A stretch of 64,000 nt of DNA from assembly GCA_025094145.1 (NCBI GenBank), contig JALLLS010000006.1, positions 496,001-560,000 of the forward strand, written 5' to 3'. Source of the stretch: Spinellus fusiger (lineage: Eukaryota > Mucoromycota > Mucoromycetes > Mucorales > Phycomycetaceae). Positions 1 to 64,000 of the stretch are shown in pieces (positions within the stretch are counted from its first letter, which is position 1; the number at the start of each line of letters is the position of its first letter). The notes under the pieces are model-generated. The model did not search any database. It saw only the letters and a program-made list of their open reading frames with translations, and was not told the DNA's origin. A program made the position numbers and the translations under genes.

Positions 1-349
1 TACCAACCTTGTAATTGAGTAAAGATATATATTATATCCAACACTTAAACAAGGGTTCTTATAGGCTTTCTGTATTGATGGTTTAAAATATTTTAAATGG
101 CGGGTACTGAATCTAAATCATGCATCGGACTCTTGGATACCTCCAACAGGCTTAACATATCATTATTGATATACATATAGAAATACCCAAAATACAATAA
201 AAAGGGAAGAGCCAAAGAAATTTGGAAAATTACAGGTTGATGAGACATAGAAGCATCTTATGAGATAATATATGAAGACTGTAAGTAAACAGGACATAGA
301 GTAAGGCCTCCCAGAGTAATAATATCTAACAAGAGTACAGTTCAAAGTA

Positions 350-423
350 TTTATTTTTTATTTTTGGACATTGGTTGCTATTCGCGCATTGGGAATTTTA
401 GCCACCCTATGAGAATTTTAAGA
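350..423 (-). repeat. 3' end fragment of dispersed repeat R3
   Basis: This short stretch carries the conserved end of a repeat also present at 14817-15210 and 27680-28093: an A/T-rich tail next to a block containing GCGCATTGGG and AGCCACCCTATGAGAA. Only about 70 bp are present here, against about 400 bp in the other two copies. All three copies share the A/T-rich end and differ at the other end. That pattern fits 5'-truncated non-LTR retroposition with the 3' end on the left; this reading is an inference. Confidence 0.6.
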
Positions 424-473
424 GTACAAGAAACCAAGAATATAATCATTTTTTCTACAGTAATTAGAAACTA

Positions 474-1771
474 CACTATTTTTGGAAAGTATTCCCACAG
501 CCTCAGAAAAAAATACATACTTTATATTTTACTTTTGCACAAAGTATACGAAATTTATTAAGGGGTATTTCTACTTGAACACATTTCAAATTTCAAAGAA
601 GAGTAACAACAAAATCCCTTGAGATCACTGATAAGAACATCGCTATGTGCTTCCGTGATTCTCATGTTTAACTTCTCACTATCCAAGATCTTTTCTCTCT
701 TAAGTTTATTCTTCACAACAGACCAGAGTTGCTCGATAGGATTAAGCTCAGGAGAGTAGGGTGGAAGGTATACACATCCATAGCCACGACGTTCAATAAG
801 TCTGCTAATATTTTTAGCTGTATGTATAGGTACATTATTCAATATTATATAGTGTCCTATAAATTCATCGTAAAGATCCAAAATATCCAAAGTACTTGCA
901 ATAAGGTTAAAATAATGACCAGTAAATGTTCCAGTAGTTTTCTGCATTTTGGTTGCTCCGTTTGCTTTTTTTTTCTTTTATGAAAAAGCATAAGGCACTC
1001 TTACTTTAACATTAATAATGCCATGAGGAAATATAACTCCTAGAATTGTTGTTGTTTTTGCTCTTGTTGTGAGCTGAACAACCTCTGCTCTAGTTCATTT
1101 CAAATTAATAGGGAAAGATGACTCATCAATAAACAAACAATTACTATTGTAATCCATGTGTTTGGTTCCATCTGATAACTTAGTCAAATCTTTTCTCGAT
1201 ACTATCAGGTGATCTTCTTTCCTTTGAATAAAGGTGTGCTTTCTTAAATGATAAAGCACACTTTTCTGTTATAAGGTTGTAGATCGTTGTCTTGGCAACT
1301 TTAAAGTCTTTGAACTGTTCAGTAATACTGTCCATTGCCTGATCTAAAGTTGCAGAGGGGTAATCCAAAAAAAGAATTTTCAGAAAGATATTTCTTATGA
1401 TCTTCATTTAATAATGCTAGTCGGCCTATTTTTGGGGTCTCTACAAGCTTAATTTCGAGATCATTCATATTTTGCATGATTTTTTCTTGATCTATTTTAA
1501 GCCAGCCATATACAGTTCGATAAGCAATACCCAATTGCTTAGCTGCTTTATCTACATCCATCAGTATAGTTTTATTGTTCAATTCGTCGATAGCATCTCC
1601 CTGTCCATATTCATAGTAAATTTGTAAGCTCATTGTTGAAGAATTAATATTTCGAAAAGTATGCAATTTTTTATGAGATTGTGCTAAAAGTAAAATATAA
1701 ACTGTGCTAAAAATGAAAAAATAAGTGGGCATTTTTTCTCTGAGGTTGTGCGAATACTTTTCGAAATAGTG
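474..1771 (-). mobile_element. Tc1/mariner element with TIRs and TA duplication
   Basis: The ends are inverted copies of each other. The left end begins CACTATTTTTGGAAAGTATT, and the right end read in reverse begins CACTATTTCGAAAAGTATT. Similarity continues past a CCTCAGA block and a TTTATATTTTACTTTT block. TA dinucleotides flank both ends (472-473 and 1772-1773), the usual Tc1/mariner target duplication. The 1298-bp length is normal for the superfamily. The transposase inside lies on the minus strand and is broken, so the copy is not autonomous. Confidence 0.9.
558..1633 (-). pseudogene. Broken Tc1/mariner transposase
   Basis: The reading frame starts at an ATG at 1633 and begins with a helix-turn-helix-like segment (AAKQLGIAYRTVYGWLK). 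A frameshift near 1390 moves coding into another frame (segment TTIYNLITEKC). A third segment has the first catalytic aspartate in FIDESSF near 1120, followed by stops. The C-terminal segment has the second aspartate region altered (LNNVPIHTA) and the catalytic Glu in ELNPIEQLW. Stops, frameshifts and the D-to-N change in the second catalytic position (usual motif xDNAxxH) make it a clear pseudogene of the DDE superfamily. Confidence 0.85.
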
Positions 1772-1867
1772 TATGAGTTCCAAAAATATATACAACACCT
1801 TCCATATGCCTGAAACAGAAGGATCAAGGAATTATTTCCATGAAAACTGTGCAGATGACTGGGACTT

Positions 1868-3160
1868 TATATAGACACACCCGATTTAATACTTTTGAAA
1901 ATAAATATCAGGACAAAATAAATAGAGCAATTTTAACATCAAATGAAACACTACATTTGATCTAGAAGCTTCAAACCTTCACACAATAAAGCTCAACCTC
2001 TTTAATTATAGAAAATAAAATAATAATAATATAATTAATATTTTTTATGACCTCCTTTGGCATCAATTACAGCCTGGCATCTATCTGTCATACTCAGAAC
2101 TAATCGTTGTGCAAGTTCAACACCAACCCTCTCCCACTCCTCTGCAAGTAGAGCCTTCAAACTTTCAACATTGGTAATAGATACCCTTCTTTCTTCAATT
2201 CATATTTTTAAAGCGTATCAGACATGTTCGATTGAGTTCAATTCAGGGCTTTATACGGGCCAGTACTCAAAGCCCCTAATTTGATGCGTCTCTTTCCACT
2301 ATCTGGCATAGACCCCAGTATGACAACTAGCACCATCTTCTTGTAACAGAAACTCCCTATCCTCTTTCTGATGCAATTCCATGAACCAAGGATGGAACTC
2401 ACCAGCCAAAATCTTGATATATTCGTCTTGGTTTACAGTGCTATCAACAAAGACTAGTGGGCCAAATTCGCCCGCCCAAAAACAGCTCCAAAGCATCACC
2501 CCACTTTCACCAAACTTCGTTGTTAAAACAATAGGATTAGGATCATACCTTTCTCCAACTTTTATGATGACAAGGGCACCTCCATCGTTCCCTTTCACGG
2601 TGTACTTTGACTCATCAGACCAGATGACAAGGGCACCTCCATCGTTCCCTTTCACAGTGTACTTTGACTCATCAGACCAGATGACACCTTTCCACTGGTC
2701 GTTCGTCCAATTGACATGTTCTTTAGCCCAACGAATCCATTTCTCTTTGTGTTTTACAGTTAAAGCTGGCTTGTGAGATGAAGAAAAATATCCGAACCCT
2801 AGCTGATTGCAGTAACTGATCATGGTGTTTCTACATACATCAACCTGAATCTTCAACATTTCCAATTTCAACTGATTGTAGGAGGAAAATGGATCCTTTC
2901 TAATGACCTTTTCTAGGTGTCTGAGGTCCCTTCTCATTCAATTTTTTATGTTTTCCATGACTCTTTAAATGTAATAATGATTTATGCTCTTTGATATTCC
3001 TAATACTATTTTGAGCTGTGGGATTTTTCATCGCAAACATAGTTGAGATGATAGTCAATTTTAATCCAGCCTTAAACAGGTAATAAATGCACCATAGCTT
3101 TTTATCCTCTGCTTTATCCTATTCTTCACGAGTGTGTTTTTCTGAAAGTGTATCTGACAT
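1868..3160 (-). pseudogene. Degenerate Tc1-like transposase, second family
   Basis: On the minus strand, coding similarity starts near an ATG at 3160 and runs through a 212-residue open segment (2299-2937). That segment contains HTH-like sequence, the catalytic WSDES block and the second Asp in LQEDGASCHT. Downstream (2045-2290) an ELNSIEHV block and a terminal RCQAVIDAKGG block can still be read among stops. The left terminal region near 1868 resembles the end of the remnant at 16520-17040, so both belong to one family. A 57-bp internal duplication doubles the first catalytic block (listed separately). The right terminal repeat was not resolved. Confidence 0.75.
2567..2680 (-). repeat. 57-bp tandem duplication inside transposase
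   Basis: Two adjacent 57-bp units (2567-2623 and 2624-2680) differ at one base. Each encodes 19 residues including IWSDESKYTVKGNDGGAL, so the frame is kept and the first catalytic Asp of the DDE triad is present twice. Confidence 0.95.
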
Positions 3161-3599
3161 GTTGTGTTGGTTTAATAATATTTGGAAAGAAGAAGAGTTT
3201 TATGCAAAAAAAAAAGTTATTTTTTTTTTATTAAAATTTAGGCAAGTATTAAATTCAATTGTGTATGACTGTAGTATAATTCTGAATCTTTGAAAACAGT
3301 ATAACTTATGACATAAGGTAAATTTTTCTAAATAATAGTCATAGTCATAAACTCTTACTAGCCTATAGTCTTATATATAAACACTACTATCATAATCCGT
3401 CTAACATAGAAATGAATCAAATAAATGATGTATAGACACCTTTCTATTCACTTTATAACAAAGGATAGGGGAAAGTAATAAATATTATTTCTTCAGCCCA
3501 GTAAAATAACTCATGTTTATCATGTGTCTAATCTCAATAGTAAAATATGTTATATCTGACTCTTGAACAATAATATATTCTACCTCAGTGATGACATAC

Positions 3600-3830
3600 A
3601 AGGATATGCATTAGTCTCAGCATTTGATGCCACCACATCTGCCTTTTTGATGCTGATCTTTGTCATCTCTCTGAAGTAATCCCAGACTCATTCTTCTCTC
3701 ATCTCCACCTCCATCAATGCTATACTTCTCTCAGCCTTTTATTTCCTAGTATCCTTACTAGTATAACGGCTGGTATTGCCCTCTTAAAGGACATGACCTA
3801 CCACTAGATTTAAGGTATTAAGACAGACCT
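3600..3830 (-). mobile_element. Relic of Tc1 element (26.3-27.7 kb family)
   Basis: The stretch around 3729-3830 is recognisably similar to 26731-26830 of the better preserved Tc1 copy. Shared blocks include TTTCCTAGT, CCTTACTAGTAT and CCTACCACT. No frame is open and no inverted repeats were found, so this is an old fragment. The following 600 bases up to the SMC3 leader show no gene or repeat that I can recognise. Confidence 0.6.
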
Positions 3831-4430
3831 ACACAGGCTGAGATAAAGAACAGAGAGAATAAGCATTGGCTTTCTTGGCCGTGTTAAGAATCCAGTGGCA
3901 AAAAGGGGTACTTAACACTCTGTATATTTGTCAAAGATACAAATGTCCAACTAGTTGCTATCTTATATACCTTTTCATATCTCATGGGCAACTTTCTCTA
4001 TTTAATATCTATGTAGTCCACTAGAGTGGGTCTTCATTGGGACTGTCACTGTCCCTATTTGCGAAAACTATTCAGAATCTTAAAGAATCTTCTTTTATCC
4101 ATGCACACTACTCCAACAAGTTAATAACTAACTCATTCTTTGAACATTGCCTTAATATTTACAATAAATAAAAAGGAAAACATAAATAAAATCAGTATTT
4201 AAAAGAATTTCCTTTTTATTATGATGAATTTATTGGTAGCTTATTAGCACACTCTTTTACTATTCAACATCTCCTCATACATTCACTCTATACTGATAAT
4301 TCGTCTGTTATTATAGTGTATCTTTGTGTGTGTGTGACCTTGGATTCTACGCGAATTTTCAAGGTCAAAAATCTTATACGCGCACAGTGTGTATCGCGCT
4401 TTCTTTTTCTTTCGCCCTTCCGCCTTTTTC

Positions 4431-4495
4431 TCTAGTGTCTAGTGTCTAGTGTCTAGTGTCTGGTGTCTATTCTCTATTCTCTATTCTCTATTGTC
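4431..4495 (+). repeat. Two adjacent heptamer arrays in SMC3 leader
   Basis: About five copies of a TCTAGTG heptamer run directly into about four copies of a TCTATTC heptamer. The array ends about 40 bp before the SMC3 start codon, so it probably lies in the promoter or 5' leader. Confidence 0.85.
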
Positions 4496-4536
4496 TTTTT
4501 GCTTTTCTTTGATTATTGCCTGACTCTGCTTCTGAT

Positions 4537-10490
<5,954 letters not shown>

Positions 10491-11213
10491 GAAAGAGTCT
10501 TTTTTGTTATTATTATCTTGTTTGCTTTCCTTTCTTTTTTCTCTCTCTTTTTCTCTCTCTTTTTTCTATTAGCAATTATTACAAAATATTACGAAAAGAA
10601 ACTGTCTATTTCTTCTTCCTCCTTTCTCCTCTTTTCTCTTTTTCCTCTTGCAACCCAGTCCGCTTTTGTGTAGGAATAAATAAAGGCTATCTGTTGACTG
10701 ACATAGGCCTGAGTTGTTAGTATTTGTATTGTAGTATTTGTATTGTTAATATCAAGTATAGTTCTGTATCTCTATTGTAATGGCAGCTGTATCTCTTAGT
10801 ATCATCAAGTGAACATCTCCCTCTCCCTCTCCCTCTCCCTATCTTTTCTTCTTCTTCTATGTTGCTGTGGACATCTTTAGGATAGAATAAGATGGACCAT
10901 GTTATGATGTACGAATATCCTCCCACTGCAAGATAGGCAACACTTGATCAATAACTTGGTCAATAGACTAGCTATTTAGGCACACGCCATTTCTATTTAA
11001 AGAGTAGACAAAAATTACTCATTTATTTCACCTCCAATACCTCTAGTATCACAGGTGTACGTACAGGATATGAATCTACAGCTAACACATCTAGCCAGAT
11101 ATGGAAAATGCGTCAATGGAAGAGTAAGCCCTCTTGATAGGCTCTATTCCCCTTTTTTCTTTTTCTTTATAAGCTGCCTCTTCTTCTTCCTCTTCTTTTA
11201 CTTGTTCTTTACT
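10491..11213. other. SMC3-MFS intergenic region
   Basis: No gene is supported here. It holds pyrimidine-rich runs, a CCCTCT hexamer array near 10810-10845 and the probable promoter of the MFS gene, with long T/C stretches just before its ATG. Confidence 0.6.
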
Positions 11214-13256
11214 ATGACCTCCTCATTACCTTTCAAAGTAACAACGAACTACAGTGCAGAAGACGACTTTAGCACTATTGAGGCACCTTCCTTGGAAACA
11301 GAAAAGAGCCATGAACAAATACTCGACGGTCTCTTAGCAAGGGTAGGCTATGGCCGTTTCCAGAAAAAGCTACTGGTAATAACAGAACACCAATCCTTCA
11401 TGGTTGATTGTCTTCTTTACACAATTGAGTTGAATTCTCTTTATTATTGTCTATTCTAGATTCTATGTGGATTTGGCTGGTTGGCAGACAATGTAAGTAT
11501 TTATCACTTGTTATCTATTTCTTGTTGGTTCTATTATAAGGGCACTCAACTCTATTCTCTCTTTCTTATTAGATGTGGCTACAGGTAAGCATACACTTCT
11601 CCCACCTTGACACAATGGAGTCTCAAAAGGGGGTTGGATTTCCCTCTCTGTGCTTTCTTCTTTTCCTTTAGGCTGTGGCTATTGTTCTTCCTAGAGTGCA
11701 AGGTAGATCCCAAACAAAAGATAAAGGAGGGTATTGATTACTCTTATTGTCCTTACAGAGCACTATAGTGTATCCGATAAGTGGGTGGGCATGCTTTCTA
11801 GCTCATTGTTCACTGGAATGATGGTGGGTGCCTTTTTCTGGGGAAGTTACTCTGATTCCAAGGGCAGAAAACTACCTTACACAATGACACTTGCCATCAC
11901 TTCATTCTTTGGGATATTCTCTTGTGCTGCGTTTAGTTTCTGGAGTCTTTGTTTGATGATGTTTTTTGTTGGACTTGGTGTGGGTGGCAATATGCCAACA
12001 GATGGTAAAGAGGATTCTAATATCCAATGTCCAACTTCCAATTCTCATGCATAATAGGCGCACTCTATCTGGAATTCTTACCAAGAGAACAGCACTATCT
12101 ACTGACATTCATGTCCGTCTTTTTCTCCATGGGTGCTGTCCTGTCTTCCATCTTTGGTTACCTTATTCTGCCTTCCACAAGCTGTCCTGAACCTACTCTG
12201 GAAACCCCTCACCCTAGCTGCGACGTAGCCACAGAAAACAACGGATGGCGCTGGGTATTCTTCTCTGTAGGCATCACAACTCTCTTTATGCTCTGTATAA
12301 GAACCTTTTGCTTCCAATTACCAGAAACACCCAAGTTCCTAATGAGCCAAGATAGAAAGAATGAGACAATCATTGTTTTGAAGAACATTGCCCGTATGAA
12401 TGGAGGAGATCTTACCATTAGTCATCAAGACCTTCCCAATCACCCCCGTACACAAAACCCTCTATCAGCCACCAGTGAAGAAGAAGAGTCTTTTCTTGAT
12501 CATTCAGATCATTCAGAAACAACCTCCCTGGTGCTAGAGTCACATTCATCCTTGGATTCTCACTGGCGGCAATTGTTGACTCCACAGTGGAGAAAGACAA
12601 CCCTTCTTATTGTTGCTATTTGGACACTCACAGCCATGGCCTATACAATGTTCAATGTGTTTTTGCCAAAGTATCTTGAATCATCAGAAGAAGGAGGAAA
12701 GATATCGATACGAAAAGATGTTTATTGGGATTACATGGTGTATTCTGTAGCAGGTGTGCCTGGATCTGTGGTAAGTGTCTTCTTCCTCTTTCTATTGCTG
12801 AAATCGACACGAGAAATTCATGGTGGGTTGTTATTTTATTTTTTATTTTTTTGGGGTCACTAGATTGCTTCCTATATGATCGAGACATGGCTAGGCAGAA
12901 AGGGAACCATGGCCCTGTCTGCATTTGGATCCGCTGTGGCTTTGTTTATCTTCTCAGTGATCAATTCTCGGCTCACAATGCTCATCTCTTCTTCCATGGT
13001 GTCTTTTCTTGCTACTCTGCTTTATGCTGTAATTTATGGCTACACTCCCGAGGTGTTTGATACCAACATCCGTGGTACTGCTGTAGGAACAGCAGCTGGT
13101 ATAGGAAGAGTGGCCGGTATCATTAGTCCTGTTGTGTGTGGCATGATGTTTTCTATCAACAACAGCATACCACTCTATACAAGTGTTCTTGGATTTACTC
13201 TCGTGGGAGTGTGCATTCTTCTGCTTCCCATTGAGACAAGAACATGTAAATCCTAA
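11214..13256 (+). CDS. MFS transporter, SV2/SVOP-like
   Basis: Seven exons (11214-11375, 11460-11492, 11573-11584, 11672-11702, 11759-12004, 12058-12770, 12864-13256) keep phase and give 529 residues with about 12 membrane segments. After a cytosolic N-terminus comes the block LARVGYGRFQKKLLILCGFG, typical of SV2/SVOP-like members of the major facilitator superfamily. The loop after the second membrane segment has the MFS signature SYSDSKGRKLPY, and VGLGVGGNMPTD follows in TM4. A long charged loop of about residues 290-370 separates the two six-helix halves. The C-terminal half includes YGYTPEVFDTNIRGTAVG. The substrate cannot be told from the sequence; proteins of this group move organic ions or nutrients. 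Exon 3 is a 12-bp microexon encoding MWLQ. The gene is convergent with the next one. Confidence 0.9.
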
Positions 13257-13345
13257 TAGAACAGTAGAAAAATGTCTTTGTTTTTCTGTTCTTTTTTTTC
13301 CCCTCATCCTTGCTCACACATACCCATACCCACATTCACCTACAG

Positions 13346-13408
13346 TTTACTCTATAGTCTACTCTATAGTCTACTCTATAGTCTACTCTATAGTCTACTC
13401 TATAGTCT
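13346..13408 (+). repeat. 12-bp tandem repeat (TACTCTATAGTC)
   Basis: About five near-perfect copies of TACTCTATAGTC lie between the convergent stop codons of the MFS gene and the FAM210-like gene, likely within one or both 3' untranslated regions. Confidence 0.9.
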
Positions 13409-13470
13409 CTTGCTATTTTCTTTGGCTCAGCTGTCCTTGTTCCTTCTTTATTTTTGTTCTCTTATCCGTC

Positions 13471-13980
13471 TTAAACTTTTTTATTGCGTTGTTGTAACCA
13501 TCCCAATTGCTTAAATCTCTTGGCTGCCAATGGAGTAATGGCAGCTGTCAAGGAGATACGAAAGGGAAGCAGCAATGTCTTGTGGATTCCATAGGCAATG
13601 ATAAAGAGTGAACCAAATGAGAGGTCTTGCTCTGTACTCGAAGAAGAAGAGGGAGGGGCTTGGGAAATGCCTAGCCAATGCTTTATAGTGTATAGGGTCC
13701 ATTCCTCGGCTTGTTTTATACGTTCAGCACCATAATACCCAAGTGCAGCCATGGTCAGACTGACATCCACAACACTCAGTGTCAAGTAAACAGCTACACC
13801 AACAGGACCATATTTCTTCATCAGGCCTTGTTTTTGGTTACCTGGTGCTGTGGGAGGGCCACTGCTGGTATATCGCTGTTGTATGGGTGGAAGAGAAATG
13901 GAATGGATTTTACCAATGCGCTGCCATGATAATCTATAACTTTGTACTATTTTCATTGAGGTAGAAGAGAGTGAGAACAT
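13471..13980 (-). CDS. FAM210/DUF1279 mitochondrial protein
   Basis: A single exon of 169 residues. The N-terminus is basic, serine-rich and free of acidic residues, as expected of a mitochondrial targeting sequence. Residues from about 54 carry the DUF1279 pattern LMKKYGPVGVAVYLTLSVVD followed by a membrane segment. A second hydrophobic stretch and the block LTAAITPLAAKRFKQLGW near the C-terminus are also typical. The family includes vertebrate FAM210A/B and yeast Nat2, small proteins of the mitochondrial inner membrane with poorly defined roles. The loop between the two conserved parts is Ser-rich. Convergent with the MFS gene, with 214 bp between stops. Confidence 0.87.
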   Translation of the reverse strand: MFSLSSTSMKIVQSYRLSWQRIGKIHSISLPPIQQRYTSSGPPTAPGNQKQGLMKKYGPVGVAVYLTLSVVDVSLTMAALGYYGAERIKQAEEWTLYTIKHWLGISQAPPSSSSSTEQDLSFGSLFIIAYGIHKTLLLPFRISLTAAITPLAAKRFKQLGWLQQRNKKV

Positions 13981-14338
13981 AGTAAAAAGTGGGTTTATGT
14001 TACAGGAAAGAAGAGGATCTCTTTATAGCCACTGTCTTTTCCTCTTGTATGTCCGACAGGCAAGTGAGCAGGAGACTGTGTATCAAGGACAGTCTGTTAT
14101 TCATATTTAAAATCACTGTGTATTAAGGCAGGTGCCAATAGAATATCCACTATTCAATTCATTCTCTTTAGAATGAAGTCTATATAATAAAGATAGTGAT
14201 AGTGATAGCGATAATAATAGTGATAATAATAATGATAATAATAATGATAATAATATCAGTGAAGAAAAAGTGGCCCTACACACCTAAAAATTTCTTGGAT
14301 ATAAATGGAAATAAATAGATTATCAAATTCCAGTATTG
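13981..14338. other. Intergenic with GATAAT microsatellite
   Basis: No gene seen. Upstream sequence of the FAM210-like gene is followed by an irregular GATAAT/AATAAT microsatellite at about 14188-14262. Confidence 0.6.
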
Positions 14339-14614
14339 TGCCGGATAATCACTTTCTATAAATAGAGATATTGATCATCCCAGTCAATAAAAACACAGAC
14401 TACCTAAATGGGACCACACAATAGAAGAGTTAGTAGCAAGGCGTATATCTAAGGGATGATACTTTAGCAGGAAGGAGCTTTCCATAGCTTTTATTAGTAG
14501 ATATTAGTAATTAGAAAATTATAAAAGAAGTGTAAAAGACCCATCAATAAAGATCAGACTTTGTTTACTCTTTGAACTGTCCAGGATTTCTTTTGGTTAA
14601 AGCCAAAGACGACA
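14339..14614 (+). mobile_element. Solo LTR, family L1 copy 1
   Basis: The 276-bp element starts TGCCGGATAATC and ends AAAGACGACA. It is flanked by a 4-bp duplication ATTG (14335-14338 and 14615-14618). It contains a TATAAAAGAAG box and an AATAAA signal in the right order for an LTR. The last 100 bp match three other copies at 54540-54818, 55760-56014 and 56046-56299. No internal retrotransposon region adjoins it, so it is a solo LTR. Confidence 0.88.
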
Positions 14615-14816
14615 ATTGCTCTAACTAGCAGCTATACATCGGCCCACTGCGGGAATTCTGCAACCTACGCTTTACTTTGGGGAAAATTTGTCCTTTGTAA
14701 AAGGCTGTAATTGCTAGCTCTTTGGGCTCATAGGGTACTAATGCTAATCAGAATGATGTGCTTTACAGTGTTGATGTCTATTTTTGGGATCCAGATATTG
14801 AAGCAGCATTATACTT

Positions 14817-15210
14817 CAAAGTATTTTATTTTTTTTATTTTGGGTGTGAGGTTGTATTCACGCATTGGGTCTAATAGCCACCCTATAAGAACTTTTTTAA
14901 AAAAGAATTAAGAATAAACATATAAACACTTCAAATACAAAAATAAAGAAATAAATACAAAGAAACAGAAAGATAGAATACATAAAACCATAAATGAGAA
15001 ATAATGATGAAAAATGAGAAATGGCAGTGAATGATGGTTGAGAATAGACATCCAAAAAGGCCATAAAGTCAACAAGGAAACCAGGACACCAGAAAGATAC
15101 CCGTCATCCTGTGAAAATTCGAAATCCAATGAGGGATACTTAAAGTAACTCGGACAATCCTGAAAATAAATACAACGGCTTCTGTCTTTGCTAAACGGGT
15201 GAAGAATAGG
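14817..15210 (-). repeat. Dispersed repeat R3, long copy
   Basis: The reverse strand matches 27680-28093 over about 400 bp. It starts near a GCTAAACGGG block and ends in a GGGTGGCT...GCGTGAATA block plus an A/T-rich tail. Both long copies keep a readable segment (FQDCPS, KYPSLDFE, QDDGYL, GVLVSLLTLWPFW), which hints at a coding origin. I do not recognise the protein. A 70-bp copy lies at 350-423. Confidence 0.75.
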
Positions 15211-15264
15211 TTGTAGAAGAGAGATCAGAGAAAAACTCTGACAAGTACAGTGAGGAGACAAGAA

Positions 15265-16471
15265 GATTGGCATTTATTTAATAGAAATCCAATATATTTC
15301 ATATCCTACATAAGAGACACTTGTGGCAGTTTTTTTTTCCTTTTTTCTTAATAAAAGTATATCTATGTTTAGTTTACAATGCAGCTAACAGACGAGCAAA
15401 TATGAAAGTAAAAGAAATAGCTGAAAGAACTGGAGTAAAGCTGCGAACAATCTAGAATGTTTTAAATCAACAAAAGACAAGAGGAACTACCAAACGCCAA
15501 GAAGGTTCGAGAAGACCCAAAATATTCAATAAAAGAGGAATACGACACCTTTTGAACGTTATTAGCAAGAACAGACGATTGACTTTAAGTAAGATAATTA
15601 CAGCAATACCCGAAGAATGCAGCAAACGCACTGTTAGATATTTATTACACAAAGAGGGTATATTTAGCCGAGTGGTATAAAGGTTATATGAACTGACAAA
15701 AGCAGTTTCTAAATAACCAAGAGCAATCGAGTGGTTCACGTTTGGCGTAAGGATGGAGAGGCTTATAAAAAATAGTGTCTTGCACCCACATTCAAAAGCA
15801 GAGAATCCTCAGTTATGGTTTGGGGAGCTATTCGTCACAGTGAAAAGTCAGAACTTGTGGTGCTTGAAAAAGATAAATGAAGGGCTATTGATTTAGTTTA
15901 AAAAAGGTTTACAGAAAGTCACTACTACATTTCTGGGGTCTAGAGTGCCACTTGATATTGATGGAAGATGGAGCACCCACTCATAAAAGTATTATAATAA
16001 GTGATTAGAAAATGGAGAGAGAAATTGATAGTTTGGAGTGGCCTTCCCAATCACCCGATCTGAACCCCATTGAAAACCTTTGGATATAAAGAAAAGACAA
16101 GGTCCAAGAGAGAATGTAACGGTTCTTTCAAGATGGACAAGCTCAAAACTATTATACAAGAAGTCTGGGATTCTTTTGAGCCAAAAACATGAAATTCTTT
16201 GATTTAAACAATACCAGTACGAATGCAATAAGTCATTAAAAATAAGGGTGAGAGTACCCATTATTAAAGCTACATTTGTAGTAGTTTTTTAAATGTAAAA
16301 ATAAAGAATAAATTACATGTGCTTATTCTAAAGCTTTTCTTTAATATAACATGGGCTTTATTAAAGTAAAAGATATGTTGTCCTTCTATTGATACAGGAA
16401 AAAAGCTGTATTGGTAAATAGAATCTATTGGATTATTTAAAAATTGCCAATTCTTTGTCCCCTCCCCCCAC
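15265..16471 (+). pseudogene. Degenerate Tc1 (DD34E), same family as 52974-54294
   Basis: The sequence follows the better copy at 52974-54294 along its length, from the ATGCAGCTAACAGACGA start near 15378 to the DLNPIENLW block near 16060-16080 and the terminal AAATTGCCAATTCTTTG. Many stops and deletions interrupt it. The inverted repeats survive only partly (GATTGGCAT near 15267, the mirrored end near 16460). Confidence 0.8.
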
Positions 16472-16519
16472 TTTACATTAATGTCTTGGGAGAAGTCTAC
16501 TGCCATGAACTTGAGTATG

Positions 16520-17040
16520 TCTCTCTCCCCTAAAGCCTAATGTCAGTTACTGCCTACAGAAGAACAATGCTAGGCCTCCCACGAGCAGGGCAACTCGAGA
16601 ATAAAAGGCAGCGAATGGCATAGTAATGACTCTTTACTGGTCCTCACAATACCAATCTCGATCGAACTGAGCATCTGTGGGCCCACCTCAAGAATATCAT
16701 TAGGAAGGACAGGAGTTTATGTTTTATTAAAAAGAAGTTGAAGGCGGCCCTGATGCTTGAATAAGGTAAAATATCTAAAGAAGTGACAGACAACCTCATT
16801 GTCAGCATGAGGCGGAGATACTAGGCTGTCATTGATGCCAAAGGAGGCTATACGAAATATTAACTGTATTATTATTATTTCATTTTCTATAATTAAAGAT
16901 ATTAAGCTTTGGTAGGATTAATTTTGAAGCTTATAGATCAAATTTAGAGTGCTTTATTTAATGTTGAACATGGCCTATCTATTTTGTCCTGATATTTATT
17001 TTCACAAGTATTCAACTCAGTTGAGTGTGGCTGTATTCAC
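16520..17040 (+). pseudogene. C-terminal relic of Tc1-like transposase
   Basis: Plus-strand translation gives fragments related to a Tc1 C-terminus: a block comparable to LQEDNASCHT, then TEHLWAHLKNIIRKD, and finally AVIDAKGGYTKY. The terminal part GTATTCAACTCAGTTGAGTG resembles the end of the element at 1868. Its last 40 bp are also found at the outer edge of the inverted copy B (about 36900-36940). Confidence 0.7.
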
Positions 17041-18349
17041 ACTTTCTTGAACAAGTAGGTTCATCCTAATTATATACCCAATAACATTATTTGAGTGAAC
17101 TATCTTCAAAATAGATAGATAAGATGTTGTGGATAGGGTCATTCGCACAAAAGTCATTGTAACTGTCTAAATAATAATAATAAAAACAGAAAAAAAACAA
17201 AGTCATTGTGATAAGACCAAGAAATGACAGCTTACTACAAAGAATTAGTTCTACGAATCAGTCATACAATCCTATGAGCTACGTACTTCTTTTTCCTACA
17301 GAACAGTTAGGTTTAGAATATAAATACATGTTCAGTCAATAACCAAAATGTCAAGATAAGCACACTAAAATACTACTGCTTCAGATTGATGTACAGAAAA
17401 AATAAATCACTTGCATTTATTTGGAAAGCTCTTTTATCAGTATAGAGTATATACTAACATTGAACAAGGTCGTCTGAATTCTATACATCATAACCAAAAC
17501 ATACTGAGAAGAGATGTCCTATTATAAGATTGAGAATAAAAACAAAAATAAAAACAGTAAAGAACATTAAAGAACAGTAAAGAACAGTAAAGAACAATAG
17601 GAATAAGCATCATTATACACTATAAGGACGATAGATACTCTTTGGAAACAAACACTAACTCTTCTATACTAATGTTTGGTATTGAATAATAGATAAATCT
17701 ATGCTTTAAAATCCAAATTCCATTAGAACCACTGTTTAATATTTTCACTTTTATTATAATACTGTTCATGACAGTCTTGATAAAATTGTAGTATTATTTA
17801 TCTTGGACAATAAGTAGAAATAAAGTATTATTGCAAATAAGGAAGTATTCTGTCCCTGGAAGTCTATTAAGGGAGGATCATTGTCCGTGCATTTTTGAAG
17901 AGAATACTGTTGAATAATCAGTCCTAATAAGTTATGCCTCAGAAGAAGATATATATAAGTAGTCTTCATATTTATAGAATGAATTCTTTAAGAAATATAA
18001 CTTTTACCTACTTAACACACCTCTTGTTTATTGGGTTTTTGAACAGTATTATGTACAAACTATTTTATTTCCTATGATTGGACTTTTTCATTTACTCTTT
18101 ATGTTTTACTATAATATTATCTTTAATAATTCTATGGCTAAAAATATCAATCCTTATATATCTGTTTATATAAGAATGAATAATACATTATCTGATACTC
18201 TATAGATCCACTTTGTACATATTTCAAGACATACTATGGAGTTTGAACAGATCATTTTGCTCGGAGTATGAATACCAAGAAAGATAGTTAACGGTCACAA
18301 CACCGTATTCAAAGGAACAGCCTATTCCATAGCTACTCACTGTAGTAAA

Positions 18350-18392
18350 GCGGTTCTAGTGGAGTGGTTAACATAGTGCTTTACCAAAGCAT
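18350..18392 (+). other. tRNA 5'-half-like sequence
   Basis: The sequence has a perfect RNA polymerase III A-box (TAGTGGAGTGG), a D-loop-like GGTTAACAT, and a hairpin GTGCT-TTACCAA-AGCAT of anticodon-arm size. No T-arm or B-box follows, so it is not a full tRNA gene. It recurs in copies B (about 35547-35590) and C (about 56841-56884), just upstream of the 270-residue ORF. It may be a relic or chance. Confidence 0.4.
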
Positions 18393-18445
18393 AAAAAGAA
18401 AAAACACTTATACCTACTGTGAGAAAATATTCTAGTAGTCAGTCC

Positions 18446-19258
18446 ATGACTAGTCATGTTCCTTCATCAGAATTATCCCAGGTGGGTAGTTGGGGAAAGA
18501 TACCATGGGAAGACGAAACAGATACTTCTCAGCCCATCTCCAATAATCCAACACCCCTCAAAGTAGTCCAGGTGGGTAGCTGGGGAAAGATACCATGGGA
18601 AGAGAACCCACCCACGACACAACCACCAAAAAAGATGCCGTTGCTTGTTGAGAAGTCTCAGAATACTCCAGTAGAGACAGTAGCGCAGAGGCACACATCA
18701 GCTGTCAAACAACCCCTATCTGGAATACCACAGTCTATGGATAATAGCCAGAAGGAGAGTCAACAGGCTTTGGCTTTGGAAGAAGAAATACTTCTTAGTC
18801 AACTGTTGGAGACTACAACACTCAGTGATCATCAGGACAATAATAACAGCAACGGCCCCACCCTTATTGAACAACCAGTGACAGAAGCAATACTGTCTTT
18901 CACCATAGCTAAGAGTGAAGAAAGGAAGGACAGCCAAGAAATAAACACAACTTCTTGTCAATGCTCCACAGTAGAATCCAATGGCCCTGACACTATCCAA
19001 ACCTCATCCATACAGGCTGCACCTGAACCGCCACAGAGTGAAGAATTACAGAATGAGATGCCACAAATTGAAAAACTACATATCAAAAGGCTACAGATTG
19101 AAAAACCACAGATTGAAAAACCACAGATCGAAAGGCCTGTGCGTCGAATAACAACAAGTAATGCCGCAAAACGAATGATATTTGGTGCTCTTGGTCTTAA
19201 AGCACCCTCTTTTAAGAATGAAGAAAAGAGAAATTCACCACAGTTTAAAAATACATAG
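18446..19258 (+). CDS. Unknown 270-residue repeat-unit protein (copy A)
   Basis: A single open exon. I chose the ATG at 18446; the frame extends nine codons upstream to a GTG but has no ATG there. The protein is hydrophilic and low in hydrophobic core residues, with no signal peptide or membrane segment. Near the N-terminus the motif VGSWGKIPWE occurs twice, about 30 residues apart. A Gln/Ser/Thr-rich middle follows, then QIEKP repeats, then a basic C-terminal tail with AKRMIFGALGLKAP. I do not recognise the family. Against copy C I count four amino-acid changes and six silent ones, and no indel; against copy B the protein is identical. That pattern suggests it may still be under selection, unlike the kinesin part beside it. 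Confidence 0.55.
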   Translation: MTSHVPSSELSQVGSWGKIPWEDETDTSQPISNNPTPLKVVQVGSWGKIPWEENPPTTQPPKKMPLLVEKSQNTPVETVAQRHTSAVKQPLSGIPQSMDNSQKESQQALALEEEILLSQLLETTTLSDHQDNNNSNGPTLIEQPVTEAILSFTIAKSEERKDSQEINTTSCQCSTVESNGPDTIQTSSIQAAPEPPQSEELQNEMPQIEKLHIKRLQIEKPQIEKPQIERPVRRITTSNAAKRMIFGALGLKAPSFKNEEKRNSPQFKNT

Positions 19259-20690
19259 CACAACAATTGAATGGGTTTGTATGTCTTTTGTAATGATCAA
19301 TGGCTTCCTATACATTTACAGAGGGCCCTTTTCTTTTATTCTCCGTACAGATGGAAATGTCGGTTACATAGGTATCAAATGGACATATCTTGTTATCTGA
19401 ATTATAGGATAATAATAGTAAGCTAGATGTGTTTATTCATACACTTCCTCTCTATGGTTACATCCACTTTGGATAGAGAACCTGTATAAAGTGTTAGTGT
19501 TTCTTTTTTATTTTTATTATTTTTATTATTAGGTCTTATAAGGTAGCTAAGATGTACAGTGTATGTGGAACCTATATTCAGATAAACACTGTGCAAATCA
19601 ATAGAAAAGAGGTGATGACTTTGAGATAAATAGTGTTATGAAGAAGAACAGTGTATAATAAAACCAACATTCTAATGGAATAGCAGAGGCAAATAAATAT
19701 GTAGGACTAAAAGATGGCACATATAAAGTATTTTTCAACTACTTGTGTTATTAGAAATATCTAGACTTTTAGTTTCATGCATGGACTCTCTATCTGTTTA
19801 TAAACACAGTTTAATTGGTTAGATACCAGTAAGAATCTATTCCTAATGACTATAATAAATAGTATCTTTATTAAGAAAGACGAGAAACCAACAGTTGGTC
19901 TTTTTTATTTTTATTGTTTATTTTTAAGAATGGCCATACAATGATGAGTCTGGGATGAGGCATATAGGATAAGCTGTGGCGTATTTGAATGCAGTGGATA
20001 GGTCTTTTTAGATTATGAAAGTACAACAGCCTGCATTAGAGTTTGCTCTATTTAGTAATAATTTACGCCAAATTACTCTATTTGTAATAATTGTTAGATT
20101 AGAATAAAAGTATAAAAGTATGACATACAGGTTGAATAAGAAAGAACAGAGTGAATCGTACGTTAACTCAACAAAATACCTTTGAAGCCAAGAAGCCATC
20201 AACGACACTATCATATCAATAGTTGAATAGTAGCTGATACTTATTCAATACTACTAAAGACTCTTTTTTATTGTATTTCTATGTATTTTCTATAAACTAA
20301 ATATCATCTATTTAGCAAGATACTACTAGAACCAAGAAAAATAAGCCTATTGGTTTATCCTTCCTTCTCCCCATGTATCGCTGGAGCCTTTGGTTTACTG
20401 GCTGATAGACGACCATAGTACAAACAAACTATCTAGAAAGTGACAAGATGTGTTTTATTTGATTTTTGTTATTATATAAAAGCAGAAGTATAAATCAGTT
20501 TAATAAATATACATTGTCTAACTGCTTTTCATCTAACAAAGATACCTTTGGACAGAAACCACACGGACGGCATACACACCAGTAGAGTGTCCAATCAAAT
20601 TTACAGTCAAGCCAATTACACGTGAAACTAATGCTCATACATTTAAAACATCGGCGAGTTATAGACATGCAAATCTTACTTCTTTTCATC
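19259..20690. other. Noncoding core conserved among copies A, B and C
   Basis: Between the 270-residue ORF and the kinesin-like gene, copies A and C differ over about 1.35 kb (19321-20667) by two substitutions and one 4-nt length change, by my reading. That is fewer than in the neighbouring coding sequence. No long ORF is present. The Cys-rich mini-ORF at 20495-20689 is listed separately. Confidence 0.6.
20495..20689 (-). CDS. Cys-rich 64-residue mini-ORF (copy A)
   Basis: The ORF encodes 64 residues with nine cysteines between positions 7 and 46, including CFKC and CVCRPCGFC, spacing that could bind zinc. Its ATG lies 65 bp from the start of the divergent kinesin-like gene. It is identical in copy B (33248-33442) and has one change, Met to Ile at position 8, in copy C. 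It may be a real small gene, a captured zinc-binding piece of a larger gene, or a chance ORF in a well-kept noncoding block. Confidence 0.3.
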   Translation of the reverse strand: MKRSKICMSITRRCFKCMSISFTCNWLDCKFDWTLYWCVCRPCGFCPKVSLLDEKQLDNVYLLN

Positions 20691-20754
20691 CTTTTTTTTT
20701 TACAAAAATAATCTTACTTCTTTTCATTCTTACATATCACTCACACCTATCCAA

Positions 20755-23700
20755 ATGCCTCCAGTAACAGCCAAAGACTGTAAGAAAAGAAGTGTTTTGG
20801 ATGTAAAATCATCCAAAATAACCAAGAGACCCGTGTCTCTATCTTCTCCCTCCATGGCAGTCAAAAGTACGCGTGTCTCACTGTTGAGAAAGGAACGTAC
20901 AGCAGTTATTTCCAGCCAAAGAACAGACGGCAGACCACCTGCACTCTCAGGAATCTCCCCTTCACAAACCATTAAGAAGCCTTCTGGTCAACCATGTCGT
21001 TCTGGTACAAGCACCACCAGACTTCCAGTGGCTACTCCTCTTGCACTAAAAACACCCTGTATCCAGCCTCGCAGACAAAAACCTGTAGTGTCGCGTTCCA
21101 CTCGGCCTGAGCAACCAGATACCACCACCAGCAACATTGTGGCTGCTGGAATAAAGAGAAAGTCAGTCGAGTTGCTGAATACAACTGCAAAGAAAAGAGT
21201 TGTTCTTGGTACAACACGACCAGCTGTCGCCACCCGACCTCCTGTTACTACCCCCTCTTTATTAAGAGCACCTCGAATCCAGCCACGCAAACAAAACCCA
21301 GCTATGTTACGCTCTTCTAAGCCTAAACAACCAAACACCACCACCACCACCACCACCACCCGACCCCCTATGCCCACTCCTCCCTCATCATCAAAAACAC
21401 CCCGCATCCAACCAACCACCACCACCCGACCCCCTATTGCCACTCCTTCTTCATTAAGAGCACCCCACATCCAACCACGTAAGCAAACTCCAATCATGCC
21501 ACGCTCTTCTAAGCCTGAGCAACCAGCTACCACAATCAGTGACACTGTAGCTGCTAGAACAAAAAATATTTCATCCAAGTCACTGGATACTAATGTGAAA
21601 AAGAGATGTATTCTTGATAAAAAGGTAAGTAAATATAGAATAGAAGTACCTTCAATTGTACAATCTAACCCATTCCACATGGAAAAAGTTGAATCGTCAT
21701 CAAGAACACATTGAAGCAGGTAATACAAAGAGTACATATGAATAATACACTATCTGTCAACTCACTCTATTATTCCTGAAGTTTCTGAACTATCTGAGTT
21801 TAAGGCAAACCTAGAAAGCGATATACCAAAAAAGGACCTGCAGACACCAGAAGTTGCAGAAAGAGTGAATGATTTGTAGAGAGAAGAGCAGGTAGATACA
21901 TACACATACAACACTCTACATGACCCTAATTATACCTTTATTAGGAAGAAGTAAGAAAGGACGAGGAGAACATAAAATCATCTGAATTGTAAAAAGAAAC
22001 AGAAAGCAGAGCTCATGAGAAGGATCTAATGTACTTGAAGGAGAATGAGGAGAGTTTAAAAGGATAAAGGAGTAACTGAAATCTAACACTATACCACTGA
22101 ACATAAAAGCCTAAAGGTAGGATTTACCATTCCATATACTTACTCCACATGAACTCATTAACTGATAATGACTATAGAAATGACTAGAGAAATCCCACAC
22201 TAATCATCATACAACACAAGGGGAATTTGAACTTCTAAATGTAAAGGCAAGTCAATTCATTCTTCTGCAGAGAAACTAATGACCCTTTGTTTAAGGTAAT
22301 GAACAAACAGTCTGCCTATCCATAACACATTATCGAAACTGTGGTGAATGAAATAAAAGAAGAAAAGAAGAAAAGAAGAAATAAGCAGAATCAGAGTCCA
22401 ATGTCTTTGCTGAAGAAGATTTGCAAGAATACAAGGGAAATATTGGTGTCTTCTGTCGTGTACACCCAGCTATGGATAAGAAGAAGAAAAAGGAAACTGA
22501 AGTATATCATGTCATGTCACTAAGCAAATTGTTTAGAGTCTGAAAAGCCAAACCCTAACTTAATCACAGACATGGAGTTCTGTGGTAAAGACAATGACAC
22601 AATCTAAATCACTCAGAAATCAAAGCGTATACTTGGTCGTGTGTCTAGCAGGAAACACAGATTCTTTTTAACCAGGTATTTCCTCATAAAAACATACAGA
22701 AAGAATGCTATGAAGAAGGCTTCCATCTTGTTCAGCCAGCTCCAGAGGGGCACACTATTTGTATTTTTGCGTAAGTTATCTTGATTATTATCATTAATAA
22801 TAGTTTATTAATGTTTGATTTTGTTTGTATTTATACTAGATACGGCCATACAGGAAGTGAAAAAGTAAGAAAGAATGAAAGAGAGGTTAAACATAGGTGG
22901 ACTAACCCATAATACTTTTAGACATACACTATAGAAGAAAGCACCAGGTGAAGACAGAGGAGTCATCCCATGAGCTGTTCATCAACTCTATGATGTAGTT
23001 CAGAAGGTGAAAGAAAATAATTGGCACTACAAAATGGTGAGGCAACTTCATGAAATATACAACGATTCCATTCGTGACCTATTGGGTGATAATTATAAAC
23101 ATGGAAAAACAAACCATGAAATCAGACATGAAAAATATTGATAAACCGAGGTTACTGGCATAACAAGTGGTAAGTCCTTCATTCACACTGTCACTTGGCT
23201 AATAATCATTCTTTTTATCATTCTTTTAGACTCCCTAGCACATGTGCATACTATGCTTAAGAAGACCAGCCACAACAGAGCAATAGCAGCTACAAGCATT
23301 AACGAACGCTCTTCCCACAGCCACAGTGGCTTTATCTTGAGAATACAGGGAAGGAATTCCGCTACAGGAGAAACAACAGAGGGGTTATTGAATTTGGTAG
23401 ATTTGGCAGGATCTGAAAGGCTAAACATGTCAGGATCAACTAGAGATGGATTACGAGAAACACAGTCAGTCAGCAAAAGGCTGAGCTGTCCTAGAGATGT
23501 CATTGCAAGTCTTGATATAACAAAAACAAAGATATGCACGCTCCATATAGAAGCTCAAAGTTTACATACCTTCTCAAATACTCATTAGGTAAGGACTATT
23601 CTATAGACAAACATTATTTCTAATCTCTATTAATTTAGGTGAACATAGTAAAACATTTGTGTTTCTGGATGTTTCCTCACTGGCAGATTATTTCAACGAG

Positions 23701-23800
23701 GCTTTATGCTCTCTTAGATTTGCTAAAAAAAAAAAAGAAAGAAAGAAAGGTGAATCATTGTAAAGTGGATGAAGCACAAGAATACCCACCCAGAAAGTGA
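20755..23800 (+). pseudogene. Kinesin-14-like gene, decaying (copy A)
   Basis: The architecture is that of a C-terminal-motor kinesin (kinesin-14, Kar3/Ncd type). First comes a basic Pro/Thr-rich tail (20755-21624) with three to four imperfect units of about 45 residues (RPPxxTPSSLRAPRIQPRKQ). A Lys/Glu-rich, stop-ridden coiled-coil zone follows. The motor starts near 22425 (EYKGNIGVFCRVHP), and YGHTGSEK (22841 on) stands where the P-loop GQTGSGKT should be. NERSSHSHSGF (23298 on) replaces NERSSRSHS in switch I. LNLVDLAGSERL and a final LCSLRFA near 23720 are kept. Introns with GTAAG/TAG borders are retained. Stops occur in the coil (for example TAG at 21877, which is GAG in copy C) and in the motor, and the P-loop Gly-to-Glu change should abolish ATP binding. 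The family is clear; only the tail exon could still make a protein. Confidence 0.85.
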
Positions 23801-24057
23801 TCTGCCCAACAACTCCCAAACATGACCTTGAGGCATTGAAGGTATTGTCTAAACTCATCACCAGAATCAGTAGCCAAGTCGCTATACAGTCATAAAATTA
23901 GTAAGTTACGATATATTTTTGAAGTCTTGAGAAAGAACATTAGTTATGTATAAAAAGGCTGAGACCTCAAATCACACATTAACAATCCCAAATCAAACAT
24001 AAAGTTAGTTTAAAATATAGTCTATATTATTATACATAAAAAAGGGTTTTATTTAAT

Positions 24058-24416
24058 GTTTTGTTGGGCCACCTTTGGTATCAATAACTGCCTGGCAGCG
24101 ATCCTTTATTAAGCCCACCAAATATTTGGCAATAGCGATGTGGATATCTCCCCCAAGCTTCTTCTAAGGCTGTCTTGAGCTCATCAATATTTTTGATACC
24201 GGCCTTCTTGTCATTGATAAGCTTATCAAGACAGCTCCAGAGATGTTCAATAAGTTCCAAATTTATGTAGTTATAGGAGGCAAATGGGTTGCCTCTTAGA
24301 ATGGCCTCAGGTTGTCTGAGGTCTCTCTTATTGATTTTTTGTGTACCAGAACGAGGCTTTGGTACAGGTTTAACAGTGGTCATTCTAATGCCAATGATTT
24401 TTGAAATGCTATCCAT
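24058..24416 (-). pseudogene. Internally deleted Tc1 transposase (copy A)
   Basis: A short frame joins a transposase N-terminus (IIGIRMTTVKPVPKPRSGT and RDLRQPEAILRGNPF) directly to a C-terminal block (LELIEHLWSCLDKLI). Both catalytic aspartates are missing, so this is a deletion derivative. The same junction occurs in copy C at 62526-62890, so the deletion happened before the unit was duplicated. No inverted repeats were found. Confidence 0.75.
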
Positions 24417-24419
24417 AGA

Positions 24420-25391
24420 GTATTTCTCTTTTCTTTTAATTCAGTAAACACCCCAGTACTCTCTTTCTTCAAGCCTATTATAGACTCTATAGTTTTTAGT
24501 TGAGGATTCTGATATTGACATTTGAGATTGATGAATGCAACGTGAATATGTGGTAAGAAAAATCATGTTTAAAATTGTATAAATTCGTATACTTACTAAT
24601 GCGGTATGTCTGTATAACAATAGCCCAGAATTTTAAGTATTACTTTTTGAGGTTCACTTTGTGAAAATAACTAAAAAAACCAATATAAATATGTCAATAG
24701 GCAACCATTATATAAATTCATATGAGAAATCTATTTAAAAAAAATACATTTTTAGATGCAGTTAAGCCATTATTTATTTAAAGCTGCATTGAATCCAAGA
24801 GCTGATATAGTTCATAGTCCCTTTGAAATAGATAAAAACATCACGTCAAACACTCTCAACTGATGCATCAGTAATATTTCTACAATTTTACATAAAATAA
24901 TTGCCAAATCATATTAATTATTCAATTATAAATATAATTTACTGAAACTAATAATCAAGCATTGGATTAAATGACTACATGAGAATGATGATAGAGTGGG
25001 CCATATTGTCTTTTATTAATGCAGACTATTCTTTCGCCGACTCTTGATTGCTGTCTAATACACATTGTTGATAATAACAACTACTGGTATTTTATGAGGG
25101 ATTGTGAATATTCCAACTATGATGGAGGTTCCTTCCAAAATCAATATTAATTAGTATCTTTTTATCTTTTTAAACTAAACAACTTTCTCTCTTTATATTC
25201 TTGCTCTTATTATTTCTTACTCTTGGGCTTAATAAATTATATCAATGGACTCTTTTTTACAGTATGTACGGTTCAAGATGACGGATTTCAGAAATTAATT
25301 AGCAGATTTAAGAAATTAAAACAGCAGTATTAAGATATAATTAAAGGCAGTGGTTGATCTAAGAGGCATGTAGAACTCGAGAGAGATTGAC
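24420..25391. other. AT-rich segment of copy A
   Basis: I see no gene. The stretch is matched closely at 62895-63858 in copy C. Its right end, about 25290-25391, resembles the reverse complement of 28984-29070, so it may be leader sequence of the retroelement whose LTR follows. Confidence 0.5.
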
Positions 25392-25823
25392 TATCAACAC
25401 AAAGACCACACACAAAAGAGGAAATTGGGGGATGTTCTTAACGGAGTAGTCTTTCTGAATTAGCAGAAAGAGTGATAACGGAGACGAAAGAGTGTTCACC
25501 AACAATAGTGACAGAGACCAAAAGAGGGTATGTAACCTACAGTGTTACAGGGACGGATAAAGAGATAGTGATAAAATAGAGAAGGGGTGAAAGAATAGGA
25601 AACACTGTTCGTTTCGATATTTAGAGCGAGCTTAGCCTCTACAATACGATTCAAAGGATACCAAGGAAAATTCAATGTTTATTAGAGAGGTCTATCCTAA
25701 GGTATATATACATAATATCGTCAGTGGAATGCTAGTTCTATGTGTCTAGTTATTTCGATATATATTAATCAACGTCTCAGTAACTTCCGAGCCAACAGAT
25801 AGTTACTCCTGCCTATCATTACA
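25392..25823 (-). mobile_element. LTR-like repeat R2, copy 1
   Basis: Read on the minus strand it starts TGTAATGATAGGCAGG, contains a TATATATACC box and AATAAACATTG, and ends near TGTTGATA. It matches 28554-28983 and 32382-32817 (both plus) and the window end. The roughly 430-bp length and the order of TATA box and polyadenylation-type signal fit an LTR. No gag-pol region adjoins it. Confidence 0.75.
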
Positions 25824-26306
25824 AAGACTCTTATTTTTCTTGCCATAATTAAAGTGGCTATTTATTTAAGCAGTTAGAAAAAGCATTGACAAAGTGCCGA
25901 ATTAATTTTCTTAATGCATATTCATGAATATTGATAAATACTTTGTTAATTTTTTTTAAAAAAAAATAACACAAAATCTCTTCACATGTATGAAGAAGCG
26001 TATTCTCCATAGCAAGATAAAAATCTCACAATTCAAAATATTTCCCAGTGGATTCAGCATTCCAATTAACAACCTGAGATAGTATCCAGTAGTATTACTC
26101 TTTTTTTTGTTGTTGTTAATTTTGGGAACTCAAATATCTACATCAATAAAAGTATAGATCAAGAGATAATTCATATAGGCTGCTTTCCATTTTACCACTC
26201 ATTCATGTTTTGCACTGATACATTTCTCATCATTTTGAACTGGAGAATGACAAGTCAATCTTTTTTATTGTAGTTTCTCACTAATGTAAAACAAAACTGT
26301 TGACTA
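25824..26306. other. AT-rich spacer
   Basis: No gene, repeat or structured RNA is recognisable between the R2 copy and the Tc1 element. Confidence 0.5.
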
Positions 26307-27667
26307 CAGTGTCAGGCAAAAAAATAGTCAAATTTTTCATTTTACGATAGGATTCTTGTTTGGGGAAATACTTATTACTTGTAATAAAAATACATATTAA
26401 ACACACATTAGAGACTTGAGAATTGGATGAAGTATAATGAAGGTCAACAGAATATTATATACAAATTTATTGGGTGGAAACCCTTAATATTTGGTGCTTC
26501 CACCCTTGGCCTCAATGACAGCCCTACATCTCCGATGCATGCTGTTAATGAGGTTGTTGGTAATCTCTTTGGGAATCTTGTCCCATTCCTGGACCAGGAG
26601 AGCCTTCAGATCCTGGAGAGTACTTTCTGGGGTCATACTCTTCCGAACTGCTCTGTCCAACTCTTCCCAAAGATGCTCAATTGGGTTCAGGTCAGGGCTT
26701 TGAGAGGGCCACCCCTCCATAGTGACTATGCCTCTCTCATCCTTCCATTTCCTAGTCTCCTTACTAGTATGGCAACTGGCATTGTCCTCTTGAAGAACAT
26801 AGCCTACCACTGGATTCAGTGACGAAAGACGAGCCATCTCGGGGCAATAGGCTGTTTTTAAAATACTAGTGTATTTGGCACTATTGATGGATCCCTCCAC
26901 CACAGCAAGTCTACCAACACCTTCACTAGAAAAGGAACCCCACACCATCACCCCACCACCATCAAACTTCATCATCGGCTTCACATTCTTTGGGAGCAGT
27001 CCCTCCTTCTTCCTACGTACCACCCTGTTGCAGTGGTTGTTGCTCATTAGTTGGAACTTGGACTCATCGGACCAGATGACCGCCTTCCAGTCTTCTTCTA
27101 CCCAATGTAGGTGAACCTTGGCCCAAGCAAGCCTCAACTTCTTGTGCTTGTTGGTGAGTGTAGGCTTTCTTATCACCTTTTAAGAAGACAGGAAAATCTT
27201 CTTCATTATATTCTGAAATGTCCTCATGGACACTTGGGTGGCCACTCCTTGGTGGAGCTCCTTCATGCTCTGGAAGGAATCCCTTGCTACCTTGCGAGAG
27301 ACTTCTCTCTCATCTCTCTCCGTCAGAATGGATTTGTGCCCAGAGCTCTTCCCTGCTTTGAAACAGCCAGTTTCCCTGTACTTCTTCACAATAAGGCTGA
27401 CACTGGAATTACTGATGCCAAACATGGCTGCAATCTCCACTTGGCCGGTGCCATGTTGAGTAGCCTCATGAACAATGAGTTTACAAGTAAAGTCGTTGAT
27501 ATTTTTCTTTCTGTTTCCAAAAGGCTTGGTGGTTTGTTCAGTGGTGTTAGACATATCAAATGATATAATGGAAAAAGAAGAAATGAGGAATAAGTAAATA
27601 TATATATATATTGACCAAAATAGAGGTTAGAAAACAAAAACTTTGACTATTTTTTTGCCTGATACTG
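26307..27667 (-). mobile_element. Tc1-like element with TIRs and TA duplication
   Basis: The 1361-bp element begins CAGTGTCAGGCAAAAAAATA and, read from the other end, CAGTATCAGGCAAAAAAATA. TA flanks both ends (26305-26306 and 27668-27669). The inverted repeats are nearly perfect for about 26 bp, which suggests a young insertion. The older relic at 3600-3830 belongs to the same family. Confidence 0.93.
26484..27554 (-). pseudogene. Tc1-like transposase with one nonsense codon
   Basis: The gene runs from ATG at 27554 to a stop at 26484 and is interrupted only by an in-frame TAA at 27180-27182. The N-terminal part has a helix-turn-helix (VEIAAMFGISNSSVSLIVKK) and a second DNA-binding part (GHKSILTERDEREVSR). 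The catalytic part has WSDESKF, LQEDNASCHT and SPDLNPIEHLW. I count 35 residues between the second Asp and the Glu, one more than classic Tc1 (34). It would be about 356 residues if the stop were read through. This is the best preserved transposase in the window. Confidence 0.88.
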
Positions 27668-27679
27668 TATAAGGGAGGC

Positions 27680-28093
27680 ATTCTTAACCCGTTTAGCAAA
27701 GCCAGAAGCTGCTAGTGTAGTTGTTGTATTTATTTTCAGGATTGTCCGAGTTGCTCTAAGTATCCCTCGTTGGATTTCGAATCACCACAGGATGACGGTT
27801 ATCTTTTTGGTGTCCTGGTTTCCTTGCTGACTTTATGGCCTTTTTGGATATCTATTCATAATTCTCATTTTACCATCATTTCTCATTTTTCATTATTTTT
27901 CCCTCATTTGAGGTTTTGTATTTCTCTGTCCTTCTGTTTCTAATTCATTTGCATTATTTTTTTCACTTTTGTATTTGAAGTGTTTATATGTCTATTCTCA
28001 TTTATTTCACAAAAGTTCTCATAGGGTGGCTAACATGCCCAATGCGCGAATAGCAACCAACACCCAAAAATAAAAAATAAAAATACTTTAAAT
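27680..28093 (+). repeat. Dispersed repeat R3, long copy
   Basis: Inverted relative to the copy at 14817-15210 and closely similar to it. It starts just after the Tc1 right end and finishes in GGGTGGCTAACATGCCCAAT, a GCGCGAATAGC block and an A/T-rich tail. The readable segment QDCPSCSKYPSLDFE and GVLVSLLTLWPFW is kept. Confidence 0.75.
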
Positions 28094-28553
28094 TGTATAA
28101 GGGAGGGTAGATTTTAACAAGTGAAATGTGAGGGGTAGAAAACGAACAGGTTTGTAGTCTGGCTGTGGCACTTGGTGCGAACACAGCTCAGGACCAACGA
28201 AAAAAAAGAGACACAAAGAAGACTAATTGGGAACAGGAAACAGTCAACTGCAAAAGTCTTTAAAGCCTATATTGCTGGTTTATACTTTGTGAAAGCTACT
28301 TGGGATCAAGGTCCTTTTTATTGAAGAAGTAAACTACCTCTTTTTATAATACTAGCTAATTAAATCTCTGTGACGTGGGGCCTTTCCTTTTTATCAATGC
28401 TACTGTGATTTTACCAAATCTCCAAGAAGATTGGGTGGTCACCACACTATCTCACAAGGTTTTCTGTTATTCCAATTTTTCTGCAAATGATTTGTGTCCA
28501 CTATGTTTTCCCAGTCAGACTTCTCAGTGCGACGTGTGACTGAGTAAAGATGC

Positions 28554-28983
28554 TGTAATGATAGGCAAGAATATCTATCTGTCGACTCGGAATGATGAGA
28601 CGTTGAGATGTTAAATCCAAATAACTAGACACATAGAACTAGCATTCCACTGACGATATTATGTATATATACCTTAGGATAGACCTCTCTAATAAACATT
28701 GAATTTTCCTTGGTATCCTTTGAATCGTATTGTAGAGGCTAAGCTCGCTCTAAATATCGAAACGAACAGTGTTTCCTATTCTTTCACCCCTTCTCTATTT
28801 TATCACAATCTCTATATCCGTCCCTGTAACACCTTAGGTTACATACTCTCTTTTGTCCGTTGTCACTATTGTTGGTGAATTCTCTTTGGTCACCGTTATC
28901 TATCTTTCTGAATTAGCAGAAAGACCGTTTTGTTAAGTACATCCCCCAATTCCCTCTTGGTGTTCGATTTTCGGTGTTGGTAG
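28554..28983 (+). mobile_element. LTR-like repeat R2, copy 2
   Basis: It starts TGTAATGATAGGCAAG, has TATATATACC and AATAAACATTG, and ends near GGTGTTGGTA. The following TGGTAGTTCATCTC could be a primer-binding site, since these begin with TGG. It lies in the same orientation as copy 3 (32382-32817), with the P450 gene between them. Confidence 0.75.
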
Positions 28984-30011
28984 TTCATCTCTCTCGAGAC
29001 CTACAAACCTCTTAGATCTTTCATTGCCTTAAATTACAAAGCTTAATAAAAAAGAGTCATACAAAAAAAAGTTTAGGTAAATACCCCTTGTTAGCTATTC
29101 TGATGACTCTTTAATAGCCATCATTATGGCCCAAACAAAAGAGACTCATCAAACCAAATGAAGTTTTCTACTGCTCCATAGTCTATGATTGGTACTCATG
29201 TGTCCACAAGCTTTGCATAAGCATATGCCCTTTATTAGGAGATGGCTTGATAATCATTACTACAGAAAAGAACCTAATTCACTAAACTGTTTGGTGAAAA
29301 GTGTAATAAAAAACCTTTTTCATATTTGATTTAAATTTTAACCAGTGGACAGTCAATAGAGCAAGAGATGTATGGCAAAGTTAAAGCCTGACAATATTAT
29401 GATTTCGTGCATATAATTCTTCAGGTATTCCTAAACTAGGCTAGATATTTGTGATCCCTCTGACAGGTTTTTTGTTAATGTTTCCCACTGTTTTCTTTGA
29501 CATCTACAGTCTTCTCCAATCTTAGTATACGAAAGTTTGGTTTCCCTGAGACCAATAATTTTTTGACGAATTAAGGCCAACAGTTCAGTGTCAGGTTTTC
29601 TTTGATCGTTGTTCTTAGTTTAATACATTTCAGTTGTGAAAGATAAAGGTAAAACAGGAGAAAATAAGATTGAAACAGCATTATTATGCAGAAAATTTAA
29701 TTTTAGACAGTGGTGACTGAATTTTTAGCTACGACTTTATATCTATAAAACCGTAGCAATATGAAAGTGAAGCCACAAATTGGTTAATTGACTTTGGAAA
29801 ATAACATAGTTGCTTATTTGCCATGGTTTATAATTTAAATGATCGATCAGATCTCACTGATGTGTAGCTAATCAGAGAAGTATGAATGTCATACAAAATA
29901 TTCATTGTAGTACATAGCATGAAGAAAGCTAATACATCAATAATGATGAAAATTATAAATAAGAATAAGATAATAGTTTTTTATTTTATTTTAATTTACT
30001 CTTTGTAATTT
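28984..30011. other. P450 upstream region
   Basis: No gene recognised. The first 90 bp resemble sequence beside R2 copy 1 and may be retroelement leader; the rest is AT-rich and contains the P450 promoter. Confidence 0.5.
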
Positions 30012-32096
30012 ATGAATTCTAATTCTTTTTCTTTTCTTGGCAGTCCGTCTTATATGATTGATTTCTTAAAAAAGAGCCCCCTTCAAACTGTAGGTGTTGT
30101 CGCTGTTGGTACAGCTCTGTATGCACTCTATTCCAGTTCTAAAGACAAAGAATATGATGGATATGACAAAATGCCTACACCCAAAAGAAAATACCCATAC
30201 CTTGGTAAGAGTGTCATAACAGTTAGCAGTTTGCTGATAGTCGTACTGTTAGGCCATATACCACTTCTTGGTGAAAACTCATTTTTAAAGATGCATGAAT
30301 GGCATAAAGAATTAGGTAATAAGATCCACAACTTTTATTATAATGGCATCAATATGTATTTTTAACTCCCACCTCTGTAGGCCCCATCCTTCACATCAAG
30401 ATGGGTGTTCAAGATTTTGTTTTTATTTCTGATCCTACCATTGCTCATGAAGTGTTTAATGTTAATGGAAATATCACTAATCTACGACCACCTAACAAAT
30501 TTGCTGATGGTATCTATAGTATGAATAGAAGGTAATGGAAGGTTATAATACTATAAATCCTTGGTAATTTAGTTAACATATTATAAACACTTAGAGGAAT
30601 TACCTTTGCTAAAAATAGAAATAAAATGAGAGAATCAAGGCTTGCTGGTATGACAATAGAAATATAAACCAACATATGGATAAAGTATTGTATTAATTTA
30701 TTATTATTATAGTAAATAGTTTCCTGGTACCTAAAGCCGTAGATCAAATAGGCGATGTACTTCAGTTCGAAACAAGCCATCTTATCGACCAATTGATTAA
30801 AAATGGAAACACCAATGAAGGAGTAGATCCATTCCATGACATAGCTTTCCGGTCTCTTAATGTCATATTAAGAATTTGTCTTGGTACTCGTATGGATTCA
30901 ACAGAGAATCCAACTTTTAAGAGTATAGTAGACATCATGCAACTGAGCATAATATACGGAAGCTTAGATGAGAATATTGAAGCCTATATTCCAGCTCTCA
31001 GCTTTATAAGTTATATTCAAAACAAAGACAAAAGAAACCGCGACTTCATGGAAAATTTGCGCAACCCTGTCCTTAGAAAGATGATAAATCAGGCTCTTGA
31101 AAGAGATGTAGGCTGTATAGTCAAGAGAATGAAAGAATCAGAAGATATTATGTATGATGAAGACGATATGTTGGCCATTCTTAGTAAGTTAAGGCCCTAT
31201 ATTTTCTAAAGCTTGGAAAAAAGACTTACCCTTCTTCTGATTCAAGATGAAATGATTCTTGGTGGAACAGATACTGTCTCTGTAACCCTTTCATGGGCTT
31301 TTGCATTCTTATCTCATCATCCAGAAATTCAGAGAAAGATATGTGATGAGATTGATGCCTTTATCACCAAGTATAAACGACTTCCAACGTTTACTGAGCG
31401 TGAAGAATTTCCTTACATGATTTCTGTTCAAAGAGAGATCATACGTCTTTATCCTCTTACACCCTATGGACTTCCTCATATGGCTGAGGAAGATTGTAAG
31501 TAAAAGAAAAATGTTCATTATTCTAGGAAGAAACTAAGCTATACATTTAGTTGTAGTAAACAATTACTTGATTAAGAAAGGAACAACTTTGCTCAGTAAT
31601 ATGTACAGCATGCACAGAAATCCTAATTTCTATCCTGATACGGAAGAATTCATTCCTGAACGCTTCATAAATAACAAGTCTACGTTTCATGCATCTGCTA
31701 ATGGAAAAACAACAGAAAGAGACCAATATAACTTTGGATGGGGAAGGTAACTAACTGATTACTATACTTGCTTGCTAGTTATTTACATACTATTTTATGT
31801 ATATTTAGACGTACATGTCCAGGAATCTACTTGGTAAGCTGCTTGAGAAGACTTATAGTGTGAATACACTTTTCAGTATACTAACAAAAAATATTGGGGT
31901 TGTTTTTCAATAGGCTGAAACAGAGATATTTCTTGCATATACCTCTCTTTGGGCACGCTGCACTGTTGAACCAGCCCTCGACTCTAATGGCAACCCTGTG
32001 TATGCTGATATTGAGAGCTTTGTTGACTGTGGATTAGTTATTATGCCTAAACCTTACAAAGTATGCTTTGTTGAACGCCCAGACAGACTTATTTAA
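30012..32096 (+). CDS. Cytochrome P450 monooxygenase, nine exons
   Basis: Nine exons (30012-30204, 30253-30315, 30381-30531, 30595-30647, 30713-31183, 31247-31495, 31551-31746, 31809-31833, 31914-32096) keep phase and give 527 residues, a normal length. An N-terminal hydrophobic segment (TVGVVAVGTALYALY) should anchor the enzyme in the ER membrane. The I-helix oxygen-binding motif is ILGGTDT (about 315-320), the ExxR of the K-helix is in QREIIRLYP, the PERF region is FIPERF, and the heme loop is FGWGRRTCPG with its cysteine near 461. The substrate cannot be inferred. The style resembles the large P450 families of Mucoromycota, but no family number is claimed. The gene stands alone, flanked on both sides by direct copies of repeat R2. 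No defect was seen. Confidence 0.93.
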
Positions 32097-32381
32097 CTTT
32101 ATTTATTCTATCTTTATGCAATAAACTTTGATATTTCCATATGCTCCTAGTGATATATTCAAATATTTTTCATGAGATTCTTAAATCAATCAATCAATCA
32201 ATCAATCAGGTGTATTCCCACTTGATTAATAAAATTATAAGACTATAATTTAATATTAAGTAGACTCTTTTTATTTCTAACAGGTATTAACTGTAATAGT
32301 TCATAATCTCAGGTAAACATTATCCCAGCCGGCATAATGTAGATTGATGATTAATTATTACTGTAGAGTGCCTAATTGTAC

Positions 32382-32817
32382 TGTAGTGATAGGCAGAAAT
32401 GTCTATCTGTTAGCTCGGAAGGTGATGAGACGTTGACAAGTTCGAAATGAAATAACTAGATGCATAGGGCTAGCATTCCACTGTAAATTCTGTGTATATA
32501 AACCATAGGATAGACCTCTCTAATAAACAATTATCCTTCTTTGTATTTTCTGAATCGTATTGTAAAGGCTAATCTCGCTCTAAATATTGAAAAGGACAGT
32601 ACTTTCTATTCTTTTTTTATTTATATTTTCATTATTATCACTATATCCTTTCCGTTCCCTATAACCCCATAGGTTACATACTTTTTTTGGTCTTCTGTCA
32701 CTATTGTTAGTGAACACTCTTTCATCTCTGGTATCAATTTTTCTGAATTAGCAGAAAGACTACTCTGTTAAGTACATCCCCTATTTCTCTCTTTTTTGTG
32801 AGATATTTGTGTTGGTA
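32382..32817 (+). mobile_element. LTR-like repeat R2, copy 3
   Basis: It starts TGTAGTGATAGGCAG and runs to GTGTTGGTA, where it passes directly into the kinesin-tail fragment of copy B. The sharp junction falls in a short shared sequence (TTGGTATC), so copy B looks like a deletion product of a longer unit. Confidence 0.75.
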
Positions 32818-32821
32818 TCTG

Positions 32822-33182
32822 GTTGCTCAGGCCGAGTAGAACGCGATACTATAGGTTTTTGTCTGCGAGGCTGGATACAGGGTGTTTTTAGTGCAAGAGG
32901 AGTAGCCACTGGAAGTCTGGTGGTGCTTGTACCAGAACGACGTGGTTGACCAGAAGGCTTCTTAATGGTTTGTGAAGGGGAGATTCCTGAGAGTGCAGGT
33001 GGTCTGCCGTCTGTTCTTTGGCTGGAAATAACTGCTGTACGTTCCTTTCTCAACAGTGAGACACGCGTACTTTTGACTGCCATGGAGGGAGAAGATAGAG
33101 ACACGGGTCTCTTGGTTATTTTGGATGATTTTACATCCAAAACACTTCTTTTCTTACAGTCTTTGGCTGTTACTGGAGGCAT
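32822..33182 (-). pseudogene. Kinesin-like tail fragment (copy B)
   Basis: Encodes the first 120 or so residues of the basic Pro/Thr-rich tail seen in copies A and C, starting at ATG 33182. It then runs into R2 sequence and stops. No motor part remains. Confidence 0.8.
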
Positions 33183-33247
33183 TTGGATAGGTGTGAGTGA
33201 TATGTAAGAATGAAAAGAAGTAAGATTATTTTTGTAAAAAAAAAAGG

Positions 33248-33442
33248 ATGAAAAGAAGTAAGATTTGCATGTCTATAACTCGCCGATGTTTTAAATGTAT
33301 GAGCATTAGTTTCACGTGTAATTGGCTTGACTGTAAATTTGATTGGACACTCTACTGGTGTGTATGCCGTCCGTGTGGTTTCTGTCCAAAGGTATCTTTG
33401 TTAGATGAAAAGCAGTTAGACAATGTATATTTATTAAACTGA
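33248..33442 (+). CDS. Cys-rich 64-residue mini-ORF (copy B)
   Basis: Identical in protein sequence to 20495-20689. The same caution applies: the nine-cysteine pattern and preservation are notable, but expression is unknown. Confidence 0.3.
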   Translation: MKRSKICMSITRRCFKCMSISFTCNWLDCKFDWTLYWCVCRPCGFCPKVSLLDEKQLDNVYLLN

Positions 33443-34678
33443 TTTATACTTCTGCTTTTATATAATAACAAAAATCAAATAAAACACATCTTGTCACTTT
33501 CTAGATAGTTTGTTTGTACTATGGTCGTCTATCAGCCAGTAAACCAAAGGCTCCAGCGATACATGGGGAGAAGGAAGGATAAACCAATAGGCTTATTTTT
33601 CTTGGTTCTAGTAGTATCTTGCTAAATAGATGATATTTAGTTTATAGAAAATACATAGAAATACAATAAAAAAGAGTCTTTAGTAGTATTGAATAAGTAT
33701 CAGCTACTATTCAACTATTGATATGATAGTGTCGTTGATGGCTTCTTGGCTTCAAAGGTATTTTGTTGAGTTAACGTACGATTCACTCTGTTCTTTCTTA
33801 TTCAACCTGTATGTCATACTTTTATACTTTTATTCTAATCTAACAATTATTACAAATAGAGTAATTTGGCGTAAATTATTACTAAATAGAGCAAACTCTA
33901 ATGCAGGCTGTTGTACTTTCATAATCTAAAAAGACCTATCCACTGCATTCAAATACGCCACAGCTTATCCTATATGCCTCATCCCAGACTCATCATTGTA
34001 TGGCCATTCTTAAAAATAAACAATAAAAATAAAAAAGACCAACTGTTGGTTTCTCGTCTTTCTTAATAAAGATACTATTTATTATAGTCATTAGGAATAG
34101 ATTCTTACTGGTATCTAACCAATTAAACTGTGTTTATAAACAGATAGAGAGTCCATGCATGAAACTAAAAGTCTAGATATTTCTAATAACACAAGTAGTT
34201 GAAAAATACTTTATATGTGCCATCTTTTAGTCCTACATATTTATTTGCCTCTGCTATTCCATTAGAATGTTGGTTTTATTATACACTGTTCTTCTTCATA
34301 ACACTATTTATCTCAAAGTCATCACCTCTTTTCTATTGATTTGCACAGTGTTTATCTGAATATAGGTTCCACATACACTGTACATCTTAGCTACCTTATA
34401 AGACCTAATAATAAAAATAATAAAAATAAAAAAGAAACACTAACACTTTATACAGGTTCTCTATCCAAAGTGGATGTAACCATAGAGAGGAAGTGTATGA
34501 ATAAACACATCTAGCTTACTATTATTATCCTATAATTCAGATAACAAGATATGTCCATTTGATACCTATGTAACCGACATTTCCATCTGTACGGAGAATA
34601 AAAGAAAAGGGCCCTCTGTAAATGTATAGGAAGCCATTGATCATTACAAAAGACATACAAACCCATTCAATTGTTGTG

Positions 34679-35491
34679 CTATGTATTTTTAAACTGTGGT
34701 GAATTTCTCTTTTCTTCATTCTTAAAAGAGGGTGCTTTAAGACCAAGAGCACCAAATATCATTCGTTTTGCGGCATTACTTGTTGTTATTCGACGCACAG
34801 GCCTTTCGATCTGTGGTTTTTCAATCTGTGGTTTTTCAATCTGTAGCCTTTTGATATGTAGTTTTTCAATTTGTGGCATCTCATTCTGTAATTCTTCACT
34901 CTGTGGCGGTTCAGGTGCAGCCTGTATGGATGAGGTTTGGATAGTGTCAGGGCCATTGGATTCTACTGTGGAGCATTGACAAGAAGTTGTGTTTATTTCT
35001 TGGCTGTCCTTCCTTTCTTCACTCTTAGCTATGGTGAAAGACAGTATTGCTTCTGTCACTGGTTGTTCAATAAGGGTGGGGCCGTTGCTGTTATTATTGT
35101 CCTGATGATCACTGAGTGTTGTAGTCTCCAACAGTTGACTAAGAAGTATTTCTTCTTCCAAAGCCAAAGCCTGTTGACTCTCCTTCTGGCTATTATCCAT
35201 AGACTGTGGTATTCCAGATAGGGGTTGTTTGACAGCTGATGTGTGCCTCTGCGCTACTGTCTCTACTGGAGTATTCTGAGACTTCTCAACAAGCAACGGC
35301 ATCTTTTTTGGTGGTTGTGTCGTGGGTGGGTTCTCTTCCCATGGTATCTTTCCCCAGCTACCCACCTGGACTACTTTGAGGGGTGTTGGATTATTGGAGA
35401 TGGGCTGAGAAGTATCTGTTTCGTCTTCCCATGGTATCTTTCCCCAACTACCCACCTGGGATAATTCTGATGAAGGAACATGACTAGTCAT
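34679..35491 (-). CDS. Unknown 270-residue repeat-unit protein (copy B)
   Basis: Translation is identical to the copy A protein (18446-19258), with the same ATG choice. It has the doubled VGSWGKIPWE motif, the QIEKP repeats and the basic C-terminal tail. Because B has lost the kinesin motor region but keeps this ORF intact, the ORF does not depend on that neighbour. Confidence 0.55.
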   Translation of the reverse strand: MTSHVPSSELSQVGSWGKIPWEDETDTSQPISNNPTPLKVVQVGSWGKIPWEENPPTTQPPKKMPLLVEKSQNTPVETVAQRHTSAVKQPLSGIPQSMDNSQKESQQALALEEEILLSQLLETTTLSDHQDNNNSNGPTLIEQPVTEAILSFTIAKSEERKDSQEINTTSCQCSTVESNGPDTIQTSSIQAAPEPPQSEELQNEMPQIEKLHIKRLQIEKPQIEKPQIERPVRRITTSNAAKRMIFGALGLKAPSFKNEEKRNSPQFKNT

Positions 35492-36940
35492 GGACTGACT
35501 ACTAGAATATTTTCTCACAGTAGGTATAAGTGTTTTTTCTTTTTATGCTTTGGTAAAGCACTATGTTAACCACTCCACTAGAACCGCTTTACTACAGTGA
35601 GTAGCTATGGAATAGGCTGTTCCTTTGAATACGGTGTTGTGACCGTTAACTATCTTTCTTGGTATTCATACTCCGAGCAAAATGATCTGTTCAAACTCCA
35701 TAGTATGTCTTGAAATATGTACAAAGTGGATCTATAGAGTATCAGATAATGTATTATTCATTCTTATATAAACAGATATATAAGGATTGATATTTTTAGC
35801 CATAGAATTATTAAAGATAATATTATAGTAAAACATAAAGAGTAAATGAAAAAGTCCAATCATAGGAAATAAAATAGTTTGTACATAATACTGTTCAAAA
35901 ACCCAATAAACAAGAGGTGTGTTAAGTAGGTAAAAGTTATATTTCTTAAAGAATTCATTCTATAAATATGAAGACTACTTATATATATCTTCTTCTGAGG
36001 CATAACTTATTAGGACTGATTATTCAACAGTATTCTCTTCAAAAATGCACGGACAATGATCCTCCCTTAATAGACTTCCAGGGACAGAATACTTCCTTAT
36101 TTGCAATAATACTTTATTTCTACTTATTGTCCAAGATAAATAATACTACAATTTTATCAAGACTGTCATGAACAGTATTATAATAAAAGTGAAAATATTA
36201 AACAGTGGTTCTAATGGAATTTGGATTTTAAAGCATAGATTTATCTATTATTCAATACCAAACATTAGTATAGAAGAGTTAGTGTTTGTTTCCAAAGAGT
36301 ATCTATCGTCCTTATAGTGTATAATGATGCTTATTCCTATTGTTCTTTACTGTTCTTTACTGTTCTTTAATGTTCTTTAATGTTTTTATTTTTGTTTTTA
36401 TTCTCAATCTTATAATAGGACATCTCTTCTCAGTATGTTTTGGTTATGATGTATAGAATTCAGACGACCTTGTTCAATGTTAGTATATACTCTATACTGA
36501 TAAAAGAGCTTTCCAAATAAATGCAAGTGATTTATTTTTTCTGTACATCAATCTGAAGCAGTAGTATTTTAGTGTGCTTATCTTGACATTTTGGTTATTG
36601 ACTGAACATGTATTTATATTCTAAACCTAACTGTTCTGTAGGAAAAAGAAGTACGTAGCTCATAGGATTGTATGACTGATTCGTAGAACTAATTCTTTGT
36701 AGTAAGCTGTCATTTCTTGGTCTTATCACAATGACTTTGTTTTTTTTCTGTTTTTATTATTATTATTTAGACAGTTACAATGACTTTTGTGCGAATGACC
36801 CTATCCACAACATCTTATCTATCTATTTTGAAGATAGTTCACTCAAATAATGTTATTGGGTATATAATTAGGATGAACCTACTTGTTCAAGAAAGTGTGA
36901 ATACAGCCACACTCAACTGAGTTGAATACTTGTGAAAATA

Positions 36941-36985
36941 ATAATTATAATAATAAAAATAATAATAATAATATGAGTAATAATA
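36941..36985 (+). repeat. AAT-rich microsatellite
   Basis: Imperfect AAT/ATA repeats mark the outer edge of arm B, where similarity to arm A ends. Confidence 0.7.
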
Positions 36986-37010
36986 TAATTCTCTGTTCTG
37001 TTATTGTATA

Positions 37011-38270
37011 TTAAATAGTAAGCCATTTAGAACCGGCATAAGGAGACCGTTCATTATCACTATCCACATAGGTTGTATACAAAAATACCAACTGAGCAAA
37101 CAGCCTTCCTGCTATACCAAATGCCATAATAGACAATGTTTTTATATACGGCAGTCCAAGATACACTGTCATGGATTGTAGATAAGTAGAGTATGCTGTA
37201 CAAGTCTGTTTTTTTATGCCTATGCTATCTATCTTATGAATCATACCTGTGAGTGCTTCTATATTAGAAGCGAGTACAATGATACTAACAAGCCAAGAGT
37301 ACTCAAGTTGCTTATAATCCCATATTACCATAAGAATCAAGAGCATTTTCCCAAAACTAGATATAATCAGAGCCATGGACACAAAGTTGTACCTGGTAAG
37401 AATAAAGTATAAGTTGTGTCTATTTCTTCTTTACATAATGGACATGAATAGAGAGGAAATAAAGAGAGGAGGTGTTACCGAATTGCCTTTTCATAGTTAC
37501 AGCAAAACCACCGCACAGATAAACATATACAGCAATGAAAGACAATAAATTCTGATAAAAGAATGAGTTCATTGAGTATGTTTCTATAGATTGAATGGTA
37601 GAATTCTTACCAAACACGCACAATGCTAGGATGTATAGATACTGATAATATAGTGGCTGCTGAACAAAGGTTAAATCATAGGCTGTATCGTATCTTTCCA
37701 GTCGAAACCATTTTATGTCTTTTATATATAGTCAAAGATAATAGCACATCCATTCATTTTCTTTCTTTAAACATTGGTTCGTTGGGGTTCAGTTGATAAT
37801 CAGTAAAAGAATAAAAGGATACAGACTTCAAACAAAATTAAAAGAATTGCAAATCGAAATACGTGTGGCTATTATGCACACAGGTAGGTGTTAATGCGTA
37901 TACCATATAGAGTGTGTGTTCTCTTTATCCCCTCCATCACCCACTCACCTCAATCTTGTTACCCTCCTGTACAATTCTATTGAATAAAAGATGGCGGTAC
38001 ACTTGTGGCTTATGGAGAAGCATGTCGATAAAGATAACGACAAAGTCATGCTCAATGTATTTGTCTGCAAAGTTATTGCAATTCTCCTAATATATTTTAT
38101 TTTCACCCAAATGTCCATAGAGAGATCCATAAAGACAGGGCATAGGTTAGCAGTCCAATAGGAAATATAGCAGCCAATATACTCACGCATGAAGTCAGTC
38201 GTATATTGTCTTTGCTGTACTGTGTATAGAGATTAATGACAGATGCACCACATTCTACACATGTTGGCAT
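37011..38270 (-). CDS. arv1: ARV1 lipid-homeostasis protein
   Basis: Six exons on the minus strand (38270-38187, 38086-37949, 37868-37823, 37718-37611, 37583-37487, 37392-37011) keep phase and give 284 residues. The Arv1 homology domain is unmistakable: MPTCVECGASVINLYTQYS with NIRLTSC and CNNFADKYIE, forming a four-cysteine zinc site (positions 4, 7, 28, 31). IDMLLHKPQVYRHLLFNR and LLILFEVYIKWFRLE follow. The rest has several membrane segments. ARV1 is an ER protein needed for sterol and sphingolipid transport and early GPI-anchor synthesis. The fifth intron appears to use a GC donor (AAAAG|GCAATT); no GT donor gives an open frame. The start codon lies 106 bp from that of the divergent SMYD-like gene. 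Confidence 0.94.
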
Positions 38271-38376
38271 GATGGGGAAAGACGCCTACCAAGACGGAAG
38301 TGAAAGTGGCTCTATTCCAGTGCTGTGACTTGCTTGAAGAACAGAAAAATACCCAAAGCTCCTTCACCATGTCATC
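38271..38376. promoter_or_regulatory. Shared divergent promoter, ARV1 / SMYD-like
   Basis: Only 106 bp separate the two start codons, so both genes must start transcription from this segment or from within each other's leaders. No TATA box is evident. Confidence 0.5.
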
Positions 38377-40210
38377 ATGTCTTTTCCACAGGCAAGTCCT
38401 CACGCCAGACGATTAGGCCCTCACCATGTGGCATTGATATTGGACCCAACCCATGTACCAGAAGCCTCCTGGGAGGATATAGAGTCTGGTGGCTCGAGAA
38501 CAAATCCTCTAGGCTTCAATATCACTGCAAAGTGTCCTATTAATCCTGGCACCATGGTTTTAAAAGAGAGGCCTTACTTAAAATTCCTTCATCCTTCCTA
38601 CCGTATTTCTCACTGTACCAACTGCTTTCATCAACTTAAGCATCGTATAAAATGCAGAAACTCCCAGTGTAGATGGTCGATAATGTATTGCTCACCCGAG
38701 TGTGAAGAAGATTACTGGACAAATGGCATTCATCACCTATTGTGTCGTCTACCGGAAGCAAGGCGATTTAGTCAACAAGTATTAATGGCGTTTGAAGGGT
38801 ATATCAAAGGAAAACAGTTGCCTCTGTCAAGTAAGTCGAGTGCTCTGTTTCCTCTTCTTTACAGACTATATGTGTGGAAATCTTTTTTTTTACTAGAGAA
38901 CTAATAGTGGAATGGTGATGTTATTTAGTAAGAAGAAGAGATGGCCCTGTCATACCTGGTTTAGTATCTAATATCCATCGACACACACTGTCAGATGTGA
39001 GTCAATACCGTGTCAATGCTGAAGAATTGAAATCCTTCTTTTATCTTCCTGAAGAAGCAGTAAATTGTTTGGTAACCATTCAAGGACAAATACGCTGCAA
39101 TAGTTTCTCAATTCAGCACACAGTCTCTCAATCTTCCACTTCAATGGTTATACAAAAAGCAGATAGTCTCGGCACAGGCATCTATCTCTCTGCTAGTACC
39201 TTTAACCATGCATGTACACCCAATGCGGTAGTTACGTTTGGTAGTCATCCTCTTGATCTTTATGTCATTACCTCTCATCCAATCACCAGTGCTGGTGAGT
39301 CTCTTTGGATCAGTTATGGACCTGTGGCTGCCAAACATCCCATACAAGAAAGACGTAGTTTCTTAAATGATCACTATTTCTTCGAGTGTAATTGCGATGC
39401 TTGTATGCCAACGTAAGGCATGTTTCTGGTGTACTATACATTCTTACTTTCCTGCTTGTAGAAGAGGGTCCTCACTGGAATCCATCTATCGATGCCATAA
39501 GTGTCCAAATGGCCGTATGCGTTTTCAACAGCTCAAGTGTTTAGTCTGTGGAAATTCAACAGACTGGAGTGTAATAATAAAGGTAGGTGAATGTTCTCTA
39601 TGTATCTTTTCCATGTATCTTTTCCATGTATCTATTTCATGTATCTTTTCCAATTCCATCATAAATGGCTCTATATACTTACATAACATCCTGGTATATT
39701 TAGATAGAGACAACTATTGATTATAATCTTGAAGCGTTCAAATATGAAAAGGCATTGAGCCTCCAAGAAGAGATCTACGATCATGAAGCATATACTATTG
39801 GTCGTACAGTAGACTCACTTGCTCAAATCCATGCCTCAAAGAAGGATTATGACCAATCTATCGAGTATTCCAAACGATCATTGCAGATTTCAAAAAAGAC
39901 ATTTGGTGAAGTTAGTTTGGAAACAGCAGAAGAAATGATGAAAATGGCCGGTTTATATTTTGCAAGGTAAGAAGAAGTATAGAGAATGGATGAAATTCTG
40001 TTGCTGTTTTTCTTGCTCAATCTCTCTTTTATATAAATATATATCGTGTGAAGATACTATTCACATAGCAAAGATATACGGATATACAGAGAAGTTGCAT
40101 TACAGCATATCGAACAGACCAGAAAACTCTACAAACAATTGTACCTTAATCAGCGCAATGTAGAGGACATGAAGGAATTGTCCCAGATGAAAAAGATACT
40201 TTTAATATAA
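38377..40210 (+). CDS. SET-MYND (SMYD-like) methyltransferase
   Basis: Five exons (38377-38830, 38929-39412, 39462-39582, 39704-39966, 40090-40210) keep phase and give 480 residues. The split SET domain starts near the N-terminus (NITAKCPINPGTMVLKERP). The MYND zinc finger spans about residues 80-123 with the CTNC, KCRNSQC and YCSPEC cysteines. The catalytic SET core has NHACTPNAV (about 244-252) and ESLWISYGP, and the post-SET cysteines are CNCDAC. The C-terminal part has TPR-like helices (ALSLQEEIYDHEAYTIGRTV). Family members methylate lysine on histone or other proteins; the target here cannot be inferred. An earlier in-frame start is not available. Intact as far as seen. Confidence 0.92.
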
Positions 40211-40550
40211 GAAACATATCAATAAAACCCTTTTCAATCACTTAATAAATACTACCACGAATGTACAAGAGTTGACTATTGTATCTTTTGTAGTTACATA
40301 ATAAAATCTTGAACATTCTCTATGTTTAATAGACCCCACACATCTCCCATACCATGTTATTCTCTTCCATTTCAAAATAAACAAACACAGCTAAACACTT
40401 CATATACACTTTGTAGTTTAACCATTCAAGTTATATTTACACTCTTAAAAGGCTTTATCTATAATATATTAATTAAACAAAACAATGGAATGTTTTCCTG
40501 GAAATTCTTTGCCTCCATGTAGAAAAGAGGACATTGTGATATGCACCAGT
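40211..40550. other. 3' intergenic between SMYD-like and EF-3 genes
   Basis: A convergent gap of 340 bp without a gene; AATAAA-type sequences on both strands fit the two polyadenylation regions. Confidence 0.6.
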
Positions 40551-43500
40551 TTAGAAGTCTTCATCATCAGTGAACACTTCTTCACCACGCTTACGACGCT
40601 CCATACGGTCCTTCTTCTTCTTACGGAGTTCCTTGGAAGAGAGTTTTTCCTTCTTCTTGACAGCCTTGACAGTGTTACCCTGAGCATCGACAGTATCTTC
40701 GGCCTCCTCTTCCTTGATGGCGGCACCAGCGTTACCAGTGACCCAGTTGTGACCAGAGGCAACAAGACGACCTTGGTCAACCTTCCAGACTTCAGTGCAG
40801 AGAGCTTCTGAGAATTCACGGTTGTGGGTAACAATCACCACACCACCACCGTAGTTCTTGATAGCAGTGGCCAAGGCACCAAGAGATTCACGATCCAAGT
40901 AATTGGTAGGTTCGTCCAATACCAACATGTGGGGTCTGTTCCACATAGCAGCACCAATGACCAACTTTACCTTTTGTCCACCAGACAAACCACGGATACG
41001 AGAGTGAGTGGCAAACTCAGGGTCAAGACCGACTTCAGTCAAGTGCTTTTCAATTTCCTTGGCAGTCAAGGGACGGCTGAGACCCATCTTGGCAGCTTCC
41101 TGAGCATCGACTTCAGCAATCTTCTTGCCGAAACCCATGGCCTCAAGCTTCTGACGGGAGATCCAGGTGTTGTCCACGGAAGAGCGACCGACCCAAGAGA
41201 CTTCGTACTCGTAGGACTGCTTGAGCTTACGACGACCCACCAACTCCTCAACGACACGCTTTTCACCTTCAATGACGAATGCCTGGGCCATGGCCTTTTG
41301 TTCTTCTTCGTTCACCATACGGTCGTTCTTCTCGAGTTCTTCTCTGTCTTCACCAGTAGCGTAACGCCATTGGATGTACTCGTTGGGAGTGCTGTCCAAG
41401 TGTCTTTCAATGTGGTGGAAAGCGTGCTGGGCAACATAGGCAATACGCAAGTTGGGGTGCTTCCAGACAGTACCAATGTCAGACTCGATTTCACCTGTCA
41501 ATAGCTTGATAAGAGTAGACTTGCCGGCACCGTTGGGACCAATGACAGCAACACGGGAGGCGAGAGAGCACTGCATAGTAATGTCATACAACTGCTTCTT
41601 GGTGGTGTTGGGGTACTGGAAGTCAACGTTCTTCATCTTGAGGATAGCACGTTCCTTGGTCTTGATACCTTCGAGATATCCAGGCTCGGGGAAAGCGAAA
41701 CGGATCTGGGCAGCATCCAAAGAGTAGTAAGAGGCAGCCTTGGGGACCTTCTTGACGAACTCGGACAAGTTACCACCATAACGTTTCAACTTGTAGTTGG
41801 CTTCATAATGGATAATGTCAGAGCAGACGTGATCAAGGAAACCAGAGTCGTGGGACACGATAATGGAGGTGACAGTCTTCAATCCCAAGAGGTAGTTCTC
41901 CAACCAGGCAACGTTCACAACATCCAAGTGATTGGTAGGTTCGTCCAACAACAAGATATCGGCGTTCATCAACATGGCACGGGCAAGAGCCAACTTCATC
42001 TTCCAGCCACCAGACAAGGCACCAATGGCCATACTGCTGACCATCTCCTCAGAGAAGCCATACTCGCGCAAGATCTGGGCAACCTGGGTACGGTCCTTGG
42101 TCTCCACACCATCAGAGGCAATGATGAAGTCTACCAAAAGAGTATCAGCTTCGGAACCATCTACATCGTGCTCGACGTACACAGTCTTGAGCTGGGACTT
42201 GGGAGGGAAACCTTCGACCTGCTCGTTGGCAATGGCGCGCATGAGGGTGGATTTACCACAACCGTTGGCACCACAGAGACCATAACGTCTGCCACGCTTG
42301 AGACGGAGGTGGGTGCGGTTCAAAAGAATCTTGGCACCGTAGGCAAGAGAGAAGTCACAGTTGCAGAGATCTTCACCTTCATCGTCTTCTTCTTCAACAG
42401 ACTTGGCAGTGACAGCCTCCTCACACTTGTCAAGAGCCTTGATGGCAAGGTGCTCGGACTGTTCCTTGGTGAGGAAGGCAGCAGTGTAGGGAGCCACGGC
42501 CTCGATCCAGACATTCTTGAAGAAACGGTGTCCAACACAGAGAGCAAGAGCAATGTCATCGATGTACTTGACGATGGGAGCGTAGAAGGCATCGAGCTTG
42601 GCAGGCAACAACTCCTCAAAGGTCTTGGTGACACGGCTGGCCTTCTCGGACTTGGAGAAGATCTCATGGTCAGAGGTACCGACACGCTTGAGGGTGGCAA
42701 GGGCCTTTTGGACGACACCACGGCACTCGGGATCAGCAACTATTTCCTGGACCTTGTCGAGGGAGGGCAACAACAGAGGCAAGAAAGGAGCAGCGACTTC
42801 GGGATCATCGACCAACTTGCACATGTTGTCCACAATCAAGGCAGACATACGCTTGATGGGAGTAGCACGCTCGTTCAAACCACGGTTCAACAGGGGCACC
42901 ATGATGGAGAGAGTGGGGGAGTCGACTTCCTGGACAAAGGTGGTGGCACCCAACAAGTGGATGGTCTCGGGCACATTTCGGGGTGGTTGATGCAGCTGAT
43001 GACAGCAGGAATAAAGCGCTCGATATCTTTGTTATCGACCAAAGAGCAGATGTTACCCATGGTAGCAGTGGCAGCCTTTTTGATTTCAGTCTTGGTATCC
43101 CACATGCAGTCAGACACCACGGGGATCACTTCGGGAATCACAACAAAGAACTGGGGACCGTTCTTCTTGGCAAGAGCATCCAACAAGTTCAAGGAGAGCA
43201 TCTTGGTCTGCCACTTGCAGGAGTTACCGAGACCCTCGAGAATAGCAGGGATCATGACAGCAGTAGCATTGGCATTGACCTTGAGGGCCAAGTTGTGGGC
43301 AGCCTCAGAAGCAGCGGTCTTGAGAGCAGCAGACTTGTCGGCCTGGAGTTCCAAGAGAGTAGAGAGGAAAGGCAAAATGTAGGGTTCAGCCTGACCTTCG
43401 ATGCTCTTGTCGGTCAAGGCATGGATAGCAGCAACAGCAGCCTGACGAGCAGCAAGGCTCTTCTTGTTAGCGAGGTCCTTGGTGATGGTCTCGAGGATGT

Positions 43501-43696
43501 TGAATTGCTTGAGGGAGCGGATACCGTGTTCGTTGACAAAGGCAGCCAAGGCTTCAGCAGCAGAAAGACGGTCAGCGTCGGAAGCACCGGACAACTTGAC
43601 AAGGATTTCCTTTGCCTGAGTGGTCTCAGCATCAGTGGCGGCACTGATGGTCAAGGCAGCAGGCTTGGTCTCAGAGCTATTGTTCTTGGCAGACAT
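40551..43696 (-). CDS. tef3: Translation elongation factor 3 (EF-3), one frameshift
   Basis: EF-3 is the fungal ABC-type ATPase that helps release deacylated tRNA from the ribosomal E site. The intronless gene would encode about 1048 residues, the usual length. Order: N-terminal HEAT repeats; four-helix region; ABC1 with GANGCGKST (about residue 475), LSGGWKMKLALARAM and ILLLDEPTNHLD; ABC2 with GPNGAGKST (about 715), a chromodomain-like insert (YEYEVSWVGRSS), LSGGQKVKLVIGAAM and LVLDEPTNYLD; and a Lys-rich tail ending in FTDDEDF. Codon use is strongly biased to C-ending codons, unlike its neighbours, as expected for a highly expressed gene. At about 42974-42977 one nucleotide seems missing (INHPE, then out of frame, then VPETIHLLGATTF). 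Everything else is intact, so a sequencing error is the simplest explanation; a real mutation or recoding cannot be excluded. Confidence 0.93.
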
Positions 43697-44380
43697 GTCT
43701 CAACAGATGCAAGTGGAAGCCACAAGAATTAAAGAGAAAGAGAGAAGGAAACACAGCCAAGGCCTTGGCTTTTTTTCGTTTTTATTTAGACGAAAATTTT
43801 TCTTTTTTTTTTTTTTTTTTTTTTACTTTTTATAGTACAGCATCTACAGTGGGATTCGGAATCAAAAAAAAAAAAAAAAAAGGTAAATAAATAATGCGGA
43901 CTGTCAACATGGCCACGTCAGCTAGCCTATCAGAATAAGCTAAAGTGCTCTTGAATAGGCATAGGATAGGTGTCTCCAAGTGTGTTTACAAGGTGGGAGG
44001 GGTGGGAGGAAGAAAGTGAATAAATGACAGCTAAAAATATAAGTCAAACTAATATTCAAACTAAACCTCTTTTTTTTCTCTTTTTAGATTTATGTGGTAT
44101 ATAGCAAGGGGTCATCTTTCATAGGAAGAACTATGAGTGCCTTGATATGATTGGCTATAGAATAATACACTGAACAGAGAACAGACACTGCTCTCCTACA
44201 ACTTAATATCCAATGCCTAATATCCAATGTATGTAGTTTAGAAGAATCTGGTATCTATACTGCAAAATAGTAGGACTAGACTGTTGGGCAAGTCATAGCA
44301 AGTCATGCGGTTGGATAAGACATTGTCTCAGGGACTGTTTTTCCGAGACAAATAATAATATAAATGATAATATAAATGAT
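43697..44380. other. EF-3 upstream region
   Basis: Contains the EF-3 leader and promoter, with a poly-T run near 43803-43824 and a poly-A run near 43865-43882. No other gene is recognisable. Confidence 0.5.
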
Positions 44381-44399
44381 AATACTATAAGTGTTGTTT

Positions 44400-44575
44400 A
44401 TATTATCAGTCATAATATCAGTCATAATATCAGTCATAACATCAGTAATAACATCAGTAATAATATCAGTCATAACATCAGTCATAAAATCAGTCATAAT
44501 ATCAGTCATAATATCAGTCATAATATCAGTAATAACATCAGTCATAATATCAGTAATAACATCAGTTATAGCACT
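44400..44575 (+). repeat. Minisatellite, ATCAGTCATAAT-type
   Basis: About fourteen imperfect 12-bp units of the type ATCAGTCATAAT or ATCAGTAATAAC. Because 12 is a multiple of three, several frames stay open through it on both strands, giving meaningless repeated ISVITSV or IMTD translations. The flanks up to 45063 show no gene. Confidence 0.92.
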
Positions 44576-45063
44576 AAAAAGTGGTTCTACACTCATCAAG
44601 AGTGGTCCTTTGCTTCTCTCTGTCGGGGTCTGTACCTTGTCGGGGCCTCTAAACAGAGATGGCTTGATGAATGAGCAAATGGTCTCCTGTCTTCGGTCCT
44701 ACTCCCTTTTCCTCTTTTAACGGGTCAAACTCCCTTATCATTGGTGCATCTTTTAGAGTGTAGCTTCCTTGTTACTGAACAGCCATTGGCTCAGATCACA
44801 GACACTACTTCACAACATTTACTTTCTTGGGGATTACAAGCACTTCCTATAGGCAAGAGTGAATCTCGTGTGACATGGTTGCATTGGTAACGTGCTGTTA
44901 AGATCTGCGTATCTTTCTTATTTGATCAGTATCATTTTATGCTTTATTGAATAAACAATAATAACACTACTGAATAAAGTGTAAAGTGTAGAGTAAAAGC
45001 ATAAAAGTGCAGGTAATGGTACTGGTACTGGTACTGGTACTGAGGGTACTTTCTTCTTTGCAC

Positions 45064-45665
45064 TCACTTGGTTGACTTTGAGGCATGTTTAATGTCTTGC
45101 TCTGTACAAACATAAATAAATAAATAAAGAGTAAGATTTACATTAATAACGCCAATGTCCTCCCCCCCTGTCGTTTCTCCTGATATATGTCACTGCATTT
45201 ACCTATTCCCCATACATGCATTTTAAGTTCTAAATGTTCACTATTCACAGTATCCTAATGTTGATAATATCCATAAGACACAAGGCAAAGACCATTGAAA
45301 GAGAACCCACAACAACCAACAGCACACTTGATAGAACCTACATAGAGTTTACGAATCTCAGTCTTCAATGTTGTGAATTGCTGAAGAGATGCTGCTGATT
45401 CTTTTAATCGATCCAATTCCTTCTCAATAGTATCAATCTTTTGTGTATAATCCCTCACCTATACACCATTAGGATATTAATTCCAAAAGGTATCTCTCTT
45501 ATCTTACCGTCTCAGTGGTCATCTGAAGCTTCTCTACTGATTGCAAAAGTCGATTGGAAGCACTTGCATACTCTTCCAAGAGGTAGTAATAACCCACTGC
45601 ACTAGTCATAGTAGCACCTGCTAGGAATCCAACAAAGCTATCATAAACATAGTGCACCCAACAGC

Positions 45666-45701
<36 letters not shown>

Positions 45702-45983
45702 GAAAGAGAGAGAGAGAGAGAGAAAGATGTTTTGAGTTTTCATGTGGTGAAAGGGCATACCTTTGTTCTCTTGTCGCCACTATGGAAATAAAGACTCTAC
45801 TCTTATTTCTACTGCGTCCCCATAAAGACAAGAGACTTGCCTGCTTTTAAATCCTCCTTTGCTGGGTGTTTCTGTAGCAGTGTGAGTGGCATAAGAGCGA
45901 GCAAATAGTGTGTATTTAGACAGCCTGGACCCCTGGATCACCTTGGATACCAAGTGTGGATAGGCAGACAGAAGAGTATTCAT
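45064..45983 (-). CDS. Mitochondrial coiled-coil membrane protein, unknown role
   Basis: Five exons on the minus strand (45983-45841, 45637-45508, 45458-45342, 45254-45203, 45101-45064) keep phase and give 159 residues. The N-terminal 45 residues are basic, Ser/Thr-rich and free of acidic residues until the end, a probable mitochondrial presequence. One membrane segment follows (GFLAGATMTSAVGYYY), then a heptad-rich coiled coil (about 75-130), then a conserved-looking tail with HVWGIEQDI. The arrangement matches small fungal inner-membrane proteins that I know only as uncharacterised. The first intron seems to have a GC donor (AGCAG|GCAAGT) and carries the microsatellite at 45661-45723. Exon ends were inferred by eye. 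Confidence 0.72.
45661..45723 (+). repeat. AAT and AG microsatellites in an intron
   Basis: About eleven AAT units followed by about nine AG units, inside intron 1 of the mitochondrial protein gene. Confidence 0.9.
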
Positions 45984-46299
45984 AAATAATAGAACTAAAT
46001 AAAAGAGAAAGTCAATTGAATAGTGCAAGTGTATTTCTCTTTTCTTCTTCTTTTTATTTTGTTTGTTTTCCTTTGATATTTAAATCTACATATCTATCTA
46101 TAAAGGCGTTGTCTTACTTTCTTTAGGACTTGGCAAGAAGTGTGCTGACAGTGACTTAAGAATAGAGTCCCTTGATGTCTGCTAGAAAGTAGACGACGTC
46201 ACTTGCACGTGGTTTGTAGGTGTGTTCCTGTCATGACTGCCTAACATGAATACAGAATGGCAATGGACTGTCTGTATCTGTGCATATGTTTAGATAATT

Positions 46300-46370
46300 G
46301 GTTTCTTAGCGCAGTTGGCTGTATGTTAGTCTCATAATATGTGCATATGTTTATTCCTCACTGTGGGACA
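46300..46370 (+). pseudogene. Degenerate elongator tRNA-Met
   Basis: The 5' half closely resembles eukaryotic elongator tRNA-Met: TTAGCGCAGTTGG for the D-arm and A-box, then TTAGTCTCATAA with anticodon CAT. The 3' half is decayed: the anticodon stem no longer pairs, the T-arm reads TATGTTTATTCCTCAC, and the acceptor strands do not match. It is probably a pseudogene or a tRNA-derived fragment. Confidence 0.5.
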
Positions 46371-47774
46371 ATTAATGCAACTGCTACCTTCTTCAGTGCC
46401 TTAGGATAAAATAGCTTGGTAAGTTAGTGTAGTGAGAATTCTAAGGATATGTCTTTACAGTGAGCGGGACTGTCTTTCTACACACCAGGAGGTCTTTAGG
46501 ATATAAAAGTCACACTCTCAATCTGCTTAAATGTTCTTTGAAGAACATCTATATCACTAGCAAATAGGAAAACACTAATGTCATTATAAAAATATCACAT
46601 AATAGTATAAAAATTGTAGTTTCCAACATTCTTAACAAACAGACTTTGATTCGAGCACTTCCTGAAGTATAATCAAGCAATATAGGCTTTAAGGACTTGG
46701 GTGCTTGGCTGTTTCTTGTTCTATTTATGTTTCTGTCTTCTTCGATAGTCTCTTTCTCTGTCTACACTTTGTGTCATTATCGTGCCAAATACCTGTTTGC
46801 CTACCACCACCCCATATCTCTTGTGCAGTTGCCTACACGCCCCCACCTCATTCAAATATCGCATAGGCAAGAACATCCCCACATCCTTCCCTATCCCATT
46901 GTTAAAAGAAAAACCTCAAGGCAAAAGGTGTGGTTTAGAAATGTAATAGATATATTTCTCAATTTGCTTCTGCTATGAATTGATCAGGCTCATATACTTT
47001 TCTTCTAAGCTAAATTGATTACTTTTTATTATAAAAATTCTTATGGGATTAGTGAGGGTATGTTTTTTCATCTCTTTTTCCGACACCATAAAGTCTGGGT
47101 CAGTAGCCAGCCTTCCGTGGTCCTACAAGTCTCAAAAAGATCCTCACTGCCCAATATTACAAAGAGGTAAACATAGAGTATCTTTCATCAGAGTGTATGT
47201 TTTTCGATTGATTACAGACACCCTAATAACATAATAAATGCCTTGGTACACATTCAAGGATTCTTTTGACATTTAAGCGATGATACATCTTTCTTTTACA
47301 GATAGATGTACCTTCCCTTTACAGAACTCTGTTTGAAAAAATAAAGGGTTTGCTTGTATCTGTGATATAGCAGTGGCTATAGTGTGGATAGTCGACGATT
47401 TTGCCAAGATGTAGACAGTGTTAAAAAGTTAATGAGATTAATAGCTATAGCTAACAACACAAGGAAACAGTGTATAAAAACCACATCAATTGAACCTTTA
47501 ATAAACATCGACCTTTTGTGTTTACGTTAAGTATCGTTGGGACCATTAAGAGAAGCAAGGATTGCTTAAAGAATAGTTGCCTAGTTACAAATTGTATTCA
47601 AACCGTGTGTCGTATCCCTGCCGCCATACCCCTTGGTTTTTCCTGTATCTAAGTTTGTTTCTAAACTCTATTTTGTTGTCCCTGATAGAGACCGAATACC
47701 TACCCATTCATCTCTCTGGTAGTCCTGTCGATAACCCAAGTGCCCGATATTACATATCCAACTTATTATCTCCT
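46371..47774. other. Unassigned AT-rich region
   Basis: Several short ORFs (46697-46978, 47043-47234, 47577-47813) show no domain I recognise and no splice-linked neighbours. A GTATAAAAACC box followed by AATAAACATCG near 47470-47510 resembles the core of an LTR, but no ends could be found. Confidence 0.4.
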
Positions 47775-48694
47775 TTTATAGAATACATCACTATCAAAAT
47801 ATGTTATCAATAAAAAATATTGTTTATGAGCAAAATTGTTTGTGAATATAATTGTTTATTGTAATAATATAGCTAATAATACTGTAGCTAATAATATACT
47901 ATTACTATAGCTACTGCTGTTCTAGGTGTATTCCTTCATAGTAATAGAATTTAAACCTTAAAAGCCTTATAATTTATCCTTGGGAGATATATAATTATGC
48001 TCAGGAGTCTACCCTAAAAACCCTAGATAGTATAGAAGACCACCTAAGACTGACTTGAAAGGAGTCTTTATTTAATAATAATACATTGAGTGTATTGTGG
48101 ATTACAATGAGCTCAAGCCTAGTGATGACATGTTACCTTTTTACTCAGAATAGTCTTGGTGGTGTCTATCACCTCTTTCTATTATTTTCTTTGTTAATAA
48201 TAATACATTAACTTGCTCAGTTATGCTCATCTTGACGAGTAATTAGGCGTTAAGTTGTATATGCAGTGTAACAAATAACAAAAGGAGGGGATTATTAAAA
48301 CAGATAATTTTTCTTTCTCTATTCTGGTGATTCATACACTAGCCTCCACTCATAAAATTCACAAATCAAAACTCACAAGTCAGAATTCACAAGTCAGAAT
48401 TCACAAGTCAAACAATTCACACTATTTGCCTTGAGCCTAAATCCCAGTATTAGAAACAATACTTTGTAATCATTAAGCACTATTGTTAATGCCAGTTACA
48501 ATAACATAGTTACTGAAGTGATTATGAATACTGAGTCAATGAATGACTATACAGTTCTTAATATAAGTAAGCTCGGTTCTATTTTATGGACAATGATTAC
48601 TAAAGTTAATTCTGTGCGAGTCCTATAATAAATATTTTCTTAAACATTGTTACGCTGCAAATACTGTGGGCTTAAGGATAACACATTATGTTAA
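47775..48694 (+). repeat. Inverted repeat arm, left (partner 54822-56340)
   Basis: The arm matches the reverse complement of 54822-56340 in several long blocks: GTTACGCTGCAAATACTGTG, the AATTCACAAGTCAG repeats and the region around CTTGACGAGTAATTAGGCG. Moderate divergence suggests an old event. The arm has no ORF. It contains three direct copies of a CACAAGTCAGAATT motif near 48375-48410. Confidence 0.85.
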
Positions 48695-48939
48695 ACATTA
48701 AATTCAGTGACTGAGTTGTAATTTTGGGGTGATTCTTGTTCTATTTCTTGACTTTACAGCCAACTCTATACTTTTTAATTGCAAAGTCAATAGCCATTGC
48801 TTAAACAGGCAATCATAGTTTGAAATTGTCCACTTAGACAGCGAAAAAGTATTTTTAAACACATTAGCCAATCATAAGAATATTGCGATTTTATTCTCAA
48901 GATATTTCCTTATATATCCCAAAAATCCTTGGGTGTGTA

Positions 48940-51900
48940 ATAAAATTGAGCTGATAATTTGGCAAGAGTACATAGACTCATATACATTTTCATATGGAAA
49001 AGACAGTGCAAAAAGAGCGTCAGAAATTTTTAAAAAGGTGAGTACATGTCCAAGTTGAGACGATCACACATCAAACCAAACCTGCCACTTGGGTGGGCAT
49101 TGGAATAAGAAGTAAAGAGGATCTTCAACAGGGTGGTTGCACAAGAGACAAGAACTGGAGGTAAAAGTTGCAGGAACAAGAGAGTAAAGTCGTTGGCGGC
49201 AAGGCAGTTTACCATGAAGTAGGCGAAATCACACATTGCGCGCTGAGTGTTGTATTTTAAAGTGCCAGAAGTCTTTCCATTGTACTGTTGTAAGAGGGTG
49301 ACTGAAAGAAGGAACTGCTTGAACAGGCAAAGCCAGGCGACGGTAGGAGCGAGAGCTCAATTTGTGGATCGGGATTTTCCCTAATTTCAGGCAGCTTACC
49401 ACTGGGCTAAGATCGTAGATCCCTGGTCTTTGTTCATCAGAATCAACCGTCAGGGGAGGAAGACAACATCTCACTAGCAGAGCAGCTAAGAGAATTTTCC
49501 TTCTAGCATGGGCACGACGAAGACGGTGAATCAAGCGGAGGGCTACTTGTAAATCTGCTACTGGCTTCCATCGAAGTCCCTGTAGAGATGGATCAAAGAA
49601 AAATGCATCTTTGACCAGAAGTTTTCTGTATCTGGGAGAGTCTTTAAATGTTTCTGACTTTACTTGCCAAACATCCTTCAATGGTAAAGTCAAGCATGTT
49701 GTGGGTGACAGAGAACAATCAAAGAGAGATCAGGGCAAGGCATCCATGGCTTTAAGCAAAGTGGCTAGAGAATTGAGGCCATTTTGCAAAAAGAAAGGGC
49801 GAGAAGACGGAAAGAAAAGTGGGATAAGATAGTCACCAACATTGCACAGAGACTGAAGAACATGTCTGATGTAGACAGTAGCAAAAGAGCCACTGGCATG
49901 AGGTGAAAGTAGGGGTGCAAGCCAACGCCATTGCAATGCTAATTGCTGTCTAGGTGGATCCAATATACCTAGTCCTCCTTTACCCTTGGGTGCATTAAGA
50001 AAAGAGTAACGAACAACAGGAAACATGAGGCGTTGAAGAAAAGAAGATATAATTGACTGAAGTTGACGAAAGAAAAGCTTAGAAGCAGGGATCACTCTGA
50101 GAACATGCCAAGCCCTCGAAAGAACAAGAGTATTAATAACAGTTGCTCTCCCAAGAACAGATAGCTGACGCTGTGAATGGATCTGACATGCCTTACTGAT
50201 AGTATCCAGCAGTCGAGTGCAGAACACATTTCTCTGTGCCAAAGATGTATACAGTGGGAACCCAAGATAGATCAATGGATGGGCAGACTGTCTGTCATGC
50301 CAACTGGTCATTCCATACTGTTCAACAGCAGGTTGCCAAGAGGGCAAAGAAGCACCAGAAAGAGAAAAGGCTTGGGTCTTTGCAAAATTGATTTTGGCAT
50401 TAGATGCCTTACTGTAGAGATCCAAATGTATTTGTAGTCTATTCAAGTCCTGCTGATCTTTTAGAAAAATGAGAGCATCATCAGCATAGGCCAATAGCTT
50501 GATAGGAGCAGGAATAGGCTCAAAAGAGTGTGGGTTGGCGTGAACAAGAGATTAGCCATTAAACTGAGGATTGTTGAGGATACAGCGTAATAATGGTTCA
50601 AAGGCCAAGTTGAATAGTACAGGGGATAGTGGATCACCCTGACGCAAGCCTCTGTCTTGAGGTATTGGTAAGGATAAGAACCCATTAAAATTAACCCGGA
50701 TCATGGTTCTAAAGAAGAGAGCTGTGATAGAGTTGACTAACTGGGGAGGAAAGCCAAACCGAAGAAGAACAGAAGATAGATACAGGGGGTGAACACGGTC
50801 GTATGCCTTTTCCTGATCTATCATCACACCAATACTAGAAGATCCACATCTCTGGGCATCTTCCATCACCAGTCGTGCCATCATACCATTGTCAGCTATG
50901 AACCTACCACGCACAAAGCCAGTTTGGCAGGGATTTACCAAGGGTCCACATTTGCCAATAATACGTGCATTCACCAAGCGAGTAAACACTTTAGCGTCTG
51001 CGTTAATGAGAGAGATGGGTCTCCAATTTCGAAGCAAAGAGAGATCCCCTGTCTTGGTTAAAAGTACCATAGCCGTATCACGCCAACTAGAAGGGAAGAT
51101 ACCAGACACCAGAGCATCTTTGTACACTTCTCTGACTAAATTGCCATAAAGGTGATGTTGAAAAACAAGAGCAAGAATTTCATATGGAATACCATCTGAG
51201 CCAGGACTACTTCGACGTGGTGTGTGTGAAACACCTATCAAAAGATCGTCCACGGTGAATGGATCGCATGGCTTATCTCTAACAGTGGCTGGTATAATGC
51301 ATATTGTGGGAATAGCTTCTAACGCAGAAGCAAGAGCTGAGTCCTCAATTGGATCTGGAGTGTATAATTGTTTGTAGAAGTACTGAGCAGCTTTAGTCTT
51401 CTTGATAGGAGTGGTGCACAAGTTGTTGATATTGGGGTAACAGAGATTAGGGATATATCGCTGCTGTTGCTTAGTGGCTACAGTGTGCTTCAAATATCCT
51501 GCTGATATCTCACTATTTCCCCTCCAATGCTCCCCAGCCTTCAAATAAGCAATCTCCACCATCTCTCGCTGGAACATATCAATCTGTGTCTCAACAGGAG
51601 GAAGAAGAGTAGTGAGATAAGAGGTGTAGCGATAGTTGCGAAGAATATGGTTACGTTTGCGACCAAATTGTTGAGCTGTCTGTCTAACAGAGTCCTTTAC
51701 TCTTTCCCACTGACTTTGAGTATCCAAAGCACTAAGCTGAGGGAATATATCTGACAAAACAGAGAAAAGTTGATGCTGAGAAGTAGGTTTTTCAGCCAAA
51801 GCTGGGTTAGCACGATAAATCCTTTTACCATAAGATGTCGGGCCAAAAGAAAAGACTATGGTAAGAAGAGCATGGTTTGTCTTCTTTACAACAGTAAGAG

Positions 51901-52970
51901 ACTTGTCAGTTCTAATTGCTGAGGTTGTATCCGGTGTTGGTGGTATTGAGGCCTCTGACCTATCTATGGCATCAGCAAAGTGCTCCATGTTATTGTAAGA
52001 ACCATTCTCTTCCTCTTCCTCCACTTCTAAGGCTTTCTTCTCTCTCTTTTCTCCCAAGGCCTTTTCCTTATTCTCCTCTTCTTTCCCTTTATACTGCTCT
52101 GTCTGTGAAGAGGTACTGGTGGCAACAGCTGTGTTCTTAACAGGATTAATAATCTCTGTGGTGAGTGCTGACTGCACAGCCTTAGGGTGCTTACAGCCCA
52201 AGTCATCTCTGTTTCTAGGACAATTGACTGCTAAATGCCCTTCTTGACACCTATAACACATCCGTTTAGGGCGAGTGGGGCATTGTTCTATTGAATGGCC
52301 CTATTTGTGGCAGTAGGATTAGTGCTCAGGTATATCCTGCCACGTAGCAAAAAAAAGTACTTGAACCATCATACCATTCTACTCTAAGGTTCAATGGTTT
52401 AAAATTGGCTGTTGGAGAGGCAGTGCATGCCAGGAAAGTATACTCCCTTCCTAGATGCCACTCTCCATGTTCCTCCACATGAAGTCCTACTTCCAAAACT
52501 TTCCCATATGAGGTGAGGGTTTCTAAAATTCCAGCACGCACACTCTCAGTATCACCAAAAGGAAGGTTCTTGAGGGATAGCTTAGTGACTTTGCAGTCAC
52601 CGGGGATAGCTGGGTAGGCATTGAAGACACTACCACCAGTTGCTAAGTCACTTCCTTCACAGGCAGCAACACAGCGCTCCTCAGACTGAAGGATGACCTC
52701 CACAATCGTCCAAGATCCTTCTTTATGGTTGGCTATGACCAAGCCTATACAAATAGGAAAGGCCTTACGGGCCTCCCTGTAAAATTGAGAGGATGTCACT
52801 TTGGTGTTGGTGACATCATAAAAGATACAAGGCATCTTGCTGGAAGCCTGACGCCAAACTCAGGGTAATGAGACTGGAGCTTTTGAGGGATTGTCTACTG
52901 GTGGTGTAAGAGGAACAGTCTTGTACATTGCTGCTGCCGAGTACGAACAAAAAGATATTGGATGGGCTAT
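48940..52970 (-). mobile_element. Dead LINE retrotransposon lacking endonuclease
   Basis: On the minus strand the order is: ORF1 N-terminal part (52835-52326) with one stop upstream of it (near 52861); two zinc-knuckle blocks (YCHK-x-GHSIEQC with stops, then CYRCQEGHLAVNC); a Glu/Lys-rich linker; a reverse transcriptase (50552-52261) with SPGSDGIPYEIL, WRPISLINADAKVF, QTGFVRGR, DQEKAYDRV and GLRQGDPLSPVLFNLAFEPL; a stop codon at 50552-50554; the YADD catalytic block; and a zinc-binding C-terminal domain ending near 49030. The apurinic-endonuclease domain expected between zinc knuckles and RT is absent: the frame goes from the linker into NHALLTIVFSF, which looks like the last strand of such a domain. 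The copy belongs to the L1/Tad-like LINE group and is not functional. Confidence 0.88.
50552..52261 (-). pseudogene. LINE zinc-knuckle/reverse-transcriptase fusion frame
   Basis: This 569-residue frame is open from the second zinc knuckle through most of the RT fingers and palm and stops just before the YADD block. It joins an ORF1 C-terminus to an ORF2 RT in a single frame with no endonuclease, consistent with an in-frame internal deletion of roughly one domain. Confidence 0.8.
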
Positions 52971-52973
52971 GTA

Positions 52974-54294
52974 CAGTGGGGTAGCAAAAAAATTGGCATT
53001 TTTTTAGAGATCCGATATATTTCATATCTTACATAAGAGACACTTGTAGCAGTTTTCTTCCTTTCTTCTTAATAAAAGTATATCTATATTTAATTTACAA
53101 TGCAACTAACAGACGATCAAAAACTTACCATTGTTAATTTTTGACAGGCAAATATGAAAGTAAAGGAAATAACTGGAGTAAAGCTGTGAACAATCTACAA
53201 TGTTTTAAATCAAAAGACAAGAGGAACTACCAAACGCCAAGAAGGTTCGAGAAGACCCAAAATATTCAATAAAAGAGGAATACGACACCTGGACGTTGTT
53301 GGCAAGAACAGACGATTGGCTTTAAGTGAGATAGTTGCAGCAATACCCGAAGAATGCAGCAAACACACTGTTAGACGTGTATTGCATGAAGAGGGTATAA
53401 TTAGCCGAGTAGTAATAAAAAAAACTTTTTTGAATGAAACACATCAAGAAAAAAGACTCAAGTTTGCCAAAGAACATCTCCACTGGACCATTGACATGTG
53501 GAAAAAAGTTATATGGACTGACGAAAGTAGTTTCAATATTGGCAAGAACAGTCGAGTAGTTCACGTTTGGCGTAAGAATGAAGAAGCTTACAAAAAAGAT
53601 TGTCTTGATCCCACATTCAAAAGCGGAAAATCCTCAGTTATGGTCTGGGGAGCCATTCTTCACGGTGAGAAGTCAGAACTAGTGATGCTTGAGAAGGATG
53701 AACAAAAGGCTGTTGATTTTGTCAAGAAAGTCTATGAAGAGTCATTGCTACGTTTCTGGGGTCTAGAGTGCTACTTGATATTGATGGAAGATGGAGCACC
53801 CACTCATAAAAGTATTATAACAAGTGATTAGAAAATGGAGAGAGAAATTGATAGTTTGGAGTGGCCTGCTCAATCACCCGATCTGAACCCCATTGAAAAC
53901 CTTTGGATGCAAATGAAAGACAAAGTCCAAGAGAGATGCAATGATACTGTCAAGACAGACAAGTTCAAAACTATTATACAAGAAGCCTGGGATTCTCTTG
54001 AGCCAAAAACATGGAATTCTTTGATTTAAACAATACCAGCACAGATGCAAAAAGTCATTAAAAATAAGGGTAGGAGTACCCATTATTAAAGCTACATTTG
54101 TAATAATTTTTTATAAGTAAAATAAAAAATAAATTACATATAAGTATTCTAGAGCCTTTTTTTTTATAACATAATATGAGCTTTATTAAAGTAGAAAATA
54201 CATTGTATTCCTTTTGATACAGGAAAAACACTATATTGATAATATGAAATCTATCGATTTATTTTAAATTGCCAATTTTTTTGCTACCCCACTG
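52974..54294 (+). mobile_element. Tc1/mariner element (DD34E) beside the LINE
   Basis: The ends are inverted: CAGTGGGGTAGCAAAAAAAT at the left, and the mirrored AATTTTTTTGCTACCCCACTG at the right (differing at one base). A TA precedes the left end; the right flank is TG, so one copy of the target duplication has mutated. It lies immediately upstream of the LINE ORF1, so it probably inserted into the LINE. The degraded copy at 15265-16471 is a relative. Confidence 0.88.
53100..54028 (+). pseudogene. Tc1 transposase with a few stops
   Basis: The frame starts MQLTDDQKLTIVNF at 53100 and runs to a TAA after KTWNSLI. It carries early stops near 53142 and 53187 and a TAG near 53829. The catalytic blocks are all present: WTDESSF, LMEDGAPTHKS and SPDLNPIENLW, with 34 residues between the second Asp and the Glu (DD34E). 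Confidence 0.85.
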
Positions 54295-54539
54295 TGCATT
54301 ATGGCGAGTCCCGATTTTTAGCGGGAAGAGCCATGATGACCGGTGCTAAGTGGCGATAATAGCTGTAAACTGTTGTGATGACCGGTGATGACCGGTGATG
54401 GCCATGGTGTAAGCATAAGCTTTATATAGGTTGGCAGATAGTATTTGGCGTTGTGCATATTAGACATAAGTTAGTATAGGGTTTTATCTGCTAGCAGATA
54501 TCATGATACTGATTTTTTTACTTCAGATAAATAGGTACT
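54295..54539. other. Short GATGACCGGT-repeat segment
   Basis: Contains several copies of GATGACCGGT near 54335-54405 and no gene. It may be the 5' end of the LINE interrupted by the Tc1 element. Confidence 0.4.
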
Positions 54540-54818
54540 TATTGGATAATCACTTTCCATAAATAGAACTATCGATCATCCCAGTCAATAAAAACACAAA
54601 CTTCCTAAACGGGACCACATGGTAGTAGGTGAGTTAGTTAGCAATGCGTATATCTAGGGGATGGTACTTTAGCAAGAAGGGGCTTTCCATAGCTTTTATT
54701 AGTAGATATTATTAATTAGAAAATTATAAAAGAAGTGTGAAAGACCCATCAATAAATATCAGACTTTGTTTACTCTTTGAACTGTCTGGATTTCCTTTGG
54801 TTAAAGCCAAAGACGACA
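54540..54818 (+). mobile_element. Solo LTR, family L1 copy 2
   Basis: Very similar to 14339-14614 throughout, with the same TATAAAAGAAGTGT box and the AAAGACGACA end. The first bases are TATTGG instead of TGCCGG and no target duplication is visible. It abuts the right inverted-repeat arm within four bases, so it may mark a recombination junction. Confidence 0.8.
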
Positions 54819-55759
54819 CTCTTAACATAATGTGTTATCCTTAAGCCCACAGTATTTGCAGCGTAACAATGTTTAAGAAAATATTTATTATAGGACTCGC
54901 ACAGAATTAACTTTAGTAATCATTGTCCATAAAATAGAACCGAGCTTACTTATATTAAGAACTGTATAGTCATTCATTGACTCAGTATTCATAATCACTT
55001 CAGTAACTATGTTATTGTAACTGGCATTAACAATAGTGCTTAATGATTACAAAGTATTGTTTCTAATACTGGGATTTAGGCTCAAGGCAAATAGTGTGAA
55101 TTGTTTGACTTGTGAATTCTGACTTGTGAATTCTGACTTGTGAGTTTTGATTTGTGAATTTTATGAGTGGAGGCTAGTGTATGAATCACCAGAATAGAGA
55201 AAGAAAAATTATCTGTTTTAATAATCCCCTCCTTTTGTTATTTGTTACACTGCATATACAACTTAACGCCTAATTACTCGTCAAGATGAGCATAACTGAG
55301 CAAGTTAATGTATTATTATTAACAAAGAAAATAATAGAAGGAAGTGATAGACACCACCAAGGACTATTCTGAAAGTAAAAAGGTAAATAATGCCATCATC
55401 TAGGCTTGAGCTCATTGTAATCCATAAGGCATAGTACTGACTCTTCTTCCAATAGATAAAACATGGCTTATTATTCCCAAGACAAGTATTAAGTACAATG
55501 TAAGCATACTATCTCTCTTATTGAATTATTACTAATACACTCTTCTGTTATTAGATAAGCTAAGACTCTTTCTCAAGTCAGTCTCAGGTGGTCTTCTTCC
55601 TTCTATACTGTCTAAGGTGTCTAGGGTGTCTAGGGTATACTCCTGAGCATAGTTATCTATCTCCCAAGAATAAAGCACAAGGCTTTTAGGGTGTAAATTC
55701 TATTGCTATGAGGGAATCTACTTAGGCAGTAGCTACAGTCATACTATAGTATTAGCTAT

Positions 55760-56014
55760 TGTCGTGATGTCACTTTCCTTTTATAGATAATGACATCTTT
55801 AGTAAAGAAGCCAACTGGAAAAAGAAAGGTGAACAGTTGAAATTAGACTAAAGGATAGCTCGCCCTGAAAGATGTAATTATTATATCATAAGTTAGCAGA
55901 AGTAGTGCGTAGAAACAGTATAAAAGAAGTACACAATTGAATGAATAAACAACAGAGTTCTACTACACGTTTAACTGTCCGGATTTCCTTTGATACCTAA
56001 GATCAAAGACGACA
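55760..56014 (+). mobile_element. Solo LTR, family L1 copy 3
   Basis: A 255-bp element from TGTCGTGATG to AAAGACGACA with inverted ends TGTCGT/ACGACA and a 4-bp duplication CTAT on both sides (55756-55759 and 56015-56018). TATA-type and AATAAAC signals are present. Confidence 0.92.
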
Positions 56015-56045
56015 CTATACTATTACAATAAACAATTTTATCCAT

Positions 56046-56299
56046 TGTCGTGAAGACATTTTCCATATTTGGATGGATCACTTCTTTTGGAATGAGCACT
56101 CATTTATTACCAAACTAAGAAGGAGACTCTATTGAATATCAAGGGATGTCGATAGTTCATAGCATTTCAATAGTTAGCCCCTGAATCTATACGATTAGAA
56201 AAGTATAAAAGACTTAGTAATTCCATTTAATAAACAAAAGAGTTTAACTACACGTTCTACTGTTCCGTATACCTTTGGCCTAAAAACCCAAAGACGACA
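56046..56299 (+). mobile_element. Solo LTR, family L1 copy 4
   Basis: A 254-bp element from TGTCGTGAAG to AAAGACGACA, flanked by CCAT on both sides (56042-56045 and 56300-56303). It lies only 31 bp from copy 3, in the same orientation, inside the same inverted-repeat arm. Confidence 0.92.
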
Positions 56300-56504
56300 C
56301 CATAAACAATATATTTTACTAATAATACAATTTGATATTGAGGTATCCACAAAAGGAAACAATTATTTATATACTTGCAAACCTTTGATTTTAAACACAG
56401 ATACATAAGAGGGAATATTATTGTGACGTAAAAGGAAGGAGATATCCCCGCCTAAAAGCCAGAAAAATCTCCTGGTGTGTACCTCTCTAAAATAAAAAGA
56501 GTTT

Positions 56505-56720
56505 GTCTAAATTAAGTAATGAAAAAGTCTGAAGATAAAAGAAACTCGTCCAATAAAAAATTGGAATTGTCTGAAATTCCTTTCGTAAACGTCTGAAATT
56601 AGAATGGAAGTCGTCTGAATTTCTTTTTGTAAACGTCTGAAATTAAAATGGGAATCGTCCAAAAAAGAAAAGAGAACGTCTGAATTTTTTTTGAAAAGGT
56701 CCGAAAACCAAGTAAAAATA
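56505..56720 (+). repeat. Ten-unit 21-22 bp periodic array
   Basis: The motif GTCTGAA or its variants GTCCAA, GTCCGA and GTCTAA starts at 56505, 56527, 56548, 56569, 56591, 56613, 56635, 56657, 56678 and 56699. Spacing is always 21 or 22 bp, two turns of the helix. Between motifs the sequence is A-rich and only loosely conserved. The array ends a few bases before the left border of copy C (56727). It could be a protein-binding array, a subterminal repeat of an element, or an old minisatellite. Confidence 0.85.
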
Positions 56721-56937
56721 CTGTACTACGGAGTTTGAACAGATCATTTTGCTCGGAGTATGAATACCAAGAAAGATAGTTAACGGTCACAACACCGTAT
56801 TCAAAGGAACAGCCTATTCCATAGCTACTCACTGTAGTAAAGCGGTTCTAGTGGAGTGGTTAACGTAGTGCTTTACCAAAGCATAAAAAGAAAAAACACT
56901 TATACCTACTGTGAGAAAATATTCTAGTAGTCAGTCC

Positions 56938-57750
56938 ATGACTAGTCATGTTCCTTCATCAGAATTATCCCAGGTGGGTAGTTGGGGAAAGATACCATGG
57001 GAAGACGAAACAGATACTTCTCAGCCCATCTCCAATAATCCAACACCCCTCAAAGTAGTCCAGGTGGGTAGCTGGGGAAAGATACCATGGGAAGAGAACC
57101 CACCCACGACACAACCACCAAAGAAGATGCCGTTGCTTGTTGAGAAGTCTCAGAATACTCCAGTAGAGACAGTAGCACAGAGGCACACATCAGCTGTCAA
57201 ACAACCCCTATCTGGGATACCACAGTCTATGGATAATAGCCAGAAGGAGAGTCAACAAGCTTTGGCTTTGGAAGAAGAAATGCTTCTTAGTCAACTGTTG
57301 GAGACTACAACACTCAGTGATCATCAGGACAATAATAACAGCAACGGCCCCACCCTTATTGAACAACCAGTGACAGAAGCAATACTGTCTTTCACCATAG
57401 CTAAGAGTGAAGAAAGGAAGGACAGCCAAGAAATAAACACAACTTCTTGTCAATGCTCCACAGTAGAATCCAATGGCCCTGACACTATCCAAACCTCATC
57501 CATACAGGCTACACCTGAACCGCCACAGAGTGAAGAACTACAGAATGAGATGCCACAAATTGAAAAACTACATATCAAAAGGCTACAGAATGAAAAACCA
57601 CAGATTGAAAAACCACAGATCGAAAGGCCTGTGCGTCGAATAACAACAAGTAATGCCGCAAAACGAATGATCTTTGGTGCTCTTGGTCTTAAAGCACCCT
57701 CTTTTAAGAATGAAGAAAAGAGAAATCCACCACAGTTTAAAAATACATAG
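56938..57750 (+). CDS. Unknown 270-residue repeat-unit protein (copy C)
   Basis: Same length as copies A and B, with four amino-acid changes (Ile to Met, Ala to Thr, Ile to Asn, Ser to Pro) and six silent changes against copy A. All motifs are kept: the doubled VGSWGKIPWE, the QIEKP repeats and AKRMIFGALGLKAP. No stop or indel. Confidence 0.55.
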   Translation: MTSHVPSSELSQVGSWGKIPWEDETDTSQPISNNPTPLKVVQVGSWGKIPWEENPPTTQPPKKMPLLVEKSQNTPVETVAQRHTSAVKQPLSGIPQSMDNSQKESQQALALEEEMLLSQLLETTTLSDHQDNNNSNGPTLIEQPVTEAILSFTIAKSEERKDSQEINTTSCQCSTVESNGPDTIQTSSIQATPEPPQSEELQNEMPQIEKLHIKRLQNEKPQIEKPQIERPVRRITTSNAAKRMIFGALGLKAPSFKNEEKRNPPQFKNT

Positions 57751-58988
57751 CACAACAATTGAATGGATTTTTGTCTTTTTTGATGATCAATGGCTTCCTA
57801 TACATTTACAGAGGGCCCTTTTCTTTTATTCTCCGTACAGATGGAAATGTCGGTTACATAGGTATCAAATGGACATATCTTGTTATCTGAATTATAGGAT
57901 AATAATAGTAAGCTAGATGTGTTTATTCATACACTTCCTCTCTATGGTTACATCCACTTTGGATAGAGAACCTGTATAAAGTGTTAGTGTTTCTTTTTTA
58001 TTTTTATTATTTTTATTATTAGGTCTTATAAGGTAGCTAAGATGTACAGTGTATGTGGAACCTATATTCAGATAAACACTGTGCAAATCAATAGAAAAGA
58101 GGTGATGACTTTGAGATAAATAGTGTTATGAAGAAGAACAGTGTATAATAAAACCAACATTCTAATGGAATAGCAGAGGCAAATAAATATGTAGGACTAA
58201 AAGATGGCACATATAAAGTATTTTTCAACTACTTGTGTTATTAGAAATATCTAGACTTTTAGTTTCATGCATGGACTCTCTATCTGTTTATAAACACAGT
58301 TTAATTGGTTAGATACCAGTAAGAATCTATTCCTAATGACTATAATAAATAGTATCTTTATTAAGAAAGACGAGAAACCAACAGTTGGTCTTTTTTATTT
58401 TTATTGTTTATTTTTAAGAATGGCCATACAATGATGAGTCTGGGATGAGGCATATAGGATAAGCTGTGGCGTATTTGAATGCAGTGGATAGGTCTTTTTA
58501 GATTATGAAAGTACAACAGCCTGCATTAGAGTTTGCTCTATTTAGTAATAATTTACGCCAAATTACTCTATTTGTAATAATTGTTAGATTAGAATAAAAG
58601 TATAAAAGTATGACATACAGGTTGAATAAGAAAGAACAGAGTGAATCGTACGTTAACTCAACAAAATACCTTTGAAGCCAAGAAGCCATCAACGACACTA
58701 TCATATCAATAGTTGAATAGTAGCTGATACTTATTCAATACTACTAAAGACTCTTTCTTTTTTATTGTATTTCTATGTATTTTCTATAAACTAAATATCA
58801 TCTATTTAGCAAGATACTACTAGAACCAAGAAAAATAAGCCTATTGGTTTATCCTTCCTTCTCCCCATGTATCGCTGGAGCCTTTGGTTTACTGGCTGAT
58901 AGACGACCATAGTACAAACAAACTATCTAGAAAGTGACAAGATGTGTTTTATTTGATTTTTATTATTATATAAAAGCAGAAGTATAAA

Positions 58989-59183
58989 TCAGTTTAATAA
59001 ATATACATTGTCTAACTGCTTTTCATCTAACAAAGATACCTTTGGACAGAAACCACACGGACGGCATACACACCAGTAGAGTGTCCAATCAAATTTACAG
59101 TCAAGCCAATTACACGTGAAACTAATGCTCATACATTTAAAACATCGGCGAGTTATAGATATGCAAATCTTACTTCTTTTCAT
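58989..59183 (-). CDS. Cys-rich 64-residue mini-ORF (copy C)
   Basis: Differs from the A and B copies by one residue (Met to Ile at position 8). All nine cysteines are kept. The frame is also open for about 20 codons upstream of the shared Met. Confidence 0.3.
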   Translation of the reverse strand: MKRSKICISITRRCFKCMSISFTCNWLDCKFDWTLYWCVCRPCGFCPKVSLLDEKQLDNVYLLN

Positions 59184-59246
59184 CCTTTTTTTTACAAAAA
59201 TAATCTTACTTCTTTTCATCTTTATACACAACTCACTCCAATCCAA

Positions 59247-62200
59247 ATGCCTCCAGTGACAGCTAAAGGCAGCAAGAAAAAAAGTGTTTTGGATGATTTT
59301 ACATCCAAAATAACCAAGAGACCCGTGTCTCTATCTTCTCCCTCCATGGCAGTCAAAAGTACGCGTGCCTCACTGTTGAGAAAGGAACGTACAGCAGTTA
59401 TTTCCAGCCAAAGAACAGACGGCAGACCACCTGCACTGTCAGGAATCTCCCCTTCACAAACCATTAAGAAGCCTTCTGGTCAACCACGTCGTTCTGGTAC
59501 AAGCACCACCAGACTTCCAGTGGCTACTCCTCTCGCACTAAAAACACCCTGTATCCAGCCTCGCAGACAAAAACCTGTAGTGTCGCGTTCTACTCGGCCT
59601 GAGCAACCAGATACCACCACCAGCAACATTGTGGCTGCTGGAATAAAGAGAAAGTCAGTCGAGTTGCTGAATACAACTGCAAAGAAAAGAGTTGTTCTTG
59701 GTACAACACGACCAGCTGTCGCCACCCGACCTCCTGTTACTACCCCCTCTTCATTAAGAGCACCTCGAATCCAGCCACGCAAACAAAACCCAGCTATGTT
59801 ACGCTCTTCTAAGCCTAAACAACCAAACACCACCACCACCACCACCCGACCCCCTATGCCCACTCCTCCCTCATCATCAAAAACACCCCGCATCCAACCA
59901 ACCACCACCACCCGACCCCCTATTGCCACTCCTTCTTCATTAAGAGCACCCCGCATCCAACCACGTAAGCAAACTCCAATCATGCCACGCTCTTCTAAGC
60001 CTGAGCAACCAGCTACCACAATCAGTGACACTGTAGCTGCTAGAACAAAAAATATTTCATCCAAGTCACTGGATACTAATTTGAAAAAGAGATGTATTCT
60101 TGATAAAAAGGTAAGTAAATATAGAATAGAAGTACCTTCAATTGTACAATCTAACCCATTCCACATGGAAAAAGTTGAATCGTCATCAAGAACACATTGA
60201 AGCAGGTAATACAAAGAGTACATATGAATAATACACTATCTGTCAACTCACTCTATTATTCCTGAAGTTTCTGAACTATCTGAGTTTAAGGCAAACCTAG
60301 AAAGCGATATACCAAAAAAGGACCTGCAGACACCAGAAGTTGCAGAAAGAGTGAATGATTTGGAGAGAGAAGAGCAGGTAGATACATACACATACAACAC
60401 TCTACATGACCCTAATTATACCTTTATTAGGAAGAAGTAAGAAAGGACGAGGAGAACATAAAATCATCTGAATTGTAAAAAGAAACAGAAAGCAGAGCTC
60501 ATGAGAAGGATCTAATGTACTTGAAGGAGAATGAGGAGAGTTTAAAAGGATAAAGGAGTAACTGAAATCTAACACTATACCACTGAACATAAAAGCCTAA
60601 AGGTAGGATTTACCATTCCATATACTTACTCCACATGAACTCATTAACTGATAATGACTATAGAAATGACTAGAGAAATCCCACACTAATCATCATACAA
60701 CACAAGGGGAATTTGAACTTCTAAATGTAAAGGCAAGTCAATTCATTCTTCTGCAGAGAAACTAATGACCCTTTGTTTAAGGTAATGAACAAACAGTCTG
60801 CCTATCCATAACACATTATCAAAACTGTGGTGAATGAAATAAAAGAAGAAAAGAAGAAAAGAAGAAATAAGCAGAATCAGAGTCCAATGTCTTTGCTGAA
60901 GAAGATTTGCAAGAATACAAGGGAAATATTGGTGTCTTCTGTCGTGTACACCCAGCTATGGATAAGAAGAAGAAAAAGGAAACTGAAGTATATCATGTCA
61001 TGTCACTAAGCAAATTGTTTGGAGTCTGAAAAGCCAAACCCTAACTTAATCACAGACATGGAGTTCTGTGGTAAAGACAATGACACAATCTAAATCACTC
61101 AGAAACCAAAGCGTATACCTGGTCGTGTGTCTAGCAGGAAACACAGATTCTCTCTTGACCAGGTATTTCCTCATAAAAACATACAGAAAGAATGCTATGA
61201 AGAAGGCTTCCATCTTGTTCAGCCAGCTCCAGAGGGGCACACTATTTGTATTTTTGCGTAAGTTATCTTGATTATTATCATTAATAATAGTTTATTAATG
61301 TTTAATTTTGTTTGTATTTATACTAGATACGGCCATACAGGAAGTGAAAAAGTAAGAAAGAATGAAAGAGAGGTTAAACATAGGTGGACTAACCCATAAT
61401 ACTTTTAGACATACACTATAGAAGGAAGCACCAGGTGAAGACAGAGGAGTCATCCCACGAGCTGTTCATCAACTCTATGATGTAGTTCAGAAGGTGAAAG
61501 AAAATAATTGGCACTACAAAATGGTGAGGCAATTTCATGAAATATACAACGATTCCATTCGTGACCTATTGGGTGATAATTATAAACATGGAAAAACAAA
61601 CCATGAAATCAGACATGAAAAATATTGATAAACCGAGGTTACTGGCATAACAAGTGGTAAGTCCTTCATTCACACTGTCACTTGGCTAATAATCATTCTT
61701 TTTATCATTTTTTTATACTCCCTAGCACATGTGCATACTATGCTTAAGAAGACCAGCCACAACAGAGCAATAGCAGCTACAAGCATTAACAAACGCTCTT
61801 CCCACAGCCACAGTGGCTTTATCTTGAGAATACAGGGAAGGAATTCTGCTACAGGAGAAACAACAGAGGGGTTATTGAATTTAGTAGATTTGGCAGGATC
61901 TGAAAGACTAAACATATCAGGATCAACTAGAGATGGATTACGAGAAACACAGTCAGTCAGCAAAAGGCTGAGCTGTCCTAGAGATGTCATTGCAAGTCTT
62001 GATATAACAAAAACAAAGATATACACGCTCCATATAGAAGCTCAAAGTTTACATACCTTCTCAAGTACTCATTAGGTAAGGACTATTCTATAGACAAACA
62101 TTATTTCTAATCTCTATTAATTTAGGTGAACATAGTAAAACACTTGTGTTTCTGGATGTTTCCCCACTGGCAGATTATTTCAACGAGGCTTTATGCTCTC

Positions 62201-62255
62201 TAAGATTTGCTATAAAAAAAAGGTGAATCATTGTAAAGTGAATGAAGCACGAGAA
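59247..62255 (+). pseudogene. Kinesin-14-like gene, less decayed (copy C)
   Basis: Same layout as copy A: a basic repeat-rich tail (from 59247), coiled-coil zone, and motor with CRVHPAM, SLDQVFPHKN, YGHTGSEK, INKRSSHSHSGF, LNLVDLAGSERL and a final LCSLRFA followed by KVNHCKV. Near 60362 it reads GAG where copy A has a stop, and the SLDQVF block is in frame where A is disrupted. Stops remain in the coiled-coil zone, the P-loop still has Glu in place of the invariant Gly, and switch I has two changes, so it is not a working motor. Tail differences from A include the microinversion at 59292-59305 and two fewer Thr codons in a Thr run. Confidence 0.85.
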
Positions 62256-62525
62256 TACCCACCCAGAAAGTGATCTACCCAACAACTCCCAAAAATTACC
62301 TTGAGGCATTGAAGGTATTGTCTAAACTCATCATCAGAATCAGTAGCCAAGTCGTTATACAGTCATAAAATTAGTAAGTTACGATATATTTTTGAAGTCT
62401 TGAGAAAGAACATTAGTTATGTATAAAAAGGCTGAAGCCTCAAATCACACATTAGCAACCCCAAATCAAACATAAAGTTAGTTTAAAATATAGTCTATAT
62501 TATTATACATAAAAAAAAAGTTTTT

Positions 62526-62890
62526 ATTTAATGTTTTGTTGGGCCACCTTTGGTATCAATAACTGCCTGGCAGCGATCCTTTATTGAGCCAACTAAACGT
62601 TCGATAAGATCAACGTGGATATCTCCCCAAGCTTCTTCTAAAGTTATCTTGAGCTCATCAATATTTTTGATACCGGCCCTCTTGTTATCGATAAGCTTAT
62701 CAAGATAGCTCCAGAGATGTTCAATAAGTTCCAAATTTATGTAGTTATAGGAGGCAAATGGGTTGCCTCTTAGAATGGCCTCAGGTTGTCTGAGGTCTCT
62801 CTTATTGATTTTCTGTGTACCAGAACGAGGCTTTGGTACAGGTTTAACAGTAGTCATTCTAATGCCAATGATTTTTGAAATGCTATCCAT
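62526..62890 (-). pseudogene. Internally deleted Tc1 transposase (copy C)
   Basis: Same fusion of N-terminal and C-terminal transposase parts as at 24058-24416, but ending in a regular C-terminus (RCQAVIDTKGGPTKH), whereas copy A is frameshifted near its end. Both catalytic aspartates are absent. Confidence 0.75.
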
Positions 62891-63858
62891 AGAGTATTTC
62901 TCTTTTCTTTTAATTCAGTAAACACCCCAGTACTCTCTTTCTTCAAGCCTATTATAGACTATATAGTTTTTAGTTGAGGATTCTGATATTGACATTTGAG
63001 ATTGATGAATGCAATGTGAATATGTGGTAAGAAAAATCATGTTTAAAATTGTATAAATTCGTATATTTACTAATGCGGTATGTCTGTATAACAATAGCCC
63101 AGAATTTTAAGTGATTACTTTTTGAGGTTCACTTTGTGAAAATAACTAGAAAAACCAATATAAATATGTCAATAGGCAACCATTATATAAATTCATATGA
63201 GAAATCTATTTTAAAAAATACATTTTTAGATGCAGTTAAGCCATTATTTATTTAAAGCTGAATTGAATCCAAGAGCTGACATAGTTCATAGTCCCTTTGA
63301 AATAGATAAAAACATCACGTCAAACACTCTCAACTGATGCATCAGTAATATTTCTACAATTTTACATAAAATAATTGCCAAATCAGATTAATTATTCAAT
63401 TATAAATATAATTTACTGAAACTAATAATCAAGCATTGGATTAAATGACTACATGAGAATGATGATAGAGTGGGCCATATTGTCTTTTATTAATGCAGAC
63501 GATTCTTTCGCCGATTCTTGATTGCTGTCTAATACACATTGTTGATAATAACAACTACTGGTATTTTATGAGGGATTGTGAATATTCCAACTATGATGGA
63601 GGTTCCTTCCAAAATCAATATTAATTAGTATCTTTTTAAACTAAACAACTTTCTCTCTTTATATTCTTGCTCTTATTATTTCCTACTCTTGGGCTTAATA
63701 AATTATATCAATGGACTCTTTTTTTACAGTATGTACGGTTCAAGATGACGGATTTCAGAAATTAATTAGCAGATTTAAGAAATTAAAACAGCAGCATTAA
63801 GATATAATTAAAGGCAGTGGTTGATCTAAGAGGCATGTAGAACTCGAGAGAGATTGAC

Positions 63859-64000
63859 TATCAACACAAAGACCACACACAAAAGAGGAAATTGGGGGAT
63901 GTTCTTAACGGAGTAGTCTTTCTGAATTAGCAGAAAGAGTGATAACGGAGACGAAAGAGTGTTCACCAACAATAGTGACAGAGACCAAAAGAGGGTATGT
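63859..64000 (-). mobile_element. LTR-like repeat R2, copy 4 (partial at window end)
   Basis: Matches the beginning of copy 1 (25392 onward) until the window ends, so the R2 repeat is part of the duplicated unit in copy C as well. Confidence 0.75.

Follow-up and report, generated by a model that had tools for sequence, protein, structure and literature searches.

A dispersed unit carrying a Kar3-type kinesin-14 gene in Spinellus fusiger, probably a Helitron derivative

The unit at the locus and across the genome

The stretch of DNA analysed here, referred to as the window, comprises 64,000 nt of Spinellus fusiger contig JALLLS010000006.1, and coordinates are window positions unless a contig is named. 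A preliminary description of this DNA had proposed three copies of one unit in both orientations, which was borne out by alignment of the copies to each other. Copy 1 (+) was 99.86% identical to copy 2 (-) (16996-21128 / 36941-32809) and 97.9% identical to copy 3 (+) (18232-25533 / 56724-64000), and the likeness of copies 1 and 3 persisted to about 26306. Nothing was found by Rfam and tRNA scans of the window. The features are listed below.

16816..17071 (right edge approximate), (+): 3' part of a Tc1/mariner-like element, left side of copy 1
17125..17515, (+): remnant of the N-terminal part of RepHel, copy 1, peptide VIVIRPRN..QSYNPMSYVLLFP
18446..19258, (+): ORF1 of copy 1, 270 aa from the first ATG, open, function unknown
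20014 to about 20260-20298, (+): sequence before S', copy 1; relatives of about 73% identity lie directly upstream of the 3' region of other Helitron-family elements
20262..20490, (+): S', decayed Helitron 3' end of copy 1, directly before the Kar3 5' flank
20755..21714, (+): Kar3 exon 1 of copy 1, basic repeat-rich tail, open and running on into intron 1
21750..23760 (limits approximate), (+): other Kar3 exons of copy 1 (coiled coil and motor), with stops, frameshifts and lost splice sites
23885..24635, (-): Tc1/mariner-like element, internally deleted, in the Kar3 3' flank of copy 1; inverted ends by eye
25338..25823, (.): solo LTR near the unit
32809..36961, (-): copy 2; holds the Helitron remnant, ORF1 at 34679-35491 and the Kar3 tail, is truncated within exon 1 and lacks the motor
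56724..64000, (+): copy 3; holds ORF1 at 56938-57750, a tail exon that starts at 59247, damaged motor exons up to about 62270 and an LTR, and continues beyond the window end

ORF1 lies upstream of the kinesin on the same strand and, as had been claimed, was open in all three window copies (18395-19258 and two relatives). A protein search at E <= 0.1 found only S. fusiger P0001, and Pfam gave just one weak low-complexity match. The C-terminal 90-95 residues were open in 10 of 13 copies compared, and the NG86 ratios of ORF1 (0.4-1.4, with few changes and some values undefined) were uninformative on selection.

The core common to copies elsewhere extended from about 16816/17125 to about 24583-24635. 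The right end of the unit had been placed at 25823, which is the end of the solo LTR and lies outside the unit. The LTR was rejected as an end because its copies carry their own 4-bp target duplications (3 of 12 copies inspected by eye; 40 places were scored out of 130 candidates).

When copies were counted and mapped in the S. fusiger genome (38 Mb), the kinesin part was found at 16 or more places on 11 contigs and ORF1 at 19 or more places on 13 contigs. This distribution excluded a restriction of the copies to one locus, and the proposed spread, as DNA, of a multi-copy unit with a kinesin-14-derived gene held up. Inverted pairs were also present on C141 and C185, and C169 carried two oppositely oriented copies. 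C35 and one C169 copy had the RepHel remnant, ORF1 and S (the Helitron 3' region described below) without Kar3. Divergence along the unit was a mosaic. The window copies are probably later local duplications, often inverted.

The Kar3 gene and its damaged copies

The kinesin of the unit is a Kar3-type kinesin-14. Motor exons were present in copies 1 and 3, the two window copies said to have such a gene, and those of copy 1 matched the kinesin motor PF00225 (E = 6.6e-22); the damage, introns and repeat-rich basic tail were all found as described. The intact relative with an open motor frame that was sought was identified on contig C159. This gene has 11 exons and encodes 702 aa, with a C-terminal motor after a coiled coil and a GNIRVFCRVRP neck; this neck, the P-loop, SSRSH and DLAGSE are motifs of Kar3-type kinesin-14, and all are present. 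Its best PDB match was Kar3 4gkr (E 2.1e-108).

Motor-breaking lesions were found in all ten damaged dispersed copies compared. Five stops, one frameshifting insertion and two lost splice sites were common to nine of them, the exception being C173. Because these nine have the same lesions, the motor was probably dead before the unit spread. The motor amino-acid changes since the split that could be resolved numbered 4-6 on the intact gene vs 48-58 on every one of seven copies, with 22-27 left unresolved, and the C159 gene is conserved since it split from the copies.

Exon 1 had none of the lesions common to nine copies and stayed open in many. Its substitutions (86 silent, 148 replacement and 2 stop, vs about 30%, 67% and 3% expected) were slightly rich in silent changes and poor in stops, and those in the dead exons (127 silent, 292 replacement and 20 stop) fitted neutrality. 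In comparisons with dispersed copies, NG86 ratios of the tail, the alignment of which is unsure because of tandem repeats, were 0.36-0.54 (window copy 1) and 0.49-0.59 (copy 3); they were 0.40-1.19 in other pairs and 0.61-0.76 where C159 was the partner. Motor ratios among copies were 0.51-1.36. There are weak signs that the tail exon may be under constraint. RIP-like decay was considered and rejected, as C-to-T/G-to-A changes showed no clear excess over the reverse in six copies (117-145 vs 136-163 in five, and 176 vs 172 in C173). The frequency of change at CpG sites was roughly double that at other C sites.

No second, ordinary Kar3 was found in S. fusiger using the Phycomyces Kar3 as query (67 of 84 candidates scored); C159 was the best match (289 bits), followed by decayed copies and then by other kinesins, none of which scored above about 72 bits. 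In a mixture-model tree of 19 proteins, C159 Kar3 grouped with Phycomyces Kar3 (support 93/96) on by far the longest branch (0.95 vs a median of 0.23). In contrast to this fast Kar3, EF3 of S. fusiger was 94% identical to that of Phycomyces. A quick FastTree of the motor (10 proteins) put C159 Kar3 outside the other Mucorales; given the 19-protein tree, this was taken as a long-branch error, and an ancient paralogue or a foreign origin was rejected. The C159 gene is the S. fusiger Kar3, in the same arrangement as the copies, so this locus would be the birthplace of the unit or else hold a copy that still works.

Helitron sequences and the edge of the unit

Helitrons have a 5'-TC end and a CTRR 3' end with a short hairpin 10-12 nt before it, and insert between A and T without target duplication. 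S is a Helitron 3' region seen downstream of the unit in several copies, ending in ...GACATTATAATGTCTAG|T. The 29-base 3' end motif occurred 126 times (<=3 mismatches) vs 0 for the reversed pattern. The CTRR of Helitrons was found in the aligned S ends, with CTAG in 9 of 14 (the others were CTTG, TTAG (two), ATAG and CTAC), and a T followed in 13 of 14. The palindrome GACATTATAATGTC was present but abutted CTAG directly, where a gap of 10-12 nt would be expected.

S or the end motif lay downstream of Helitron_like_N, on the same strand and within about 6 kb, at 8 of 21 loci. At C2:406505-411031, Helitron_like_N, PIF1 and S followed in order on one strand within 4.5 kb; this fuller family member has the RepHel parts (Rep and PIF1-type helicase), of which the unit keeps just the N-terminal remnant. 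The remnant at 17125..17515 was 81% identical to the Helitron at C120:279 kb and 84% to that at C13:363 kb. On C101 a RepHel remnant was fused to S, and relatives of the sequence from 20014 adjoined S at C119:286 kb and C154:275 kb. With S next to a RepHel remnant in one place and to a 73% relative of that sequence in the others, all these pieces look like parts of one Helitron family. S may be Fanzor-bearing, to judge from a motif and a Pfam match of low significance (E 0.038). S' aligned to intact 3' regions at 70-73% identity (E 5e-7 to 6.6e-14), with the last 30-46 bp too decayed to align.

The copies on C120 and C131, 98.3% identical over 3.5 kb, ceased to match at the motif's final base on each contig (C131:126089, C120:40031), and the DNA beyond, 340 bases on C131, differed. 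In this one closely related pair the Helitron 3' end is the exact edge. On C169 the 3' end was followed some 70 bp later by the start of HEM4 (PF02602, E 2.7e-12), which is a normal gene of the host.

Origin and possible effects of the unit

The unit is probably a non-autonomous Helitron derivative that captured a complete host Kar3 by overrunning its own 3' end. The overrun is suggested by the decayed second 3' end, S', just before Kar3. We infer the following order of events. A Helitron with the RepHel remnant and ORF1 would have lain just upstream of Kar3; S' would have failed to stop rolling-circle replication, and copying would have run through Kar3 to the next Helitron end, S, taking the gene along whole, introns included. 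The captured Kar3 would have lost its motor, the unit would then have been copied to many places using, in trans, the RepHel of fuller Helitrons in the genome, and later local duplication, often inverted, would have produced the three window copies. The dispersed, DNA-spread kinesin-14 unit of the preliminary description thus stands, and its carrier, missed there, is best read as a Helitron.

Several observations fit this origin less well. In the sequence compared, no 5' end could be located for the unit, whose left side is interrupted by Tc1-like and LTR insertions. Upstream of the RepHel remnant, C131 and C169 have a further stretch in common (76% over 217 bp). The window, C154:375 kb and C173 copies showed no S, and their similarity breaks off close to the Tc1-like element. 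At a distance of 0.4-2.6 kb downstream of the unit, C159, C32 and C169 all have a repeat of about 0.7-0.9 kb (87-89%), with one relative orientation throughout; it could be a sign of a larger duplicated block, and was taken as another abundant repeat because HEM4 lies between in C169. Between C159 and the copies, divergence is 3-5% in the Helitron part (11% for C173) vs 9-13% in the Kar3 introns, a mismatch that needs gene conversion or a second event. C35, without Kar3, is closest to C173, with Kar3 (90%), so Kar3 may have been lost there by S'/S recombination and not never gained.

Segmental duplication with ectopic recombination in transposon-rich regions, in which no element moved and the edges are nested-repeat recombination sites, is unlikely. 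It agrees with the local, partly inverted window copies and their flanks shared to 26306, the inverted pairs on C141 and C185, the opposite copies on C169, the mosaic divergence and the downstream repeat at three loci; however, copies occur on 11 contigs, and those on C120 and C131 share their terminal base, which belongs to a known transposon end, and are followed by different DNA. That two inverted Tc1-like relics moved everything between them as a composite Tc1/mariner element is very improbable, although relics in opposite orientation flank the unit and the outer end of the right relic (23885..24635) lies at or near the limit of similarity with C154:375 kb, C159 and C173. The left relic, common to C32, C159 and one C141 copy and rearranged in C120, did not turn up in C131 or in the copies on C169, and the right relic is cut at 24583 in C120, C131 and C160, where it is joined to the Helitron 3' region that forms the edge. 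Starship giant transposons are marked by a DUF3435 captain; PF11917 (DUF3435) had no match in the S. fusiger genome, and none in the control genomes either. According to PMC3627910, Fanzor1 is carried in Mucorales by MuDR-type elements, with cases in Rhizopus, Phycomyces and Mucor; S could accordingly be such an element and the unit have been moved by that kind of transposase. This is improbable given the position of S behind Helitron_like_N at 8 of 21 loci and behind PIF1 on C2, and the fusion of the RepHel remnant to S on C101.

The suggested link to chromosome transmission or meiotic drive was not supported. Kindr/Trkin of maize are duplicated kinesin-14 genes in meiotic drive, and S. fusiger resembles them in having duplicated kinesin-14 genes in a repeat-rich setting. 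Unlike them, the motors were probably dead before dispersal, copies lie on 11 contigs and no drive phenotype is known. A selfish segregation driver of the Kindr kind is scarcely credible: the family, the many copies and the fast evolution of the sole intact Kar3 found would suit it, but the working motor expected of it was not found in the ten dispersed units compared, nine of which share the motor-killing lesions, and the intact gene is conserved since the split. There is a small chance that the units still act on the spindle, the motor-less Kar3 tail and ORF1 protein interfering with or redirecting host Kar3, which would evolve fast in response. This is favoured by the escape of exon 1 from the common lesions, its slightly silent-rich, stop-poor substitutions, the open C-terminal part of ORF1, and the long Kar3 branch beside the conserved EF3.

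Our literature search found no publication on the S. fusiger genome and, judged by title, none on Helitron capture of a kinesin. Gene capture by end bypass, or read-through of the 3' end, is cited in the consulted part of PMC5148889; the unit resembles it in the host gene between a decayed and a second 3' end, the intron-bearing DNA copies, the RepHel relatives in the genome and the CTAG end followed by T, and differs in carrying a whole 11-exon gene with 5' flank and a palindrome that touches the end. HELPO1 Helitrons of Pleurotus ostreatus are likewise fungal, with extra genes besides RepHel; the consulted part of PMC4289320 reports no intact element with evidence of P. ostreatus gene fragments, unlike the recognisable host Kar3 carried here. 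The Chlamydomonas Helitron2 with Fanzor1, as partly described in PMC3627910, likewise has a Fanzor-like protein near the Helitron 3' end, but S. fusiger is a different organism and has a CTAG end.

The unit is a well-marked natural example, from an early-diverging fungus, of a Helitron that apparently overran its end and carried off a multi-exon gene of its host in full, and Kar3-free, intact and decayed forms coexist in one genome. Oddly, the only Kar3 found in S. fusiger sits inside this mobile arrangement, and its rate of evolution far exceeds that of its relatives.

Unit copies and the intact Kar3 gene

The preliminary description of a multi-copy kinesin-14 (Kar3) unit was borne out in the window, which spans positions 496001-560000 of contig C154. 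Copies 1 and 2 form an inverted pair with 99.86% identity, and copy 3 lies in direct orientation to copy 1 with 97.9% identity. A solo LTR is common to copies 1 and 3, the likeness extending to about position 26306, and the right border first assigned to the unit is actually that of the LTR. In the 38.1-Mb genome (197 contigs) of Spinellus fusiger, a mucoralean fungus of the Phycomycetaceae, DNA searches matched ORF1 in 25 pieces at 19 or more places on 13 contigs, and the Kar3 part in 29 pieces at 16 or more places on 11 contigs. At the 14 places with both, the kinesin always lay downstream of ORF1 on the same strand. ORF1 without a Kar3 match was found on contigs C35 and C21, in one C169 copy and in the C185 pair, and Kar3 without an ORF1 match on C131 and at C154:50 kb. 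The window also contains the following features.

48155-48694 and 54822-55361, inverted repeat of 540 bases, 100% complementary, spacing 6.1 kb, flanking the LINE-like element
49229-52859 (-), LINE-like retrotransposon, reverse transcriptase PF00078 (E 5.4e-19) split over several frames
30697-31206 (+), located between copies 1 and 2, fragment of a cytochrome P450 (PF00067, E 5e-07)
44400-44570, tandem array of 14 copies of a 12-base unit

An intact kinesin-14 relative, which the preliminary description had left to be located, is present within C159:187001-197000.

C159:190535-193194 (-), intact Kar3 gene, the only one found in S. fusiger

The gene has 11 exons, with GT-AG borders in all ten introns, and encodes 702 aa including a basic tail, a coiled coil, the neck GNIRVFCRVRP, the P-loop YGQTGSGKT, SSRSH and DLAGSE; the public model P0002, of 401 aa, corresponds to the C-terminal portion. 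The nearest solved structures are Kar3 motors. When the genome was searched with Phycomyces Kar3, the best match was C159, and no ordinary Kar3 was found elsewhere among the 67 of 84 candidates scored.

Helitron parts and probable capture of Kar3

A remnant of a RepHel N-terminus is located upstream of ORF1; the remnant peptide of the C169 copy shows 74.5% identity, with the intron included in the count, to the Helitron at C143:120 kb. The Helitron 3' region S was present downstream of Kar3 in C120, C131, C160 and C159, and none was seen in the copies of the window, C154:375 kb and C173, in which similarity runs out near a Tc1-like relic. Among 14 aligned S ends, nine carried CTAG and 13 had T as the next base. 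The 29-base end motif (up to 3 mismatches) occurred 126 times in the genome and its reversed form not once. The 27 Helitron_like_N matches represent 21 loci. At no fewer than eight of these, S or the motif follows downstream on the same strand at a distance of up to about 6 kb; six of the eight are motif matches, versus about 0.2 expected for the motif from simple density by our arithmetic. On C2, Helitron_like_N, PIF1 and S follow in that order, on C101 the RepHel remnant is fused with S, and a 73% relative of window 20014-20298 stands before S in C119 and at C154:275 kb. From these arrangements and locus counts, the remnant, the 20014-20298 block and S seem to belong to a single Helitron family. 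Between C120 and C131, identity is 98.3% over 3.5 kb and the match ceases in each at the motif's last base. On C169 the Helitron end lies about 70 bp ahead of the HEM4 start.

Motifs in opposite orientation were also observed as pairs of 4655-4656 bp (C68:380941-385596, C69:13675-18329, C152:153637-158291) and 5478-5480 bp (C19:67277-72754, C82:5416-10895), those on C68 and C69 pointing inward and the other three outward; they may represent double elements in inverted arrangement, or else contig ends that are repeated. Fanzor/TnpB-like fragments were noticed by eye in the vicinity of the unit and at the 3' end of a Helitron, in two stretches, L039:85-495 (-), with no Pfam match, and L068 at about 3700-4150 (-), with a TNB domain (E 0.038). 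The Fanzor label for S is based on this Pfam match and on the T-S-x-x-C, C4 pattern described in PMC3627910.

S', a 70-73% relative of S with decayed last bases, separates the ORF1 block from the 5' flank of Kar3. Rolling-circle copying would have passed this failed 3' end, run through Kar3 and stopped at the second 3' end, S. Such an order of failed end, gene and second end is predicted by the end-bypass capture model, as outlined in PMC5148889. C35 and the C169 copy lacking Kar3 resemble a pre-capture state. Recombination between S' and S that removed Kar3 would also fit, because the nearest relative of C35 is the Kar3-bearing C173 (90%) and the ORF1 of both has the same two stops.

The unit is best read as a Helitron derivative with a captured Kar3, which we consider probable. 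This reading was weighted slightly lower because of a downstream repeat measuring about 0.7-0.9 kb (87-89% identity), which in C159, C32 and C169 is separated from the unit by 0.4-2.6 kb and has the same relative orientation at all three loci.

L039:1-932, downstream repeat
L042:8613-9651, downstream repeat
L068:1-821, downstream repeat

The same repeat slightly raises the weight of segmental duplication instead of Helitron movement, which we regard as unlikely, and that of a MuDR reading of S, with a MuDR-type element moving the unit, which is very improbable. Some further upstream sequence common to C131 and C169 also counted against a Helitron carrier. Between C159 and the copies, divergence is 3-5% in the Helitron part (11% for C173), 9-13% in Kar3 introns, 13-16% in exons 4-11 and 19-24% in exon 1. 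We tentatively read this uneven divergence as gene conversion together with repeat misalignment in exon 1.

Kar3 evolution and motor decay

A tree built from 19 Kar3 proteins grouped C159 with Phycomyces (support 93/96) and gave it an end branch of 0.95 versus a median of 0.23; in a simpler tree of 10 motors the two were not joined. This speed is not general to the genome as judged from one control gene, EF3, since an 826-aa EF3 piece from the window reaches 94% identity with Phycomyces and 86% with Apophysomyces, compared to 71-72% and 69% for the Kar3 motor. C159 departs at 13 of 193 motor sites invariant across nine other Kar3 proteins, several of these being the same change as in the dead copies.

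Ten damaged copies, three of them only in part, were compared against the C159 frame. All except C173 have in common stops at codons 310, 327, 389, 525 and 526, a one-base insertion and the loss of the exon 6 donor and exon 10 acceptor, indicating that the ancestor of these nine was already motor-dead. C173 shares with them two of the stops and a 24-base deletion, which suggests that the motor was probably damaged in the joint ancestor; its exon 6 donor is also lost, with other letters. Resolved motor amino-acid changes after the split, in seven copies, numbered 4-6 on the C159 side versus 48-58 on the copy side, with 22-27 unresolved.

The preliminary description had raised a link to chromosome transmission, and no evidence ties the unit to segregation. 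Exon 1 is free of the lesions shared by the nine copies and carries frameshifts of its own in C141, C120 and C173. By parsimony in seven copies, dead exons had 127 silent, 292 replacement and 20 stop changes, in agreement with neutral shares (about 30%, 67% and 3% expected), and exon 1 had 86, 148 and 2. The latter counts suggest a weak constraint signal of about two standard errors by our arithmetic, which may reflect the time before motor death.
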